64,000 nt of DNA from Desulfomicrobium baculatum DSM 4028 (GTDB taxonomy: Bacteria; Desulfobacterota; Desulfovibrionia; Desulfovibrionales; Desulfomicrobiaceae), in contig NC_013173.1 in the NCBI RefSeq assembly GCF_000023225.1, forward strand, positions 2,482,501 to 2,546,500. The letters run 5' to 3'. The notes under the pieces were generated by a model. It saw only the letters and a program-made list of their open reading frames with translations. It was not told the origin of the DNA and ran no database searches. The position numbers and the translations under genes are program-made. Below, piece by piece: positions 1-64,000 of this stretch. The stretch's first letter is position 1; every line of letters starts with the position of its first letter.

Positions 1-1
1 A

Positions 2-1000
2 GACCGCCTCCAGGCCGAGAACATCTACCTGCAGCACGAGGCTGCCCAAAAATTCAACTTCGGCGAAATCATCGGCCAGAGCAGCGCCATCGCGCATGTT
101 TTCGACAAGATCGAGCAGATCGCATCCCAGAATACGACCGTGCTTCTCCAAGGCGAGACAGGGTGCGGCAAGGGGGTCGTAGCGCGGGCCATCCATGCCC
201 GGAGTGCCCGCAAGGATCGGGCGATGGTCACCATCAACTGCACGGCGTTGCCGGCAAACCTCATTGAAAGCGAACTCTTCGGGCGCGAAAAAGGAGCCTT
301 TACCGGAGCCAGCGCCCGGCAGATGGGACGCTTCGAGCTTGCCGACGGAGGAACCATCTTTCTGGATGAAATCGGCGAGATGCCGATGGAACTGCAATGC
401 AAGCTCTTGCGGGTGATTCAGGACGGCGAGTTCGAGCGTCTGGGGAGCCCGCGTACCATCAAGGTCGACGTGCGGATCATCGCGGCCAGCAACCGCAAAC
501 TGGAAGAAGAAATCAAAAATGGCAGTTTCCGCGAGGACCTCTATTACCGGCTCAATGTCTTCCCCATCACCATCCCGCCGCTGAGGGCGCGCAAGGACGA
601 CATCCGCCTTCTCGTCAATTTTTTCGTCGCCAAGTTCAACAAGAAGATCGGCAAGAAAATTGAAACCATTCCCAAGGAAGCCCTCGAAGCGCTGGAAAAT
701 TACGACTGGCCCGGCAACGTGCGGGAACTGGAAAGCGTGATCGAACGGGCGATAATAATCAGTAAAGGTCCGTCATTGCAGATTCTGGATCAATTCAATA
801 CGTCGCCCAAACCCAGCGAAACGTCCGGCGCGGACGTCAAGGCTCTGGTGGACCTGGAGCGCGACCACATCATCCATGTGCTCCAGAAAACAAATTGGCG
901 CGTCGAAGGGAAAAATGGCGCTGCGGCCATCCTCGACATCAATCCCAGCACGCTTCGAGCCCGCATGAGAAAATTCGGAATCAATCGCAACTCCATATAG
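2..1000 (+). CDS. Sigma-54-dependent Fis-family transcriptional activator (5' end missing)
   Basis: The frame is open from the first bases of the window, so the start and any N-terminal sensory domain lie upstream. The visible 332 residues hold a complete AAA+ domain of the NtrC class. Walker A is GETGCGKG (about visible residue 50), the sigma-54 contact loop is GAFTGA (about 98), and Walker B is TIFLDEIGE. The sensor-[10 protein letters not shown] segment is present, and a Fis-type helix-turn-helix sits near the end (AAILDINPSTLRARMRKFG). Such proteins hydrolyse ATP to open promoters bound by RpoN. An ATG at 140 exists but lies just before Walker A and would delete the front of the domain, so it is not the true start. 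A strong sigma-54 promoter candidate for the next gene lies about 310 bp downstream, suggesting this protein controls its neighbours (inference). Confidence 0.93.
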   Translation, partial: DRLQAENIYLQHEAAQKFNFGEIIGQSSAIAHVFDKIEQIASQNTTVLLQGETGCGKGVVARAIHARSARKDRAMVTINCTALPANLIESELFGREKGAFTGASARQMGRFELADGGTIFLDEIGEMPMELQCKLLRVIQDGEFERLGSPRTIKVDVRIIAASNRKLEEEIKNGSFREDLYYRLNVFPITIPPLRARKDDIRLLVNFFVAKFNKKIGKKIETIPKEALEALENYDWPGNVRELESVIERAIIISKGPSLQILDQFNTSPKPSETSGADVKALVDLERDHIIHVLQKTNWRVEGKNGAAAILDINPSTLRARMRKFGINRNSI

Positions 1001-1037
1001 TACGGCAAACACCTTTCTTTCATCCTCTCATTAAAGT

Positions 1038-1073
1038 CCGGTCAACCGGGGTAAGGCGCACTCCCCGGACCGG
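1038..1073. other. Bulged hairpin after the sigma-54 regulator
   Basis: The arms 1038-1042 plus 1046-1051 and 1063-1073 pair over 11 bp with a three-base bulge and an 11-base loop. No T-run follows on either strand, so this is a weak terminator candidate. It could equally be an upstream activator site for the promoter at 1312. Confidence 0.3.
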
Positions 1074-1266
1074 CCAATCCACCAGCGCGTTCCACAAAAC
1101 CATCTTTTTTGCACGCCCCCTGCGTGCACTCAAACATCCATTTTCCCCACGCCGGATTCAGGCGACTATCCGGCTCGCGCAGACTGCCATATACGGCATT
1201 TTTGCATAATTTGACGATTTCCAGTGACGGATTTCTCATATCCGCGCTCACTTCAATTTTATTCAT
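1042..1266 (-). CDS. Possible small protein, function unknown
   Basis: This is a 74-codon frame with ordinary, charged, protein-like composition (MNKIEVSADMRNPSLEIVKL at the N-terminus). It occupies much of the 480-bp gap between the regulator and the baeRF gene. The ATG is preceded immediately by AAGGA, which is closer than a normal ribosome site. I recognise no family. It would be transcribed away from the promoter at 1312. The case for it is only composition and the absence of a competing gene. Confidence 0.25.
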   Translation of the reverse strand: MNKIEVSADMRNPSLEIVKLCKNAVYGSLREPDSRLNPAWGKWMFECTQGACKKDGFVERAGGLAGPGSAPYPG

Positions 1267-1311
1267 TCCTTAAAATCAAATAGTTACACACACGAAATCG
1301 CACGGTCTTTC

Positions 1312-1328
1312 GGGCACGAAAGTTGCGC
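1312..1328 (+). promoter_or_regulatory. Sigma-54 (-24/-12) promoter candidate for the baeRF gene
   Basis: The sequence GGGCACGAAAGTTGCGC has GG (1313-1314) and GC (1325-1326) ten bases apart. It keeps the GGCACG and TTGC cores of the RpoN consensus. It lies about 155 bp before the start of the next gene and follows a gene for a sigma-54 activator. The rest of the 1001-1481 spacer shows only the hairpin at 1038-1073 and a doubtful reverse-strand small ORF. Confidence 0.7.
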
Positions 1329-1481
1329 TTCGAATTTTGCCAGAGTCCGCACAGACTTGGGTTAATGGAATTTTGGGCAGCGCATCCTGAACAGGGATGA
1401 GTGCGACCAATCAGTTTCTCTCCGGAACGGAACACTCCATGACTACCTGGTCGTATCGGACCAACAACAGGAGGCAGAAAA

Positions 1482-2645
1482 GTGTTACAAATCAGATCAT
1501 CACCCACCGTTGAGTCTTTAGCCGAACTGACCGCACCGCATCAACCGCCGTGCCTGTCTTTGTACCAGCCGACGCATCGCCACGGCCCCGAAAACCAGCA
1601 GGACCTGATAAGATACCGCAACCTGCTGAAAATTTTCGAATCATCACTCAGTCTGAAATATCCAAAACCCGAGATCAGACACTTTCTGGAGCCGTTTGAA
1701 GAGCTCGCGCTTGATCACGAATTCTGGACTCAGACCCTGGATGGACTCGCCGTCTTTAGCAGTGCGGGCGTGTTTCGGGTGTTCCGACTCAGGCGACCGG
1801 TCGCCGAATTGGCCCTCGTGGCGGGCAGCTTTCACGTCAAGCCCTTACGACGTTTTTTGCAATTTGTCGGTCGCTACCAAATCCTCGGACTGAGCCTGAC
1901 CGAAATCAAACTCTTCGAGGGCGATATTGGCACGCTGGAAGAGATTGAACCCGCCCAGGGAGTCCCGCGGACAATCACCGATGCTCTTGGCGCTGAGTTG
2001 ACCGAACCGCATCAGACCGTTGCCTCGTACGGCGGCACGGGTGGAAGAAGCGGCCCCATGCGTCACGGCCAGGGCAGCAAGAAAGATGAAGCCGACAAGG
2101 ATGCACAGCGTTTCTTCCGAGCCGTTGATCGCGCGGTGCTTGAACATCACTCGCGTCCCACCGGCCTTCCGTTGCTTCTGGCCGCCTTGCCGGAGCATCA
2201 TCATCTTTTCCGAAGCATCAGTCATAACTCGCTCCTCATGAAAGATGGCCTCAATCTCAACCCCTTTGTCCTGACAACCTCCGAACTTCGCAAACGCGCA
2301 CAAGCAATACTCGAACCGCAGTACCAGACCTGGCTGACCACGTTGCTTGACGAGTACATGGAAGCGCAGTCTCGCGGATTCGGCAGCGATGACCTGGGAG
2401 AGGTCTTGAGGGGAGCCGCGTCCGGACGAGTGTCGAAGCTCATGATCGCATCCGATCGCGAGATAGCCGGACGAATAGTAGGTGACGCGGGCAGCTACGA
2501 ACTGTCGAACACAAACAAATCCGGCGCCAATGATCTGCTCGACGATCTGGGGGAGTTGGTGGACAAGATGGGTGGAAAGGTTCTGGTCATGCCGGCCGAT
2601 CAGGTACCCGGCAAAACGGGACTGGCCGCCACCTTCCGATATTGA
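1482..2645 (+). CDS. Bacterial archaeo-eukaryotic release factor-like (baeRF) protein
   Basis: The 387-residue protein resembles the baeRF superfamily (family 3/7 type), bacterial relatives of archaeal/eukaryotic peptide-release factor eRF1 and the pelota proteins. Family members are predicted to act at the ribosome, but their exact job is unproven. Visible marks are an N-terminal domain with the LSLYQPTHR signature, a central 'LDGLAVFSS..VFRVFRL' strand pattern, and a C-terminal L7Ae-like part ending in GGKVLVMPADQVPG. The start is GTG at 1482, chosen because an excellent AGGAGG site (1469-1474) precedes it by seven bases. The gene stands alone between a sigma-54 promoter candidate and a hairpin terminator. 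Homologues often sit beside stress genes, which is also the case here. The family call is from recognition, not a search. Confidence 0.75.
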   Translation: MLQIRSSPTVESLAELTAPHQPPCLSLYQPTHRHGPENQQDLIRYRNLLKIFESSLSLKYPKPEIRHFLEPFEELALDHEFWTQTLDGLAVFSSAGVFRVFRLRRPVAELALVAGSFHVKPLRRFLQFVGRYQILGLSLTEIKLFEGDIGTLEEIEPAQGVPRTITDALGAELTEPHQTVASYGGTGGRSGPMRHGQGSKKDEADKDAQRFFRAVDRAVLEHHSRPTGLPLLLAALPEHHHLFRSISHNSLLMKDGLNLNPFVLTTSELRKRAQAILEPQYQTWLTTLLDEYMEAQSRGFGSDDLGEVLRGAASGRVSKLMIASDREIAGRIVGDAGSYELSNTNKSGANDLLDDLGELVDKMGGKVLVMPADQVPGKTGLAATFRY

Positions 2646-2652
2646 GCGGCGT

Positions 2653-2678
2653 GGACGGCTGACAGAAGCCGTCCTTTT
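2653..2678 (+). terminator. Rho-independent terminator after the baeRF gene
   Basis: A perfect 8-bp stem (GGACGGCT with AGCCGTCC) encloses a six-base loop and is followed by TTTT. It lies eight bases after the stop codon. Confidence 0.7.
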
Positions 2679-2826
2679 GATGCGTCCACAGCGTGCATGC
2701 TGTCATATATTGCGGATACAGAACATATGATGGACCAAATAAATGGTTTTAGTGCGCAATATTTTCAGTCAAATTATTTAAATAATTAATTCAGCATATT
2801 AATTCGACCAAATTGTTGAAAATCAG

Positions 2827-2843
2827 CGGAACGCTTATTGCTC
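2827..2843 (+). promoter_or_regulatory. Sigma-54 promoter candidate for the 2883-4342 gene group
   Basis: CGGAACGCTTATTGCTC has GG (2828-2829) and GC (2840-2841) ten bases apart and a full TTGCT at -12. It ends 40 bp before the ATG at 2883, a typical distance. The spacer before it is A+T-rich. Confidence 0.65.
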
Positions 2844-2882
2844 ATATCTTTGCGTCCCCAACATCTAACAACAGAGGTGGAT

Positions 2883-3266
2883 ATGATAATTTTCAGATAT
2901 TTTTCCGTTTTTTTGCTCGCAGGACTTCTCTTTACAGGAGCATCTTCCTGCTTTGCACAAGGCACAACAACCAGTCCTGCGCCGGATGTCGATGGATACG
3001 TCTGGATGAAGTCGACCGATCCGGAAAAAAAGGCATTCCTCTTCGGGGCGGGAACGGCCGTCGCCCTTGAATACCAGATGCGGGCAAAACGTTCGGAAGA
3101 GCCCTCCAAGTTCATCAAGGGCTGGATCGAGGCTTTTGACAACATGAGCTGGGCGGAAATGGCTTCCAGTCTCGACAAATACTATGAAGCAAACCCCGGC
3201 AAAACAGACAGGCTGGTATTTGATGTTCTTTGGCATGAAATGATCAAACCCAACCTGAAAAACTAA
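2883..3266 (+). CDS. Small exported protein, function unknown
   Basis: The ATG at 2883 is preferred over an upstream in-frame ATG at 2838 because AGAGGTGG lies just in front of it and the protein then begins with a classic signal peptide (MIIFRYFSVFLLAGLLFTGA, cleavage probably after CFA). The upstream ATG also lies inside the sigma-54 promoter. The mature part is about 105 residues, helical and charged, ending DRLVFDVLWHEMIKPNLKN. Its outline is loosely like Rap1a/Tai-type small periplasmic proteins, but I would not assign it. It is the first gene of a likely operon with the glycine-zipper lipoprotein (10 bp gap) and the SYLF protein. Confidence 0.75.
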   Translation: MIIFRYFSVFLLAGLLFTGASSCFAQGTTTSPAPDVDGYVWMKSTDPEKKAFLFGAGTAVALEYQMRAKRSEEPSKFIKGWIEAFDNMSWAEMASSLDKYYEANPGKTDRLVFDVLWHEMIKPNLKN

Positions 3267-3276
3267 GGAATTGGAT

Positions 3277-3498
3277 ATGCAAAAAATACTTCTCGCTCTC
3301 ATGATATTGATGCTTCTGAGTGCTTCCGCCTGTACGAATATGTCCCGTACGCAGCAGGGAGCCTTGTCCGGAGGTGCCATCGGAGCCGGCGCGGGCCTTG
3401 GGATCAGCGCCCTGACTGGAGGCTCCCTGGGAGCTGGCGCCCTGATAGGCGGCGCGCTGGGCGGTGTCGCAGGCGGCATTTACGGCAATCAGAAATAA
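3277..3498 (+). CDS. Glycine-zipper lipoprotein
   Basis: This 73-residue protein has a lipoprotein signal peptide with lipobox LSASAC, so it should be lipidated at the cysteine and placed in the envelope. The rest is a run of small residues (GGAIGAGAGLGISALTGG and GALIGGALGGVAGGIYG), the glycine-zipper pattern of YMGG/SlyB-like proteins that pack into membranes. The ATG at 3277 has AAGGA seven bases upstream. A TTG two codons earlier is less likely. It lies between an exported protein and a SYLF protein, an envelope-stress type of neighbourhood. Confidence 0.8.
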   Translation: MQKILLALMILMLLSASACTNMSRTQQGALSGGAIGAGAGLGISALTGGSLGAGALIGGALGGVAGGIYGNQK

Positions 3499-3533
3499 TG
3501 GCTTTCAACTGTGCAACACGCAAGGGAGTTACC

Positions 3534-4109
3534 ATGAACGAATTCATTAAAAAGCACATGCCGGGCATAACACACGGCGTCTTTCTGCTCGTAATGCTGG
3601 CGATGATGTGCGTATGCGCAAGCGCCGCGCTGGCACGAACAGCTGAAGAGATCGACACGCACGCCGACATGACGCTGCAGCGTTTTTACAAAGAGGTAAA
3701 CGGAGGCAAGGAGGTCGCACAGGAGGCGAAAGCGCTCCTCATCATGTCCGACGTCACCAAGGCCGGCTTTGTTCTTGGCGGTACCTACGGCCAGGGAGCC
3801 CTTCGCGTGCACGGCAAGACCACCGGATACTACAATCTCATCGCCGGGTCCTATGGGTTCACCTTTGGCGCGGAACAGATGGATATCATCCTTGCCTTCA
3901 TGACCCAGAAAGCTCTTGACGACTTTATAAATATCGACGGCTGGGAAATCGGCGTCACCGGCAATGTGGCGTTCATCGACGTCGGCGGCGGCAAGAGGCT
4001 GGACACCACGTCGCTCAAAGATCCCGTCGTGGCCTTTGTCTTCAGTCCCGAGGGGCTGATGGTCGATGCTTCACTGAAAGGCGCGAAGTTCACGAAGCTC
4101 AATAAATAA
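3534..4109 (+). CDS. SYLF/Ysc84-domain lipid-binding protein, exported
   Basis: The 191-residue protein starts at ATG 3534, which follows AAGGGAG. The open frame begins 36 bases earlier at 3498 without a ribosome site. Residues 1-35 form a signal peptide (FLLVMLAMMCVCASAALA). The mature part matches the SYLF domain (Ysc84/BPSS1780 type). It has an N-terminal helix with the ALLIMSDVTKAGFVLGGTYG motif, followed by G-rich beta segments (LIAGSYGFTFGAEQMDIILAFM and VAFIDVGGG). The domain binds phosphoinositides in eukaryotes. Bacterial members are envelope proteins of uncertain role. It is probably in one operon with the two preceding genes. Confidence 0.88.
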   Translation: MNEFIKKHMPGITHGVFLLVMLAMMCVCASAALARTAEEIDTHADMTLQRFYKEVNGGKEVAQEAKALLIMSDVTKAGFVLGGTYGQGALRVHGKTTGYYNLIAGSYGFTFGAEQMDIILAFMTQKALDDFINIDGWEIGVTGNVAFIDVGGGKRLDTTSLKDPVVAFVFSPEGLMVDASLKGAKFTKLNK

Positions 4110-4189
4110 ATCGCCGTTGACCGCGCCAGGCAGGATCGCGTGCTCGCACGGCGCGATCCGGCCCTGCCGGGCAAGGAAGGAGAAAAATC

Positions 4190-4342
4190 ATGGGCCTTAT
4201 ACTCATCATCATTCTGGTTCTTATACTTATCGGAGCCTTCCCGGCATGGCCGCACAGCAAAAGTTGGGGATACTATCCAAGCGGCGGGCTTGGGCTCATC
4301 CTTTTGATCGTGGTCATTCTGATGCTTATGGGAAGGATTTGA
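4190..4342 (+). CDS. DUF3309 small membrane protein
   Basis: This 50-residue gene is easily missed because a longer frame overlaps it. It reads MGLILIIILVLILIGAFPAW, then PHSKSWGYYPSGGLG, then a second hydrophobic stretch ending LLMGRI. That is the DUF3309 pattern: two membrane helices joined by a WPHS...SWGYxPSGGLG loop. AAGGAAGGAG stands directly before the ATG. Function is unknown. Such peptides commonly sit with BON, CsbD and other stress genes, as here. A bulged inverted repeat (about 4123-4175) separates it from the SYLF gene, and a TTGAAGC/GCTTCAA hairpin (4339-4366) follows. Confidence 0.85.
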   Translation: MGLILIIILVLILIGAFPAWPHSKSWGYYPSGGLGLILLIVVILMLMGRI

Positions 4343-4429
4343 AGCACTGCCTGGAAGCCGCTTCAATTTGGCCGCCAGCTTAACACATGACGTCTTTTTC
4401 AAAGATTTGTAAAAATTTTGAGGGCCACC

Positions 4430-4957
4430 ATGAACACACAACCGTCGACCGACGCAAACCTGCAATCCCTGATGAAAATGCTTGAAAGCAAAGATGGCCT
4501 GGTTCGCCAGAAAGCGCGGATAGCACTGGTGGAAATGGGCGACCCCGCCGTCATCCCCCTCTCGGAGGCACTCAAGCACTCGAAGCTGGACCATACCCGC
4601 TGGGGCGCCGCAAAAGCGCTGGGCGAGATCGTCGATGCCAGATCGATACCCGCCCTTGTGCACGCACTCGACGACACTGACGCCGACGTGGCCTGGCTTG
4701 CGGGGCTGGCCTTGAAAAAATTCGAAAAGGCCGCCTGGAGGCTCCTGCTGCAAAAGCTGATCGAAAACGGCGTGGATTCCGTGAGACGCCGCAGCGGAAC
4801 ACGTCATGTGTTCAGCGGTCAAAAGTCGGAAGGATTCAACGACCTGCTGGAAGAACTCATGACTGCCCTTGAGGACTCGGCGCTTCCGGAGGCGGGAGGA
4901 ATCGTCGCGGGAGAAATTCTGAAGCGAATGAGGAGCGATGACGCGGATTGGGACTGA
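4430..4957 (+). CDS. HEAT-repeat protein
   Basis: The protein has 175 residues. Two to three PBS-lyase-type HEAT repeats occupy residues about 10-105 (VRQKARIALVEMGDPAVIPL, WGAAKALGEIVDARSIPALV, VAWLAGLALKKF). Such repeats form a helical solenoid used for protein binding. There is no signal peptide or membrane segment, so it is probably cytoplasmic. The C-terminal 70 residues are acidic and unassigned. The ATG at 4430 has GAGGG five bases upstream. An alternative in-frame TTG at 4418 lacks a site. The partner is unknown. Confidence 0.75.
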   Translation: MNTQPSTDANLQSLMKMLESKDGLVRQKARIALVEMGDPAVIPLSEALKHSKLDHTRWGAAKALGEIVDARSIPALVHALDDTDADVAWLAGLALKKFEKAAWRLLLQKLIENGVDSVRRRSGTRHVFSGQKSEGFNDLLEELMTALEDSALPEAGGIVAGEILKRMRSDDADWD

Positions 4958-5063
4958 GATGCGTGGCCAAAGTATGAGTCACCATCCACTTCTAAGAACC
5001 CATGCATCGAATTTTCAAGAAGCACGAACACTATGTTACTAAAGAAACAATGGAGATAACATC

Positions 5064-5378
5064 ATGGACCGTTTCGTGAATATTTTTAAAATAATTCTAT
5101 GCACTCTGCTGCTTGCTTCATTTATGGGCTGTGCCGGATCAGACACAAGACAAAGCACCGGGCAGTATGTTGACGACTCCGCCATCACCGCCAAGGTCAA
5201 GGCCGCCATCTTTGATGAAGACTCCTTGAAATCACGACAGATCAACGTGGAAACATTCAAGGGAGTCGTTCAACTCAGCGGATTTGTCGATTCTTCAAAA
5301 AACTACAACAAAGCAGAACAGATTGCCCGTGATGTGGATGGCGTGAAGTCGGTGATAAACAACATTGTTGTTAAATGA
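5064..5378 (+). CDS. BON-domain lipoprotein (OsmY-like)
   Basis: This 104-residue protein has a lipobox (LLASFMGC, lipidated cysteine at about residue 23) followed by a single BON domain. The domain runs from DDSAITAKVKAAIFDEDSLK through GVVQLSGFVDSSKNYNKA to the ARDVDGVKSVINNIVVK end. BON domains are small alpha/beta modules that bind phospholipid, and OsmY-type members are periplasmic and stress-induced. GGAG lies 11 bases before the ATG. A short palindrome at the stop (AACAACATTGTTGTT) followed by a T-rich tract may act as a terminator. Confidence 0.88.
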   Translation: MDRFVNIFKIILCTLLLASFMGCAGSDTRQSTGQYVDDSAITAKVKAAIFDEDSLKSRQINVETFKGVVQLSGFVDSSKNYNKAEQIARDVDGVKSVINNIVVK

Positions 5379-5511
5379 CCTGTTTTTTTACAACACGGAT
5401 GATCTTTCGTTTTTAAAGCGATCTGCAATCGAAGTAAAAACAGGTGATCCATCAAGCAGGAGCGGATCCGAAGAACGATCTTCGGGTCCTAGCCAAACGG
5501 AGATAACCACA

Positions 5512-5808
5512 ATGGCCCATACTTACGACAACAAAAAAATCATATCCAAGGAAATGCGCCACATCATGGAGCATGCCGAAGCCCTCGTGGATGCGACAGC
5601 AGGAGAGCTTGACGAGCGCATCGCAACAGCCAGAACCATGCTCAAGCAGCGTCTGGATTCGGCCAAAGGCGAATACGATGAACTGGAAGCCAAGGTCATG
5701 GACAAGGTTCAGTCCGCCGACGAGTTCATTCACCTCAAACCGTACTATGTCATCGGCGGAACCTTTATCTCCGGCCTGCTCCTGGGCTGGATGATGACCA
5801 GGAAATAA
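5512..5808 (+). CDS. ElaB/YqjD/DUF883-family membrane protein
   Basis: The 98-residue protein has a long amphipathic helix (residues 10-70) and one C-terminal membrane helix (PYYVIGGTFISGLLLGWMMTRK), the layout of ElaB/YqjD proteins. In E. coli YqjD is an inner-membrane protein that binds ribosomes in stationary phase. The open frame begins at 5365, but the ATG at 5512 follows a CGGAGAT ribosome site and gives the family's usual length. It is first of a YqjD-YqjE-YqjK-like trio, with YqjE starting 1 base after its stop. Confidence 0.87.
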   Translation: MAHTYDNKKIISKEMRHIMEHAEALVDATAGELDERIATARTMLKQRLDSAKGEYDELEAKVMDKVQSADEFIHLKPYYVIGGTFISGLLLGWMMTRK

Positions 5809-5809
5809 C

Positions 5810-6199
5810 GTGAACAGGCTCTCCACGGGGATTTTCGGATTCACCGGCGCGGCAACCCGGCTCGGCGGGGTTGCCACCCAAATCCTTCAGGACCGCCTGG
5901 CACTGCTGGCGCTTGAACTGCGGGAGGCCAAAATCCGTTTCGTGCAGGCCTTGGTCCTGGTCTGTCTGGGGGTGGTCTTTTCCCTGCTCGGTCTCGTACT
6001 GCTGATGGTGGCCGGAGTGTGGATATTGCCGCCAGAGTGGCGGGTCTATGGGCTCGCAACCCTGGCCGTAGCCAGCCTGATCGCAGGAGTGGCCGCCTTT
6101 CGCACCCTCGTAAGAGCTCTTGCACAAAACCCCTTGGCCTTTGACCAGAGCGTGGCTGAACTCAAAAAGGACGCGACATGCTTCTTGACCAAAAACTAG
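5810..6199 (+). CDS. YqjE/putative holin-like membrane protein (phage holin family, PF07332 type)
   Basis: The protein has 129 residues with a GTG start one base after the upstream stop. A helical amphipathic N-terminus (GGVATQILQDRLALLALELREAK) leads to two membrane helices at about residues 45-70 and 78-98. This is the YqjE/holin-X layout. Despite the family name there is no phage context. In E. coli yqjE lies between yqjD and yqjK, as here. The 3' end overlaps the next gene by 22 bases, implying coupled translation. Confidence 0.8.
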   Translation: MNRLSTGIFGFTGAATRLGGVATQILQDRLALLALELREAKIRFVQALVLVCLGVVFSLLGLVLLMVAGVWILPPEWRVYGLATLAVASLIAGVAAFRTLVRALAQNPLAFDQSVAELKKDATCFLTKN

Positions 6200-6384
6200 A
6201 TCTGATTCGGGATGAGAAAGCCAGGCTTGGCATTTGCTGCGACCTGCACCGGCAGCTGGTCCATATCGAATTGCGGGAACTGGTATCCGGGGCGCTTCGC
6301 ACAGCCACAAACGTCACCCTGGGATTTGCCGTGCTCCAACAGATCATTCAGCGGCTGCGTGACCGCAAAGACCGTCGACAGTGA
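6178..6384 (+). CDS. Small YqjK-like protein
   Basis: This 68-residue basic protein has no signal peptide. Its start overlaps the YqjE-like gene by 22 bases. It reads MLLDQKLDLIRDEKARLGIC and ends in a basic tail (QRLRDRKDRRQ). Sequence likeness to YqjK is weak, and the call rests on size, charge and position as third member of a yqjD-yqjE-yqjK-type operon. Function is unknown. Confidence 0.6.
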   Translation: MLLDQKLDLIRDEKARLGICCDLHRQLVHIELRELVSGALRTATNVTLGFAVLQQIIQRLRDRKDRRQ

Positions 6385-6428
6385 CACGCGCCCTGATCAT
6401 CCAGTCACGGACACGCGCCGGCAAGAAT

Positions 6429-6440
6429 GAACAGCTGTTC
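6429..6440. promoter_or_regulatory. Perfect 12-bp palindrome GAACAGCTGTTC
   Basis: This is a self-complementary site in the 6385-6751 spacer. It fits the form GAAC-N4-GTTC, which is also the form of the Gram-positive-type LexA box. A dimeric regulator is conceivable, but the neighbouring genes are not SOS genes and the site may be chance. Confidence 0.25.
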
Positions 6441-6455
6441 GGTTCAGACAATTTT

Positions 6456-6557
6456 CTCGCGATTGCGACACCGCGCATGAACGGTAGTCTCGTATCGCCT
6501 CCTTGCTAGGGTCCGCGCAGATCACTTCCCCTTCATGCGCGGCGTCGCAATCGCGAG
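6456..6557. repeat. 26-bp near-perfect inverted repeat with 50-base loop
   Basis: The arms 6456-6481 and 6532-6557 are complementary over 26 bp with one A-C mismatch (core CTCGCGATTGCGAC). The 50-base centre has no reading frame of note. It lies in the 367-bp spacer between the YqjK-like gene and arcD. It could form a long RNA stem (a small RNA or attenuator) or be a mobile palindromic repeat element. No similar arm was noticed elsewhere in the window. Confidence 0.6.
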
Positions 6558-6566
6558 TTGAGGATA

Positions 6567-6594
6567 CCCCTCCCGGGCCTCACGCCGGGAGGGG
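6567..6594. terminator. Strong GC hairpin upstream of arcD
   Basis: A perfect 10-bp stem (CCCCTCCCGG with CCGGGAGGGG) encloses an 8-base loop. It starts ten bases after the long inverted repeat. No T-run follows on the + strand (AAATTTA), so termination is uncertain. Attenuation or processing is possible. Confidence 0.45.
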
Positions 6595-6751
6595 AAATTT
6601 ATCCATGGAACAATCTGCCCCTGGCTGCGGATCATGAAATCCGCGTGCGCCCCATACGCACAAGACCGCTCCATGCACATGTTGCCCGCCCCCGTTCTGA
6701 ATGTTTCCCAATGACTTGGCATAAAGAAAAAAAGTACCAAAGGAGTGTTGC

Positions 6752-8230
6752 ATGGCTTCACAAAATACCGCCGTGGCTTCTGACCCACCGCCCGCATCCG
6801 CGGTCAGCAATGCCAAAGAATCTCTGGGCGTTGCGTTGCTGGTGGCGCTGGTCGTGGGGTCAACCATCGGCAGTGGCATTTTTGGACTGCCGCAAAACAT
6901 GGCAGCGGGCGCAGGCGCAGGCGCGATCCTCATCGGCTGGGCTGTTACCGGCGTTGGCATGCTCATGCTCGCGCTTGTCTACCAGCGGCTTGCGATCCGG
7001 AAGCCCGAACTGGACAATGGCGTGTATGCGTATGCCCGAGCCCTGTCGGGCGAGTATGTCGGCTTCAACTCGGCATGGGGCTACTGGATCAGCGCATGGA
7101 TCGGCAATGTCGGGTATCTGGTGGCCGCTTTCGGGGCTCTTGGCTACTTCTATCCGGCCTTTGGCGCAGGGAACACGCTGAGTTCGATCATTGGCGCTTC
7201 GGTCGTCGTATGGGTCGTGCACGTCCTGGTTCTGCGCGGGATCCAAGGCGCAGCAGTGCTCAACGCCGCGGTCACCCTCGCCAAGATCGTGCCGCTGGTG
7301 CTTTTCATCATCCTGGTGGCCATGGCCTTCCAGGTCGACACCTTCAGTTTCAATTTCTGGGGAGATCCCGGGCTTGGCTCGGTGCTTGATCAGGTCAAAA
7401 GCACGATGCTTGTCACGGTCTGGGTCTTCATCGGCATCGAAGGCGCAAGCGTCTACTCCGCGCGGGCTCGGCAGCGGGCTGATGTGGGCCGGGCCACGGT
7501 CATCGGCTTCCTGATCACTCTCATGCTGCTCATGTCCGTCTCGCTCCTCTCGCTTGGAATCTTCGCGCAGCCGGAACTGGCGGCACTCAAGAATCCCTCC
7601 ATGGCCGGCGTGCTCGAAAAGGCGGTGGGCACCTGGGGCGCGATACTGATCTACATCGGACTCATCGTGTCGGTTGGCGGCGGATTTCTGGCCTGGACGC
7701 TGCTGGCCGCCGAATCGCTCTTCACTCCGGCCGGAGACGGGGTCATGCCGACCTGGCTTGCGCGTCAAAATCACAAGGGCGTGCCTGCAAACGCCCTGTG
7801 GCTGACCAGCTCCATGGTGCAGATCTTTCTGCTGCTGACACTCTTCTCAAAGGCTTCCTATCTGGCTCTGATCTCGCTTTCCACGGCGATGATCCTCGTC
7901 CCGTATCTGTTCAGTGCCGTGTACGGGCTGTCGCTGACGTGGCGGGACAAGGTCCACCACGGCGCGGGAAACGCCCGGTTGAACCGTCTCGACATTCCAG
8001 TCGCAACCCTGGCCACGATCTACTGCCTCTGGCTGCTCTATGCCGCCGGACTGAAATACCTCCTGCTCAGCGCCCTGCTCTATGCGCCAGGTGCCGTGCT
8101 GTACCTGGTAGCCAAACGTCAGCGCGGCGAGCGTGCGTTCACCGCTCGGGAACGCTTCATCCTCGGAGCGCTAATCGTTCTTGCCCTTGCGTCCACCTAT
8201 CTGCTCGCAACCGGCCGTCTTGGCCTGTGA
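6752..8230 (+). CDS. arcD: Arginine/ornithine antiporter
   Basis: This 492-residue inner-membrane APC-superfamily permease has about 12-13 hydrophobic helices and a short Pro/Ala-rich cytoplasmic start. The first helix carries the APC signature GSTIGSGIFGLPQNMA. A conserved loop reads WISAWIGNVGYLVAAFG, and helix 6 has WVFIGIEGASVYSARA. It exchanges external arginine for ornithine, feeding the arginine deiminase pathway encoded immediately downstream. The product follows from this operon position as well as from sequence. A closely related agmatine- or basic-amino-acid antiporter is the alternative. AAAGGAG lies eight bases before the ATG. Confidence 0.92.
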   Translation: MASQNTAVASDPPPASAVSNAKESLGVALLVALVVGSTIGSGIFGLPQNMAAGAGAGAILIGWAVTGVGMLMLALVYQRLAIRKPELDNGVYAYARALSGEYVGFNSAWGYWISAWIGNVGYLVAAFGALGYFYPAFGAGNTLSSIIGASVVVWVVHVLVLRGIQGAAVLNAAVTLAKIVPLVLFIILVAMAFQVDTFSFNFWGDPGLGSVLDQVKSTMLVTVWVFIGIEGASVYSARARQRADVGRATVIGFLITLMLLMSVSLLSLGIFAQPELAALKNPSMAGVLEKAVGTWGAILIYIGLIVSVGGGFLAWTLLAAESLFTPAGDGVMPTWLARQNHKGVPANALWLTSSMVQIFLLLTLFSKASYLALISLSTAMILVPYLFSAVYGLSLTWRDKVHHGAGNARLNRLDIPVATLATIYCLWLLYAAGLKYLLLSALLYAPGAVLYLVAKRQRGERAFTARERFILGALIVLALASTYLLATGRLGL

Positions 8231-8294
8231 ATCAGGCCCACGTGACCCGGCTTGTGGCAATTCATGAAAACGGACTTCAACAATGGAGAATATA

Positions 8295-9518
8295 ATGGTT
8301 CCTTCAAAAGGACTTCACTCGGAGGTCGGCCGGCTACGCAAGCTGCTGGTCTGTCGACCCGGCCTTGCCCATAAGCGTCTGACACCGGCAAACTGTCATG
8401 ACCTGCTGTTCGACGACGTGCTGTGGGTGGCGCAGGCCATGAACGATCACGATACATTTACCAATGCCATGACCGAGCGCGGCGTCGAGGTTCTCGAACT
8501 GCACGATCTGCTCACGGATACGCTCGGCGATCCGGCAGCACGTTCGTGGCTGCTCGACCGCAAGCTCGGTCCCGGTTTCATCGACGAGGAGACAGCCCTG
8601 CAACTGCGCCCCTGGCTTGAAGAACTGCCCGAGGCAAAGCTCGCCGACCATCTGATTGGAGGGCTGTCGCGAGCCGAATTGCCTTTCGAACCCACGGGGC
8701 TGCTGGGACACTTTACGACTCCTGCCGATTTTCTCCTCCCTCCGCTGCCCAACATCCTGTTCACGCGTGACAACAGTTGCTGGATCGGGGAAGGCGCGGT
8801 TCTGTGCCCGATGTTCTGGCCCGCGCGCAGGCAGGAAACGCTGCTCATGGCCGCCGTGTACCGCTTTCATCCCATGTTTTCCGGCCAGGTCCGGGAATGG
8901 TGGGGCGATCCGGATCAGGATCATGGACAGGCCACCATCGAGGGCGGCGATGTCATGCCCCTGCGCAACGGTGTCGTGCTGATCGGCATGGGCGAGCGAA
9001 GCTCTCCGCAGGGCGTCAGCCAACTGGCCCGCAGCCTGTTCGCGGGCGGCGCGGCGACCACCGTGCTGGCCGCGCAAATTCCCAAGTCGCGCGGCGCGAT
9101 GCATCTCGATACTGTCTGCACCTTTTGCGACGTCGATCTGGTGACCGTCTTTCCCGAGATGGTCGATGCGATCCGCGTTCACACCCTGCGGCCCGGCAAG
9201 CGGGAGGGCACGCTCGATGTCCGGAGCGAATCAAAGCCCTTCCTCGATGTGGTCGCCAAGGCCATTGGTGTTGCAAAACTGCGCACGGTGGCTACCGGCG
9301 GCGACGCCTACGAGGTCGAACGCGAGCAATGGGACGATGGCAACAACCTGCTCGCCCTCGCTCCGGGCGTGGTGATGGCCTACGAACGCAACACCTACAC
9401 CAACACCCTGCTGCGCAAGGCCGGAGTGGAAGTGATCACGATCTCAGGCGCGGAACTGGGCCGGGGCCGTGGCGGGAGCCACTGCATGTCGTGCCCCATC
9501 GAACGTGACGAGGTCTAG
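8295..9518 (+). CDS. arcA: Arginine deiminase
   Basis: The 407-residue cytoplasmic enzyme hydrolyses arginine to citrulline and ammonia. Guanidino-group-modifying family motifs are present: [16 protein letters not shown] at the N-terminus, FTRDNS, the EGGDVMPL acid pair, HLDTVCTF with the catalytic histidine, and near the end [15 protein letters not shown] with the nucleophilic cysteine. Length is typical of the family. An ATG at 8283 is in frame, but its own bases provide the GGAG that sits six bases before the ATG at 8295. The second start therefore has the ribosome site and aligns with known ArcA N-termini. It lies between arcD and arcB. Confidence 0.95.
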
Positions 9519-9565
9519 GCTCGCATCAGGCCAAAGCGATACATTCTTTAAAACGGGATACACAC

Positions 9566-10564
9566 ATGAGTTTCAATCTACGCAACAAGAGTCTGCTGGC
9601 CCTGAAGGATTTCTCTCCAAGGGAAATCCGCTTTTTGCTCAGCCTGGCCAAGGAGTTGAAACACTCCAAATATGCCGGCAACGAAATCCCTCGTCTGAAG
9701 GGCAAAAACATTGTTCTCATTTTCGAAAAATCTTCGACACGCACGCGCTGCTCTTTCGAAGTGGCGGTGCACGATCAGGGGGGGCATGTCACCTACCTTG
9801 ATTCGGCCGGTTCCCAATTGGGGCACAAGGAGTCGCTCAAGGATACGGCCAGGGTTCTGGGTCGGCTGTATGACGGGATCGAGTACCGGGGATACGATCA
9901 GACCGCTGTCGAAGACCTGGCCCGCCATTCTCACGTGCCGGTCTGGAACGGCCTGACCGATGAGTCGCACCCCACTCAGGTCCTGGCCGACCTGATGACC
10001 ATGGAGGAGTTCGGGGACAGGCCGCTGCATGAAATGTCCTTTTGCTATCTGGGGGATGCCCGCTTCAACATGGGCTGCTCCCTGCTGGTCGGCGGAGTGC
10101 AGATGGGCATGGACGTTCGTATTGCCGCGCCAGACGGATTTCAGCCACCGCCGCCGCTCGTGGATGAGATGCGCGCCCTTGCGCAGACCACCGGAGCACG
10201 CATCACCATCGAAACCGATCCTCTGAAAGCCGTCGCGGGCGCGGATTTTCTCTATACGGACGTCTGGGTTTCGATGGGAGAGCCGGACGACGTATGGAAA
10301 GAGCGTCTTGAGCTGCTGCTGCCCTATCAAATTAACACCGGCCTGATGCAGGCAACGGGCAAACCGCACACGCGGTTCATGCATTGCCTGCCCGCGTTCC
10401 ACAATCTCGAAACCGAAGTCGGCCGCGAAGTGCACGAAAAATATGGCCTGAGCGAACTCGAAGTGACCGATGACGTGTTCGAGTCCGAAGCCTCCATCGT
10501 CTTCACCCAGGCCGAAAACCGGATGCACACCATCAAGGCCGTGCTCGTGGCCACCCTCGCATGA
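9566..10564 (+). CDS. arcB: Ornithine carbamoyltransferase, catabolic
   Basis: The 332-residue protein has the carbamoyl phosphate site [11 protein letters not shown] (about residues 56-66), the HPTQVLADL motif, the [12 protein letters not shown] segment and the ornithine-binding HCLPAFH motif. It phosphorolyses citrulline to ornithine and carbamoyl phosphate in the arginine deiminase pathway. The assignment as catabolic rather than biosynthetic rests on position between arcA and arcC. CGGGA precedes the ATG. Confidence 0.95.
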
Positions 10565-10589
10565 AAATACTCACACCAGGAGGCCGCTC

Positions 10590-11504
10590 ATGAAACTGGT
10601 CGTCGCCCTTGGAGGCAATGCCCTGTTGCGCCGCGATCAGGCCCCTACCTCCGAGAACCAATTGGAGAACATCCGCCGAGCGGCTTCACAGCTTGCCCGC
10701 GTGGCATCGTCGCACCAGCTGGTGCTGACGCATGGCAACGGCCCGCAGGTGGGCCTGCTGGCGTTGCAGGAAGCCTCCTACAGGGCGGTGGAAGCCTACC
10801 CGCTGGATGTACTGGGCGCGCAAACAGATGGAATGATAGGCTATCTGCTTGAACAGGAGCTTTGCAACCTGTTGCCTGCCTCGCGCGTGGTGACGACCTT
10901 GCTGACGCGTGTGGAGGTGGATCCGGGGGACCCGGCCTTTCAAAACCCCCACAAGCCGATCGGCCCCGTGTACACACAGGCCGAGTCACAGCGCATCGCC
11001 GCTGACAAGCAGTGGTCCATGGCTCCCGATGGAGACGGTTTTCGCCGTGTGGTGCCTTCGCCGCAACCCATGCGCGTGCTCGGCATGGAACCGATTCGCT
11101 GGCTGCTCGAACGCGGTGCGCTGGTCATCGCTGCGGGCGGTGGCGGCATCCCGGTCGCACGGGGCGCCGATGGCCGCAGCCTGCATGGGGTAGAGGCCGT
11201 CATCGACAAGGATCTGTGCAGCTGCGCGCTGGCGATTGAGCTGGAGGCCGACTGTCTGGTCATCGCCACCGACGTGGACGCGGTTTACCTTGACTGGGGA
11301 AAGCCCGGTCAACGCGCGCTGGGAAAAGTGACCCCGCAGGCGCTGGAACAACACACGTTCCAGACGGGATCGATGGGGCCAAAAGTCGAAGCCGCCTGCC
11401 ATTTTGCCCGGGCCTCCGGAAAAAGGGCAGTGATCGGCTCTCTTGAACGGATCGAAGAAATGCTTGCGGGACGCGCCGGGACCGAGGTCAGCGAAGCACC
11501 ATGA
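10590..11504 (+). CDS. arcC: Carbamate kinase
   Basis: The protein has 304 residues in the amino-acid kinase fold. Key motifs are [12 protein letters not shown] at the N-terminus, [34 protein letters not shown] and [11 protein letters not shown], with the late [14 protein letters not shown]. It transfers phosphate from carbamoyl phosphate to ADP, the ATP-yielding step of the pathway. The open frame starts at 10470 inside arcB. The ATG at 10590 is chosen because AGGAGG (10578-10583) precedes it. The last four bases overlap the start of the efflux gene (ATGA), so arc and efflux genes should be one transcript. Confidence 0.95.
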
Positions 11505-12940
11505 ACACAGATTCCCGCATGCGAAGGGGCGCGCTCCTCTGTATTGCCGCCATGATTCTTCTGTCCGGCTGCGCCTCCATGGCTCCACGTTATGAAGCGC
11601 CCGCCCTTCCGGTGGCTCCCATATACGCCCCGGACAACGCGCAGGACGGAGCTTCGGCATCGGCCATCGGCTGGCGCGACTATTTCATCGACCCGTCATT
11701 GCAGAACCTGATCCAGCGCGCGCTGGACAACAACCGCGACCTGCGAACCGCAGTGCTGCGGGTCGAGGAAGCGCGCGCCGTCCATGGCATCCAGCGCTCG
11801 GAGCTTTTTCCGACTGTCGGAATTCAGGCTGGCGAAGACCGTTCACGGACTCCGGCCGATCTGAACATGACCGGCAAGACGCTTTTCGCCAGCCAGTTTC
11901 AAGCCGGGCTGGGCATGGCCAGCTGGGAGCTTGATTTCTGGGGGCGCGTACGCAGCCTGCAGGACGCCGCGCTGGAAAACTTTCTGGCCACCGATGCCGC
12001 TCGTCGTGCAGCCGCCCTCGGCCTGGTCGCGCAGGTGGCCGACAGCTATTTCAGGTTGCTTGAATTTGATGAGCGCATCGCATTGGCGCATCAGACCATC
12101 GCCAGCCGGACAGAGAGTTTCCGCATCTTCACGCGTCGCGTGGAGGTGGGCTCGACGTCGCGGTTCAGCCTGACCCAGGTGCAAACGCTATTGACACAGG
12201 CACAAGCGCTCGGAGCGCAACTGGAACAGGAACGTGAAGCACAGTTCCATGCACTGACGCTCCTGGTCGGGGCGACCATTGATCCGCCACCCGAACAGGA
12301 TCAGCCAGGCGAACGAAACACCCTTGTCCGAGTGCGCCCTGGCCTGCCTTCCGACCTGCTCTTCCAGCGCCCCGACATCGTTGCCGCCGAACATCGGTTG
12401 AAAGCCGCCAATGCCAACATCGGGGCGGCGCGGGCGGCTTTTTTCCCACGCATTGCCCTGACCGGTTCCCTCGGTACGGCAAGCGCCGAACTCGGCGATC
12501 TGTTTGCCGCCGGCAGTCTGGCCTGGATTTTCTCCCCGAGCATCTCGCTGCCCATCTTCGACGGCGGGCTCAGGTCCGCCAACCTGAGCCTCGCCGAAAT
12601 ACGTCTCGACATGAACGTGGCCAACTACGAGAAAACCGTACAGGCCGCCTTCCGCGATGTCGCCGACGCACTTTCGGCTCGTCACTGGCTGGCCCGGCAG
12701 GTCTCCATCGCCCAGGCGGCGCTGGAGACGCAGACCGAGCGGGCGCGGCTCTCGCAGCTACGCTACGACAACGGCGCCTCGGCTTATCTGGAGGTGCTCG
12801 ACGCCCAGCGCGATCTGCTCGACACCGAGCAACGGCTTGTGCAGATGCGCCGGGCACTGCTGACGAGCCACGTCAGCCTGTATGCCGCGTTGGGTGGCGG
12901 ATCCATGGATTTTGTTTCCACCCCCGGCACGTACTTCTAA
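11501..12940 (+). CDS. NodT-family outer-membrane efflux lipoprotein
   Basis: This 479-residue TolC-like outer-membrane factor has a lipobox (ILLSGC at about residues 20-25). Two coiled repeats each carry the family pattern ([47 protein letters not shown]), with FDGG before the second barrel part. It should form a trimeric channel joined to the HlyD-type adaptor encoded next. The start overlaps arcC by four bases. A second in-frame ATG at 11519 is possible. Substrate is unknown. Confidence 0.92.
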
Positions 12941-12964
12941 CCGCACACAAGGCGCGAGCACCCC

Positions 12965-14368
12965 ATGACCACCACCCCTCCAGTCATCCCTCCGTACACC
13001 GTCACGGTCACCGTGACGATTCCGCCTCCTGGCACGGAGCCAGCCATTGCGGCGCAGGTTCCCCCTGCCCATGCCCCGGCCGCATCAGCCACTCCTGTGG
13101 CCGACGTGGCGGTTGCCGCTCCCGGCGAACCGGCTCCTGTGCCCACCGCAGCGGCTGCCGCGCCCGCCGCTCCGGAAGGCAAGCCGTCAGCCACGGCGGC
13201 CACGCCCCCGGTCGCCAACGCCTCCGAGGCTCCTGCTCCGGCGGAGAAGAAACCCGCTCCGGAGGCGAGCCCAGAGGCCGCGCCGGCCACCCCGCAACCG
13301 CAGAAATGGAAAAAATGGCTGATCCCGCTCGGGATTGCCGCCGTCCTTGTGGCGGCGGGCCTGGTGGCGTGGCAAATGCTGCGCCCTAAAGGGCCCGGCG
13401 AGGGTTTCATCAGCAGCAACGGCCGCATCGAGGCCACGGAAATCGATGTGTCGTCCAAATTCAGCGGACGCGTGCAGGACATCCTGGTGGCTGACGGCGA
13501 TTTCGTCACGGCAGGCCAGACCCTGGCGCACATGCAGGTGCAAACCCTCGAAGCCCAGCGTGATGAAGCGCAGGCGCGATACCAGCAATCCCTCACCCTG
13601 GTGGCGAGCGCCGAGGCGCAGGTCGCCGTGCGTGAAAGCGACCGGCACGCCCTGCAGGCGCTCGTTGCGCAGCGAATGAGCGAACTCGACGCCGCCCAGC
13701 GGCGTCTTGCCCGCTCGGAAACGCTGGCTGGCGAGGGCGCGTCGTCGGACCAGGAGCTTGACGATGATCGCGCCCGCGTGCGCAGCGTGCAGGCCGCGGT
13801 TGTCGCGGCCAAGGCGCAGGTCCAGGCGGCGCAGTCCGCGATCATGGCCGCCCGCGCGCAGGTGGCCGGGGCGCGCTCCACGGTTGACGCGGCGCAGGCC
13901 ACCATCGACCGCATCAAGGTTGACATCGACGACAGCGCCCTGGTCGCGCCACGCGATGGCCGCGTGCAGTACCGCATCGCGCAACCGGGCGAGGTGCTCG
14001 CGGCAGGCGGCAAGGTGCTCAATCTGGTCGATCTTGGTGATGTGTACATGACCTTCTTCGTGCCCGAAACCGCCGCCGGGAAGCTGGCGCTGGGCAGCGA
14101 AGTGCATATCGTGCTCGACGCCGCACCGCAGTACGTGATCCCGGCCACGATCTCGTTTGTGGCCAGCACCGCGCAGTTCACGCCCAAGACGGTGGAGACG
14201 GCCAGTGAGCGGCAGAAGCTGATGTTTCGGGTCAAGGCCCGGATCGGCCGCGATCTGCTGGAAAAAAACATCACGCAGGTCAAGACCGGACTGCCGGGCA
14301 TGGTCTGGTTGAAGCTTGATCCGCAGGCGCAATGGCCGCCCGAGCTTACGGCCAAGGTACCGCAGTGA
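12965..14368 (+). CDS. HlyD/YhiI-type membrane fusion (adaptor) protein
   Basis: The protein has 467 residues. Residues 1-115 are an unusually long Pro/Ala-rich cytoplasmic extension. One membrane helix follows ([19 protein letters not shown], about residues 119-137). The periplasmic part has a biotinyl-lipoyl-like half ([33 protein letters not shown]), a long alpha-helical hairpin (residues 190-320) and the second half ([20 protein letters not shown]). It should bridge the ABC transporter and the NodT-type channel. It corresponds to YhiI in the E. coli yhiI-rbbA-yhhJ set. The extension has low-complexity composition and may be a tether. Confidence 0.9.
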
Positions 14369-17148
14369 CAGCGAATCCAGGTACTGCGGCACCCGGTGCT
14401 ACTGCACCCGGCGCCAAGACACCTGTCGCGCGACTGTCAGGCATCAGCCTGCGCTACGGCAGGACGCTGGCGCTGGACAACGTCACGCTGGACATCCCGG
14501 CCGGTTGCATGGCCGGATTGATCGGTCCCGACGGCGTGGGCAAGTCCAGCCTGCTGGCCCTCGTAGCCGGTGCGCGGGCCGTGCAGCAGGGGCATCTGGA
14601 GGCGCTGGGCGGCGACATGGCCAATACGCGCCACCGCGACACGGTCTGCCCGCGCATTGCCTACATGCCGCAGGGCCTTGGCAAAAACCTCTATCCGACG
14701 CTCTCGGTGGAGGAGAACTTGCAGTTTTTCGGCCGCCTGTTCGGCCACAACGCCGCCGAGCGCCGCCAGCGCATCGACGAACTGACGGCCAGCACTGGCC
14801 TGCGAGCTTTTCTGACACGCCCGGCAGGCAAGCTCTCGGGCGGCATGAAGCAGAAGCTGGGCTTGTGCAGCGCGCTGATCCACGATCCCGACCTCCTGAT
14901 TCTGGACGAACCGACAACCGGCGTCGATCCGCTCTCACGCAAGCAATTCTGGGACCTGATCGGTCATATCCGTCTCGAACGCGGCAGCATGAGCGTGATC
15001 GTCGCCACCGCCTACATGGAGGAGGCCGAGCGCTTCGACTGGCTGGTGGCCATGGACGCAGGCAAGGTGCTGGCCATTGGCACGCCGACCGAATTGCGGA
15101 CGAACAGCCGAACCGAATCACTGGAAGCCGCCTTTATCGCCCTGCTGCCCGAGGAAAAACGCCGCGGCCATCGCGCAGTGGTCGTTCCACCGCTCGCCGC
15201 GTCCGATGACGCCAGCATCGCCATCGAAGCCAAGGGGCTGACCATGCGTTTCGGCGACTTCGTGGCCGTCGATCATGTCGATTTTCGCATCAAGCGAGGG
15301 GAAATCTTCGGCTTTCTCGGCTCCAACGGCTGCGGCAAGTCGACCACCATGAAGATGCTGACCGGACTCTTGCCGGCCAGCGAGGGCGAAGCGTGGCTGT
15401 TCGGCAAGAAAGTCGATTCGCGCGATATCGATATTCGCCGCCGCGTGGGCTACATGTCACAGGGCTTCTCGCTGTATGGCGAGCTTTCGGTACGCCAGAA
15501 CCTGGTGCTGCATGCGCGACTGTTTCAGGTGCCCGAGACGGAAATTCCGGGGCGTACCCGGGAGATGCTGCAACGCTTCGGCCTCGGGGACGTGCAGGAC
15601 AGCATGCCCGCGAATCTGCCGCTTGGCATACGCCAGCGCCTGTCACTGGCCGTGGCCATGGTGCACAAGCCGGAAATGCTGATCCTCGACGAACCGACCT
15701 CCGGCGTGGACCCGGTGGCGCGTGACATGTTCTGGCAGCTGATGATCGACCTCTCGCGCCAGGATCACGTCACGATCTTCATCTCCACCCATTTCATGAA
15801 CGAGGCCGCCCGGTGCGACCGCATCTCGCTCATGCATGCCGGAAAAGTGCTGGTCAGCGACACGCCGGCGAAGCTGACCCTCCGGCGCAAGGCAAAAACC
15901 CTGGAGCAGGCCTTCATCATGTATCTGGAAGAAGCTTCAGCCGGCACCGCGCACAAGGAGAGCGCGTCGGAAACGGCGCCGCTCGCGCCACAGACCAAGG
16001 CACCGCTCAAACCGCGCCGCTTCGGTTTCAATTTCGGCCGGGCCTTCAGCTACACGCTACGCGAATCGCTGGAGCTCCGGCGCGATCCGGTGCGCGGCAC
16101 ATTGGCGCTGCTCGGTACGGCGCTGCTCATGTTCATCATCGGCTACGGAATCAACCTCGATGTCGAGAACCTGTCCTATGCCATGCTCGACCGCGATCAG
16201 ACCGTGCTGAGCCAGAACTATGCGCTCAACCTCTCGGGTTCGCGCTACTTCATCGAGCGCCCACCCATCAGCGACTACGACGATCTGGACCAGCGCATGC
16301 GCAGCGGCGAGCTCTCGCTGGCCATCGAAATTCCCCCTGGTTTCGCCCGTGACATCGCGCGGGGCACACCCGCACAGATCGGGGCCTGGGTCGACGGCGC
16401 CATGCCCACACGTGCGGAAACCGTGCGCGGTTACGTCCAGGCCATGCACCAGATGTGGCTGGTCGACATGGCCAAGCACCGCATGGGCGTCGATCTCGCG
16501 GCGGCGAGCACGCTTGAAACCCGCTACCGCTACAACCCCGACGTAAAAAGTCTGCCGGCCATGGTGCCGGCGGTGATCCCCATGCTGCTGATGATGATTC
16601 CGGCCATGCTGGCCGCCTTGTCGGTAGTGCGCGAGAAGGAGCTGGGCTCCATCATCAACCTCTATGTCACGCCGGTCACGCGCAGCGAATTCCTGCTGGG
16701 CAAGCAGTTGCCCTACATTGTACTGGCCATGGTCAATTTCCTGCTCCTGGCTTTGCTCTCCGTCACGGTCTTCGGGGTGCCAATCAAAGGCAGCTTTGCC
16801 ACGCTGGCACTGGCGGCGTTCATCTTCGTCATCTGCGCCACCGGCTTTGGCCTGCTGGCCTCGACCTTCACCCGGAGCCAGATCGCCGCCATGTTCGTGA
16901 CCATGATCGGCACCATCATCCCCTGCGTGCAGTTTACCGGCTTGCTCAACCCGGTGTCCTCGCTGGAAGGCGTGGGCGCCTTCATTGGCAGCATCTACCC
17001 GGCAACGCATTTCCTGACCATCAGCCGGGGCGTGTTCAGCAAGGAGCTCGGGCTCGCCACCCTGGCCCCTTCGTTCTGGCCGCTGCTGGCCGCCGTGCCG
17101 GTCATACTTGGGCTGGCCATCGTGCTGCTCAGAAAACAGGAGGCCTGA
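14365..17148 (+). CDS. RbbA-like ABC transporter: two ATPase domains fused to a permease
   Basis: The protein has 927 residues from the preferred GTG at 14365 (overlapping the upstream stop as GTGA, with AAGG upstream). An ATG at 14332 in the same frame is the alternative. The first ATPase has [20 protein letters not shown] and [11 protein letters not shown]. The second has [10 protein letters not shown] and [11 protein letters not shown], but its signature reads [12 protein letters not shown], so it is degenerate. The C-terminal 370 residues form an ABC-2 permease with about six helices. This layout matches RbbA/YhiH of E. coli, a protein reported to bind ribosomes as well as belonging to an export operon. 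Substrate is unknown. Confidence 0.92.
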
Positions 17149-17152
17149 CCTC

Positions 17153-18277
17153 ATGATCCGGATCGAAAATGTACTCCGCCTGGGAGTGAAGGAGTTGTGG
17201 AGTCTGGTGCGCGATCCAATCATGCTGGTGCTGATCGCCTACACCTTCACGTTCGCGATCTACGTGGCGGCCACCGCCATGCCGGAGAGCCTGCACAACG
17301 CACCCATCGCCATCGTCGACGAGGACGGTTCACCCCTGTCCGCGCGTATCGTTTCCAGTTTTTATCCGCCCCGTTTCAAAACGCCGGCCATGATCGCGCT
17401 GGCGCAGATCGATTCCGGCATGGACAGGGGCGACTACACTTTCGTGCTGGACATTCCGCCGGGATTCCAGCGCGATGTGCTGGCCGGACGAATGCCGGCG
17501 ATCCAGCTCAATATCGACGCCACGCTCATGAGCCAGGCCTTCACCGGCAACGGCTACATCCAGCAGATCGTCGCCGGCGAAGTCGGCGAATTCGTCCAGC
17601 GCTACAGAAGTACCGAGGTGCCGCCGGTGGAACTGCTGCTCCGCATGCGCTTCAACCCCAATCTGGAAAAGTCCTGGTTCGGTTCGCTGATGGAGATCAT
17701 CAACAACGTGACCATGCTGTCCATCATCCTGACTGGCGCGGCGCTGATCCGCGAGCGTGAGCACGGCACCATCGAGCATTTGCTGGTCATGCCCGTGACG
17801 CCTGCTGAAATCATGCTGGCCAAGGTCTGGTCCATGGGGCTGGTCGTGCTGCTGGCCGCGATGGTGGCGCTGGTGTTCGTGGTGCAGGGCGTCCTGCAGG
17901 TCCCGGTGCAGGGTTCGGTGGCCCTCTTCATTGTGGCGACGGCGCTGCATCTGTTCGCCACGACGTCCATGGGCATCTTTCTGGCGACGCTGGCCCGCTC
18001 GATGCCCCAATTCGGCATGCTGCTGGTGCTGGTGCTGCTGCCGCTGCAGCTCCTTTCGGGCGGGGCCACTCCGCGCGAGAGCATGCCGGAGCTGGTTCAG
18101 AACGTCATGCTCATCGCACCCACCACCTATTTCGTATCGGCAGGGCAGGCCATTCTGTATCGCGGAGCAGGCATCGACGTGGTCTGGCCCCAGTTTCTGG
18201 CCATCGCCGCGATTGGCACCCTGCTGTTCTTCGCCGCCCTGGCACGATTCCGAAAAACGATCACCCAGATGGCGTGA
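17153..18277 (+). CDS. ABC-2 type permease (YhhJ-like)
   Basis: The 374-residue inner-membrane protein has a first helix at about residues 22-42 and a large periplasmic loop (residues 45-175). Five or six C-terminal helices follow, with the ABC-2 pattern IREREHGTIEHLLVMPVTPAEIMLAK. It is homologous in layout to the permease half of the preceding protein and probably pairs with it. AGGAGG (17138-17143) precedes the ATG at 17153, so the longer frame from 17108 is rejected. It is the last gene of the arc-efflux transcript. No clear terminator follows. Confidence 0.9.
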   Translation: MIRIENVLRLGVKELWSLVRDPIMLVLIAYTFTFAIYVAATAMPESLHNAPIAIVDEDGSPLSARIVSSFYPPRFKTPAMIALAQIDSGMDRGDYTFVLDIPPGFQRDVLAGRMPAIQLNIDATLMSQAFTGNGYIQQIVAGEVGEFVQRYRSTEVPPVELLLRMRFNPNLEKSWFGSLMEIINNVTMLSIILTGAALIREREHGTIEHLLVMPVTPAEIMLAKVWSMGLVVLLAAMVALVFVVQGVLQVPVQGSVALFIVATALHLFATTSMGIFLATLARSMPQFGMLLVLVLLPLQLLSGGATPRESMPELVQNVMLIAPTTYFVSAGQAILYRGAGIDVVWPQFLAIAAIGTLLFFAALARFRKTITQMA

Positions 18278-18627
18278 CGGCGTAAACACATCAATATTAA
18301 TCATCAGAATCGGATAGTTAAGTGGAAATATGCTGAATTGTCGGGGAAGAATGAACCAGCGATCGACTCTGACATGCGAATACCCGTCACATATCGCGAT
18401 GTTGTCATATGCAATAGACATTGTTGTTTACCAAAATTTAAATTTGTACATTTTTATTTTAATTTAATAATAAAATTCAAATATTTAAATTTTTTCTTCA
18501 ATTTATTTCATTTGGTGTATTTGTTGCTCTTTCATAAAAAAGCAGAAATGCCCATGTCGATATATAAATATTTTTTTCTTACGTGAATGGCAACAATATT
18601 AAAAAAAGCTAATCAAGAAAATAAGTT
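18278..18627. other. A+T-rich spacer before the general-stress gene
   Basis: About 350 bp, very A/T-rich from 18420 onward, in sharp contrast to the GC-rich genes on both sides. A frame at 18338-18586 is composition noise. The useful content is the sigma-54 promoter candidate at 18513-18529. The A/T tract just upstream could bind IHF or help bend DNA for an activator. Confidence 0.6.
18513..18529 (+). promoter_or_regulatory. Sigma-54 promoter candidate for the general-stress gene
   Basis: TGGTGTATTTGTTGCTC has GG (18514-18515) and GC (18526-18527) ten bases apart, with TGG at -24 and TTGCT at -12. It ends about 100 bp before the ATG at 18628. Confidence 0.55.
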
Positions 18628-19104
18628 ATGAAAAATAACCACGTATCACTAGGAATTTTCAATACCAATACCGAAGCTGAAGCGAGTATAAAAGAATTCC
18701 AGCGGTCAAGATTTAACAGAAAAAAGCTGTCCATAATTGGTAATGACAATCAAACTGAAGAGCATGCTGTCGGCTATTACAATACAGCCGAGCGCATGAT
18801 GGACTGGGGGAATCACGAGGCGTTTTGGGGCGGCCTGTGGGGCATGTTGTTTGGCTTGGCTCTTTTTGTTGTTGGCTCGGCCCTTTTTGTTCTGCCGGGC
18901 ATCGGCCCCCTCCTCGTATTTGGCCCGCCGGCTTCGTGGGTTGTCGGGCTTCTGGGAGGTGCGATCGTTGTTGGCGGGCTGAGCACCTTGGCCGCGGCGC
19001 TGCTCGATACAGGCAGCCCCGAAGAGAGCTGCCTGTATCATGAGACGACCAAAGTCAAAAGCCTCCTCGAATCCAGCGGAGCATCGCATATCGACCTTCA
19101 TTGA
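18628..19104 (+). CDS. General stress protein 17M-like membrane protein
   Basis: The protein has 158 residues. Residues 5-45 look like the general stress protein 17M/heat-induced domain (VSLGIFNTNTEAEASIKEFQ, KKLSIIGND). A glycine-rich double membrane segment follows at about 70-130 (GLWGMLFGLALFVVGSALFV, VVGLLGGAIVVGGLSTLAAA), then a short C-terminal tail. Such proteins sit in the inner membrane and are linked to stress in other bacteria, but their mechanism is unknown. It converges with the AAA ATPase gene, leaving 17 bp between them. Confidence 0.75.
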   Translation: MKNNHVSLGIFNTNTEAEASIKEFQRSRFNRKKLSIIGNDNQTEEHAVGYYNTAERMMDWGNHEAFWGGLWGMLFGLALFVVGSALFVLPGIGPLLVFGPPASWVVGLLGGAIVVGGLSTLAAALLDTGSPEESCLYHETTKVKSLLESSGASHIDLH

Positions 19105-19121
19105 ACGATTTCCGTATCCCG

Positions 19122-20204
19122 TCAGATCCGAGAATAGGTGACGCTGTCTTTTTCGAATTCATCCAGCACATCGGCACTCAAGGACGGGACAATCTTCGGA
19201 TTCATATGCAGGAATGTTTCCGTGGTGACGAGGTAGTCAGTATTGCTTTCCAGCTCCCTCTCAAATGAAAAGCTGGCAATCTGCTGAAACAAATACTGGA
19301 TATCGGCAGGAGTAAATCCACGGGTCATCTCGACTACGCTCTCAATGTCGACCTTGCCTGCATTTATCTTCGAAAGATAATATTCGAGAATGGTCCTTCT
19401 TCCGGCATCGTCCAGGCCGCCCACCGGTATGATGCAATCAAACCTTCCGGGGCGCAGCATCGCCGAATCGAGTTGGCGAATGTAATTGGTGGCGCACACC
19501 AGCAGAATCTTGCTGTTTTCATTCTTGAACAGCGGAATTTGTTTCAAAAATTCATTCGTGATGGACTTGTCGATCCTGTCTCCCATGTCGCGGCTGCCCG
19601 CGAGCTCCTCGAATTCGTCGATGAAGAGAACCACCCTGTCGAGACCTCTGACTTCCTCCATGACGTGCCGCAAATTCGCCCCGATCTTCTCAACCCCGTT
19701 CGCCATGAGCATGCTGGGCATGACCTCTATGTACCACCAGGACAGGATTCCGGCGATGGCCTTTACGAAATGCGTCTTGCCTGTGCCCGGAGGGCCGAAA
19801 AACACGATCGCCTTGGGCGGGACCACGCCATGTTTCGTAGCCAGACCTTCCTCTATCAAGGGGAGAATGACCCGGCGCTGAATCAACTGTTTTGGAGGTT
19901 GGGAGTCGGAGATGGTATTCCAAAGATCGCTGCTGATGGTTTGAGCACCCATCTCACGCAATGTGTCTTTACGTCGCTGTGTAAAGTACTCATCAACTGC
20001 TTGATCCGTGTTTTCTAAAAAATCAATACAGGAAGTTCTCACACCAACATCTCTTCCCAATTTTTCAGATAGAATCCATTTATGTTTTAATATTTTTAAC
20101 CATATATCAGATGCTATTTCAGGCTCATACATCATTCCACTCAGTTCAAATATTTTATTTGAACACTCTTCAAAAGACAAATTTTCTATTTTATTCATAA
20201 TCAT
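19122..20204 (-). CDS. AAA ATPase (CDC48/FtsH-like core) with helical N-terminal domain
   Basis: The protein has 360 residues. Residues 1-100 are helical (SDIWLKILKHKWILSEKLGR, then DVGVRTSCIDFL) and recall short helical modules seen in other stress proteins. I cannot name the family. The AAA core follows, with Walker A GPPGTGKTHF (about 138), Walker B VVLFIDEFEEL (about 190), the second region LLVCATNYIRQLDSAMLRPGRFD with the arginine finger, and a C-terminal lid. It probably remodels or unfolds a protein partner. It is the only - strand gene in the left 35 kb. Its upstream spacer is A/T-rich and shows no sigma-54 match. Confidence 0.85.
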   Translation of the reverse strand: MIMNKIENLSFEECSNKIFELSGMMYEPEIASDIWLKILKHKWILSEKLGRDVGVRTSCIDFLENTDQAVDEYFTQRRKDTLREMGAQTISSDLWNTISDSQPPKQLIQRRVILPLIEEGLATKHGVVPPKAIVFFGPPGTGKTHFVKAIAGILSWWYIEVMPSMLMANGVEKIGANLRHVMEEVRGLDRVVLFIDEFEELAGSRDMGDRIDKSITNEFLKQIPLFKNENSKILLVCATNYIRQLDSAMLRPGRFDCIIPVGGLDDAGRRTILEYYLSKINAGKVDIESVVEMTRGFTPADIQYLFQQIASFSFERELESNTDYLVTTETFLHMNPKIVPSLSADVLDEFEKDSVTYSRI

Positions 20205-20783
20205 TATTAAACAAGAATATTACAATAATCAACTATTATATTTCATTTTATATTAAAACATTAATCATGAATAATGCGTAATAAATCAACATGTCTGAAT
20301 TAAAATCAAATGTATAATACGATTTATTTGAATACATAAATTTCAAGACCGATTCGTAGAGAAGCGCCAGAAGCTTTTCGCAACATCTTGCAGTTGCGCC
20401 ATATATGGCGGCCTCAGCCGACCGACCTCCTCGACTCCTCCCAAAACTCCTTATTTTCCCCATTATAATCAGACCATTAAGAAGCACAAGCAATCCGCCG
20501 AGTATGGCACGTTCGTTGCGATGTACATCATGCCCCCGAAAATCGCGCCTCCACATTTACGAGGCACTGCAAAAAAGTCGCGAGGTGCCATTCACGTCAT
20601 TCTCGCGAACGTATGCCCAGGTTGATGCCCGTCAGGGTGAATCCGGTGTTTCAAATGGCTATGCAAAGCATGAAACCCCTTCTTCAAAGGGATGACGAAT
20701 CACTGGCGCCTGCATTTCATAAAAATGCGAGGGCGTGAAAAGCGGGAAGAATTTAAGGTCTTTTACAGAAAAAGGAGAAATGT
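20205..20783. other. 579-bp spacer, no convincing gene
   Basis: The first 130 bp are very A/T-rich and hold the promoter region of the - strand AAA ATPase gene. The rest is of mixed composition. A - strand frame (20248-20556) contains one hydrophobic stretch, but its ends are implausible. I found no sigma-54-type site or terminator with a T-run. Confidence 0.5.
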
Positions 20784-20963
20784 ATGAAGTCCAGCACAAA
20801 AAACAAGACGGAAGGCGTTTACCATGAAGGCAAAGGCAAGATCAAGGAAACCGTCGGAAAGATTATCGACAAACCCTCCTTGGAAGCTGAAGGACAGGCG
20901 GAAAAGGTAGCCGGCAAGGTGCAGAAAAAAGTCGGTGAGGTGCAAGAGGTTTTGGAAGATTAG
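20784..20963 (+). CDS. CsbD-family stress protein
   Basis: This 59-residue gene is easy to overlook because a longer frame runs opposite it. The protein is small, highly charged and Lys/Glu-rich, with the CsbD repeat pattern: EGKGKIKETVGKIIDKP, then EAEGQAEKVAGKVQKKVGEV. CsbD proteins are strongly induced in general stress responses (SigB regulon in Bacillus, YjbJ in E. coli). Their biochemical role is unknown. AAAGGAG lies seven bases before the ATG. It is followed by the triple-BON gene. Confidence 0.9.
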   Translation: MKSSTKNKTEGVYHEGKGKIKETVGKIIDKPSLEAEGQAEKVAGKVQKKVGEVQEVLED

Positions 20964-21096
20964 CCAGACGCAAAAAACCCTTCGCCCGCACCGCCCGGTC
21001 GCCACGAATCCGCGGCATGCCGGGACGGCGATCAAAGCCCCGGAGAGCGAACGTGCTCTTCGGGCAACCCTTAAAATTAAAAAAGGTTCCATATTG

Positions 21097-21864
21097 ATGA
21101 AAACGACATTTCTTCGGTCCCTGCTTTTCGCAGCGGCGGCGCTATTGGTTCTCGGCATGCCTTTGCAGGCGGCTGAGTCGGATCGCGACATCGAAACATC
21201 CGCCAAACAGTCGCATGTATTCAAGAAATACCTGCAGGAGGATGATATCAAGATAGAGTCCAAGGATGGCGCAGTCACAATGACAGGAGTTGTCTCGGGA
21301 GAATACCACAAAGCCCTGGCTCAGGAAACCGTGGCCAATCTTCCCGGAGTCAAAAGCGTGGACAACAAGCTCGAACTCAAGAGCACTCCACCTTCCACCA
21401 ACACCGACGCATGGGTGCTCGACAATGTAGTCGCGACACTCTTGTTTCACCGCAGCGTCAGCCCCACAACAACGCAGGTCGATGTCAAAGACGGCGTGGT
21501 GACTTTAAAAGGCGAAGCATCCAGCCAGGCTCAAAAGGAATTGACAACCGAATACGCAATGGATGTCGAAGGCGTGAAGGACGTCAAGAATGAAATGACC
21601 GTGGCGAAGGCTCAAGAAAAGGACAACGACACAAAGCAAACCTTCATCGAAACCGTTGATGACGCATCAATTACTGCCCAGGTCAAGATGACGCTTCTCT
21701 ATCACCGCTCGACCAGCGCCCTCAACACCAAGGTCAAAACCCTGGACGGCGTGGTCACCCTGACTGGCGAGGCAAAGAACGCGGCGGAAGCGAATCTGGC
21801 CACCAAACTTGCCTCCGATGTGAATGGTGTGAAGGAAGTCAAAAACCAGATGAGCGTCAAATAA
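21097..21864 (+). CDS. Periplasmic protein with three BON domains (OsmY-like)
   Basis: The protein has 255 residues. The ATG at 21097 gives a proper signal peptide (FLRSLLFAAAALLVLGM, cleavage near LQAA). The open frame begins 162 bases earlier without a site. Three BON domains follow at about residues 25-95, 105-170 and 185-254. The second and third share the pattern VxxTLLxHRSxSxxxTxVxxxDGVVTLxGEA and end in VKxVKNxMxV, showing internal duplication. BON proteins bind phospholipids, and OsmY responds to osmotic stress. Together with the CsbD, DUF3185 and lmo0937-type genes it forms a compact stress cluster. Confidence 0.9.
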   Translation: MKTTFLRSLLFAAAALLVLGMPLQAAESDRDIETSAKQSHVFKKYLQEDDIKIESKDGAVTMTGVVSGEYHKALAQETVANLPGVKSVDNKLELKSTPPSTNTDAWVLDNVVATLLFHRSVSPTTTQVDVKDGVVTLKGEASSQAQKELTTEYAMDVEGVKDVKNEMTVAKAQEKDNDTKQTFIETVDDASITAQVKMTLLYHRSTSALNTKVKTLDGVVTLTGEAKNAAEANLATKLASDVNGVKEVKNQMSVK

Positions 21865-21890
21865 CGTTCGACCAACAATCGGGAGTAGTC

Positions 21891-22112
21891 ATGAAAACAT
21901 TAAGCATAGTGGGAATCCTGCTGATCGTCCTTGGAATAGCGGCCTTTGCTTACCAGGGCATCACCTACACGACCCAGGAAAAAGTCGTTGATCTTGGTCC
22001 CCTGCAGATGACGGCTGAAAAAACGCGAACAATACCGCTGCCCCCGATCTTGGGCGCAATCGCGCTTGCGGGCGGCATCACACTGCTGATTGTGGGAAAA
22101 AGGAGCTCATAA
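21891..22112 (+). CDS. DUF3185 small membrane protein
   Basis: The 73-residue protein has two membrane helices (LSIVGILLIVLGIAAFAYQG and ILGAIALAGGITLLIVGKR). They are separated by a polar loop containing the family-typical TYTTQEKVVDLGPLQMTAEK. Topology suggests the loop is periplasmic. Function is unknown. GGGAG lies eight bases before the ATG, and the gene begins 26 bp after the triple-BON gene, probably in one transcript. Confidence 0.85.
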   Translation: MKTLSIVGILLIVLGIAAFAYQGITYTTQEKVVDLGPLQMTAEKTRTIPLPPILGAIALAGGITLLIVGKRSS

Positions 22113-22185
22113 CCGCAATAGCGGCCTTGCCAGAAAAGCAGTCAGGCCATCAGCAACAGAGGGTGCTGCAACCCATCGCGAATAC

Positions 22186-22205
22186 CGCGAAAATTCATTT
22201 TCGCG
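22186..22205. terminator. Perfect hairpin between the DUF3185 and lmo0937-type genes
   Basis: CGCGAAAA pairs perfectly with TTTTCGCG around a TTCA loop. It is not followed by a long T-run, so it may be a terminator, a processing site or an RNA-stability element. Confidence 0.45.
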
Positions 22206-22312
22206 AAGGAGTGAATATATTATTTTCTGGCAGTTAAAAAAATACGGTCATTTTCTTCAAGGAAATAACAACTTTTCACTGCAACACCAGTAACTCACAA
22301 TGGAGAAAAAAA

Positions 22313-22462
22313 ATGTTATACACTATCGCCGGCGTTCTTATAATATTATGGCTTCTTGGTATTGTTAGTGGCTACACAATGGGTTCTTTCATTCACATAC
22401 TCCTTGTTGTTGCCGTCATTGTCATCCTCGTAAATTTAATACAAGGAAGACGCACACTCTGA
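22313..22462 (+). CDS. lmo0937-family small membrane protein
   Basis: The 49-residue protein is almost entirely two hydrophobic helices. It begins MLYTIAGVLIILWLLGIVSG, then YTMGSFIHILLVVAVIVILV, and ends in a basic tail (LIQGRRTL). The LYTIAxxLxILWLLGxVxxYTMGxFIHILL pattern is diagnostic for this peptide family, whose function is unknown. GGAG stands before the ATG. Like DUF3309 and CsbD, this gene is too short for many gene finders. Confidence 0.88.
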   Translation: MLYTIAGVLIILWLLGIVSGYTMGSFIHILLVVAVIVILVNLIQGRRTL

Positions 22463-22764
22463 TCAACAATGATTACTTATACGCAACAATATGGTCCAAT
22501 ATTTTCATTCTTAATTATTTCACTTGTTGTTATAAACATTTTACCTTCTTATACACATGAATTATCGTACTTTTTAGCTCAATATGTTTGATATATGGGA
22601 CTCGATAAAGACAAAAATATAGACGACAAGCTGCTTACGGACTGCGATTTGGATACAATTTTACACAGTATTCATCGCAAAATAGAAATTCGCACGGACA
22701 AAAGAGCCTGCACGGGAGAGGGCCTGCTTGGCCAACCCTGGCCAACCAAGGATGGAGACGCCCG
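22463..22764. other. 302-bp spacer before the hybrid histidine kinase
   Basis: The first half is A/T-rich. It contains a 40-codon hydrophobic frame (22469-22591) with no ribosome site, which I do not call. The second half carries two copies of TGGCCAACC at a 10-bp period (22729-22747) just before the kinase gene. No sigma-54 or terminator pattern was seen. Confidence 0.45.
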
Positions 22765-24882
22765 ATGAAGAACAAAACAGGTCAACCCGAAAATCCGGAC
22801 CTGCTTCGCCGCAAAGCTGAAGAAATCAGCCGGAAGAACGAAGCAGGTTCGCCGGAGAGCCTCGCCACCGACTCCGTCGAAGAGCCGTCATGGATAGTCC
22901 ATGAACTGCGCGTTCACCAAATCGAGCTTGAGATGCAAAATGAGGAATTGTGCAGGACACACGCAGAACTCGAAGAAGAACACCAGCAGTACCTGGATCT
23001 CTACGACTTTGCTCCGGTGGGCTATTGCACTCTTTCGGAACAGGGACAGATCACGGCAACAAATCTCACTGCCACGGCAATGCTCGGCATACCCCGAGAC
23101 AACCTCATCGGACAGCAGATAACCAGCTTCATCTGTGATGATGACCAGCACACCTTCACCCGCGAAATGAAAGAACTGTTTGCGACCAGGGTAGCGCGAA
23201 GCTGCGAACTGCGCATGAAAAAAACAGACGGTGTCCAGTTCTGGGCCTGCCTGGAATTCGTTTTAAAGCCTTGCGATGACTGCCCCGTGTGCCGCGTCGT
23301 CATAAGCGACATCAACGACCGTAAACAGGCCGAGATTGCGCTGACCGAGAGCGAACTGCATTTCAGAAACCTGTCCAACAGCGGCCAGGCATTGATCTGG
23401 ACTTCCGGAGAAGACACGCTGTGCGATTATTTCAATGAGCCCTGGCTCGACTTCACCGGCCGCACCCTGGAACAGGAGCTCGGCAACGGCTGGGTCGAAG
23501 GGGTGCATGCGGAGGACCTTGACCGTTGCATTGACACCTATGTGACGGCCTTTGCCCGACGCGAACCGTTCAACATGGAGTACCGGCTGCGCCATGTCAG
23601 CGGCGAATATCGCTGGCTGGTGGATCAGGGCACGCCACGCTTCAATTCACAGGGCGCATTCGTCGGGTACATCGGTCATTGCCTGGACATCACCCCCCGC
23701 AAGCAGATGGAAGTGGAGCTCGTGGCCGCGAAAAATGCGGCTGAATCGGCGAACAAGGCCAAGAGCGCATTTCTGGCCAACATGAGTCACGAAATCAGGA
23801 CACCTTTAAACGGGTTGCTGGGCATGATGCAGCTCCTTGAAACGACGGATACAAGCGACGAACAGCAGATGTACATCGAAATGGCCATCCGCTCCGGGGG
23901 CAGACTCACCCGCCTTTTAAGCGACATCCTGGACCTGTCCCGCATCGAGGCAGGCCGAATGCCCTTGAGCGAGGAACCGTTCAATCTGTCCGAAACATTT
24001 TCCGCCGTCACCGACAGTTTTGGCCCGGTGAGCATTCAAAAGAGACTGCCTGTCCGCATCGACGTCGCGCCGGATGTGCCCAAGGAAGTGTTCGGGGATG
24101 AGGTCCGCGTCCGTCAGGTGCTGTTCAATCTTGTCGGCAATGCCATGAAATTTACCGACCAGGGAGAGGTCCGGATCGAGGTATCGACCCTGCTTCCCCT
24201 GCCGCCGGATACGGTCCGCGTGCTGTTTTGCGTTACCGACACGGGCGCGGGAATGAGCGACACGACGCTTAAGACTTTGGGGAACCCTTTCACCCAGGCC
24301 AGTGAAGGTTTCACCCGCGAGCATCAGGGCGCAGGCCTTGGGCTTTCCATATGCAAGCGTCTTGTTGCCGCCATGGGAGGCACGCTGACCTTTGAGAGCA
24401 CCTTGGGAGCTGGAACCGCCGCGTACCTGATGCTTCCTTTCAGGTGGCGGGCGTATTCCATCCTCCCGGATCAGCCAGGCCTCGACTCCGCCGCGCCATC
24501 GCTACGCATTCTGCTCGTCGAAGACGACGAAATAAGCCGCGTGGCGGAAACGCAGCTGCTCAAAAAAATGGGACACACCGTGCAAACGGCCGGCAACGGG
24601 ATTGAAGCACTGGAAAGCATGCGACGCAGCACCTTTGATTGCGTACTGATGGATGTGCAGATGGAAGTCATGGATGGCCTGGAAGCCACCAAAAACATCA
24701 GGACGGACGTCTCCAAATTCTTTGACCCCAAAATTCCCATCGTCGCCATGACGGCGTATGCCATGCGTGGCGATCGCGAACGGTTCATCATGGCGGGCAT
24801 GGATGACTACATAGCAAAACCGTTCGACCGTAATAAGTTGGAGCAGGTGCTGGGCGGCATTGACGTCAAAAACAGGACATGA
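22765..24882 (+). CDS. Hybrid sensor histidine kinase (PAS-PAS-HisKA-HATPase-REC)
   Basis: The protein has 705 residues with no membrane segment, so it is a cytoplasmic sensor. The first PAS-like domain spans about residues 75-190 (DFAPVGYCTLSEQGQI). The second spans about 205-315 and has the PAS/PAC ending YRWLVDQGTPRFN. The H-box is MSHEIRTPLNGLLG (phospho-accepting His about 342). The ATPase has DTGAGMS and GAGLGLSICKRL. The C-terminal receiver has VEDDE and the phospho-accepting Asp in VLMDVQMEVMDG (about 630), with lysine in IAKPFD. No transfer (HPt) domain or output gene is adjacent. Output may go through another protein. Confidence 0.93.
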   Translation: MKNKTGQPENPDLLRRKAEEISRKNEAGSPESLATDSVEEPSWIVHELRVHQIELEMQNEELCRTHAELEEEHQQYLDLYDFAPVGYCTLSEQGQITATNLTATAMLGIPRDNLIGQQITSFICDDDQHTFTREMKELFATRVARSCELRMKKTDGVQFWACLEFVLKPCDDCPVCRVVISDINDRKQAEIALTESELHFRNLSNSGQALIWTSGEDTLCDYFNEPWLDFTGRTLEQELGNGWVEGVHAEDLDRCIDTYVTAFARREPFNMEYRLRHVSGEYRWLVDQGTPRFNSQGAFVGYIGHCLDITPRKQMEVELVAAKNAAESANKAKSAFLANMSHEIRTPLNGLLGMMQLLETTDTSDEQQMYIEMAIRSGGRLTRLLSDILDLSRIEAGRMPLSEEPFNLSETFSAVTDSFGPVSIQKRLPVRIDVAPDVPKEVFGDEVRVRQVLFNLVGNAMKFTDQGEVRIEVSTLLPLPPDTVRVLFCVTDTGAGMSDTTLKTLGNPFTQASEGFTREHQGAGLGLSICKRLVAAMGGTLTFESTLGAGTAAYLMLPFRWRAYSILPDQPGLDSAAPSLRILLVEDDEISRVAETQLLKKMGHTVQTAGNGIEALESMRRSTFDCVLMDVQMEVMDGLEATKNIRTDVSKFFDPKIPIVAMTAYAMRGDRERFIMAGMDDYIAKPFDRNKLEQVLGGIDVKNRT

Positions 24883-24970
24883 GCCGCCCTGCATGTGCGG
24901 CCGAATCATCCTTTGGCGTCTTCGCTGAGGCCAAGAAGTGATTTTTGAAATTTCACGGAATCCGCAACCA

Positions 24971-24987
24971 GGGCAAGTCTCATGCTT
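24971..24987 (+). promoter_or_regulatory. Sigma-54 promoter candidate for the glucan synthase gene
   Basis: GGGCAAGTCTCATGCTT has GG (24972-24973) and GC (24984-24985) ten bases apart. It is a fair match to the RpoN consensus. It ends 28 bp before the ATG, so the transcript would have a short leader. Confidence 0.5.
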
Positions 24988-25015
24988 TCGCTCTAACTGA
25001 AAGGGGACACCACGC

Positions 25016-28000
25016 ATGAAGACGACGAGCGACATTGGCAAGAGCTCCTTTTCAATTCTCTGGACACGTCTGACCGGACGCGGTCCATACGACACGAGCA
25101 TCGACGAGGAGCTCCCTCTCCGGGCGGAACTGTTCAGCGCCTCCCAGATGGAGCAGCACGGCAAAATTCTGGCGAGCATGCACCAGCTCACGGAAAAGCG
25201 CACGCACGACCGCCTCCTGTCGCGTCTGGCCGAAAACGAGCGGGTGTTGCGGAACGTGCACCGCCTGCTGACGGAAGACGTCAAGAACGACCGGCGCATG
25301 ACCCCGGCGGGGGAATGGCTGCTCGACAATTTCTATGTGATCGAAGAACAGATCCGCACCGCCGCCAAACACTTGCCCAAGGGTTACAGCCGCGAACTGC
25401 CGCAACTGCGCGGCGGGCATTCGGCCGGTCTCCCGCGCGTGTACGATCTCGCCCTGGAGGCCATCTCGCACGGCGACGGCCGGGTGGACCCGGAATATCT
25501 GAGCCGCTTCGTGGCCGCCTACCAGACCGTGACATCCCTCAAGCTCGGCGAACTGTGGGCCATCCCCATCATGCTGCGCCTGGCCCTGATCGAGAACCTG
25601 CGCCGGGTCGCCGCCCGCCTCGCCGTGCGCAGGAAAGAACGCAACAATGCCGATTACTGGGCCAATCTGATGACCGAGGTGGCCGCCAGCGACCCCAAAA
25701 GCCTGATCCTGACCATCGCCGACATGGCCAGGTCCGACCCGCCCATGACCAGCTCGTTTGTCGCGGAACTCACCCGCCGTCTGCAGGGACAGGGTCCGGC
25801 GCAATCCCTCCCGCTGTCCTGGATCGAACGCCGCCTGTCCGAATCCGGCCAAACCATCGATCAACTGGTGCGCCTGGAAAACCAGCAGCAAGCCTCCGAC
25901 CAGATCTCCATCAGCAACAGCATCGGCAGCCTGCGTTCCCTGAACGCCACCAACTGGAACGATTTTGTCGAGTCCTTGAGCACGGTCGAAAGTATTCTCG
26001 GGCAAGACCCCGTTTCCATCTACGCCAAGATGAATTTTTCCACCCGCGACAGATATCGCCATGTCGTGGAAAAAATAGCAAAAAAATGCCCGCATTCCGA
26101 ATCCGAGGTGTCGCGCAAGGCGCTGGAACTGGCACAGGAAGGCGCGGCGAGCCAGAGCGAACAACGCAAGGGCCATGTCGGGTTCTATCTGGTCGGTGAC
26201 GGACGTGCCCAGCTTGAGCGGCTGGTTCAGATGCGCCGCTCGCCCGCTGCGGCGCTGTGCGTTCTTGGCCGCCAATTTCTCTTCTATGGCGGCGGCATCG
26301 TGCTCCTGACGGCCATGCTGACCACGTTGCTTGCGTCCAAGGCCCATGGCGACGGACTGAGCGGCTGGCAGCTCGGCCTTTTCTGCCTGCTCCTCGTACT
26401 CTGCTGCAGCCACCTGGCGGTGTCGCTCGCGAATTGGCTGGCCACGCTCCTGGCCACCCCGCGCCTGCTCCCGCGCATGGACTTTTCCAAGGGAATCCCG
26501 CCCGAGGCGCGGACCCTGGTCGTGGTCCCGACAATGCTCACCAGCGCACGCTGCGTCGAGGAACTGGCCAACGATCTCGAAGTCCGATTTCTGGGGAATC
26601 GCGACCGGCACCTCCATTTTGCCCTGCTCACCGACCTTGCCGACGCAGCCCAGGAAACCATGCCGGAGGACGAAGAACTGGTCAGCCTGGCCCGCGGCAT
26701 GATCGAAGCGCTGAACGCCAAATACCCGAGCGATGCCGGCAGCACCTTTTTCCTGCTGCATCGTCCGCGCAGATTCAACGCCGCCGAAAAGACGTGGATG
26801 GGCTTTGAACGCAAGCGCGGAAAACTCGGTGATTTGAACGCCCTGCTGAGCAAGGGCTCGGCTGATGCGATGGATCGCTTCGCGCTCATCGTCGGCGACA
26901 CGTCCATCCTGCCGGACATCAGGTTCGTCATCACCCTGGACACCGACACGCAGCTGGCCCGCGACTCGGCGCGAAAGTTTGTGGGCGCCATGTGCCATCC
27001 GCTGAACCGCGCCGTCTACGACGCGGCACGCGGTCGCGTCACGGCCGGCTACGGCATCCTGCAGCCACGGGTGGCGATCAGCCTGGCCGGCTCGAATCGT
27101 TCGAAATATGCGCGGATGTGCGCCAGCGAGGTCGGCATCGACCCCTACACCAACGCCGTCTCCGATGTGTATCAGGACCTGTTCGGCGAAGGTTCGTTCA
27201 TCGGCAAGGGCATCTACGACGTGGACGTCTTCAGGCAGGCGCTCGAAGGCCGCTTCCCGGACAACCGGATTCTGAGCCACGACCTCCTGGAAGGCTGTTA
27301 CGCCAGGTCAGGACTTTTGAGCGATGCGGAACTGTATGAGCAGTATCCGTCCCGCTACAGCGAGGACGTGAGCCGCAGGCATCGCTGGATCCGGGGCGAC
27401 TGGCAGATCGCGCGTTGGCTGATGCCCCGGGTTCCCGGCGCGGATGGGCGGCGTTACAAAAACCCCATTTCCATGCTGTCCCAATGGAAGATTCTCGACA
27501 ACCTGCGGCGCAGCCTGACCGCCACGGCGCTGACCCTGCTTCTGATCCTGGGCTGGACGGTTCTGCCCGCCGCCCTGTTCTGGACCACGGTGGTGCTCGG
27601 CATCATTCTGATCCCTTCCCTGGTGGACTCGCTTTCAAACCTCCTCAAAAAACCCGATGACGTTTCCCCAGCGCAGCACTTCGCCGCGTCGGCAGGCCTG
27701 ACCCTCCAACATTTGGGGCGCACGGCCTTCACCCTTGTCTGTCTGCCCTACGAGGCCTATTTCAGCCTGGACGCGATCCTGCGCACCATCTGGAGGATGC
27801 TGGTCACGCATCGGGGACTGCTGGAGTGGAATCCGTCATGCAACGCACAAAGCGACCAAGCCGGTTTCGCCGGCTCACTTACGGCCATGTGGATCGGGCC
27901 GCTTCTGGCCATCAGCGTTGCGAGCGTGCTTGCCGTATCGGCGCCGCAGACGCTGCCGGTGGCAGGTGGACTGCTCGCGCTCTGGCTTGTATCCCCGGCC

Positions 28001-31000
28001 ATAGTCTGGTGGATCAGCCGCGCCATCCCTCGCCGCAAGGACGCCCTGACCAGGGAACAGATTCTCTTTCTGCGCAGGGCGGCCCGCAAGACCTGGGCCT
28101 TCTTCGAAACATTCGTCGGCCCCGAGGATCAGTGGCTCCCACCCGACAATTTTCAGGAGCACCCCGCTCCCGTGGTTGCGCACCGCACCTCTCCGACCAA
28201 CATGGGCCTTGCGCTGCTGGCGAACCTCTCCGCCTGCGATTTTGGGATCATCTCCGCCGGAAAATTCCTCGACCGCACCATGAAGACGCTGCGCACCATG
28301 GGCACGCTGGAACGCTATCGAGGGCATTTCTACAACTGGTACGACACCCTGACCCTGGCCCCGCTGCCTCCGAGCTACATCTCCTCCGTGGACAGCGGCA
28401 ACCTGGCCGGTCATCTGTTGACCTTGAAGCCTGGCCTGCTCGAACTTGCGGGCCGCAAGATTCTGGAACCCCGCACTTTCGAGAGCTTGCGCGACACGCT
28501 TGAAATCCTGGCCGAGGCCTTGAAATCCACCCCAAAAGCGGCAGTGGACCCGCTTGCCGGCCTCAGGCTCGACCTGAACGCCGTGAACGCCGCGCCCCGC
28601 TCCGAGCCGCTCACCCTGGTGGCTTCACGGCAGCGGCTCGAACGGCTGGCGGCATCGGCCACGACCCTGATCGACAGCTTAAGCGCCTCGGGCTCGAACT
28701 CGAACGCACTCTGGTGGGCAGGCGCCTTTGCCGAGCAATGCCGCGACGCGCTCGCGGAGCTGACCAGCCTTGCCCCGTGGGCGGAGCTTGCCATCGTGCA
28801 CAAAAATCTGCCGGATCTTCCCGCTCTCGACCGGATCCCGACCTTAAGCGAACTGACGACCCTGGCCGAGGCCATCCTGCCGGACATGACGCGGCGGCAG
28901 GAAACGGCGTCCTCCCTGGATTACAACGCGTGGGGAGAGCTGCAAAGCCTGGTCACCAAGGCCGGCCAGCACGCCGAGGCGCGGATCAAGACCTGCGAGC
29001 GCCTCGCCCTGCAATGCGGCACAATGGCCCAGATGGAATTCGAGTTCCTGTGCGACGAAACGAGCCATCTGCTGGCCATCGGCTACAATGTCTCTGAATG
29101 TCGACGAGACAACAGCTTCTACGACCTCTTGGCCTCGGAAGCGCGGCTGGCCACCTTCGTGGCCATTGCCCAGGGGCAGATTCCGCAGGAGAGCTGGTTC
29201 TCGCTGGGGCGCCTGTTGACCACCGCCGGAGGCGAGCCGGTGCTGTTGTCCTGGAGCGGCTCCATGTTCGAATACCTGATGCCGATGCTGGTCATGCCGA
29301 CCTACGAGTCCACCCTGCTTGAGCAAACCTGCAACGCCTCCGTGGCCAGACAGATCGAATACGGCAAGAAGCGCTCCGTGCCCTGGGGCATTTCGGAGTG
29401 CGGATACAACGCCATCGACGTGCACCAGAACTATCAATACCGGGCCTTTGGCGTGCCTGGCCTTGGCCTCAAACGCGGACTGGCCGAGGATCTGGTCATC
29501 GCGCCCTACGCCTCGGCCCTGGCGCTCATGGTCACGCCGGGTGAGGCATGCCGGAATCTCATCCGCCTGGCGGACGAAGGATTCGACACCAGATTCGGCT
29601 TTTACGAGGCCATCGACTACACGCCCACGCGCCTGCCGCGCGGCCAATCAAGCGTCGTGGTCCGGTCCTTCATGGCCCATCATCAGGGCATGAGCCTGCT
29701 CTCCATGGCCCATCTGCTGCTTGATCGCCCCATGCAAAAGCGATTTGCCTCCGACCCGCTGTTCCAGGCGACCATGCTGCTCCTGCAGGAGCGCATCCCC
29801 AAGACCACCGCGTTCTATGCGCACACCTCCGAACTGTCCGAACTCCAGATGGACTCGGACAGCGGGGGCTCGCACATCCGCGTGTTCTCACGCCCGGACA
29901 CGCCCGCCCCGGAAGTGCAGCTGCTTTCCAACGGCCGCTACCACGTCATGGTCACCAATGCCGGTGGCGGCTACAGCCGCTGGAAGGGTCTGAGCGTAAC
30001 CAGGTGGCGCGAAGACCGCACCTGCGACAACTGGGGCACGTTCTGTTTCCTGCGTGATCTGGACACCCGGGAATATTGGTCCACGGCGTACCAGCCGACG
30101 CTCAAACAGGCGCAGCGCTATGAAGCCATCTTCTCCGAAGGCCGGGCCGAATTCCGCGTGCAGGACCACAATTACGACACCCATACGGAGATCACGGTGT
30201 CACCCGAAGACGATATCGAGCTGCGCCGGGTGCGCATCACCAACCGCGCCCGGACGCGCCGGACCCTTGATCTGACCAGTTACGCCGAGGTGACCCTGGC
30301 CGACTCCGCCTCCGACGACCTGCACCCCGCTTTCAGCAACCTGTTTGTCCAGACCGAGATCATCCCCAAGCAACAGGCCATCCTCTGCTCCAGACGGCCG
30401 CGCTCCCGGGGGGAAAAGCCGCCCTGGATGCTGCACATGATGATCGTGCACGACGTACGCCCCGTCGACATCTCCTTTGAAACGGACCGCATGCAATTCC
30501 TCGGGCGCGAAAACACCGTCGCCGAGCCGCTGGCCATGAGCTGCAAGGGCGAATATTTCTCCGGCGCGCTCTCGGGCAGCGAAGGCTCCGTTCTGGACCC
30601 CATTGTCTCCATCCGCGGCCGCATCGTCCTTGAGCCTGAAGAATCGGTAACCCTCAACATCATCTCCGGCATCGCCGAAACCCGGGAAGAAACCCTGCGC
30701 CTGGTTGAAAAATACCAGGACCGCCGCATCGCGGACAGGGTCTTCGACCTGGCCTGGACACACGGCCAGGTGCTTTTGCGGCAGCTCAACGCATCCGAGG
30801 CCGACGCGCAGCTCTATGGCCGCCTTGCGGGATCGGTCATTTATGCCAATGCGGCGCTGCGGGCCGAGCCGGGCATTCTCATCAAGAATCGGCGAGGACA
30901 ATCCGGACTCTGGAGTCATGCGATTTCCGGGGATTTGCCCATCGTGCTGCTCCAGATCCAGGACATCGCCAACATCGAACTGGTCCGCCAGCTCGTGCAG

Positions 31001-33766
31001 GCCCACGCCTACTGGCGCCTGAAAGGGCTCAAAGTCGATCTGGTCATCTGGAACGAGGATCAGACCGGATACAGGCAGGTCCTCTATGATCAGATCATGG
31101 GCCTCGTCGCGGCCGGGGTCGAATCCGGCGGAACCGAACAGCCCGGCGGGATCTTCGTGCGCTCCGGCAATCGCTTCGCGGAAGAGGACCGCATCCTGAT
31201 CCAGACGGTCGCGCGCGTCGTCATCTCCGACACCCTCGGGACCCTGGCGCAGCAGATCGACGGCCGCACCTTAACGCGCATCAGGATTCCCCAGCTGGTA
31301 CCGAGCAGAACGCATCGCTCCGATCCCCTACCGCTAGCTCCGCAGCCACGCCACGACCTGACCTTTTTCAACGGCCAGGGCGGATTCACTCCGGACGGAC
31401 GCGAATATGTCATCACCACCGCCCAGGACCTTGCCACGCCCGCGCCCTGGGTCAATGTGCTGGCAAACCCGCTCTTCGGGAGCGTCATCTCCGAATGCGG
31501 CGGCTCCTACACCTGGAGCGAGAACGCCCATGAATTCCGCCTCACCCCCTGGGACAACGACCCTGTCAGCGGCGAGGGCGGGGAAGCCTTCTACCTGCGC
31601 GACGAAGAACGGGGGCATTACTGGTCGCCCACGCCGCGCCCTTGCCGCGGAGTGACACCGTATGTGACCAGGCACGGGTTCGGATACAGCGTCTTCGAGC
31701 ATACCGAACGCGGGATCCGCTCGGAACTCATGATCTATGTCGCCCTCGACGCGCAGATTAAATTCTCGGTGCTGAAAGTGTCCAATGTTTCCGAGCGCTC
31801 CCGGCGGATTTCCGCGACCGGATACGTGGAGTGGGTGCTTGGCGACCTGCGTCCGAAATCCGCGTTTCACGTCATCACGGAAATCGACCAGCACAGCGGG
31901 GCTCTGCTGGCGTGCAACCCGTACAATCCCGAATTCGGCACGCGAACGGCGTTTTTCGATGTGGACGACGTCTCCCGCACGATCACCGCCGACCGCACGG
32001 AATTTCTGGGCCGCAGCGGCACGCTCCGAGCGCCCGCCGCCATGACCCGCACCCGCCTCTCCGGCAAGACGGGGACGGCCATGGACCCATGCGCGGCGAT
32101 CCAGGTCGGTTTCGATCTCGAAGTCGGAGAAGAGCGGGAGATCATCTTCAAACTGGGCGTGGGAACCGACGCCACGGACGCGCAGCAGCTGATCCAGCGT
32201 TTCAGGGGCGCGCCCGCGGCGCGGCACGCCCTCGACAAGGTATGGCAGCACTGGGCTCATACCCTCGGGGCCATTCATGTCCAGACTCCCGACCAATCGC
32301 TCAACGTGCTCGCCAACGGCTGGCTCCTGTACCAGACCCTGGCCTGCCGCCTGTGGGCGCGCAGCGCGACCTACCAGTCGGGCGGGGCGTTCGGTTTTCG
32401 CGACCAGCTTCAAGACGTCATGGCCCTTGTCCATGCCAGGCCGGGCCTGGTCCGTGAACATCTCCTGCTCTGCGCCTCCCGCCAATTCGAGGAAGGCGAC
32501 GTGCAGCACTGGTGGCATCCGCCCATGGGCCGGGGCGTGCGCACCAAATGCTCGGACGACTACCTGTGGCTGCCGCTCGCGACGTGCCGCTATGTCGCCG
32601 CCATCGGGGACACCGGCATTTTGGATGAAAGCGTCCCGTTCCTGCGGATGCGCGCGCTCGGTGACGACGAGGAATCCTGCTACGATCTGCCCGAACGCTC
32701 GGACCAGAGCGCCAGCCTCTACGAACACTGCGTGCGGGCCATCCGGCACGGCTTGCGCTTCGGCGTGCACGGGTTGCCGCTCATCGGCTCCGGCGATTGG
32801 AACGACGGCATGAATCTGGTGGGCGAACACGGCAAAGGCGAGAGCGTCTGGCTCGGCTTCTTCCTGCATCATGTGCTCGACGCCTTCGCCACGCTGGCCA
32901 ATGGACGGGGAGACGCCCCGTTTGCCGAAGAGTGCCGGCAGGAAGCCGCCAAACTGAGCCGCATCATCGAAGAGAGCGGTTGGGATGGAAACTGGTACCG
33001 CCGTGCTTACTTTGATGACGGCACGCCGCTGGGTTCAGCGAAAAACGACGAATGCCGCATCGACTCCATCGCTCAGAGCTGGTCCGTGCTCTCGGGGGCG
33101 GGAGACCCCAAACGGGCGCGCACGGCCATGCAGTCCCTGGACAGGCATCTGGTTCGACGCGAGCACGGGCTGGTTCAACTTCTGGACCCGCCTTTCGACA
33201 CGTCCGACCTCAACCCCGGCTACATCAAGGGATATGTGCCCGGAGTACGTGAAAACGGGGGCCAGTACACCCACGCAGCCATCTGGGCTGCCATGGCCTT
33301 TGCCCGTCAGGGGGATACGAAACGCGCCTGGGAGATTTTCGACATGATCAACCCGGTCAACCACGCCCGCACCCCCGAAGAGACGGCCATCTACAAGGGC
33401 GAGCCCTACGTCGTCGCCGCCGATGTCTACGGCGCGCCGCCGCATACGGGCCGTGGCGGCTGGACATGGTACACGGGCTCGGCCGCCTGGATGTATCGGC
33501 TCATCATGGAGTCGCTTCTGGGCCTGAGCCTTGAAGTGGACAGGCTGCGCATCACGCCCTGCCCCCATCCGCAATGGCAGGAATTCACGGTGCACTACCG
33601 CTTCCGGGAAACGGTCTATCACATCACCGTGTCGCAGTTTAAAGGCAAGAAGACCGGCACGCGCCTGACCCTCGATGATGTCGAGCAGACAGGCCAGACC
33701 ATTGCGTTGGTGGACGACCACCAGGAACACTGGGTCAAGGTGCGCATGAACGTGAGCGGTGTTTGA
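25016..33766 (+). CDS. Giant cyclic beta-glucan synthase-like protein (NdvB/Cgs type: GT84 plus GH94)
   Basis: At 2916 residues this matches the size of cyclic beta-1,2-glucan synthases (about 2800-2900). Two membrane helices lie at about 413-482. A GT84 glycosyltransferase domain follows, with TLVVVPTML (about 500), VITLDTDTQ (about 640), LSHDLLEGCYARSG (about 755) and RRHRWIRGDWQ (about 786). More helices lie at about 835-872 and 955-1003. A glucoamylase-like domain occupies about 1050-1600 (FYEAIDYTPTRLPRG). Two GH94-type sugar-binding domains come next, then a GH94 phosphorylase-like domain with GSGDWNDGMN (about 2591-2600). It should make a periplasmic glucan from UDP-glucose, perhaps for osmoadaptation, which fits its stress-gene context. 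Linkage and cyclisation cannot be read from sequence. Confidence 0.9.
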   Translation: MKTTSDIGKSSFSILWTRLTGRGPYDTSIDEELPLRAELFSASQMEQHGKILASMHQLTEKRTHDRLLSRLAENERVLRNVHRLLTEDVKNDRRMTPAGEWLLDNFYVIEEQIRTAAKHLPKGYSRELPQLRGGHSAGLPRVYDLALEAISHGDGRVDPEYLSRFVAAYQTVTSLKLGELWAIPIMLRLALIENLRRVAARLAVRRKERNNADYWANLMTEVAASDPKSLILTIADMARSDPPMTSSFVAELTRRLQGQGPAQSLPLSWIERRLSESGQTIDQLVRLENQQQASDQISISNSIGSLRSLNATNWNDFVESLSTVESILGQDPVSIYAKMNFSTRDRYRHVVEKIAKKCPHSESEVSRKALELAQEGAASQSEQRKGHVGFYLVGDGRAQLERLVQMRRSPAAALCVLGRQFLFYGGGIVLLTAMLTTLLASKAHGDGLSGWQLGLFCLLLVLCCSHLAVSLANWLATLLATPRLLPRMDFSKGIPPEARTLVVVPTMLTSARCVEELANDLEVRFLGNRDRHLHFALLTDLADAAQETMPEDEELVSLARGMIEALNAKYPSDAGSTFFLLHRPRRFNAAEKTWMGFERKRGKLGDLNALLSKGSADAMDRFALIVGDTSILPDIRFVITLDTDTQLARDSARKFVGAMCHPLNRAVYDAARGRVTAGYGILQPRVAISLAGSNRSKYARMCASEVGIDPYTNAVSDVYQDLFGEGSFIGKGIYDVDVFRQALEGRFPDNRILSHDLLEGCYARSGLLSDAELYEQYPSRYSEDVSRRHRWIRGDWQIARWLMPRVPGADGRRYKNPISMLSQWKILDNLRRSLTATALTLLLILGWTVLPAALFWTTVVLGIILIPSLVDSLSNLLKKPDDVSPAQHFAASAGLTLQHLGRTAFTLVCLPYEAYFSLDAILRTIWRMLVTHRGLLEWNPSCNAQSDQAGFAGSLTAMWIGPLLAISVASVLAVSAPQTLPVAGGLLALWLVSPAIVWWISRAIPRRKDALTREQILFLRRAARKTWAFFETFVGPEDQWLPPDNFQEHPAPVVAHRTSPTNMGLALLANLSACDFGIISAGKFLDRTMKTLRTMGTLERYRGHFYNWYDTLTLAPLPPSYISSVDSGNLAGHLLTLKPGLLELAGRKILEPRTFESLRDTLEILAEALKSTPKAAVDPLAGLRLDLNAVNAAPRSEPLTLVASRQRLERLAASATTLIDSLSASGSNSNALWWAGAFAEQCRDALAELTSLAPWAELAIVHKNLPDLPALDRIPTLSELTTLAEAILPDMTRRQETASSLDYNAWGELQSLVTKAGQHAEARIKTCERLALQCGTMAQMEFEFLCDETSHLLAIGYNVSECRRDNSFYDLLASEARLATFVAIAQGQIPQESWFSLGRLLTTAGGEPVLLSWSGSMFEYLMPMLVMPTYESTLLEQTCNASVARQIEYGKKRSVPWGISECGYNAIDVHQNYQYRAFGVPGLGLKRGLAEDLVIAPYASALALMVTPGEACRNLIRLADEGFDTRFGFYEAIDYTPTRLPRGQSSVVVRSFMAHHQGMSLLSMAHLLLDRPMQKRFASDPLFQATMLLLQERIPKTTAFYAHTSELSELQMDSDSGGSHIRVFSRPDTPAPEVQLLSNGRYHVMVTNAGGGYSRWKGLSVTRWREDRTCDNWGTFCFLRDLDTREYWSTAYQPTLKQAQRYEAIFSEGRAEFRVQDHNYDTHTEITVSPEDDIELRRVRITNRARTRRTLDLTSYAEVTLADSASDDLHPAFSNLFVQTEIIPKQQAILCSRRPRSRGEKPPWMLHMMIVHDVRPVDISFETDRMQFLGRENTVAEPLAMSCKGEYFSGALSGSEGSVLDPIVSIRGRIVLEPEESVTLNIISGIAETREETLRLVEKYQDRRIADRVFDLAWTHGQVLLRQLNASEADAQLYGRLAGSVIYANAALRAEPGILIKNRRGQSGLWSHAISGDLPIVLLQIQDIANIELVRQLVQAHAYWRLKGLKVDLVIWNEDQTGYRQVLYDQIMGLVAAGVESGGTEQPGGIFVRSGNRFAEEDRILIQTVARVVISDTLGTLAQQIDGRTLTRIRIPQLVPSRTHRSDPLPLAPQPRHDLTFFNGQGGFTPDGREYVITTAQDLATPAPWVNVLANPLFGSVISECGGSYTWSENAHEFRLTPWDNDPVSGEGGEAFYLRDEERGHYWSPTPRPCRGVTPYVTRHGFGYSVFEHTERGIRSELMIYVALDAQIKFSVLKVSNVSERSRRISATGYVEWVLGDLRPKSAFHVITEIDQHSGALLACNPYNPEFGTRTAFFDVDDVSRTITADRTEFLGRSGTLRAPAAMTRTRLSGKTGTAMDPCAAIQVGFDLEVGEEREIIFKLGVGTDATDAQQLIQRFRGAPAARHALDKVWQHWAHTLGAIHVQTPDQSLNVLANGWLLYQTLACRLWARSATYQSGGAFGFRDQLQDVMALVHARPGLVREHLLLCASRQFEEGDVQHWWHPPMGRGVRTKCSDDYLWLPLATCRYVAAIGDTGILDESVPFLRMRALGDDEESCYDLPERSDQSASLYEHCVRAIRHGLRFGVHGLPLIGSGDWNDGMNLVGEHGKGESVWLGFFLHHVLDAFATLANGRGDAPFAEECRQEAAKLSRIIEESGWDGNWYRRAYFDDGTPLGSAKNDECRIDSIAQSWSVLSGAGDPKRARTAMQSLDRHLVRREHGLVQLLDPPFDTSDLNPGYIKGYVPGVRENGGQYTHAAIWAAMAFARQGDTKRAWEIFDMINPVNHARTPEETAIYKGEPYVVAADVYGAPPHTGRGGWTWYTGSAAWMYRLIMESLLGLSLEVDRLRITPCPHPQWQEFTVHYRFRETVYHITVSQFKGKKTGTRLTLDDVEQTGQTIALVDDHQEHWVKVRMNVSGV

Positions 33767-33828
33767 GAATCGAAATTTGCAAAACATTTCGTTAATGTAC
33801 ACAACCTCATACCCTCAAAGGATGAAAA

Positions 33829-34074
33829 ATGAACACACCCCCTCCTCAAACCTTGCGTGCAGACATGAGCCCCGCAACGCGAGGCAACGACCGCAGACAG
33901 CAGACGGACAGAAGGCGCGTGAGCGGTCGGCGGGAAACGGACCAGCAGCCGGAGGAATCATTCCAGCATGATGGAGACAACGATGCGCGCAGGCGCGAAA
34001 CAGTACTGAACAGCAGACCTGCCGGACGGGCATTAAGCGAGGATGAAATCAGATTTCTTTTGGTCGATGACTGA
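33829..34074 (+). CDS. Possible small Arg-rich protein, function unknown
   Basis: This 81-codon frame has a good ribosome site (AAAGGA six bases before the ATG) and sits between the glucan synthase and permease genes. The product is hydrophilic and low-complexity (NDRRQQTDRRRVSGRRETDQ), probably disordered, ending EDEIRFLLVDD. No family recognised. The ribosome site and conserved-looking tail favour a real gene. The repetitive composition argues for caution. Confidence 0.45.
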   Translation: MNTPPPQTLRADMSPATRGNDRRQQTDRRRVSGRRETDQQPEESFQHDGDNDARRRETVLNSRPAGRALSEDEIRFLLVDD

Positions 34075-34097
34075 AGGTAAAGGTCGAAAAGACGAGT

Positions 34098-35288
34098 ATG
34101 CCAAACAAATCAGCAGATCAGACAAGACGAAGCTTTGTTTCGTATCATATCATTCTTGGCGCAGTGTTGTTCGCCGGCATTCAGTCCTTCACGCTGCTCT
34201 CTCACATTCTGTTGTCCTTTCTGCTTGTCATGCTGATTTCACTCGCGCTCAACCCCGCGATTTCGCGGATGCGCGCATGGACCGGCGGCAGGGCACTGCC
34301 AACGGGACTGATCCTGGCAGGATTCCTTTCAATCCTGGTCTTGACCGGGTGGGCCTTCCTCGGGCCAATGCAGACTTCGATCACGAATATCTCGAAGCAA
34401 TTGCCCGGCTACTGGGAACGCCTCCAGAAACCCTTGATCATGATGGAACAACGGGCCGCAATCTCGGAGGAAAAACTCCAGGCGGAAGTCACCACTGAAA
34501 TCGCCCGGGCCGAACGGCTGGCAGGCGAACCCGTGGTCCCGGTCGCGCCCCAAAAGCCCCCTGCGCCGGAAGATTCCGGCTCTCTTCGTTCCAGCTTGAG
34601 CGAAATGCTGGGAGAGGCGGTCAGCAGCTTCACCAGCGTGGCCTTCAATGGAACCCAGATCCTCATTGTGATGGTGACCGTCTTCTTCGGCGTGTTCTTC
34701 ACGCTCCTGAATCCCCGCCCGATCGTGGGCGTCATATTCGCCATCGTGCCCGTGCGTCACCACGACAAGGCCCTTGCCGTGGCGCAGCGCATCGGGATGT
34801 TCGCGCCACGGTGGGCCGGAGCCATGCTGGTGGGCATGGTGACGATCGGCATGCTTGTTTTCCTGACCATGTGGCCGATATTCGGATTCACGGACGCGCT
34901 GGTCCTGGGCCTGATCGCAGGCATCCTGGAAGCGGTCCCCTTCCTGGGGCCGACACTCAGCTCCATACCGGCGCTGCTGCTCGCGCTCGGCATGGGAGGC
35001 ATGACGACACTGTGGGTGGCCCTCATCTATGTCGCGATCCAAATCCTCGAAAACAACATCATCGTCCCATTCGTCATGGCCGGCGGCATGAAACTGCATC
35101 CGACGGCGGTGATCTTCTCGATGCTCCTGTGCGTCGGGGCCTTCGGCGTACTCGGAGTCCTGGTCGCAGCCCCGCTGGTTGCCATCGCGAGCATCCTGCA
35201 TGAGGAACTGTATCGAAAGCAATATCTTCAGACAGTTACCGATGAATACATACGTGAAATGGCGCGAAAAGCTCTGCACGAAAAATGA
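34098..35288 (+). CDS. AI-2E/PerM-family membrane permease
   Basis: The protein has 396 residues and about seven to eight membrane helices, with a longer soluble insert at residues 100-170. The C-terminal half carries family-typical segments (GLIAGILEAVPFLGPTLSSI, ALIYVAIQILENNIIVPFV, HPTAVIFSMLLCVGAFGVLG). Members are described as autoinducer-2 exporters or Na+/H+ antiporters, so the substrate is open. It begins 23 bp after the small Arg-rich frame and ends at a shared terminator. Confidence 0.88.
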   Translation: MPNKSADQTRRSFVSYHIILGAVLFAGIQSFTLLSHILLSFLLVMLISLALNPAISRMRAWTGGRALPTGLILAGFLSILVLTGWAFLGPMQTSITNISKQLPGYWERLQKPLIMMEQRAAISEEKLQAEVTTEIARAERLAGEPVVPVAPQKPPAPEDSGSLRSSLSEMLGEAVSSFTSVAFNGTQILIVMVTVFFGVFFTLLNPRPIVGVIFAIVPVRHHDKALAVAQRIGMFAPRWAGAMLVGMVTIGMLVFLTMWPIFGFTDALVLGLIAGILEAVPFLGPTLSSIPALLLALGMGGMTTLWVALIYVAIQILENNIIVPFVMAGGMKLHPTAVIFSMLLCVGAFGVLGVLVAAPLVAIASILHEELYRKQYLQTVTDEYIREMARKALHEK

Positions 35289-35348
35289 GGTTTGCGTAAG
35301 AGTGTTCCACCGCTGATAAAAACAAACACTGCACGCGAGCAAAAAAAA

Positions 35349-35382
35349 GTGTTGTTGCAGACCATGTCTTTTGCAACAACAC
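35349..35382. terminator. Two-way terminator between convergent genes
   Basis: An 11-bp perfect stem (GTGTTGTTGCA with TGCAACAACAC) encloses a 12-base loop. Eight A residues precede it, giving a T8 tract for - strand transcripts. A T-rich stretch (ATATTTTATT) follows on the + strand. It can serve both the permease gene and the response regulator gene. Confidence 0.85.
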
Positions 35383-35482
35383 ATATTTTATTAAAAAAAG
35401 ATTATTATAAAATTTAAACTTTCAAATTATAAAAATTTTACTATTAATAATTTATTATTAATAGTAAAATATAAATAAAAAA

Positions 35483-35896
35483 CTACGCAGAAAGTTCTTT
35501 TTTCGATTCACTATTATTTTTACGCAAAGACAATTTGCTCTGTATAATATTATTTACAGAAGAAATAAGCTCATTTTGCCTTATTGGCTTTATAATATAA
35601 TCCGCTGCGTGCATCTTGAAACTCATGTCAATTGTTTCCATGGTCGGATATGCCGTCATTATGATCACCTGAGTTTCAACTTCGTTGCGATCAACTTTTT
35701 TTAAGACATCCAATCCACATCCGTCGCTGAGAATAATATCCACAATTATCACGTCATAAATCGTCTCTTTCATTTTAGAAAGAGATTCAAATAAATTTTT
35801 TGACGTGCAGACGTTATTCCCTTTCTCGGCCAGAAATTTACAAAATGTAAATCGAATGGATTCTTCGTCATCAATGACAAGTATGTTTGCGCTCAT
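35483..35896 (-). CDS. Receiver-only response regulator
   Basis: The protein has 137 residues from ATG 35896. The frame is open to 35971, but the product then gains an unrelated hydrophobic head. It is a single CheY-like receiver: acidic pair in ILVIDDEES, phospho-accepting Asp in VIIVDIILSDG, Thr in IIMTAYPTMET, Lys in YIIKPIR. The tail is charged (RKNNSESKKELSA). The N-terminus closely resembles the receiver of the disrupted regulator upstream (both read DDEESIRFT). They may share the kinase encoded at 39080-40855 or be recent paralogues. The gene is notably A+T-rich. Confidence 0.88.
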   Translation of the reverse strand: MSANILVIDDEESIRFTFCKFLAEKGNNVCTSKNLFESLSKMKETIYDVIIVDIILSDGCGLDVLKKVDRNEVETQVIIMTAYPTMETIDMSFKMHAADYIIKPIRQNELISSVNNIIQSKLSLRKNNSESKKELSA

Positions 35897-36010
35897 AGCT
35901 GTTTCAATTAAAATTTCATAAAAATGAATTTTTGAAAAAATTATGCCGAAACATAAAGTCGGGATCAGCATTTAAACCCGCACTGCCAAGAAACCACTGA
36001 ACCGAGTCAA

Positions 36011-36027
36011 TACAACATTCGTGCCAA
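36011..36027 (-). promoter_or_regulatory. Sigma-54-like promoter candidate for the receiver gene
   Basis: On the - strand it reads TTGGCACGAATGTTGTA. The -24 element is a perfect TTGGCACG, with correct spacing to TTGT, where the consensus has TTGC. It lies about 115 bp before the ATG at 35896. Confidence 0.45.
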
Positions 36028-36124
36028 TAAAAAGACAAAAATGGTTGTTTTTACCATTTTAAAATAGTTGAGCTTTTCTATAGAAAATGAATGCGGGCTA
36101 GGATGGGGAAAGAAATAAACGTTG

Positions 36125-36146
36125 CATGCAACAGAATCGTTGCATG
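36125..36146 (-). terminator. Hairpin downstream of the regulator gene
   Basis: CATGCAAC and GTTGCATG pair perfectly around a six-base loop. On the - strand the stem is followed by CAACGTTTATTTC, a weak T-rich tract. It lies 21 bp after the regulator stop codon. The left part is also a 12-bp palindrome (36121-36132). Confidence 0.5.
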
Positions 36147-36166
36147 TGAAAAATGTATCAGAAACG

Positions 36167-37003
36167 CTACAGTTTCACATCGAGGGGCTCACGAACCAGA
36201 CCGTATCTCTTGATCTTGCGATACAGGGTCACCCGGTCTATCCCAAGCAGCCGCGCAGCTTTCGCCTTGTTCCAGTCGGTATTGTTCAGGGCCGCAAGAA
36301 CCGCGCCCGCATCGTCACTCTGAGCCTCGGGACGGGAGCGACGCACGCCTGCCAACTTCATGAAATCCGTGGGCAAATCGTCATACGTGATGACGCTCTT
36401 GTTACAAAGGACAAAGGCATGCTCCATGGTATGCTCAAGCTCGCGCACGTTGCCCGGCCATGAATATTTGAGGAAAGCCTGAAAAACATCGGATGACACG
36501 GATTTGATGTTCTTCTTGAACTTCGCGTTGAACCGTTCACAAAAATGATCGACAAGGAGCGGGATGTCCTCAGTCCGGGCGCGCAAAGGAGGCAGCTTGA
36601 TCTCAACCACCTTGAGCCGGTAATAAAGATCCTCCCGTAGCGTCCCCTGACTGACCTGCTCCAGGAGATTCTTGTTTGTCGCCGCGATGACCCGCACATT
36701 GGCCTTCACGGTCGCGGAGCTTCCAACCCGCTCAAACTCCCGCTCTTCCAGGACGCGCAACAGCTTGAGCTGCACCATCGGCGAGAGGTCGCCAATCTCA
36801 TCAAAAAAGATTGTTCCGCCATTTGCTTTCTGAAAGCGCCCTTCACTGTCCTTGATCGCGCCCGTGAACGCCCCCTTGACGTGACCGAAGAGTTCGCTCT
36901 CAAGCAGGCTCTCGGGCAAGGCCGAGCAGTTCACCTTGACCAGGGGCTTGTCGCTGAGATCTCCGGCCATGTGCAGGTGTAAACCTCCCCAAGTTAGTGC
37001 CAT
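36167..37003 (-). pseudogene. 3' part of an NtrC-type regulator cut by an IS3-family element
   Basis: From 36977 down to 36167 this encodes the C-terminal part of a sigma-54 activator. It starts [20 protein letters not shown], keeps the GAFTGA loop ([10 protein letters not shown]), Walker B ([11 protein letters not shown]), the arginine-finger region and [10 protein letters not shown], and ends with a Fis-type helix-turn-helix ([20 protein letters not shown]). Walker A is missing because it lies on the other side of the insertion. The frame stays open into the IS to an ATG at 37003, which overlaps the transposase stop. A fragment could therefore be translated, but without Walker A it cannot hydrolyse ATP. 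The intact gene would be 570 residues. Confidence 0.9.
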
Positions 37004-37806
37004 CCAAAAGTAGAGACTTCCTTGGGTGAATATTTCATGAGGAACTCTGCCGGGGTCAAATCGCCAAGAGACTCATGGGGCCGCTCCTCGTTGTACTGCC
37101 TCTGCCAATTCTCCGTAATTTCCTTCACTTCCGTGAGTGATTTGAAAAAGTAGAAGTCTAGGACCTCTTCCCTGTAGGTCTTGTTGAACCGCTCAATGTA
37201 CGAATTCTGCGTGGGCTTGCCTGGCTGGATGAACTCCAATGCCACGCCGTTCTTTTCGGCCCAGTCGGCCAGCAGCACGGAAATCAGCTCCGGCCCGTTG
37301 TCCATTCTCAGCTTGGCAGGAAGCCCGCGCCAAGCCACAATCCGATCCAAAACCCGCAATATCCTTGCCGCTGGCAGATTCGTATCCACCTCAATCCCCA
37401 AACACTCACGACTGAAGTCGTCCAGCACGTTGAAAGTCCTAAACCTCTGACCGCTGGCCAGCGCGTCATGCATGAAGTCAATGGACCAGCAGACATTCGC
37501 GCATGGCGGAACCGCCAGTGGTTGCGGGTTTCGCGAGGGCAGGCGCTTCTTGCCTTTGCGCCGGAGATTCATCTTCAAAAGACAATATACCCGGTAGACG
37601 CGTTTATGGTTCCAGCGAAAACCGTGTCTGCGCAATACCGCGAACAGCTTGCCGAAACCGTAACGAGGATACCGGTCGACCAGTCCCAGAAGCGCTTCAA
37701 TGATCGGCGAATCATCTTTCGGTTTGGGCTCATACCGGTACACAGTCCGGCTAAGGCCCAGCGCAGCGCATGCCTGCCGCTCACTGATGCCATGCTCGCT
37801 GTGCAT
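36994..37806 (-). CDS. IS3-family transposase OrfB (DDE integrase domain)
   Basis: The 270-residue frame shown begins at an internal ATG. The natural product is probably an OrfAB fusion made by -1 frameshifting at 37845-37851, which adds ALRPAEKRDLADF in front. The rve integrase core is visible with the catalytic triad: first Asp in WSIDFMHD, second Asp in RMDNGPE, Glu in [15 protein letters not shown]. The C-terminus reads [14 protein letters not shown], typical of the family. The stop codon overlaps an ATG that reads in frame into the disrupted host gene. Confidence 0.95.
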
Positions 37807-37838
37807 GAAATCCGCTAAATCGCGCTTCTCGGCTGGCC

Positions 37839-38105
37839 TCAGAGCTTTTTTGTGATGACATCCTTCAATGCCTCGTTTTCGAGGCTGAGATTGGCGAACA
37901 TGCGCTTGAGCTTGCTGTTCTCTTCTTCAAGCTCCTTGAGCCTGCGGATATCCGAGGCTTCCATGCCGCCAAACTTGGCCTTCCACTGGTAGTAGGTGGC
38001 TTGGCTCACGCCGTGTTCACGACAAATATCAACAACCTTGCGACCGCCATCGGCTTCTTTCAAAATCCGAATGATCTGGCTTTCCGAAAATCGAGACTTC
38101 TTCAT
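37839..38105 (-). CDS. IS3-family transposase OrfA (DNA-binding)
   Basis: The 88-residue protein has an N-terminal helix-turn-helix (FSESQIIRILKEADGGRKVV, CREHGVSQATYYQWKAKFGG) and a leucine-zipper-like coiled coil (LKELEEENSKLKRMFANLSL). It ends at ITKKL. The run A AAA AAG at 37851-37845 sits four codons before the stop in the right phase for programmed -1 frameshifting into orfB. Confidence 0.95.
   Translation of the reverse strand: MKKSRFSESQIIRILKEADGGRKVVDICREHGVSQATYYQWKAKFGGMEASDIRRLKELEEENSKLKRMFANLSLENEALKDVITKKL
37845..37851 (-). other. Slippery heptamer for -1 frameshift (OrfAB)
   Basis: A AAA AAG in the orfA reading phase, just before its TGA. Slippage joins orfA to orfB through KKALRPAEKRDLADF. 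This is the standard expression mode of IS3-family transposase. Confidence 0.85.
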
Positions 38106-38147
38106 CTTGCCCTCCGTGAGGCAATCTTTACCAGAAATCTCTATTTT

Positions 38148-39083
38148 TCAATGGCCCGGTTTTACGGGAAGGCTACACAGGGCCTCGGCGACAAGCTCCT
38201 TGCCCGTGCCGCTTTCACCGGTGATCAGGGCCGTAGTCTGAACGCTGGCCAGCGTTTTTATCAGGGCGTAAACCTTCTGCATCGGCTCGCTCTTGCCGAT
38301 GATGCGGTGAAACTGCCCGTACTCCCTCAGCTTCATTTCCAGATTGGACACATGCGTGTCGTCACGCAGCATCATCACCACACCGGTGGATTGCCCCTGG
38401 GTGTTGAGCAGCGGATAGATCCGCGCGCTGACCACTTTGCGGACTCCATTCGCCGCCCTGCACTCGACGCGATCATCTTCGCGGGGCTGTCCGCTCGTCA
38501 GCGCTTCCGCAAGAATCCTCTCGAACCTGTCGTCGCTCGTTCGCGGCAGCAAACCGACTGGGTTCCCGATGTCGGCCTGGGAAAACCCGCACATTTCGCT
38601 GGCCGCCTCGTTGAATTCGATCAGCACGGACTCGTTGTTCACAGAGAGGATAGCCTCTCTGACGCTTCTGAAGATCGCTTCGAGATTTGAGCGGTATCTC
38701 TCCTTCTCGTCGTTGGCGGCTTTGTAGGACAAGGCCAGGCGGGTGGCGTTCAAGAGCGCCTCCTGCTTGACGGGCTTTGGGATGTAATCGAAAGCCCCCA
38801 GATGAATGGCATCGGTCACGGTCTCGATGCCGGGATCGCCGGTGATCATGATCACCGGACAGGCCAGCCCTCTGGCTTTGATCTCGCGCAGGATGTCAAT
38901 TCCCGTACCGTCTTCGAGGATTATGTCCGCGAACACGACGTCAAAGCCTTCCCCTGAAATTTTGGCCAAGGCGTCACCGCAACTTGAAACGGTCACCACA
39001 GTATGGCCCGCAGCCCGCAAAAATCGTGAAAGCGTGAACCTGATCGACTCTTCGTCATCGAGAATCAGAATTTTGCCGGTCAT
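38148..39083 (-). pseudogene. 5' part of an NtrC-type regulator cut by an IS3-family element
   Basis: Encodes a receiver domain (ILILDDEES, Asp in VVFADIILEDG, Lys in YIPKPVK), a PAS domain (about residues 130-250) and the first part of the AAA+ domain up to Walker A (GESGTGKELVAEAL). Translation then runs into the IS for about ten wrong codons (CSLPVKPGH). The start overlaps the stop of the upstream kinase gene by four bases (ATGA), so kinase and regulator form one operon. The truncated product could still be phosphorylated and compete for the kinase, but it lacks DNA-binding and sigma-54-contacting parts. Confidence 0.92.
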
Positions 39084-40855
39084 TTACATGTTCCTTCATC
39101 TTTTTGATGAACCGGCAAATCAATTATAACGCGGGTAAACTCCCCCTCTTCACTCTCAAACCGCAGATGCCCGCCGTGATCATCGATGATCTTCTGCGTA
39201 ATGCTCAGCCCCAGCCCGGTCCCCTTGCCAAAAGGTTTGGTGGAGAAAAAAGGCTTGGTCAAAAACGAGAGCTTTTCGACCGATATCCCTCCCCCCTGAT
39301 CCAGAAACGCCACCCGTACAAAAGGACAGCCATCGACCAAGACGGATTCGCCGGAGATCGCGAGACATTTGTTCTTATGCCACCCCGGATACTTTTCATT
39401 CAATGCATAGCGCGCATTGCTGATGATGTTTATGAACCCCTGCTGAACCTGCTGCAGATTTGCCGTGACCTTGGGGAGACTTTCAGGGAAGTCGAGAACA
39501 AGCTGAATGCCGTCCTTGCGAATCTGGGCCTGGGTCAGGGCCAGGGTTTCCTCAAGAATAGTCGCGACCTGTGTCGCTCTTTTCTCTTTTCGCCTTTCGT
39601 GCGCGTAGGAAAGGAGGGACTTGACGAGGCGGCCGATGCGCTCGCCCTCTTTGAGGATGCGCACTCCCAGATCACGCTCCATGCTCTCTGCGCCGCATTC
39701 GTTGACCAGTATTTGCCCGTAATTGATGATGCCGTTGACCGGATTGTTTATCTCATGCGCGACGCTCGCAGCCAGTTCCCCGAGTGACAAAAGATGGCAG
39801 GCATACTGCGCATCCTCCTGAATCGCCATTTTTCCCGTGACATCGCACACCAGCAGCAGCACACTGCTCACACTTCCACTTTCCTTGACGGGAAAGGCCC
39901 GTATATCCAAAACAGATTCGCCATGCGTAACGATGCACGATTTTTTTTCTCCGGTATTAAAGCAATCAATGATAACAGATTTTTCATAGAGCACTGAACA
40001 ATTACTCACAAAATCATTGCAATACTTTAAAACACTTTCTGATATATTCGAATTAATTCCAAAATCGTTGACTATGTTCGACCATAAAACCTTCATATCT
40101 GGCGAAACAATAATTACAGTACCACTGATATCACTTAATATCGCGTGAAACTGCTGTAATAATATTTGAAATTTATCTTCACTTTCTACAGTAAAATCTG
40201 TATTTGAATGAAAAATTTCATCCACATCAGAAGAAGAAAAGTTATTTAAGAGTTTTGGATTATACATGCCAGTAATATCTGCCAAAGCAGACATACACAA
40301 ATCAGCACAGCCACTATTTGAAGATTTGATGCTGTCTATTTTGACCCGGAGATCCTGCATGTTCTTCCGCTTGAGCATCAACTCGCAACTCTGCCGCTCT
40401 CCTGTTTTGAAAACAAGATCAAGATGCACCCTGAATTTTTCCATGTCCTGAGAAGCGACACGCTGCCCAAAAGACGAGCCAAGCAGCGCGTCTCTTTCCA
40501 CGCCCAATTGACCGATTGTCCAAGGGTTTGCCTCCCAAACGCGCCCCTGTTCGTCCAGGCAGACCAAGCCATAGGGAGAAAAATCATAAAAATCCGAATA
40601 GATCGCTAATTTCTTTTCCGAGTTGTCCAAAGCCCTGCGCAGTTCTTCGTTCTGTATCAACAACGCGCCCTGCTTGGCTTTGAGTTCATTCAGCACCCGA
40701 ACATCATTGGAATCGTCAAGCCCGTGAAGCCGGTGGGAGAAACACTCCTCCCGGCCCAACGTCCCCCCTCTGTTCAACTCAAAGAGGTGATCTTGCTCCG
40801 CATACCGTTTTGTCATGCCATCACTCTCATTATAATTCTTCTTTATATCAAACAT
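39080..40855 (-). CDS. Cytoplasmic PAS-domain sensor histidine kinase
   Basis: A 591-residue protein is obtained from the ATG at 40855. The frame is open to 40909, but a sigma-54 promoter candidate overlaps that earlier ATG, so translation must start later (40855, or 40816 at MTKRYAEQ). A coiled stretch leads to a PAS domain (FYDFSPYGLVCLDEQGRVWE). A second sensor region contains the PAS-like VIIVSPDMKVLWSN. Then come the H-box SVAHEINNPVNGIINYG and the ATPase (NIISNARYAL, DQGGGIS, GTGLGLSITQKII). There are no membrane helices. Its cognate regulator is the IS-disrupted gene that follows, so signalling through this pair is probably broken in this strain. The central part is A+T-rich. Confidence 0.92.
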   Translation of the reverse strand: MFDIKKNYNESDGMTKRYAEQDHLFELNRGGTLGREECFSHRLHGLDDSNDVRVLNELKAKQGALLIQNEELRRALDNSEKKLAIYSDFYDFSPYGLVCLDEQGRVWEANPWTIGQLGVERDALLGSSFGQRVASQDMEKFRVHLDLVFKTGERQSCELMLKRKNMQDLRVKIDSIKSSNSGCADLCMSALADITGMYNPKLLNNFSSSDVDEIFHSNTDFTVESEDKFQILLQQFHAILSDISGTVIIVSPDMKVLWSNIVNDFGINSNISESVLKYCNDFVSNCSVLYEKSVIIDCFNTGEKKSCIVTHGESVLDIRAFPVKESGSVSSVLLLVCDVTGKMAIQEDAQYACHLLSLGELAASVAHEINNPVNGIINYGQILVNECGAESMERDLGVRILKEGERIGRLVKSLLSYAHERRKEKRATQVATILEETLALTQAQIRKDGIQLVLDFPESLPKVTANLQQVQQGFINIISNARYALNEKYPGWHKNKCLAISGESVLVDGCPFVRVAFLDQGGGISVEKLSFLTKPFFSTKPFGKGTGLGLSITQKIIDDHGGHLRFESEEGEFTRVIIDLPVHQKDEGTCK

Positions 40856-40896
40856 GTAAAAACCAGAGATCGTAACTGTTTCGCAATACGTCGGCA

Positions 40897-40914
40897 TAGC
40901 AACGATCACGCCAA
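40897..40914 (-). promoter_or_regulatory. Sigma-54 promoter candidate for the kinase-regulator operon
   Basis: On the - strand TTGGCGTGATCGTTGCTA has GG (40912-40911) and GC (40900-40899) ten bases apart, with TTGG and TTGCTA cores. It is one of the best matches in the window. It lies inside the open frame of the kinase and so helps fix the start codon. The operon encodes a sigma-54 activator, so autoregulation is plausible. Confidence 0.7.
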
Positions 40915-41160
40915 GACAATCCTGTAAATATTATTTCACAACAATCTGATTATAAAGAAGAAATAAAAAAAATCGCATGAGCTGTCGAAAAAAGATTTTC
41001 ACCTGAATCCGTCACGCGCCCCACAACTGCACTATATGACGGGTCATTTTTAAAAAGCGTGTATCACTCTTTTGAATCATCCATCCAGAAAAATAATCTT
41101 CGTGTCGCCTCCTGAAACTGAAAAAAAAACTTCAATTTTTACAAAATGTTAAAAAAAATC
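40915..41160. other. A/T-rich spacer between the kinase operon and prsR
   Basis: It holds the upstream region of the kinase promoter and the 3' end of the exopolysaccharide transcript. Runs of A on the + strand (41118-41127 and 41151-41158) give T-runs for - strand transcripts just after the prsR stop. I see no clean stem to accompany them. Confidence 0.4.
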
Positions 41161-42531
41161 CTAGTTTTCGATCTCGTGCTTTTTCAAAAGGTCGTACATG
41201 GTCGGCCGGCTGATCCCCAGCGCTTCGGAAGCCTTGACGATGTTGCCTTCGTACTTGGCCAGGGCAGCCAGAACCATCTTCTTTTCGAGCATGGCGCGAG
41301 CTTCCTTCAGGGTTTTATCCGCTAGGCCAAGCCCGTTCAGGGCGAAGGCGCTCTCCCCGAAACCCAACTCCTCGGCCGTGAGCAGGGTCGAGTCCGCGAG
41401 CAACACCGCACGACGCAGCTTGTTTTCAAGCTCGCGAATATTGCCGGGCCAGCCGTAGGTATTGAGGCAGGCCAGGGCGTCCGGCGTGAACCCGGCCAGG
41501 GGCTTACCCAGGTCGCGGGTGATGCGCTCCAGAAAATATTCGGCCAGAATGCGCACGTCATCTTCCCGCTCCCGCAGGGGAGGAAGATGGATATTGACCA
41601 CGCCGATGCGGTAATACAAGTCTTCCCGAAAACGTCCATGGGCGATGGCCGCGGCGATATCGATGTTCGTGGCCGCGATGATGCGCACATTGACGGGAAT
41701 GTCCTTTCTGCCCCCGACACGCTGAATGACCATTTCCTGCAGGAATCTGAGCAGCTTGACCTGCAGGTTGACGGGCAGCTCCCCTATCTCGTCCAGAAAG
41801 AGGGTCCCGTCGCCGGCATACTCGACCTTGCCCCTGACCATGGAGGCGGCCCCGGTGAAAGCCCCTTTTTCATGCCCGAACAGCTCGGATTCGATCAGGT
41901 TCTCCGGGATTGCTCCGCAGTTGATACAGATCATGGGACCGTGCTTGCGCAGGCTCTTGGAATGGATGGCCCTGGCCACCAGTTCCTTGCCCGTGCCGCT
42001 CTCACCGGAAATGAGGATCGGCACGTCCGAAGCCGCGACCTTGTCGATGAGGCCGAGCACCCCGCGCATGGCCGCGCACGAACCCACAATTCCGCAGTTG
42101 TCCTTGACCTCGCTCGCGGCTTCGTCCTGCTGAACCACACTCTCCCGCTCGATGGCATGCAAATGGAAAGCGCGGCGGATGATGACCCGCAGCTCGTCCA
42201 GGTCGATGGGCTTGCGGAAAAAATCGAAAGCCCCCAGCTTGATTGCCTGCAAGGCGTTTTCACGCTCATCGTTGCCGGTGACGACAATAATCTTGGCTGA
42301 GGGCTCAAGCTTGAGCATCTCCACCAGCCCCCGAAACCCCTCCTCCGAAGACTCCACGTGCGGAGGCAGGCCCAGGTCCAGGGTTACGACGCCGGGGTGA
42401 AGCTTGCGAAAGACAGCGAGCGCCTCGTCGACATTGGCAGCCAGGTGGAGCGTGTAGGATTCCGAAGTCAGACCCCATTTGAGCTGGGTCAGGACGTCCT
42501 CGTTATCGTCAACGATTAGCAGATGTTCCAA
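41161..42531 (-). CDS. prsR: Sigma-54-dependent response regulator PrsR (exosortase system)
   Basis: The protein has 456 residues. The receiver has LLIVDDNED, Asp in VVTLDLGLPPH, and Lys in FFRKPIDLDE. The AAA+ domain has GESGTGKELVARAIH, GHEKGAFTGAAS, TLFLDEIGELP and WPGNIRELENKL. A Fis-type helix-turn-helix ends the protein (NIVKASEALGISRPTMYDLL). The family is the regulator that pairs with PrsK in exosortase/PEP-CTERM gene systems and is thought to activate sigma-54 promoters of exported-protein or polysaccharide genes. It follows the PrsK gene by 127 bp and is the last gene of the locus. Confidence 0.92.
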   Translation of the reverse strand: MEHLLIVDDNEDVLTQLKWGLTSESYTLHLAANVDEALAVFRKLHPGVVTLDLGLPPHVESSEEGFRGLVEMLKLEPSAKIIVVTGNDERENALQAIKLGAFDFFRKPIDLDELRVIIRRAFHLHAIERESVVQQDEAASEVKDNCGIVGSCAAMRGVLGLIDKVAASDVPILISGESGTGKELVARAIHSKSLRKHGPMICINCGAIPENLIESELFGHEKGAFTGAASMVRGKVEYAGDGTLFLDEIGELPVNLQVKLLRFLQEMVIQRVGGRKDIPVNVRIIAATNIDIAAAIAHGRFREDLYYRIGVVNIHLPPLREREDDVRILAEYFLERITRDLGKPLAGFTPDALACLNTYGWPGNIRELENKLRRAVLLADSTLLTAEELGFGESAFALNGLGLADKTLKEARAMLEKKMVLAALAKYEGNIVKASEALGISRPTMYDLLKKHEIEN

Positions 42532-42658
42532 TTATGTCTCCACTCACTGTGAATTTTTCGGCCGCAAAACATGTCATGCTGCGGCAGAAAAAAAGATGTT
42601 TATGAAAAAAATAGCACAGCCAGCCAGGGAACGTCCACACTTCCTGGCCCGAAAATGC

Positions 42659-44713
42659 TCACAAATCCTGCCTGTCCCCAAGACAGACAACAAATTCAGC
42701 ACCCTCGCCCAGCGCACTGCGCACTTCGATGCGCCCGCCGTGGGCCTCCACGATCTGCTTGCATTGATAGAGCCCGATCCCCATGCCCTTGGCCTTGGTA
42801 GACTTGAACGGCGCGAAGAGGCCGCCGGCCATGAACTCCTCGGCAATGCCCACGCCGTGATCCGTGACCCGTACAAACGGTTCCGGATCCTCACCGACCG
42901 TGACGGATATGGTTTGTCCCGCCGTGGAAGCCTCCAGTGCGTTGAGGCAAAGGTTGAGGATCACCTTGCCCATCTCCGCGCTGTCGACCATGACCCGCGC
43001 GTCCGGACCCTGAAAGTCCAGACGTTCCTGCGGCAGTGGACGGGTGGCGTCTTTTGCGAGGGACAGAAGGCCCACAGGCTCGCGCTTCAGGGTGTGACGG
43101 TCGGGAAGGCCTTTGAGCTGCGAAATGAGAATCTTCATCTTGCCCACCGTGCTGCCCAGGGAATCGACCAGATCCTTCTGGAACTCGGGATTGGCTATAT
43201 GCTTTTGCGCGTTGTCGGCCATGAGCGAGAGCGTATAGACGTGATTTTTTAAATCATGGAGCACAAAGGCCGACACCTTGCCCATGATCTCCATCTCCCG
43301 CGACCGGGCCAATTGGTCCAGAAGGCGCATGTTCAAGAGGGATGAGGAGATGTGCCGAGCCATGGTGTCCATCAGCTCGAAGTCCTCCTCGTCGTATTCT
43401 TCCTTCGGATTGATGGGCGGGCCCAGCAACACGAATCCGTCCAGCACGTCTTCGCGGAAAATGGGGATGGCAAAGCCGGCCCGCGCGAGCCAGGGCGAGG
43501 GGTCGTCCACATCCGCCGCGCGCAGCACCGAGCGCCGGGCCTCTAGCGCCGTCACCAGGGCCGAACCTTTCTCGAAACCGCCTTCGTAGTGGTCCGTCTC
43601 CACCAGGCTGACGGGCAGATAGAGCTTGCGGCCATGATCGAAGAGAAAAAGCCCCGCGCCGACAATGCCGAAGGTTTCGCAGCAGGCCGATAATGCCGCC
43701 TGCTGCAGCTCGTTTTGCGTGCGGGCCGAGGCCAGGTGCTGGGTGAACTGCACCCACTGGATGCGGTAATCATACTTTTCGCCGTAAAAATGCATCTGCA
43801 GAAAAAGGCGGATCTTGCGGCGTACCGTGTCCGAGAGAAAAACGACCAGGAGTCCGAGCCCGGCCAGAAAGCTGACCACCAGCAGCACGGCCCGGCCCAG
43901 ATCGTCTCCGAAAAGGCGCGCGCCCTCGCCGAGCAGCCCGAGCCCGACCAGATACAGCCCGGCCGCGACCAGGACCACGGACTTGAAGGCCAGCCGCCTC
44001 GAAAAGCTGATCCGTACTTCGGGGCCGCGCCGCAGGTCCGAAAACCACATCATGGCCGTGCCCAGAAGCAGGGCCAGGGAGCGCAGGCCCGCCAGGCTCA
44101 TGTCGATGGAACGATGCAAAAGGCTCTGGCTGTAATAGAGGATCAAGGCAGCCAGGATGCTCACGGCCCCCAGAAGAATGAATTTGATCTTCCAGCGGCG
44201 GTGATGCACGGCCGCCGCCAGGGTGGCCTCAATGTTGAGAAGCGCCGCGACGCAGCACACGGCAAAACCGATATAGAAATAAAAGCTGCCGGGAAGAAGG
44301 AAAAGAAGGCCTTCGGCCACGAAATCCGGCGCAAAATAGGCGCCCTGCGCAGCCAGGTATCCGGCCCAGGGCAGCATGAGGCAGGACAGGAGAATCAGCG
44401 CGCGCTGCGTTCCGGGCAACCTGCCCTCTTCATAATCCCGGGCAAAAAGGGCCGTGAACCAGATCCAGGCCGGTCCCAAGGCCCCTTCCACCAGCAGCCC
44501 GGCCATGCGCCAGGCCTGCACCGCTTCGGGGTACAGGAGCGTCAGCAGATCCAGCGCTTCCAGCCCGGCAGACAGCACGAGCGCCAGGGCCAGGGCTCCC
44601 GAGGCCCGCGACCGATCGGCGCGCATGACGCCAAGCAGCATGCGCGCGGCAAATCCCAGGGCCAGGATGACGGCGCACAAGGTTGTCAGAAAGGAAACGA
44701 AGGAAGGCGTCAT
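42659..44713 (-). CDS. prsK: Membrane sensor histidine kinase PrsK (exosortase system)
   Basis: A 684-residue protein is obtained from ATG 44713, which has GGAG overlapping the upstream stop. An ATG at 44737 inside the previous gene is less likely. Residues 1-290 hold about eight membrane helices. A GAF-like domain follows (about 320-465). The histidine box is atypical (SAFVLHDLKNHVYTLSLMAD), as in PrsK proteins. The ATPase domain has NLCLNALEAS, DHGVGIAEEF and GMGIGLYQCKQIV. It is expected to phosphorylate PrsR. The signal is unknown. Confidence 0.93.
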   Translation of the reverse strand: MTPSFVSFLTTLCAVILALGFAARMLLGVMRADRSRASGALALALVLSAGLEALDLLTLLYPEAVQAWRMAGLLVEGALGPAWIWFTALFARDYEEGRLPGTQRALILLSCLMLPWAGYLAAQGAYFAPDFVAEGLLFLLPGSFYFYIGFAVCCVAALLNIEATLAAAVHHRRWKIKFILLGAVSILAALILYYSQSLLHRSIDMSLAGLRSLALLLGTAMMWFSDLRRGPEVRISFSRRLAFKSVVLVAAGLYLVGLGLLGEGARLFGDDLGRAVLLVVSFLAGLGLLVVFLSDTVRRKIRLFLQMHFYGEKYDYRIQWVQFTQHLASARTQNELQQAALSACCETFGIVGAGLFLFDHGRKLYLPVSLVETDHYEGGFEKGSALVTALEARRSVLRAADVDDPSPWLARAGFAIPIFREDVLDGFVLLGPPINPKEEYDEEDFELMDTMARHISSSLLNMRLLDQLARSREMEIMGKVSAFVLHDLKNHVYTLSLMADNAQKHIANPEFQKDLVDSLGSTVGKMKILISQLKGLPDRHTLKREPVGLLSLAKDATRPLPQERLDFQGPDARVMVDSAEMGKVILNLCLNALEASTAGQTISVTVGEDPEPFVRVTDHGVGIAEEFMAGGLFAPFKSTKAKGMGIGLYQCKQIVEAHGGRIEVRSALGEGAEFVVCLGDRQDL

Positions 44714-44717
44714 CAAG

Positions 44718-46817
44718 CTACTCCAGATTGCCCGCAAGCGTTGCCGTATTGCCGAAAGGATCCATCAATTCCAGCCTCCACGGCTCCCCCTTGCGCACTT
44801 CCCGCTTGGGGACGAACACGCAGGGCCTGGAGGCAAAGCGTTCGAAGACATGCGTTGCCCCGTTTTCCTCGCCAGCAACGCGGCCAAGGCGCATCTGGGC
44901 CAGGCGGGGCTCATGGGCGCTCGACCCCAAATCCGCCATGACCAGATATCCCTTGCCGCGCTCCGCATCGCGCGCCTGCGCCACGCGCACGTTTTTGTCC
45001 CAAGTCAGGCCGGTCAGGCCCCCCGGCTTTTGCGGTTCAGGCGACAATCGGTACAGAGGATCGCCCACAAAACTGGTGATCCAGCCCAGGTGGACCTGGT
45101 TGCCAAGCAGAATTTCACCCACAGGGCGGCCTTCACGCAGGGCCGGATAAAACACCGCTTCGTCCCAAAAACTGTGGCTGTGTATGTGGGGCGTCTTGCG
45201 CGGGTCGACGCGAGCCGACCCGGCCGTCATCGTCACCCCTTGCCTGAGGAATTCGTGGAATCGCGAATCCTTCATGTTCCAGCCCTGATTCGATTGGACA
45301 AAGGCCCCAATCCCGCCGGGAAGGAACACAGGGCCTGAGTTGAAGAATCCGCTCCCCGGGGCCAGTTTGAAAAGGTCAAGCCGGACCCTGCCTTTGGGGT
45401 GCTGGAACAGATGCCTGTATCCCAGGTCCCAAAACGGCTTGGCCGGAGTCCGGTCACCGATCTCTCCGACGCGTTCCGGGGTTTTTAAGAGAGTCACATC
45501 CGCAAGCATGCCCATTTCCGGGCCCGCATGCCTGGATGCATAGACGGCCCGGTCCACCAGTTCCATGGCTTCAAGGGGTGTCTGTCCGTCGATGCGCATG
45601 GCGAAAAAGAGGTGGCGATCCGGGCGCAGGGCCCTTCGCGCTGATGTGAACCGGGGCGAACCCAGCCCGGCCTTATTCCCGCCTTTGCTGTAGGCCGCAG
45701 GGTGCACGAACGGATTTATATCCGCCCCTTCGAGCGGCATGGACATTCGCGTGCGGAATATAATATTCGTGAATGCGCTTTTCTTTGGAGCCGGAGCAAA
45801 GCGCATCGGCTGGACCTCACTTTGGTGCAGGCTCTCGAAATCGTAGTACATGAGCTGGAGTCGCTGACACAAATCAATCGCAGATCCATAATCGCGCAAC
45901 TGCGGGCCGACCCCGGTGGCAATGCCGTACGGAGCCGCAACGGTGCGGGGCAGCCCATGACAAACAACGATGTACAGGACATGATCCTTCAGCAGGGTTC
46001 CGTCGGGCCGCGCATTGGCGGGGTCTTCCAGAAACGCCTTGATCGGAGCCTCCACCAGATCCAGATACTTCCGGTCGTCACGGATTCCGTCGAGGCCCGT
46101 GGCACTCCATGACGCCTGCAGAATGTCCTTGTACTCGGCGCTCCACTCATGAACATCGCCCTGAACATTCCCGCATCGGGCCTTGGCCGTAAATGTCCCC
46201 TTTATGAAAAGCCCGCCCAGAGCCCTGATCTGCCAATCCCCGTCATGCCGGACCCGCACCTTGTCGGGATAAAGGCTTGCGCCATTCTCGACGAGCAGGA
46301 AGCGTGCGCGGTTTGAACTGTCGTCGGACGCGATCTCAAGCCGCAGGGTGCCTGGGTCCCACGGAACCTCGGACTTGGGCAACACCACCTCCACCATGCG
46401 GCTGTCCCGCATCTCGCAGGCGGACACGGAACGTTTCGAATCATGGGGCTGATAAACCACCCCGCAACCGTTATCGCTGCTGGGTTCCTCCAGATGATCG
46501 CCGAGGAGGAGGCTTTTTGACGACCGGTCATCCGTCAGTCCCAGCAGATAGGGTCTCTCCCCGGTGACCGGGTCGGTATGCATCCGCGCATAATGCTCGG
46601 CGACCGCCAGGGAATCCTGAGCTGCAGAAACAAGGGGATGCCGCGCTCGCAAGTCCGCATTGTAAAGGACGAGGACCTGCGAGGGCGACACCCCGGCCGG
46701 GGACCCGGCAAACGCCACGCCTCGGCAGAAAATAAACGCGCACAGGAAAAACAGGAACGCGGCGGACAGGCGGCATGAAATCTGGAGCCAGGCAAGCCTT
46801 GATATATCCATGTGCAT
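44718..46817 (-). CDS. Exported protein resembling the exosortase-associated TIGR03790 family
   Basis: A 699-residue protein is obtained from the ATG at 46817. Another ATG at 46811 is possible. The open frame extends to 47168, but that part overlaps epsI. A signal peptide is visible (LSAAFLFFLCAFIFCRGVAFA). The mature start VLVLYNADLRARHP, then AVAEHYARMH, and later DHVLYIVVCHGLPRTVAAPYG, match the TIGR03790 pattern, whose members occur only in genomes with exosortase. No enzymatic role is known, and no PEP-CTERM-type tail is present. It lies between epsI and prsK. Confidence 0.7.
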   Translation of the reverse strand: MHMDISRLAWLQISCRLSAAFLFFLCAFIFCRGVAFAGSPAGVSPSQVLVLYNADLRARHPLVSAAQDSLAVAEHYARMHTDPVTGERPYLLGLTDDRSSKSLLLGDHLEEPSSDNGCGVVYQPHDSKRSVSACEMRDSRMVEVVLPKSEVPWDPGTLRLEIASDDSSNRARFLLVENGASLYPDKVRVRHDGDWQIRALGGLFIKGTFTAKARCGNVQGDVHEWSAEYKDILQASWSATGLDGIRDDRKYLDLVEAPIKAFLEDPANARPDGTLLKDHVLYIVVCHGLPRTVAAPYGIATGVGPQLRDYGSAIDLCQRLQLMYYDFESLHQSEVQPMRFAPAPKKSAFTNIIFRTRMSMPLEGADINPFVHPAAYSKGGNKAGLGSPRFTSARRALRPDRHLFFAMRIDGQTPLEAMELVDRAVYASRHAGPEMGMLADVTLLKTPERVGEIGDRTPAKPFWDLGYRHLFQHPKGRVRLDLFKLAPGSGFFNSGPVFLPGGIGAFVQSNQGWNMKDSRFHEFLRQGVTMTAGSARVDPRKTPHIHSHSFWDEAVFYPALREGRPVGEILLGNQVHLGWITSFVGDPLYRLSPEPQKPGGLTGLTWDKNVRVAQARDAERGKGYLVMADLGSSAHEPRLAQMRLGRVAGEENGATHVFERFASRPCVFVPKREVRKGEPWRLELMDPFGNTATLAGNLE

Positions 46818-46834
46818 ACGCCCCCCCGAAATTC

Positions 46835-47467
46835 CTAGTTTGGCAAAAAATCGCGAATGACCGGATAGAAATCCCGCAGGAAATCTTCGATCTGCTGCTC
46901 CGCCGCCTCCTGGGCGCCATCTCCCTGCACGGAAATTCTCATGAAGCTCTGATCCCGGCGGCGGTGAAACATGGAACCCGTGATCTCGGCAAGCTTCAGG
47001 GAAAACTCGTCCGACATGGTCCTGCCGCGCATGGAGAACCAGTAGTAGATGACCTCCCGCTTGTTGCCCATGGCGTACACGGCCCGGGCCAGGTTGACCG
47101 CTTCCCCGCCCAGATCCAGCGTGGTGTGCGTGGAGGATATTTCCGTCCAGCCGCCGCCCGGCAAACAATGCTTGGGCGAGTGAATCCTGCCCGCATCGGG
47201 GCCGCCGTTGAAAAAGCTCAAATACATGTCGACGCTTGATCCGTCCTCTCTGGCATAGCGCCGGGAGAGGTAGTCCGTCGGCATGAGCACTTTGAGGATG
47301 TTTTCGCCGAGGTTTGCCTGCCCGATCATGCGCCAGCCCTCATGGCTGGCCGGGAACTCCCCGAAGGGCCGCCCCAGGGGCACTTCGAGATCGCGGTGAT
47401 AGCCCATGTATATCCCGGCTCCGGCCAAAAGAAGCATTATGAAAATAAAACGGAAGCGAATATTCAT
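46835..47467 (-). CDS. epsI: Exosortase-associated protein EpsI
   Basis: The 210-residue protein has one N-terminal membrane helix (FIFIMLLLAGAGIYMGY) and a periplasmic domain with the family motif HSPKHCLPGGGW and a later YYWFSMRGR segment. ATG 47467 is chosen because AAGAGG precedes it and it overlaps the exosortase stop as ATGA. In other systems EpsI is either fused to the exosortase C-terminus or adjacent, as here. It is needed for exopolysaccharide in Methylobacillus-type loci. Confidence 0.88.
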   Translation of the reverse strand: MNIRFRFIFIMLLLAGAGIYMGYHRDLEVPLGRPFGEFPASHEGWRMIGQANLGENILKVLMPTDYLSRRYAREDGSSVDMYLSFFNGGPDAGRIHSPKHCLPGGGWTEISSTHTTLDLGGEAVNLARAVYAMGNKREVIYYWFSMRGRTMSDEFSLKLAEITGSMFHRRRDQSFMRISVQGDGAQEAAEQQIEDFLRDFYPVIRDFLPN

Positions 47468-48297
47468 GACCACCTCTTGAGTGCTGCGCCCAGGGCCACG
47501 AACATGACCACCGCTGCGAAAAAGACGAAGAATCCCGCGAATTCATGAAAAAATCCTTCGGCTGCCGCCGCTCCGAAATATTGGGCCAGAACCCCCGTGG
47601 CGATGACCCGCAAACAGTTGGTGAAGACCGCGATAGGCAGGGTGGAGCCGATGAGCACCACCCGGTCCCGGACCGAGGAATGCAGCACGAAGGCGTATGC
47701 CGTGCCCAGGGCCAGCAGGGACATGATGGAGCGCAATCCGCTGCAGGCATCCGCCACTTCAAGGGTGATGTTCGGGAACATGAGGATGTTGCCTTCCTGC
47801 CAGATGACGATGCCCATGGCTTTCAAGGCCAGGACCGAAACCTTGGTCACAAAGAGCTTCAGCGGAAAGGCGGCGGCGTCGTAGATGATGTAGGGGATCG
47901 GGATCATGAGCAGCAGATAGGCCAAAGGGGCAAGGAGAATCCCAAAAATCCTCCAGCCCAGGATATAGAGCACCGATCCCGCGATGATGACCACCAACGA
48001 GGCGCGCATGGTGAAGTATTCCGTGCCCAGCCAGCCGAAAAGAAGCATGGCCAGCCCGAAGAGGACGAGCCCCATGCCGGACTCGGCAGGCTTGACCTCC
48101 GCCTCCAGGAGATCGTCCCGACGCATGTAGGCCAGGTACCCGGCGATGAAGGGCACGAGAAAGCCGTGCGAGTAATTGTCGTCGGCAGCCCACTGCCTGA
48201 CCATGGGGACGACGATCGGCCAATAGACGACCCCGGCGGCAACGGCCAGAAAAACAACCCAGATGATCAGATTCTTTTGATTCTTCAAGAGTTCCAT
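47464..48297 (-). CDS. Exosortase (XrtA/EpsH-like membrane transpeptidase)
   Basis: The 277-residue protein has about eight membrane helices. The catalytic residues expected for exosortases are present: Cys in VADACSGLRS (about 184), Arg in TNCLRVIATG (about 226), His in EGFFHEFAGF (about 247). Exosortases process C-terminal PEP-CTERM-like sorting tails of exported proteins and occur with exopolysaccharide genes. The PrsK/PrsR pair nearby favours the XrtA type, but the VPLPA-specific XrtD type also occurs in deltaproteobacteria. I found no protein with a sorting tail in this window. Confidence 0.9.
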   Translation of the reverse strand: MELLKNQKNLIIWVVFLAVAAGVVYWPIVVPMVRQWAADDNYSHGFLVPFIAGYLAYMRRDDLLEAEVKPAESGMGLVLFGLAMLLFGWLGTEYFTMRASLVVIIAGSVLYILGWRIFGILLAPLAYLLLMIPIPYIIYDAAAFPLKLFVTKVSVLALKAMGIVIWQEGNILMFPNITLEVADACSGLRSIMSLLALGTAYAFVLHSSVRDRVVLIGSTLPIAVFTNCLRVIATGVLAQYFGAAAAEGFFHEFAGFFVFFAAVVMFVALGAALKRWS

Positions 48298-48338
48298 TCA
48301 GCTCCCCTCATCCGATGTTCACGTTCCAAAGGCCTGTC

Positions 48339-49511
48339 CTACTCCCAAACTCCGTCCAAAGCCTCCCGATGCGCGCCCCGTCCGACCAGGCTGCGCACCT
48401 TGCGCGCGGCCTGACAGGCGGCCCAGCCTGCCAGGGGAAAAGGATCGAGCAACTCGAAATCATCCATGGCCGCGAATCCGGCCAACACCGCGTCCGGCCG
48501 CGCGGCGCTGGATCCGGACAAAAATGCGTGGGCTTTTCTCATCATGTCGCCGCCCAGCCACCGCGTGGCGACGACCGGCGGGTTCAGGGGCGCACTGAAG
48601 TCGTTCTCGCCCATGGCACATTTGTAATAGTAGTAGGGAAAATCTATGCCCCGGGCGATGCTCTGCCCGACCGAGCCCCAAAAGCGCGGATTGACGTCGA
48701 TGAGAAAACTCTTGCCCCGGACCTCGTCATGAAGAAAGTCCGCCTGACACGGCCCGGTCCAGCGCAAATCATCGAGGATGGTCTTCATCGCCGCCGTGGC
48801 ATCGGGAAAATCCCGGCTGACCCGGACCGTCGGCTGGCCATACGGATGGGGATAGGTCTGCACGGTCCAATATGAGTCCGCAGCGACCAGGGCCCCGTCG
48901 CGGTAGAGCATGGCCACTCCCGCAATGGGACCTTCGATTTTCTCCTGAACGAGATAGCGCTCCGGAAGCACGTCAAACTGCTCTGTCATGCCCCGCAGGG
49001 CAGTCATGTCGTGCACCTCCATCACCGACCACCCGCCCCCGCCCTGCTTGGGCTTGAGGACGGCAGGGAAATGAAAATCGGACGGCAAGCCTGAAGTCAT
49101 TGCGTCTTCGAGTTCCACGGTCAGGGGCATGCTCACCCCGAGACGCTCCGCAATGTTTTTGAGAGAGCGCTTGTCGTGCAGACTGATGAGATCCGTGTAC
49201 TGCGCCATGAAGATGCGCACATGAGGGGCAAGGACGGCGCGATGACGCGCCACGAAATAGGTTTCTTCCAGCACAGGGATAAGAACGTCGATTTTCTCCT
49301 TGTCGATGATCCGAAGGAGGTCTTCGACAAAGCGGGCCTCATCCAGAAAGGGCGAAGCGTACACATGTCTGCCGGCGGCATGGCGCGACCAGAATGACAT
49401 GGCCAGCGGATCGGAATCCGCCATGACCGCCTGGATGCCATGGCGACTTAAATTCTTACAGATGCAGTAGGCAACACGAGTGCTGGCCGAAGTGATGAGT
49501 GCGCGTCCCAC
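48339..49511 (-). CDS. ATP-grasp family enzyme
   Basis: The 390-residue protein starts at GTG 49511 (GGAG six bases upstream). A Rossmann-like head (ALITSASTRVAYCICKNLSR) precedes the ATP-grasp core. The core has the FPAVLKPKQGGGGWSVMEV nucleotide loop, the LVQEKIEGPIAGVAMLYRDG strand pair and the metal/ATP site FLIDVNPRFWGS. It is similar to carbamoyl-phosphate-synthase-like ATP-grasp proteins that ligate an acyl phosphate to an amine or thiol. The substrate is unknown. In this context it may attach an amino acid or acyl group to a sugar or lipid intermediate (inference). Confidence 0.87.
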   Translation of the reverse strand: MGRALITSASTRVAYCICKNLSRHGIQAVMADSDPLAMSFWSRHAAGRHVYASPFLDEARFVEDLLRIIDKEKIDVLIPVLEETYFVARHRAVLAPHVRIFMAQYTDLISLHDKRSLKNIAERLGVSMPLTVELEDAMTSGLPSDFHFPAVLKPKQGGGGWSVMEVHDMTALRGMTEQFDVLPERYLVQEKIEGPIAGVAMLYRDGALVAADSYWTVQTYPHPYGQPTVRVSRDFPDATAAMKTILDDLRWTGPCQADFLHDEVRGKSFLIDVNPRFWGSVGQSIARGIDFPYYYYKCAMGENDFSAPLNPPVVATRWLGGDMMRKAHAFLSGSSAARPDAVLAGFAAMDDFELLDPFPLAGWAACQAARKVRSLVGRGAHREALDGVWE

Positions 49512-49555
49512 AGTATCTCCATTCTACACATTGAGATTAATTTTAAGCGCACTAT

Positions 49556-50350
49556 TCATGAAGCTATCTTCCTTGCCAAAGAATTCTTCATGGACTTGAG
49601 AAAAGAGAAAGTGCGCGAATTCTTATCAAAATAATTTTTGGGCTTTGAATAATAATTCAAAAAATACATACATTTTCCATACGGGCCGAGCCTGTCTCCA
49701 AGACCCTTCACATATGTATTCTTACAAGGATTACATGTTCCGCACGGCTTGGAGAAAAACGTTGGACGATGACAAAACCATGACAAATTCAGTATATCCG
49801 CAAAATCGTGTTCTGCCGCTATTCTTCGCATGTCCACTTTATAAATGTCCGTTATCGCGAAAGCAAAATAATGAAAAAGATCGTAGACAGGCGTTCCTTT
49901 AAATTTTGCATCGATACCGCGATATCCCTTTTCATCTTCGGATAAATAATTTGCAATGACGGAACGACAGCCGACAACCGAATCAGAACGTTCAATAACC
50001 AGCTCAATTTCCGACAGGCCGAACTGATCGGCCCAGATGGACAGCCACTCGTATTGTCCACCCAGTCTCTCTTTAAGTCCGTCATAACATACGGATAAAT
50101 GCAGATTTTCGCCCACATCGGTTTTGTCAAAATAGAGTGTCGGCAACAGAAGAGCACTCAATTCAGGATATTTTTGTTTCAAGGTACGCTTGATGTTGCT
50201 CATCGCCTTGAACTCATGAACAAGAGACCAGCGGAACGGATCAATTATATAAAATGTCTGCACGGGACATTTCTCCACCACGACAAGGTAAAGCACTCTG
50301 AATGTCGAGTCCCACCCGCCAGTCCATAATACTTTTTTAACTTCACTCAT
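49556..50350 (-). CDS. QueC-like PP-loop ATPase
   Basis: This 264-residue protein has an N-terminal pyrophosphatase loop (VLWTGGWDSTFRVL, residues 8-21) and a C-terminal cysteine cluster. The cluster is CHRPTFFSKPCGTCNPCKNT, the zinc-binding arrangement of 7-cyano-7-deazaguanine synthase (QueC). QueC turns a carboxyl group into a nitrile via an amide, using ATP. No other queuosine gene is in the window, and the gene lies beside an asparagine-synthase-like gene in a polysaccharide locus. A different substrate is therefore likely (inference). A GAAGAGGG ribosome site precedes the ATG. It is clearly A+T-rich compared with neighbours. Confidence 0.75.
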   Translation of the reverse strand: MSEVKKVLWTGGWDSTFRVLYLVVVEKCPVQTFYIIDPFRWSLVHEFKAMSNIKRTLKQKYPELSALLLPTLYFDKTDVGENLHLSVCYDGLKERLGGQYEWLSIWADQFGLSEIELVIERSDSVVGCRSVIANYLSEDEKGYRGIDAKFKGTPVYDLFHYFAFAITDIYKVDMRRIAAEHDFADILNLSWFCHRPTFFSKPCGTCNPCKNTYVKGLGDRLGPYGKCMYFLNYYSKPKNYFDKNSRTFSFLKSMKNSLARKIAS

Positions 50351-50391
50351 TGATCCCTCTTCACCAGTATAGAACTGATAATTTCAGCATT

Positions 50392-52209
50392 TTACCAAAA
50401 TTTAACCCATCTATTCTTAACAAGCCGCAGCACTATCTCCACAGTAAACATTTTCGTAAACATATGGCCACTTTTGTCCCCACTGAGCAATTCCATCAAA
50501 TTCTTCTTGGAAACATATTTTGATATCTCAAGATCATGACCGTGAAAAAACTCATCGATCCATGCTCCACAATCATTATTCAGCCATGTTTCCCAATCTT
50601 CGAGCGGGACCTGATTTATTTCCTTATTCAATGTATTGCGAATCTTATGGTTAACCCGGTACAGGAAGTGAAAAAAATCTCCCGCCAGGACAAACTCGGG
50701 ACGCGCGCTGACAATGGGTATTTTTGCAAGGTGAGGAGCTTTTTTCGCCAGCAGATAGGACTGCATGACCATTTCGCAGCGCGAGCCGCGACTATGCTCG
50801 GGCAAAAACTGGGAATAGCTCAGCATGCTGAGCTCCGAAGCAAAACCGTACTCAATGATTTTCGTATCGTATGCAGGAACTCGCCACGTGGTGAAGTTAT
50901 CCGCAATTTTCATTTCCCCGCCAAAATATCTCGCGCCGATCATGTACAAGCTATATGAAAAATGATGTGCGCTGGACGTAAAACTCCCGAATCTATCAGC
51001 AAGTAAACAGTTTGTTTCTACAATATGATCCGAGAAATGACCAAGGTCATCTTCAAATACTTCACTCCATGAACCATTTTGAAATTCTGATGTCTTGCCT
51101 TCAAAGAGGTCGTATACGTCTGGAGAAGTCAAGGGATGCCATCCAGCATGTCCACGCAGCGCACCCAAGGCAACACCGCTCAGGGTAAGAGGATATTTCG
51201 TCCCATTTTGCGTTATCGAGCGATACACGTGCAGCAATGTGGCCCGTTTCACCCCTTGTGTTCCGGAAGACACATAAACAGTGTCCAGCATAAGCTCAGG
51301 CAAACCGGCTACGAATTCCTGACCAAACAAAATTTCCTTGTGCGACGTTCCGGCGCTGTGGGCCACTCTTGCCGCACGGATCAGATCCGACGTACCGGGA
51401 ATTCCGTAGGTGTAGGTTGTCAAGTCCGCACCGGCCGGCTTGAAACCAAGCACCGTCCGTGCATCCCAACCGGCGGTGATGGGGCACGCCATTTTTGTAT
51501 CTTCAAAATAAAGCGGGAATCTTTCCGAAAAAACGTCCAGGGCAGCTTCCAGTGCCTTTTCTTTCTTGAGAAGCGGCGTATGCACCTTGAATTCCGATGC
51601 ATATGTGAAAATTTTGTGCACAATTGAATCTTGCAGCGAAAACTTCATCACCGTGCCTGCAGAAGCTCTGGTTACACCTTCCAAAAAACTTACGTTGGAG
51701 ACAGGGAAATTGTAATATAAAAATTCCCATATCCATTTCTTGCTGATATTAAACGCATCCAGCTTGCAAAACGACGAGACCTCAGACCCTATATACAATT
51801 TCCCAGAATCAACCCCCCAGTAAATGGAATATTGGCTTCTTCTGTCGGTCACGACAAACACTTCATTTTCAAGATTATTTACTGCGATTATCCCGTACAT
51901 ACCCTCGAATTTGGATAATTCATAAAATGACTCCCTGCTGAGAGCATCGGATATGATCTCAATATGATTCGAAGGAATATCAACCACATCCCCTATTATG
52001 AATATCTTCCATTTCGAATTTTCATAAAAAATTGAATACTTCATTTCCGGCGAAGGAGTTTTGCCAATTCTGATGCGAAAATTCTTTCCGATGAAGCTTG
52101 AAAGTGTGCGCGTCCGACAAGGATTCAATGTTTCATCGACATCCAGAAAAAGAGAATCCTGATTCAAACATTCTTCATTGCATCCAAAGCAACTAAAAAA
52201 TGAGGACAT
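50392..52209 (-). CDS. Asparagine synthase-like protein with degenerate active sites
   Basis: The protein has 605 residues from ATG 52209 (GAGG upstream). A GTG at 52215 is the alternative. Residues 1-200 resemble the glutaminase-like half of asparagine synthase (FEGMYGIIAVNNLENEVFVV, then TDRRSQYSIYW). However, the N-terminal nucleophilic Cys-2 is absent (MSSFFSCFG), so glutamine hydrolysis is not expected. The synthase half has a PP-loop-like CPITAGWDARTVLG in place of SGGLDSS. Similar proteins occur in polysaccharide and peptide-modification loci and form amides or lactams. Together with the QueC-like gene, 41 bp downstream, it makes an A+T-rich pair. Confidence 0.82.
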   Translation of the reverse strand: MSSFFSCFGCNEECLNQDSLFLDVDETLNPCRTRTLSSFIGKNFRIRIGKTPSPEMKYSIFYENSKWKIFIIGDVVDIPSNHIEIISDALSRESFYELSKFEGMYGIIAVNNLENEVFVVTDRRSQYSIYWGVDSGKLYIGSEVSSFCKLDAFNISKKWIWEFLYYNFPVSNVSFLEGVTRASAGTVMKFSLQDSIVHKIFTYASEFKVHTPLLKKEKALEAALDVFSERFPLYFEDTKMACPITAGWDARTVLGFKPAGADLTTYTYGIPGTSDLIRAARVAHSAGTSHKEILFGQEFVAGLPELMLDTVYVSSGTQGVKRATLLHVYRSITQNGTKYPLTLSGVALGALRGHAGWHPLTSPDVYDLFEGKTSEFQNGSWSEVFEDDLGHFSDHIVETNCLLADRFGSFTSSAHHFSYSLYMIGARYFGGEMKIADNFTTWRVPAYDTKIIEYGFASELSMLSYSQFLPEHSRGSRCEMVMQSYLLAKKAPHLAKIPIVSARPEFVLAGDFFHFLYRVNHKIRNTLNKEINQVPLEDWETWLNNDCGAWIDEFFHGHDLEISKYVSKKNLMELLSGDKSGHMFTKMFTVEIVLRLVKNRWVKFW

Positions 52210-52280
52210 ATGCACCTCGCTCTATACAAGCATCAATTTTCAATCCAGATCTTTCGTGTAAACTCATGTCCTGCCTACTC

Positions 52281-54554
52281 TCATTGCGGAAGATAGGGAC
52301 CTTCAAACACCCCCTGTCCAAAGGTCGTGACAATGATCCGTGTCATATCCGCAGGATCAAAATTAATGCTTTGCACCGTTGCAGCAGGAAATTCCGAATA
52401 ATGCCGCCAAGTCGCCCCGCCATCCTGGCTGTAGAGCAATCCGTTCCTGGAAGTACCGGCATAAACCAACCGGGAATTTTGAGGATGAAGGGCCACAGCC
52501 ATGGTCTGTTCATAGCTCTCCCCCCGGGCCGCTTTTTGAATCATCTCGTCGGTCAGGACATGCGCCCAGGAGCCTCCGCCGTCCGTCGTCTTGTATATGC
52601 CGCCCTGCATCCAGTGCCCTTCCGAAGACCCGGCCGAGACGTACATCACGTCTTCGTTTTCAGGGTCCCAGGCGAAATTCGTGGTCCACCAGACAAGGTT
52701 GACGCCACTACTGATTGGCTTCCATGTTTCGCCACCATCCGTCGACTTCCAGACGCCGCCTGGAGCCGTGAAATAATTATTCTTGGAGCGCAGCCCTGTG
52801 ATGAGGCAGTACAAATTTCCGCTCTTCGGATGCATGCGTAACCTGTAGATATGCAGATTTGGCGCAACGCCCGGGCCCGGCGAAATTTTTGCCCACGACG
52901 TTCCTCCATCAACGGACTTGTACACACCCGCTTCGTCATCATCGCCTTCCCCGTAGATTCCGGCGTAAAGAATCCGCCTGTCCGTAGGCGACTTCGGATC
53001 GAGAAGCACCGTAGTGCAGACCTGCTTGGGCAACCCGGAGGAGCTGCCCGGCTTGTAGGGAACCTGCCAGCTCAGGCCGCCGTCCGTGGATCTGACCACC
53101 CCGCCCTGATGCCCCCGATATCCCGATTTGGTAACCGAAAGATTGGAGTGGTGCGGAATGTCGTGACGGGCGCTCACCGCCGCGTACAGTACGTCCGACA
53201 CATCCGGATCGATGGCCAGATCATAGAACGTGTTCCTCCAGGGCGAACCCTGCGCCGTCCATTGCCAGCTTTTTCCGCTGTCCGGCGACCTGGCGAACCC
53301 GATGTCCGTGTAGGTGATGTAATGTCTGGCCGGGTGATGGGGGTCGAAATGATAGCCCCAGGCGCTGGTCACCTCCAGCCCGATACTCTGGTAATGCGCC
53401 GACTTCTCCGGCCCAACGGCAACCTCTGTGGCCATGCGCGGATGCCATGTCTCTCCTCCGTCCCGGGTGCGATACAGTTCGCCCTGCGTGACGAGAAAGG
53501 CTTCCTCGGGTTTTCGCGGATTGACCGCAAAACCCTTGGGCGAGATCAGATAACTCCATTTCAGGGAGTCCTGAATCCAGGTCGGTTCCACATTCGCCTT
53601 CCAGCCGTATTTGCGGGCGAAATCGGCCATCCTGAAACTCGGGCTCCAGCTTTGACCGCCGTCAATGGAACGGAGCAGGTTGATGTTGACGTTTGATCCG
53701 GTCTGGGCGGCATAGACGACATCGATCTGCCCGGGGGCCATGACAAGGTGATTTTCGCCCCCATAGGGTGAATGCGCGAGGGCCCAGCTCGACCCTTGGT
53801 CCGTGGAGCGGATGATGCCGAACTTGTGCAGACTGGCCACCATGAGCGAACCTTTTTCCGACACCGCGCCAGTAAGCCCCATGGCAGGGTGCCCCTTGAT
53901 TGCCCGCCCGTCGACGACCACGGGAGACGTCGTCCACGTCTGGCCCCGGTCACGGCTGCGTGCGACAACATCCGGATCCGCCATGGCGCAGAGGACCTCG
54001 CCAAGGATGACGGTCTCGGTTGTTTGCCGGTCCAGCACTATTTTCCAGGTCGCGCAGTCGTCATCAGTACGCCACAGCCCGCCCTTCGTGCCGACGAGAA
54101 GAACATCCGGCGAGCCGGGAATCGCGGTCAGGTGCAAAATCGCTTCTTTCCCCCAGGGCATGCCGTCCACCTTGGGCCACGAGCGTCCCTGGTCCGTGCT
54201 GACCCGCAGTGCGGTCTTCCCCGACCGCCAATAGATGCGATCCTTGAAGAACACCGGGGGCGTGGAGAACTGCATGAAGCGAAAGCCCTGGGTGTAATGG
54301 ATCAGTTCCCACCGCTCGCCGCCGTCTTCCGAGCGGTACGCGCCGCCCATGTCGGTGACCAGAAACATGAGCCCCTCGTCGTATGGAGAGATGGAGAGGA
54401 CGTACATTCCGCCCCCGCCGCCAATGCCACGCGGGGAAAACACTCCCGTATTCACCGTTGCAAACGATGACGGCGCGGACATGCCCATGATGACGAACAC
54501 GGCCCAGAACATCAGGCCATACGCTGCGCATTCGCCATGCTTTCTCTCTTCCAT
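52281..54554 (-). CDS. Exported beta-propeller protein, GH74/sortilin-like (BNR repeats)
   Basis: A 757-residue protein is obtained from ATG 54554, which overlaps the deacetylase stop (TAATG). It has an N-terminal membrane/signal helix (GLMFWAVFVIMGMSAPSSFA). The mature start, GIGGGGGMYVLSISPYDEGL then TDMGGAYRSEDGG, closely recalls GH74 xyloglucanases, including the Asp in the TDxGGAYR motif that serves as catalytic base there. Many Asp-box repeats (SxDxGxxW) follow, giving two beta-propellers. It may cut or bind the exopolysaccharide during export. A non-enzymatic VPS10-like role is the alternative. Confidence 0.75.
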   Translation of the reverse strand: MEERKHGECAAYGLMFWAVFVIMGMSAPSSFATVNTGVFSPRGIGGGGGMYVLSISPYDEGLMFLVTDMGGAYRSEDGGERWELIHYTQGFRFMQFSTPPVFFKDRIYWRSGKTALRVSTDQGRSWPKVDGMPWGKEAILHLTAIPGSPDVLLVGTKGGLWRTDDDCATWKIVLDRQTTETVILGEVLCAMADPDVVARSRDRGQTWTTSPVVVDGRAIKGHPAMGLTGAVSEKGSLMVASLHKFGIIRSTDQGSSWALAHSPYGGENHLVMAPGQIDVVYAAQTGSNVNINLLRSIDGGQSWSPSFRMADFARKYGWKANVEPTWIQDSLKWSYLISPKGFAVNPRKPEEAFLVTQGELYRTRDGGETWHPRMATEVAVGPEKSAHYQSIGLEVTSAWGYHFDPHHPARHYITYTDIGFARSPDSGKSWQWTAQGSPWRNTFYDLAIDPDVSDVLYAAVSARHDIPHHSNLSVTKSGYRGHQGGVVRSTDGGLSWQVPYKPGSSSGLPKQVCTTVLLDPKSPTDRRILYAGIYGEGDDDEAGVYKSVDGGTSWAKISPGPGVAPNLHIYRLRMHPKSGNLYCLITGLRSKNNYFTAPGGVWKSTDGGETWKPISSGVNLVWWTTNFAWDPENEDVMYVSAGSSEGHWMQGGIYKTTDGGGSWAHVLTDEMIQKAARGESYEQTMAVALHPQNSRLVYAGTSRNGLLYSQDGGATWRHYSEFPAATVQSINFDPADMTRIIVTTFGQGVFEGPYLPQ

Positions 54555-55762
54555 TATTCGTGACACGATTCGTCCCTCACCCGCCCAAGCATGGCTATCT
54601 TCATTTTTTCCCAGTTTTCGACCGCGAGCTTCCCGCCTCCCCGAAAGAGCCGCGCCAGGCGGCTTCCGCCCCGCACCTCCTCCAGAAACAGCGGCAGCAG
54701 CCACGGACCGAGATAGCGAAACCCCATGCGCCCCTCGACCCCCGGAGGCCCTACGCGGGAAAAGCGGAAACACCCCTTCGCGTCCAGGGCCGCCGGCCGG
54801 AGCCGTTCCCGAGACCCGACGGTGGTGCCGACATAGTACTCGGCGGCCGCGTCAAACACTTCCTCAGTGTAACCACCTCCCGGCCAGCAGAAGAAATCGA
54901 TCTTCTTGCCCAGGTTTTCCTCCAGTACGGTTTTTGAGTCCGCGAGCTCCCGGCGCACCCGCAGCATGAATTCATCATGGGTCTCCAGCCCGGTGCGCGT
55001 GCAGGTTTTCATCAGTTCTTCAGCCTTGGCGCGCAGCTCGTCTCTCCAATCCGGCCGGTCGAAAAACGACCGTCCCCGAGCGGCCGCAAATTCACGCAGC
55101 GCCTGTCCGACGCGTTCATCAGGATAGTAAACAGGGCCATCCATGGATTTGGCGTGTTCATACACCGGCTCGCCCCAGACGCCCGGATCGGATTTGAAAT
55201 CCAGATAGCGCCACTTGTCTGCGGGCGAAGCGTTCCAGTCCATCCAGTAGTGCGTATCGCCCGGGTGACGAAAATCCACGATCCCGGGCCCGCAAGGATA
55301 CCAGGTGTGCGTGATCCCGTGGGACTGAATCTCCATGACACCGCTCTGCTCCAGGGCGCGCATCTCGCTCCAGGAGAGAAAACCGGCGCCTGGCAGACGG
55401 GCGCTGTCCGGACGCAGCGGATCAAACTGGGGCCGTGGCTCGCTCGCGGGATCGACGAAATCGGTTGAAGCGAAAATCGTGGCGCAAAAGCCGTGTTTTT
55501 TGAGCAGCGGCGCAGCATAGACCCAATTATCCAGATACCCGTCGTCAAAAGTCAGGGACACGACCCGCTCCTGGCCAAGACGCCCGGCCAGGGCGATGTC
55601 CATGTACTCGCGCAGGAAAACCGACCGATAGCCGAAACGCCGCAGCGCGCGAAGCTGGGCGTCGAAGAGCTGCCACGGAACCGTGAGGAAACTCCAGGCC
55701 CAGCGTCTGTCAGGCACGCCCACGGTATGAAACATGACGGAACTGGTTCCAGGACGAGACAT
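54554..55762 (-). CDS. Polysaccharide deacetylase family protein (NodB-like)
   Basis: The 402-residue protein carries the NodB core: SLTFDDGYLDNW (catalytic and metal Asp), the metal-binding IQSHGITHTWY (HxxxH), and a late DFFCWPGGGYTEEV. No signal peptide is seen, so it may act in the cytoplasm or on a membrane-linked intermediate. The central 100 residues (WMDWNASPADKWRYLDF to about 270) are an insertion relative to the smallest family members. It overlaps CapK by one base and the propeller gene by one base. It probably removes N- or O-acetyl groups from the polysaccharide. Confidence 0.88.
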   Translation of the reverse strand: MSRPGTSSVMFHTVGVPDRRWAWSFLTVPWQLFDAQLRALRRFGYRSVFLREYMDIALAGRLGQERVVSLTFDDGYLDNWVYAAPLLKKHGFCATIFASTDFVDPASEPRPQFDPLRPDSARLPGAGFLSWSEMRALEQSGVMEIQSHGITHTWYPCGPGIVDFRHPGDTHYWMDWNASPADKWRYLDFKSDPGVWGEPVYEHAKSMDGPVYYPDERVGQALREFAAARGRSFFDRPDWRDELRAKAEELMKTCTRTGLETHDEFMLRVRRELADSKTVLEENLGKKIDFFCWPGGGYTEEVFDAAAEYYVGTTVGSRERLRPAALDAKGCFRFSRVGPPGVEGRMGFRYLGPWLLPLFLEEVRGGSRLARLFRGGGKLAVENWEKMKIAMLGRVRDESCHE

Positions 55763-57081
55763 TACTGCACCTCGCAGACGATATACCTGTGTTTTCCACC
55801 GATTGTGCGTGGGATTTCATCCACAAAGCGGACCCGCAGCCGGATCTCGCCCCCGTGATCATGTGCGACGCATTGCGGCAAGGCATTGAGCTGCCTCATG
55901 GACTCTTCGCTCACGCCTTCCTTGCATTTGACCAGCAGTTCCACCTCTCCGGACACCGATTGCCTGAACTGGAATGAAAGAACGCCCTCTATCTCTTTGA
56001 TGATCTTGACAAAATATGCGCCGTGAATCTTGCCCCCGCCTGCGGCGAGCATGTAGTCATAGATGCGGCCGATATCCATGCGGATGAGGGGAAAGCCCCG
56101 GCCACAGGGACAGCCATGGGAGAGCGGGGTCGCGTAATCGCCGATCTCGTAGCGCAGGAGCGGCATGGTCCGATTGGTGAGGCCGGTCACGACCAGACGC
56201 TTCAGTTCCGAACCCGCCTCGGGCAGGAACTCGGCATAGGCCGAATGCGTCAAAAGGTGCATGCCGCCGTGCTCGCACTCCACGGCGATGCACGGCACCT
56301 CCCTGCTCCCGTACTGGTCGTGGACCCGGCACCCGAACGCCTGCGCGATGAGGGCGCGCTGATGGTCATGGAGTTTCTCCGCCGAGGTCATGACTGCGCA
56401 CACGCTCGAAGGCTTGCGTCCGCAGGCCAGGATGTGTTCGGCCAAATCGCTCAAAACCGAGACATAGCCGTACACGAAGACCCTGCGAAAACGCGCCAGA
56501 ACCCCCAGCCAATCATCCATTTCCTTGCGCCCGTAGCGGTAGGCGCTCAAGGTCATGGATCCTGAAAGCCATTGCTTCAGGTCCACCGACGGCCGCGCAG
56601 TCCCCTTATCCCTTGGATTGCCCCAGATGTTGACGATCATGTCGGAGGGCTTCCACCCGGCAAAGGAAAGCCCGAGCATGAAGCTGCCCTGCATGGCATC
56701 GAACACGTCCATGTCCTGATAAAATCTGACAGGTTCCCCGGTGGACCCCCCGGTGGCGTTGTCCACGCGGCGTGACCCGTTCGATGCGGAGGACAACATG
56801 CGCGGCAGGTTCTCGCGCAGATCCTGTTTTAAAAGAACCGGCAGACAGGCAAAATCTTCAAACGTCCTGATCTCGCTCGCCTTGAGGCCGTGCGCACGAA
56901 AAAGGTCCTGATAGAACGGCACCGTGCGGGCGGCATGCTGGACCACCTGGACAAGCCGGGCCAGTTGCCGCCGCCGCAATTCCTCCACGGGCAGCCGTTG
57001 CAGGGTGATGCCTTCACGCATGAGCGCATAGCGCCTGCTTCCGCGCAGGGTATGCATTGCCTGGCGCACAAGACCTATCAT
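55762..57081 (-). CDS. CapK/PaaK-like adenylate-forming enzyme
   Basis: The protein has 439 residues. Phenylacetate-CoA-ligase-like features are the ATGGSTGEPVRF phosphate loop (about residues 110-120), the HDQYGSREVPCIAVEC motif, and the PLLRYEIGDYATPL motif with the conserved Asp. The gene family is common in capsule and exosortase loci (CapK), where it is thought to activate an acid for transfer to sugar. The substrate is unknown. It overlaps the upstream glycosyltransferase by four bases. Confidence 0.88.
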   Translation of the reverse strand: MIGLVRQAMHTLRGSRRYALMREGITLQRLPVEELRRRQLARLVQVVQHAARTVPFYQDLFRAHGLKASEIRTFEDFACLPVLLKQDLRENLPRMLSSASNGSRRVDNATGGSTGEPVRFYQDMDVFDAMQGSFMLGLSFAGWKPSDMIVNIWGNPRDKGTARPSVDLKQWLSGSMTLSAYRYGRKEMDDWLGVLARFRRVFVYGYVSVLSDLAEHILACGRKPSSVCAVMTSAEKLHDHQRALIAQAFGCRVHDQYGSREVPCIAVECEHGGMHLLTHSAYAEFLPEAGSELKRLVVTGLTNRTMPLLRYEIGDYATPLSHGCPCGRGFPLIRMDIGRIYDYMLAAGGGKIHGAYFVKIIKEIEGVLSFQFRQSVSGEVELLVKCKEGVSEESMRQLNALPQCVAHDHGGEIRLRVRFVDEIPRTIGGKHRYIVCEVQ

Positions 57082-58193
57082 GGCCGCCTCCCCGCATCCG
57101 CATACAGCGCTGCATAACGCTCCACCATCCGCTCATGCCCGTATTGCCCATGAATCAGGGCCTTGCCCCGCGCCGCCATGTCGGCGCGCGCGGCGGCATT
57201 CTCGACCATCCAGGCCAAGCCCCCGGCAAGGGCCTGGACGTCACGAGGAGCTACGACCTTGGCCGTCACTCCGTCCTGCACGACCTCGCCAATCCCCCCG
57301 ACATCGGTGGTGAGCACAGGCAAGCCTGCGGCCATGGCCTCCAGGACCGAGATCGGCATGCCCTCGCGCATGGAGGACAAGACAAAGACGTCCATGAGGC
57401 CCAGCAGGGCCGGGACGTCCCGGCGCATGCCCGTCAATTGGACGAATTCGCCAAGGCCAAGCTCGCCGATCAGGGATTCGATGCCCGGCCGGGTTTCGCC
57501 GTCGCCCACCAGCAGGAGACGGGCGCCGGGATGACTGCGCCGGACCGCGTCAAAAGACCGCAGCAGTACGGGGTGATCCTTGGCTTCGCTGAAGCGGGCC
57601 ACATTTCCGAACACCGTGATGTCCGGCCCTCCCCAGTTCTCGGGCAAGAGCCCGCGCGTTTCAGGGCTTGGCTCCGCTTGGGCAAAACGTCCCAGGTCCA
57701 CCCCGTTGGGGATGACCTGAATCCTGCGTGCGTTGATGCCTACGCGCTCGACCATGAAGGACTTCAGGTTCTCCGAGACGCAGGTGACCGCGTGCAGAAA
57801 CGGAGCGCAAAGGCGCACCATGCGCCGCAGCATGGGCTGCTGTTCGAGGGAATGCTTGGCGTGCTCAGTATAGACCACGCGCACACCGGCCAGCAGCGCT
57901 GCCGGGAGTACGAAGGAGAGAAGATAGCCAGCCTGGACGTGCGCCACATCGACCCGCTCGCGGCGCAGCAGGCCCGCAAGAGCCTTCCAGACCGGGAGAC
58001 GGCGGGGGGAATTTGACGAGAGCACATGCCAGGGCAACCCCAGGGCCTCGATGGCCGGAATCAGCGTACCGGTGCCGCGCACCAGTCCGCACACGGAGCC
58101 ACGCACGCCCGCCTTCTCCAGAATGGTCAAGGCCAGGCTCTCGGCGCCTCCGGGAGCCAGGGAGACAACACACTGCATCACATGGGGCTTCAC
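57078..58193 (-). CDS. Glycosyltransferase family 4
   Basis: The 371-residue protein has the GT-B fold. The N-terminal half contains VVSLAPGGAESLALTIL. The C-terminal half has FGNVARFSEAKDHPVLLRSF and the donor-sugar motif REGMPISVLEAMAAGLPVLT with its Glu pair, followed by TDVGGIGEVV. It should be cytoplasmic, adding a sugar from a nucleotide-sugar donor to the lipid-linked repeat unit. It overlaps both neighbours by four bases. Confidence 0.92.
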   Translation of the reverse strand: MKPHVMQCVVSLAPGGAESLALTILEKAGVRGSVCGLVRGTGTLIPAIEALGLPWHVLSSNSPRRLPVWKALAGLLRRERVDVAHVQAGYLLSFVLPAALLAGVRVVYTEHAKHSLEQQPMLRRMVRLCAPFLHAVTCVSENLKSFMVERVGINARRIQVIPNGVDLGRFAQAEPSPETRGLLPENWGGPDITVFGNVARFSEAKDHPVLLRSFDAVRRSHPGARLLLVGDGETRPGIESLIGELGLGEFVQLTGMRRDVPALLGLMDVFVLSSMREGMPISVLEAMAAGLPVLTTDVGGIGEVVQDGVTAKVVAPRDVQALAGGLAWMVENAAARADMAARGKALIHGQYGHERMVERYAALYADAGRRP

Positions 58194-58762
58194 GGACGCT
58201 CTCCGATGACCTTGGCGGGCACGCCCGCAGCGATGCTGTACGGAGGAATCGGTTTGGTCACCACGCTGCCGGCCGCGATGACGCAGCCCTCGCCCAGATC
58301 GGCCATGATGATGGCGCCGTTGCCGACCCAGCAGTCCCTCCCGATGGTGATGGGCTGGAACTCCCCGCCCTGCAACCGGATCGGGATGTCCCGGGAGTCG
58401 AAACGGTGCTGATTCTTTCCGCCGGTGACCATGACGTAGGTGCCGATCATGCAGTCAGCCCCGATATGGCATCTGCCTATATTGGCACCCGTGCTGAAAT
58501 CCGTATTGTGACCGATGCGGATATCCGGAGATGAAAACGTGGTCAGAAATCCAACAGCACAACTTTGCGGAAACTCATTCATCGCAATACGGTAAAAACC
58601 ACCACGAATATACGAACCCAAAAATCCTGGAAAGAGAGATAAGAATTGCGACATGCTTATAAATGCGCCGTTTTTTCCGACAAAAAAAGATCCAATCCGA
58701 TATATGACGTACGGAATTATTGCGATAACGAGAAAAATTGCATGAAATAATTTCTTGATCAT
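58190..58762 (-). CDS. Hexapeptide-repeat acyltransferase (left-handed beta-helix)
   Basis: The protein has 190 residues. An N-terminal hydrophobic helix (FHAIFLVIAIIPYVIYRIG) may anchor it to the membrane. Hexapeptide repeats follow (IRIGHNTDFSTGANIGRCHI, then GADCMIGTYVMVTGG, ending IGRDCWVGNGAIIMADLGEG and CVIAAGSVVTKPIPPYSIAAG). The family (WbbJ/maa-like) transfers acetyl or other acyl groups to sugars. It overlaps the downstream glycosyltransferase by four bases. Confidence 0.9.
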   Translation of the reverse strand: MIKKLFHAIFLVIAIIPYVIYRIGSFFVGKNGAFISMSQFLSLFPGFLGSYIRGGFYRIAMNEFPQSCAVGFLTTFSSPDIRIGHNTDFSTGANIGRCHIGADCMIGTYVMVTGGKNQHRFDSRDIPIRLQGGEFQPITIGRDCWVGNGAIIMADLGEGCVIAAGSVVTKPIPPYSIAAGVPAKVIGERP

Positions 58763-58820
58763 ATATCACCAGCCCCTATCTATGTGTGCATGAAACTAAA
58801 AGCCTGTTGAAAAATTCATG

Positions 58821-59618
58821 TTAAATGACAACAGCCGCCTGCTGCTCCTTCCACATCCGGTATCGATCTTCCCCGAAATGCTCCTTGAGTTCTTCGGCAA
58901 TGGGGAGCTTGCCCACAATGCGGCCCGGATTGCCCGCGACAAGACAGAACGGAGGAATTTCGCCCGCCACGTGGGCACCGACCTTGGCCACGACCCCGTC
59001 ACCGAGACGCGCGCCGGGATACAGGCAGCTCCCTGCGCCGAGCAGACACAGATCGCCCACGCTCACCGGCCGGACGCTCTCCCGGGAAGCACTCCCACCT
59101 CCAGAGGTCATTCTTGCGGCCGCGTTGGCGATGGGGTGTCCGGAATTGTCCATGACGATGCGGCATCCAATCAGGCTCCAACTGCCGATGACGACACTTT
59201 TGGCGACCATGAACCTGGATCGTGGTGAAATGTACGTGTTATCCCCAATCCTCAGTTCAGGATCGTCAAATATCTTGAGACCGGCCAAGCTGACGTTGTC
59301 GAACATCGTGACATTTGATCCTATGTAAATATTCAGCTTCCCCCCAATGCGCGTAATTCCATTTCCGCCATAATACATCTTGAATCCTGGTCCAACCTCT
59401 TTGCACATCGACTTGAACATGGGCTCATAATAAACGACACGCCAGAAATCATGCCATAATGAAGTCCGAAACGCCCATTCCGTATACAAAAATTTATGCA
59501 GACCCGGGATTACAGGAACTGACAATCCATAAAATTTCTTTGCTATGTCATAGAGCTTTGAATGGAACGGAGTTTCACGGCGCCGGATCGCCAGTTTGAA
59601 TTCAGAAAAATTACGCAT
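58821..59618 (-). CDS. Second hexapeptide-repeat acyltransferase
   Basis: A 265-residue protein is obtained from ATG 59618. The open frame extends to 59858 but would overlap the upstream glycosyltransferase heavily. The first 85 residues are not repeat-like. The beta-helix then appears (GGKLNIYIGSNVTMFDNVSL, LRIGDNTYISPRSRFMVAKS, VVIGSWSLIGCRIVMDNSGH) and continues to GARLGDGVVAKVGAHVAGEI, with the usual PPFCLVAGNPGRIVGKLP closing loop. It probably acetylates a sugar of the repeat unit. It overlaps the glycosyltransferase stop by eight bases. Confidence 0.88.
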   Translation of the reverse strand: MRNFSEFKLAIRRRETPFHSKLYDIAKKFYGLSVPVIPGLHKFLYTEWAFRTSLWHDFWRVVYYEPMFKSMCKEVGPGFKMYYGGNGITRIGGKLNIYIGSNVTMFDNVSLAGLKIFDDPELRIGDNTYISPRSRFMVAKSVVIGSWSLIGCRIVMDNSGHPIANAAARMTSGGGSASRESVRPVSVGDLCLLGAGSCLYPGARLGDGVVAKVGAHVAGEIPPFCLVAGNPGRIVGKLPIAEELKEHFGEDRYRMWKEQQAAVVI

Positions 59619-60750
59619 TTTTGTTTCCTTCAAGAGTTTGCGCCACGAGGAGTTCTTTATAGAGCGCCAGCAAACGATCCACTCTGACCGTTGGTGAAAA
59701 ATTATCGAGCGCGCGGCGTCGCCCCGCTTCGCCCATGGCCTGCATGCGACTCGGCGATTCCAGCATGCGAATAAGTGCCACAGCCAAAGACTCGGCATCG
59801 CCCGCAGTGACCATGAAGCCCGTCTCGCCTTCAACCACCACCTCGGGCACCCCTCCAACCCGGCTCGCGACCACCGGCTTTGCGAATATCATGGCCTCCA
59901 GGGCCACATTGGGCATGCCCTCGCTCAAGGAAGGCATGGCCACGAGATCCATGGCCCGGTAATAATCGCCCAAACCTGAAATATGCCCTGTAAAAAAAAC
60001 CGCCCCCGCGAGCCCGCACCGGACAGCCTCAGTCTCCAGCATGGCCCGGTCCTGGCCATCACCCAAAAGAATCCCCACCGCATTGGGCACTTGCTTGCGA
60101 GTCTGAGCCAGGGCCTTGAGAAAAAAAATCTGCCCTTTCTCCGGACTCAATCTTCCAACCACTCCGACAACCAGCGCCTCGCCGGGAATACCCAATTCGT
60201 GCCGTACATCACGTCCGCTTGAATCATTGAGTTCAGCCGGATCCACGGCGTTGGGAATCACCGTCATCTTGCGCTGCGCGATCCCCGGCAGTCGTTTCCC
60301 CAGCGCTTCGGAAACAGCGACAACTCGTGTTGCCAGCGTCACCAGACCCATTTCAACGAGCCTGTAACAATGCATTTTCATGTTTTCGGAAGTCCAGCCG
60401 TGAACAAAAGCAACCCAGGGAAGTCGTACGCGTCGTTTCAAAAGAGCGCACAGTACATGGCTTTTATATCCATGCGACTGCAATATCTGACAGCCTTCCC
60501 TTTTAACGATGTTCTCCGCCTGATCCACCAAGTTCATGTCAAATTTTCTATTCTGGCGAAGCTCGACGACATTGGCTCCCGACAAGCGCATGACTCGCGC
60601 AAACTCCGATTCGCAGCCTGATTCCGTGACAAAATCCACGACCACGGGATCACAAAGCTCAAAACCTCCCGATCGCAGGAACTGAAGCAGTCCCTTCCCT
60701 GGCCCGCCCAAATTGGAGGTGGCCAAACTGATGAACACGCGCGGCCTCAT
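59611..60750 (-). CDS. Glycosyltransferase family 4
   Basis: The protein has 379 residues. The N-terminus reads VFISLATSNLGGPGKGLLQF. The C-terminal GT-B half has VVGVVGRLSPEKGQIFFLKA and the donor motif SEGMPNVALEAMIFAKPVVA followed by SRVGGVPEVV. It is cytoplasmic and adds one sugar to the exopolysaccharide unit. It starts inside the stop of the next upstream gene (four-base overlap). Sugar and linkage cannot be deduced. Confidence 0.92.
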   Translation of the reverse strand: MRPRVFISLATSNLGGPGKGLLQFLRSGGFELCDPVVVDFVTESGCESEFARVMRLSGANVVELRQNRKFDMNLVDQAENIVKREGCQILQSHGYKSHVLCALLKRRVRLPWVAFVHGWTSENMKMHCYRLVEMGLVTLATRVVAVSEALGKRLPGIAQRKMTVIPNAVDPAELNDSSGRDVRHELGIPGEALVVGVVGRLSPEKGQIFFLKALAQTRKQVPNAVGILLGDGQDRAMLETEAVRCGLAGAVFFTGHISGLGDYYRAMDLVAMPSLSEGMPNVALEAMIFAKPVVASRVGGVPEVVVEGETGFMVTAGDAESLAVALIRMLESPSRMQAMGEAGRRRALDNFSPTVRVDRLLALYKELLVAQTLEGNKNA

Positions 60751-61937
60751 TTGACACCCGAAGCGGCTTGAGATTTTGCCGAGAGAGCCTCTTCAATCCA
60801 AGCGGAGACCATCTGCGCCTTGTCCGTCCACGCATCCCCTTTCAAACACGCCCGCCTGGTCTCAAGGTCCACGGCATCAGACAACGCCTTGTCCACTTCA
60901 CTCGCAAAATCTTCCGGCCTGGCTGCAATGCGCAGATGCTCCTTGAAACGAAAAACTTCCGCCATTGCCGTGGTCACGATCGGTTTGCCGGTCGCCAGAT
61001 ACTCTCTGAGCTTAAGAGGACTTGCAGTATTGGTGTGCTGATTCACCACGTAGGGAATTATGGCCACATCAAAAGCCGACGAGTACTGCGGCAATTGCGC
61101 ATAGGGCACGGCCGGCAACCAGCGAAAGTTCGGCCTTGATTCCAGTGTGCCAAGATCGATGCGTTTTGTGCCAATGAGCACAACAGTCCAATCAACGCGC
61201 CAATCGAGCAGCATCCGAATAATTTCCACATCAAGATGAGAGTCGATAAGTCCGTAAAAACCAATTATGGGGCCTTGAATATCCGCCAAAGAGAGTAAAC
61301 GTTTCTGCGTAACGGTTGCCGTGAAAAAATGATCGACATCTACTCCATGCGTTAACAGGAATGTGTTTTTATTAACACTTTTCTTCGTCGAATAAAGCTC
61401 ATCAGAAACCGCCATGACAATATCAGCTTTTTCCAAAAGTTTCTTTTCAAATTCCATAACCAAATCTGGCAAATTCATACCAGGCCATACTGTGAAATCA
61501 TCAACACAATAATACGACACAAGGCATTCATCAAAGTATCCAATATATTCGGAAGCATTCGGAACTGTCGCAAGAAATATTGGATTGCGAAGATCCCATT
61601 CATCCATGGCTTTTCTGACTGTACGAACTACATTCCATTTATTGAAATTTCGAACAGAAGACACGTTGTTGAAAGGAATCATAACGGGTGAAATAATCCG
61701 GAGATTATCCGGCAGGGTTTCTTGCGGCGGATTTGAAGTCCACGAAGAAATTTTTCCGGCGGCCCTTTTCACATCATACAGACTGAGTCGGGGTAAGCGC
61801 AGGCCGATGGTGTTGACCCACAGCACCCGGTTATCCGGCAGAAAATGCTGCATGATGTGCTGACAACTGAACGGATGCCGTCCCCAGTCGTCGGAAAAAA
61901 CCAGAAAATTCCTGCCCTTGATCATACGCATCTCCAT
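60747..61937 (-). CDS. Glycosyltransferase (GT4/TuaH-like)
   Basis: The protein has 396 residues. The start is uncertain among ATGs at 61937, 61931 and 61925, the last having GGAG six bases upstream. An N-terminal GT-B half begins FLVFSDDWGRHPFSCQHIMQ. The middle contains the conserved CVDDFTVWPG and ADIVMAVSDELYSTK segments seen in TuaH-type transferases. The C-terminal half has IIGFYGLIDSHLDVEIIRML and the donor site TASPLKLREYLATGKPIVTT. It is A+T-richer in its middle part than neighbouring genes. Confidence 0.87.
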   Translation of the reverse strand: MEMRMIKGRNFLVFSDDWGRHPFSCQHIMQHFLPDNRVLWVNTIGLRLPRLSLYDVKRAAGKISSWTSNPPQETLPDNLRIISPVMIPFNNVSSVRNFNKWNVVRTVRKAMDEWDLRNPIFLATVPNASEYIGYFDECLVSYYCVDDFTVWPGMNLPDLVMEFEKKLLEKADIVMAVSDELYSTKKSVNKNTFLLTHGVDVDHFFTATVTQKRLLSLADIQGPIIGFYGLIDSHLDVEIIRMLLDWRVDWTVVLIGTKRIDLGTLESRPNFRWLPAVPYAQLPQYSSAFDVAIIPYVVNQHTNTASPLKLREYLATGKPIVTTAMAEVFRFKEHLRIAARPEDFASEVDKALSDAVDLETRRACLKGDAWTDKAQMVSAWIEEALSAKSQAASGVK

Positions 61938-61980
61938 GCGCTCTCAAATGATGAAGGCGGGATCGCCACGGGTATGCGCA

Positions 61981-63474
61981 TCATGTCCGCACCGCGTCCG
62001 CGAACCCGACCAACCTGCGATCCAGACGGAAGAGCCCGTATTGAACCACAATGATTACCAGTCCCTGCATGACCGACATCGCAAACAAGGAAAGATATCC
62101 CGTCCCCATGTAATCCCTGACCGAAATCCAGAAAATCCATTGAGGCAAGACATGCGTCAGTGCGACGCATCCGAGCAACTGTATATAACTCGATAGAGGC
62201 GCATCAGCCTGCCGAAACGCATAGTACGGAAGAAGGCATGCGCGAAAAATAAAAGAACAGACAAAAAACGACCACCCGACCCCAACAATCCCAAAGTACA
62301 TCATGGAGATAATTGACGCGAAGACTACGCAAATACCCTCTCCTATATTGCAAATCGCCGTTATTCTATGCTGGGAAATGCCCATGAGAAATTCTTGTGC
62401 CGGGATTATGCTTGTAGAGAATATTGACCCGATCGCCATGGGCACAAGGACAAGCTGCACGTCCCGAAATTCGGGACCAAGCCACAGCTCGACAAACTCT
62501 CCACCGTAGAAAACAAGACAAAGCCCGACATAGGCCGAAACCCGATAACTGAGCCACAACGCGCTCAGCATGGATTGCCGAATCCCATCGTGGTCGTGTT
62601 GAGCCTGAAGACGGCTGAAATGGGGAATGAATATCCCGAACGCGCTACGAATGAGATTGGTAAAATACGAAATCAATTGGGTTGCTATGGAAAAAACCGC
62701 AACCCCTTCCGCGCCGATGGCCTTGACGATGATGTATGGCTGCGACCTGAAGCGCATAGCCTGTCCCACCTGAGCCACCAGGGAGGTCAACCCGAACCGG
62801 AAAAGCTCTCCCCCCAGCCGCCAATCGACATGCCTGAAGCGGATGCTGACCGAAAAGCCGCGCCGGGCGAAAATCCAGTAGACCACGCCTTCCAGAAGAA
62901 AACCCACGCCATTGACCACGGACAGAAACATCAGACCGTTTTCCCCGGATATCCAGATCAGGACCGATAGGCTCACGATCACGTTCTTGACCATGGAAAT
63001 GAAGGCCAACAGGGTCCAGCGCATCTCGCCCGCCAGCACCCCGTTCCAGGTTCGAAAAAGGAAGAGCAGGGAGAATGTGCCCGCATAGATGGCAAAATAC
63101 GTCTGGACTTGCGCAAAATCAGCGCCCTGCGGGATATGGTCCTTGCCGAAATAAAGCAGCACAACTGTAATAATGCATGACAAAAGACACGATATGACGT
63201 TCAGCGCGATCCCAGTGGAACAAATGCGATTTATTTCCTTCTGGTCTTCACGGGCAATGGCCGCTGCCACGAATTTGGAAACCGCCTGGGAAAGTCCGAA
63301 ATCAAGCAGGAGATAGTTGGCCACAGTGGCGCTGATCAGCGCCCAGACACCATAGGCGGCCTGGCCTATGGCATTTATTATGACCGGCGTCACAAACAGG
63401 GCAAAGACTATCCCCACCCCAAAGGACACCAGGCGCAACGTCGAGTTGCGTATGAGATAACGCATCATTCTCAC
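61981..63474 (-). CDS. Wzx-type polysaccharide flippase (MATE-like/MOP superfamily)
   Basis: The 497-residue protein has about 14 membrane helices. The N-terminal helices read LVSFGVGIVFALFVTPVIIN, then AIGQAAYGVWALISATVANY, and a charged loop (AAIAREDQKEINRICSTGIA) follows, as in RfbX/Wzx proteins. It should flip lipid-linked repeat units to the periplasm for the Wzy polymerase encoded just upstream. The GTG start at 63474 (AAGGTG upstream) overlaps the Wzy stop. An ATG at 63468 is the alternative. Confidence 0.9.
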   Translation of the reverse strand: MRMMRYLIRNSTLRLVSFGVGIVFALFVTPVIINAIGQAAYGVWALISATVANYLLLDFGLSQAVSKFVAAAIAREDQKEINRICSTGIALNVISCLLSCIITVVLLYFGKDHIPQGADFAQVQTYFAIYAGTFSLLFLFRTWNGVLAGEMRWTLLAFISMVKNVIVSLSVLIWISGENGLMFLSVVNGVGFLLEGVVYWIFARRGFSVSIRFRHVDWRLGGELFRFGLTSLVAQVGQAMRFRSQPYIIVKAIGAEGVAVFSIATQLISYFTNLIRSAFGIFIPHFSRLQAQHDHDGIRQSMLSALWLSYRVSAYVGLCLVFYGGEFVELWLGPEFRDVQLVLVPMAIGSIFSTSIIPAQEFLMGISQHRITAICNIGEGICVVFASIISMMYFGIVGVGWSFFVCSFIFRACLLPYYAFRQADAPLSSYIQLLGCVALTHVLPQWIFWISVRDYMGTGYLSLFAMSVMQGLVIIVVQYGLFRLDRRLVGFADAVRT

Positions 63475-64000
63475 AGGCGCACCTTTTGCTGCCGCACCTG
63501 CAGTGCACTCTGCGGAGGATATCTGAGCGGAGCGCTGGAGCGGACTTTTTGCGGTACAGGCGCGCCGCTTGATCCGACATGGTGAAAATGCATGACCGCT
63601 GCCAAACCGAGCAGATAGTACAGCGTCGAGGAATACCCCGCGGAAATGAAGAAACTCGCTGTCCCGAAGCCGACAATGCCGACCTTCAAGGCAATCCAGC
63701 GCGCGCGGGCGCCGGTGCGTTCATCCTCCTCGACATGCCGCGTGATGAGCTGCCAGGCGCTGCAAAGCATGGCGAGATACAGAATGAATCCGGGGAGCCC
63801 CAGTTCAGCGGCAAACTGAAGGTAGGTATTGTGCGCCGTGAGCCCGATCTTGCCATCAAGCAAAAAGTGCGCGGTCCCGAACATTCCGATGCCCACGCCA
63901 AGCACCGGATTGTCGGCCACGATCTTCAGACCGTTTTTCCAAATCTGCACGCGACCGGACCTGCCCTCAAGATTGTAATCGGCGGCTTCGCCCTCCGCAG
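63471..64000 (-). CDS. O-antigen ligase/Wzy polymerase-like membrane protein (5' end beyond window)
   Basis: The frame is open to the window edge, so only the last 176 residues are visible. A GTG at 63950 is not the true start. It shows the Wzy_C/O-antigen ligase periplasmic-loop pattern: GRVQIWKNGLKIVADNPVLG, then VGIGMFG, then TAHNTYLQFAAELGLPGFIL with the key His, followed by three helices. It should polymerise repeat units or ligate glycan in the periplasm. The tail is basic and proline-rich. Confidence 0.85.
   Translation of the reverse strand, partial: AEGEAADYNLEGRSGRVQIWKNGLKIVADNPVLGVGIGMFGTAHFLLDGKIGLTAHNTYLQFAAELGLPGFILYLAMLCSAWQLITRHVEEDERTGARARWIALKVGIVGFGTASFFISAGYSSTLYYLLGLAAVMHFHHVGSSGAPVPQKVRSSAPLRYPPQSALQVRQQKVRL

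Follow-up and report, generated by a model that had tools for sequence, protein, structure and literature searches.

What three consecutive ATP-using enzymes are doing between an exosortase and sugar-processing genes is the question raised by a locus in the window, by which we mean the whole stretch of 64,000 nucleotides of Desulfomicrobium baculatum DSM 4028 that was analysed. Recent work has found QueC-fold enzymes modifying proteins during phage defence, a result that raises the question of the fold's other roles, and one of the three genes here is QueC-like. The names AsnB-like, QueC-like and ATP-grasp as used below rest on remote similarity. The features are as follows.

46835..47473, minus strand: EpsI (TIGR02914)
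47464..48297, minus strand: exosortase (TIGR03109 XrtA, 213.6 bits against a cut-off of 208)
48339..49511, minus strand: ATP-grasp ligase, PylC/ATP-grasp_3-like (390 aa, GC 0.61)
49500..52250, no strand: low-GC island over the AsnB-like and QueC-like pair (GC 0.38-0.49, flanks about 0.60)
49556..50350, minus strand: QueC-like PP-loop ATP pyrophosphatase (264 aa, GC 0.42)
50392..52215, minus strand: AsnB-like ligase (607 aa, low GC of 0.44, asn_synth_AEB E = 1.8e-11)
52281..54773, minus strand: BNR/sortilin beta-propeller, F510_1955-like, recurrent in these exosortase loci
54554..55762, minus strand: polysaccharide deacetylase
55762..57081, minus strand: PaaK/CapK-like AMP-forming ligase

The earlier note on this DNA had described three consecutive ATP-using genes in an exosortase exopolysaccharide locus, and both parts of that description hold. 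The genes are three intact minus-strand ORFs in one run with the exosortase, transcribed from 52215 to 48339; the span it gave, 48339 to 52209, is right at the low end, but the AsnB-like gene starts at 52215, and 52209 is an ATG two codons inside. Gaps of 41 bp (AsnB-like to QueC-like) and 44 bp (QueC-like to ATP-grasp) separate the three, with 41 bp to the exosortase on one side and 65 bp to the beta-propeller gene on the other, upstream of which come the polysaccharide deacetylase and then the PaaK-like ligase. The locus is of the XrtA type, with exosortase A, EpsI, PrsK/PrsR/PrsT, an XrtA EpsB-type transferase, FemAB and an XrtA deacetylase all scoring above the NCBIfam cut-offs, and no uronate-forming enzyme was recognised in it. 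Carriage by a plasmid or phage was considered and dropped, there being no match in the plasmid or phage collection. The order AsnB-like, QueC-like, ATP-grasp is kept in two congeneric genomes (loci L010 and L011), and dN/dS is 0.10-0.19 for all three genes.

The idea of a single trio did not survive, and the co-conserved unit is a pair. AsnB-like orthologues occur in 6 of the 297 genomes of the order, all 6 among the 8 in which a QueC-like gene is present (hypergeometric probability 3e-11, or 0.002 when reckoned by genus), and the two genes adjoin even where they are convergent (loci L013/L014). Both are low in GC in the window (0.42-0.44, with neighbours at about 0.60), and low GC is shared by the two in two congeners as well. 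An exosortase is present in 8/8 genomes with the QueC-like gene versus 85/297 overall, and the QueC-like gene lies within about 30 kb of it in 7 of the 8. Co-conservation stands for the AsnB-like gene with the QueC-like gene (6/6), but not for the ATP-grasp gene, which is also found without them. Strong ATP-grasp homologues were found in 9 genomes, every one with an exosortase, 5 with the QueC-like gene and 4 without the pair. The ATP-grasp gene is absent from genome G024, where the AsnB-like gene has host-like GC, and it lies about 11 kb away from the pair in G231 and G173. Another candidate relative, locus L009/L017 of genome G287, turned out to be a chance frame match and was discarded. Because base composition and distribution split the pair from the ATP-grasp gene, one inherited trio is rejected; exosortase loci have the ATP-grasp gene as a native member, and the pair was probably acquired together and inserted beside this resident.

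Profile and fold comparisons both make the QueC-like protein a homologue of QueC. A single-sequence Pfam search gave a QueC match of only E = 0.11, but at the level of the family the assignment is settled: 76 of 78 relatives match PF06508 at E <= 0.1, the best at 1.3e-8; hhalign joins the family to true QueC at 96.3% with E = 1.5e-9. The AF2 model (pLDDT 95.1) has as its nearest folds, by VIA-align, Cap9 (Z = 12.1) and QueC itself (3bl5, Z = 10.5); Foldseek against the PDB returned no match below 1e-3, VIA-align ranking the same candidates more clearly. The residues of interest are the TGGWDST loop at 10-16, Y34..D37..R40.S42...E46, GGQYEWL at 97-103, and the zinc site C193 x9 C203 x2 C206 x2 C209. 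Among the 102 family sequences used for motif counts, TGG[WF]DS is found in 90 and canonical SGGxDS in 3, the former figure being inflated because that stretch was partly a search pattern; it is a conservative variant of SGGxDS, and ATP use by the family is still likely. The four zinc-site cysteines are kept in 100 of 102 at spacings of 7-13 (x8 in 43, x9 in 51 including the window protein), and the canonical QueC site C(x)8CxxCxxC is present in the family. YxQxHxxE, VPxRN and YPDC, all reported essential for preQ0 formation (PMC13329287), are each found in 0/102.

Those missing motifs bear on whether the gene is simply a QueC replacement making preQ0 for queuosine, a reading with next to no chance of being right and one that we set aside. 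No second QueC was found in the window genome, and TGT and a PTPS/QueD-family gene are present, but a congener's QueE query finds nothing in this genome while matching in G058, G034 and G024; without QueE the window genome cannot make QueC's substrate. Those three same-genus genomes also retain the QueC-like orthologue although each has a true QueC and a QueE. Of the case that the earlier note named as a refutation, a sole preQ0 synthase with queuosine genes elsewhere, half seems to hold (no other QueC, TGT present), but the protein is not the genome's preQ0 synthase and is independent of the preQ0 pathway.

In single-sequence Pfam searches of the two ligases, Asn_synthase and GATase_7 fall just below the cut-off for the AsnB-like protein, and ATP-grasp_3 just above it for the ATP-grasp protein. 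The AsnB-like protein has the Asn-synthetase fold with a PPi loop [ST][AG]G[WF]D[AS]R, in which G249 and D251 are invariant and the Asp of SGGxDS is kept. Its N-terminal glutaminase-like domain is without the Cys nucleophile: the protein starts (V)HMSSFF, and neither it nor its five orthologues has an MC start. An AlphaFold model from four sequences reached a pLDDT of 42 and was discarded. The ATP-grasp protein retains K153, Q189, D258, N274 and R276 (DxNPR), of which the ATP-binding Lys and the D...N-P-R metal site (K153, D258, N274, R276) are invariant. Amide-type chemistry, as the earlier note had it, is characteristic of the families of all three genes.

Across many phyla, the QueC-like branch occurs at no fewer than 147 genomic places, either as a single gene or as a tandem array, and four ATP-grasp types were found beside its members. 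HMM neighbour densities are biased upward because their seeds were picked from the neighbours, and Pfam counts at positions 1 and 4 were run as the fairer control: the family seen most often among 150 immediate neighbours is the TupA ATP-grasp (8), with ST ATP-grasp at 4, whereas at position 4 (n = 130) neither reaches 2, a conservative Fisher value of 0.011. On the other side, 47 of 84 relatives' loci have no glycan-gene marker (the markers were built from these same data) and many relatives adjoin housekeeping genes; therefore modifying glycans is not necessarily what the family does in general. We found no report of this branch in the literature. The boldest view of the family, which we hold to be rather less likely than not, is a widespread, undescribed QueC branch (TGGWDST...GxQYxWL...WFCHxP) that, with an adjoining ATP-grasp or AsnB-like ligase, would install a carboxamide, substituted amide or even a nitrile on surface polysaccharides, QueC chemistry being thereby shifted from base to glycan.

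For the window itself our main reading, to which we give a probability of about 0.5, is a variable cassette for amide formation, carried by an exopolysaccharide locus of the XrtA type, with the AsnB-like and QueC-like module as its core. The gene anatomy and linkage, the co-occurrence of the pair, the kept ATP-site and metal-site residues, the lost CDG-recognition motifs and the independence from the preQ0 pathway are observed; the glycan target, all the substrates and the order of steps are inferred. Weighing against this reading are the relatives' loci without glycan markers, the lack of a recognised uronate-forming enzyme, and the gene arrangements in G024, G231 and G173. The QueC-like enzyme would probably adenylate a carboxylate other than 7-carboxy-7-deazaguanine and form an amide from it with ammonia or an amine, a further step to the nitrile, of the kind QueC carries out, being possible; the AsnB-like enzyme, without its glutaminase Cys, would probably adenylate a second carboxylate and couple that to an amine or free ammonia; and the ATP-grasp enzyme may join carboxylate and amine via an acyl phosphate. 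The exopolysaccharide repeat unit would thereby gain a substituent held by an amide link. A precedent is the TupA-like ATP-grasp domain of Cj1438, which amidates glucuronic acid in the Campylobacter capsule (PMC11800379).

The reading that competes most closely, though clearly the less probable, has two or three independent decorating enzymes sharing a modular locus and acting on different groups with no common pathway. The ATP-grasp gene's own distribution and base composition suit it, as does the QueC-like gene of G114 (locus L015), which has neither partner nearby, and relatives elsewhere that stand alone; in the 297 genomes, however, the AsnB-like gene is never without the QueC-like gene, and the genes directly next to relatives repeatedly include ATP-grasps from several families. 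Well below this we place amidine synthesis on an N-acetyl sugar in the manner of WbpG, a QueC-superfamily N-sugar amidotransferase of O-antigen pathways (PMC13329287). Ammonia use is indeed a QueC habit, but the NCBIfam models of N-sugar amidotransferases (WbpG/WbuX) are unmatched at E <= 1, the zinc site is the QueC-type C(x)9CxxCxxC instead of the CxxC(x)6CxC given for the WbpG cluster, and no HisH/HisF-like partner was noticed among the annotated genes. Similarly improbable is a protein target, whether a PEP-CTERM/exosortase protein or another protein N-terminus, by Cap9/QatC-like conjugation: Cap9, which has the nearest fold, attaches CDG to the glycine at the N-terminus of a protein (PMC13279940), and PEP-CTERM proteins are present in the genome, yet the absence of QueE means that no CDG is made de novo, and the CDG-holding YPDC motif is gone from every relative.

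A separate QueC branch without the CDG-recognition residues, found in tandem arrays or next to amide ligases of glycan loci, offers a concrete new subject for study. If the branch does act on glycans, it would be a new route for nitrogen groups onto bacterial slime and account for an unassigned part of exosortase loci.

The earlier note knew of no described pathway with this trio, which is borne out for the combination with the QueC branch in the literature searched, where no paper combined exosortase, asparagine synthase and ATP-grasp and nothing relevant emerged on QueC-like proteins with exopolysaccharide; part precedents do exist in AsnO/Ngg, TupA-like enzymes and WbpG. In AsnO/Ngg, an Asn-synthetase-like enzyme and a ligase, Ngg, which contains an ATP-grasp domain, lead to a dipeptide amide, N-acetylglutaminylglutamine amide, but there is no QueC member, the product is a free osmolyte, and the NCBIfam models are unmatched at E <= 1. 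AsnO is cited in PMC13060819. The XrtA-system amidotransferase TIGR03108 is AsnB-like and sits in exosortase loci, whereas the window protein scores 18.7 against its cut-off of 816.9 and has no N-terminal Cys. The TupA-like domain at the C-terminus of C. jejuni Cj1438 is a capsule-locus ATP-grasp amide ligase of the kind most often next to QueC-like genes, although the window's own is of the ATP-grasp_3/PylC-like type. WbpG, which the QueC survey of 2026 (PMC13329287) puts in its cluster 5, shares the superfamily, the surface polysaccharide locus and ammonia-type chemistry, and differs in cysteine motif, loop and family match. Canonical QueC (PF06508) has the fold, the PP-loop, the zinc cysteines, the P-x(5)-K region and the profile homology in common with our protein; the QueC-like family differs in T for the first S of SGGxDS, W/F after GG, the three lost preQ0 motifs, a C-terminal helical extension, and a glycan/exosortase context with no link to queD/queE seen. 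The QatC model of the Qat system touches only 5 of 78 members (best E = 8e-4), and no CD-NTase or QatA/B/D partners were recognised in the annotation of the window or in the family counts of relatives' neighbours. Cap9 of type IV CBASS keeps the YxDC-type CDG residues that the QueC-like family has lost, and it is the nearest solved fold, being, like QatC, a QueC-fold ligase moved off base synthesis.

Three consecutive genes for ATP-using enzymes lie in an exopolysaccharide locus, as the earlier note observed. All three are intact minus-strand genes in head-to-tail order with spacings of 41-44 bp, an exosortase gene follows 41 bp past them, and then EpsI. The three genes and some other reading frames of the window are as follows.

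48339-49511, minus strand, ATP-grasp protein
49556-50350, minus strand, QueC-like protein
50392-52215, minus strand, AsnB-like protein
52281-54773, sortilin/BNR beta-propeller gene, recurring in related exosortase loci even where the AsnB-like/QueC-like pair is missing (L113)
44718-47168, long ORF flanked by EpsI and PrsK, matching TIGR03790 only weakly but well conserved in congeners
25016-33766, ORF of 2916 aa

The surrounding genes are a full XrtA-type exopolysaccharide locus: PrsR, PrsK, PrsT, a TIGR03013 glycosyltransferase, FemAB, and the XrtA deacetylase pass their NCBIfam cut-offs, and in between are a flippase, glycosyltransferases, acetyltransferases, and a PaaK-like ligase. In three congeners, dN/dS values of 0.10-0.19 show purifying selection on the three genes. 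Elsewhere in the genome there are three PEP-CTERM signals about 26-30 kb past the window end (G000:C1:2572592-2576236) and a second exosortase gene (G000:C1 2940492).

The proposal of a fixed trio is not borne out, as base composition and distribution among 297 genomes of the order divide it into two units, the AsnB-like/QueC-like pair and the ATP-grasp. GC and third-position GC are 0.44 and 0.48 for the AsnB-like gene and 0.42 and 0.44 for the QueC-like gene, forming a low-GC dip over about 49.5-52.2 kb, while the ATP-grasp (0.61/0.73) is like the rest of the locus, e.g. the exosortase gene (0.59/0.79) and the propeller gene (0.60/0.70). Only 6/297 genomes carry an AsnB-like orthologue (E below 1e-220, the next-best match being at 1e-68), and all of them are within the 8 that have the QueC-like gene (hypergeometric 3e-11; 0.002 by genus). 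In two genomes of other families (L013, L014), the pair is adjacent yet convergent, with host-like GC. Strong ATP-grasp homologues are found in 9 genomes, every one with an exosortase, and 5 of these also have the pair (3.7e-7, kinship uncorrected). Congener G014 has the ATP-grasp near an exosortase and no pair (L114); in G231 about 11 kb separates ATP-grasp from pair within one EPS locus (L115), and in G173 about 11 kb on one contig; the homologue search of the order found no ATP-grasp in congener G024. A related exosortase locus (L113:7423-13966) has two ATP-grasp genes beside a LysA/TIGR03099-like decarboxylase and a FemAB-like gene, neighbors hinting that an amine is made on site.

As a single sequence, the QueC-like protein matches Pfam QueC marginally (E = 0.11). 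Its relatives place it more firmly, with 76/78 matching PF06508 at E up to 0.1 (best 1.3e-8) and a profile-profile comparison to true QueC giving 96.3%, E = 1.5e-9. The predicted structure (pLDDT 95.1) matches Cap9 at Z = 12.1, QueC at 10.5, YcfA at 10.4, and QatC at 9.8. Near-invariant in the relatives are the TGGWDST loop, E46, Q99, Y100, K171, and four Zn cysteines; two of these stretches had served as search patterns and are conserved partly for that reason, which does not apply to the Zn site. A 2026 survey links motifs YxQxHxxE, VPxRN, and YPDC to preQ0 formation (PMC13329287), and Cap9 and QueC hold the deazaguanine by the Tyr and Asp of YPDC (PMC13279940). None of the three is present in the relatives' sequences (0/102). 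Judged by these residues, the protein likely activates a carboxylate with ATP, and 7-carboxy-7-deazaguanine is an unlikely substrate.

The earlier note had counted against its own reading the case of this protein being the genome's only preQ0 synthase, with queuosine genes elsewhere. The genome carries TGT and a PTPS/QueD-family gene, and a genome search found no true QueC; it found no QueE either, and congeners G058, G034, and G024 hold QueC (about 1e-61) and QueE beside the QueC-like orthologue. We therefore reject that role: the enzyme neither substitutes for nor relies on the preQ0 pathway.

Scanning 84,980 species genomes gave at least 147 relatives among pattern matches, with 80 loci kept, from Bacteroidota, Bacillota, Pseudomonadota, Nitrospinota, Planctomycetota, and others. 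Four loci (L033, L035, L040, L042) have tandem arrays of three or four divergent copies, looking as if each served a different substrate. In an HMM census, 14/84 loci have an ATP-grasp no more than 300 bp from the QueC-like gene, at 0.283 per kb versus 0.003 per kb at 4-10 kb, but the HMM seeds were themselves taken from neighbors. A fairer control is a Pfam scan of 150 immediate neighbors, where TupA-like ATP-grasp tops the list (8) and ST ATP-grasp has 4, against 130 neighbors at position 4, where glycosyltransferases come first and both ATP-grasp kinds are missing from the list. Taking 2 at position 4 as the worst case, Fisher gives 0.011, an enrichment that is modest in independent terms since some loci are related. 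The ATP-grasp neighbors are of TupA-like, ST-type, RimK-type, and ATP-grasp_3 kinds. By markers built for this analysis, a glycan gene lies no more than about 10 kb away in 37/84 loci. In other loci, housekeeping genes adjoin the QueC-like gene, and Lysobacteraceae have a conserved opposite-strand neighbor (L066, L071, L074, L077, L080, L081, L083, L093), which in L081, the one scanned, is a haem-oxygenase-like iron enzyme (PF14518). This QueC branch and its neighboring genes are the new element; no description was found in the literature searched, and members may sit among the minor clusters of the survey (PMC13329287).

The earlier interpretation is partly right, in the exopolysaccharide setting and in naming enzyme families with amide-type chemistry, and not in a single trio. 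QueC turns an acyl adenylate and ammonia into an amide and then a nitrile. The window's ATP-grasp keeps its catalytic residues. Its AsnB-like protein lacks the glutaminase cysteine and so should take an amine or free ammonia. From these residues and the precedents, we favor, at a probability of about 0.5, that the enzymes would place amide substituents on the exopolysaccharide, all substrates being putative. Among the precedents, Cap9 uses a protein amine in place of ammonia (PMC13279940), AsnB-like enzymes make amides and lactams, and one makes a nitrile (PMC13060819), and the TupA-like ATP-grasp domain of Cj1438 links an amine to capsule glucuronic acid (PMC11800379).
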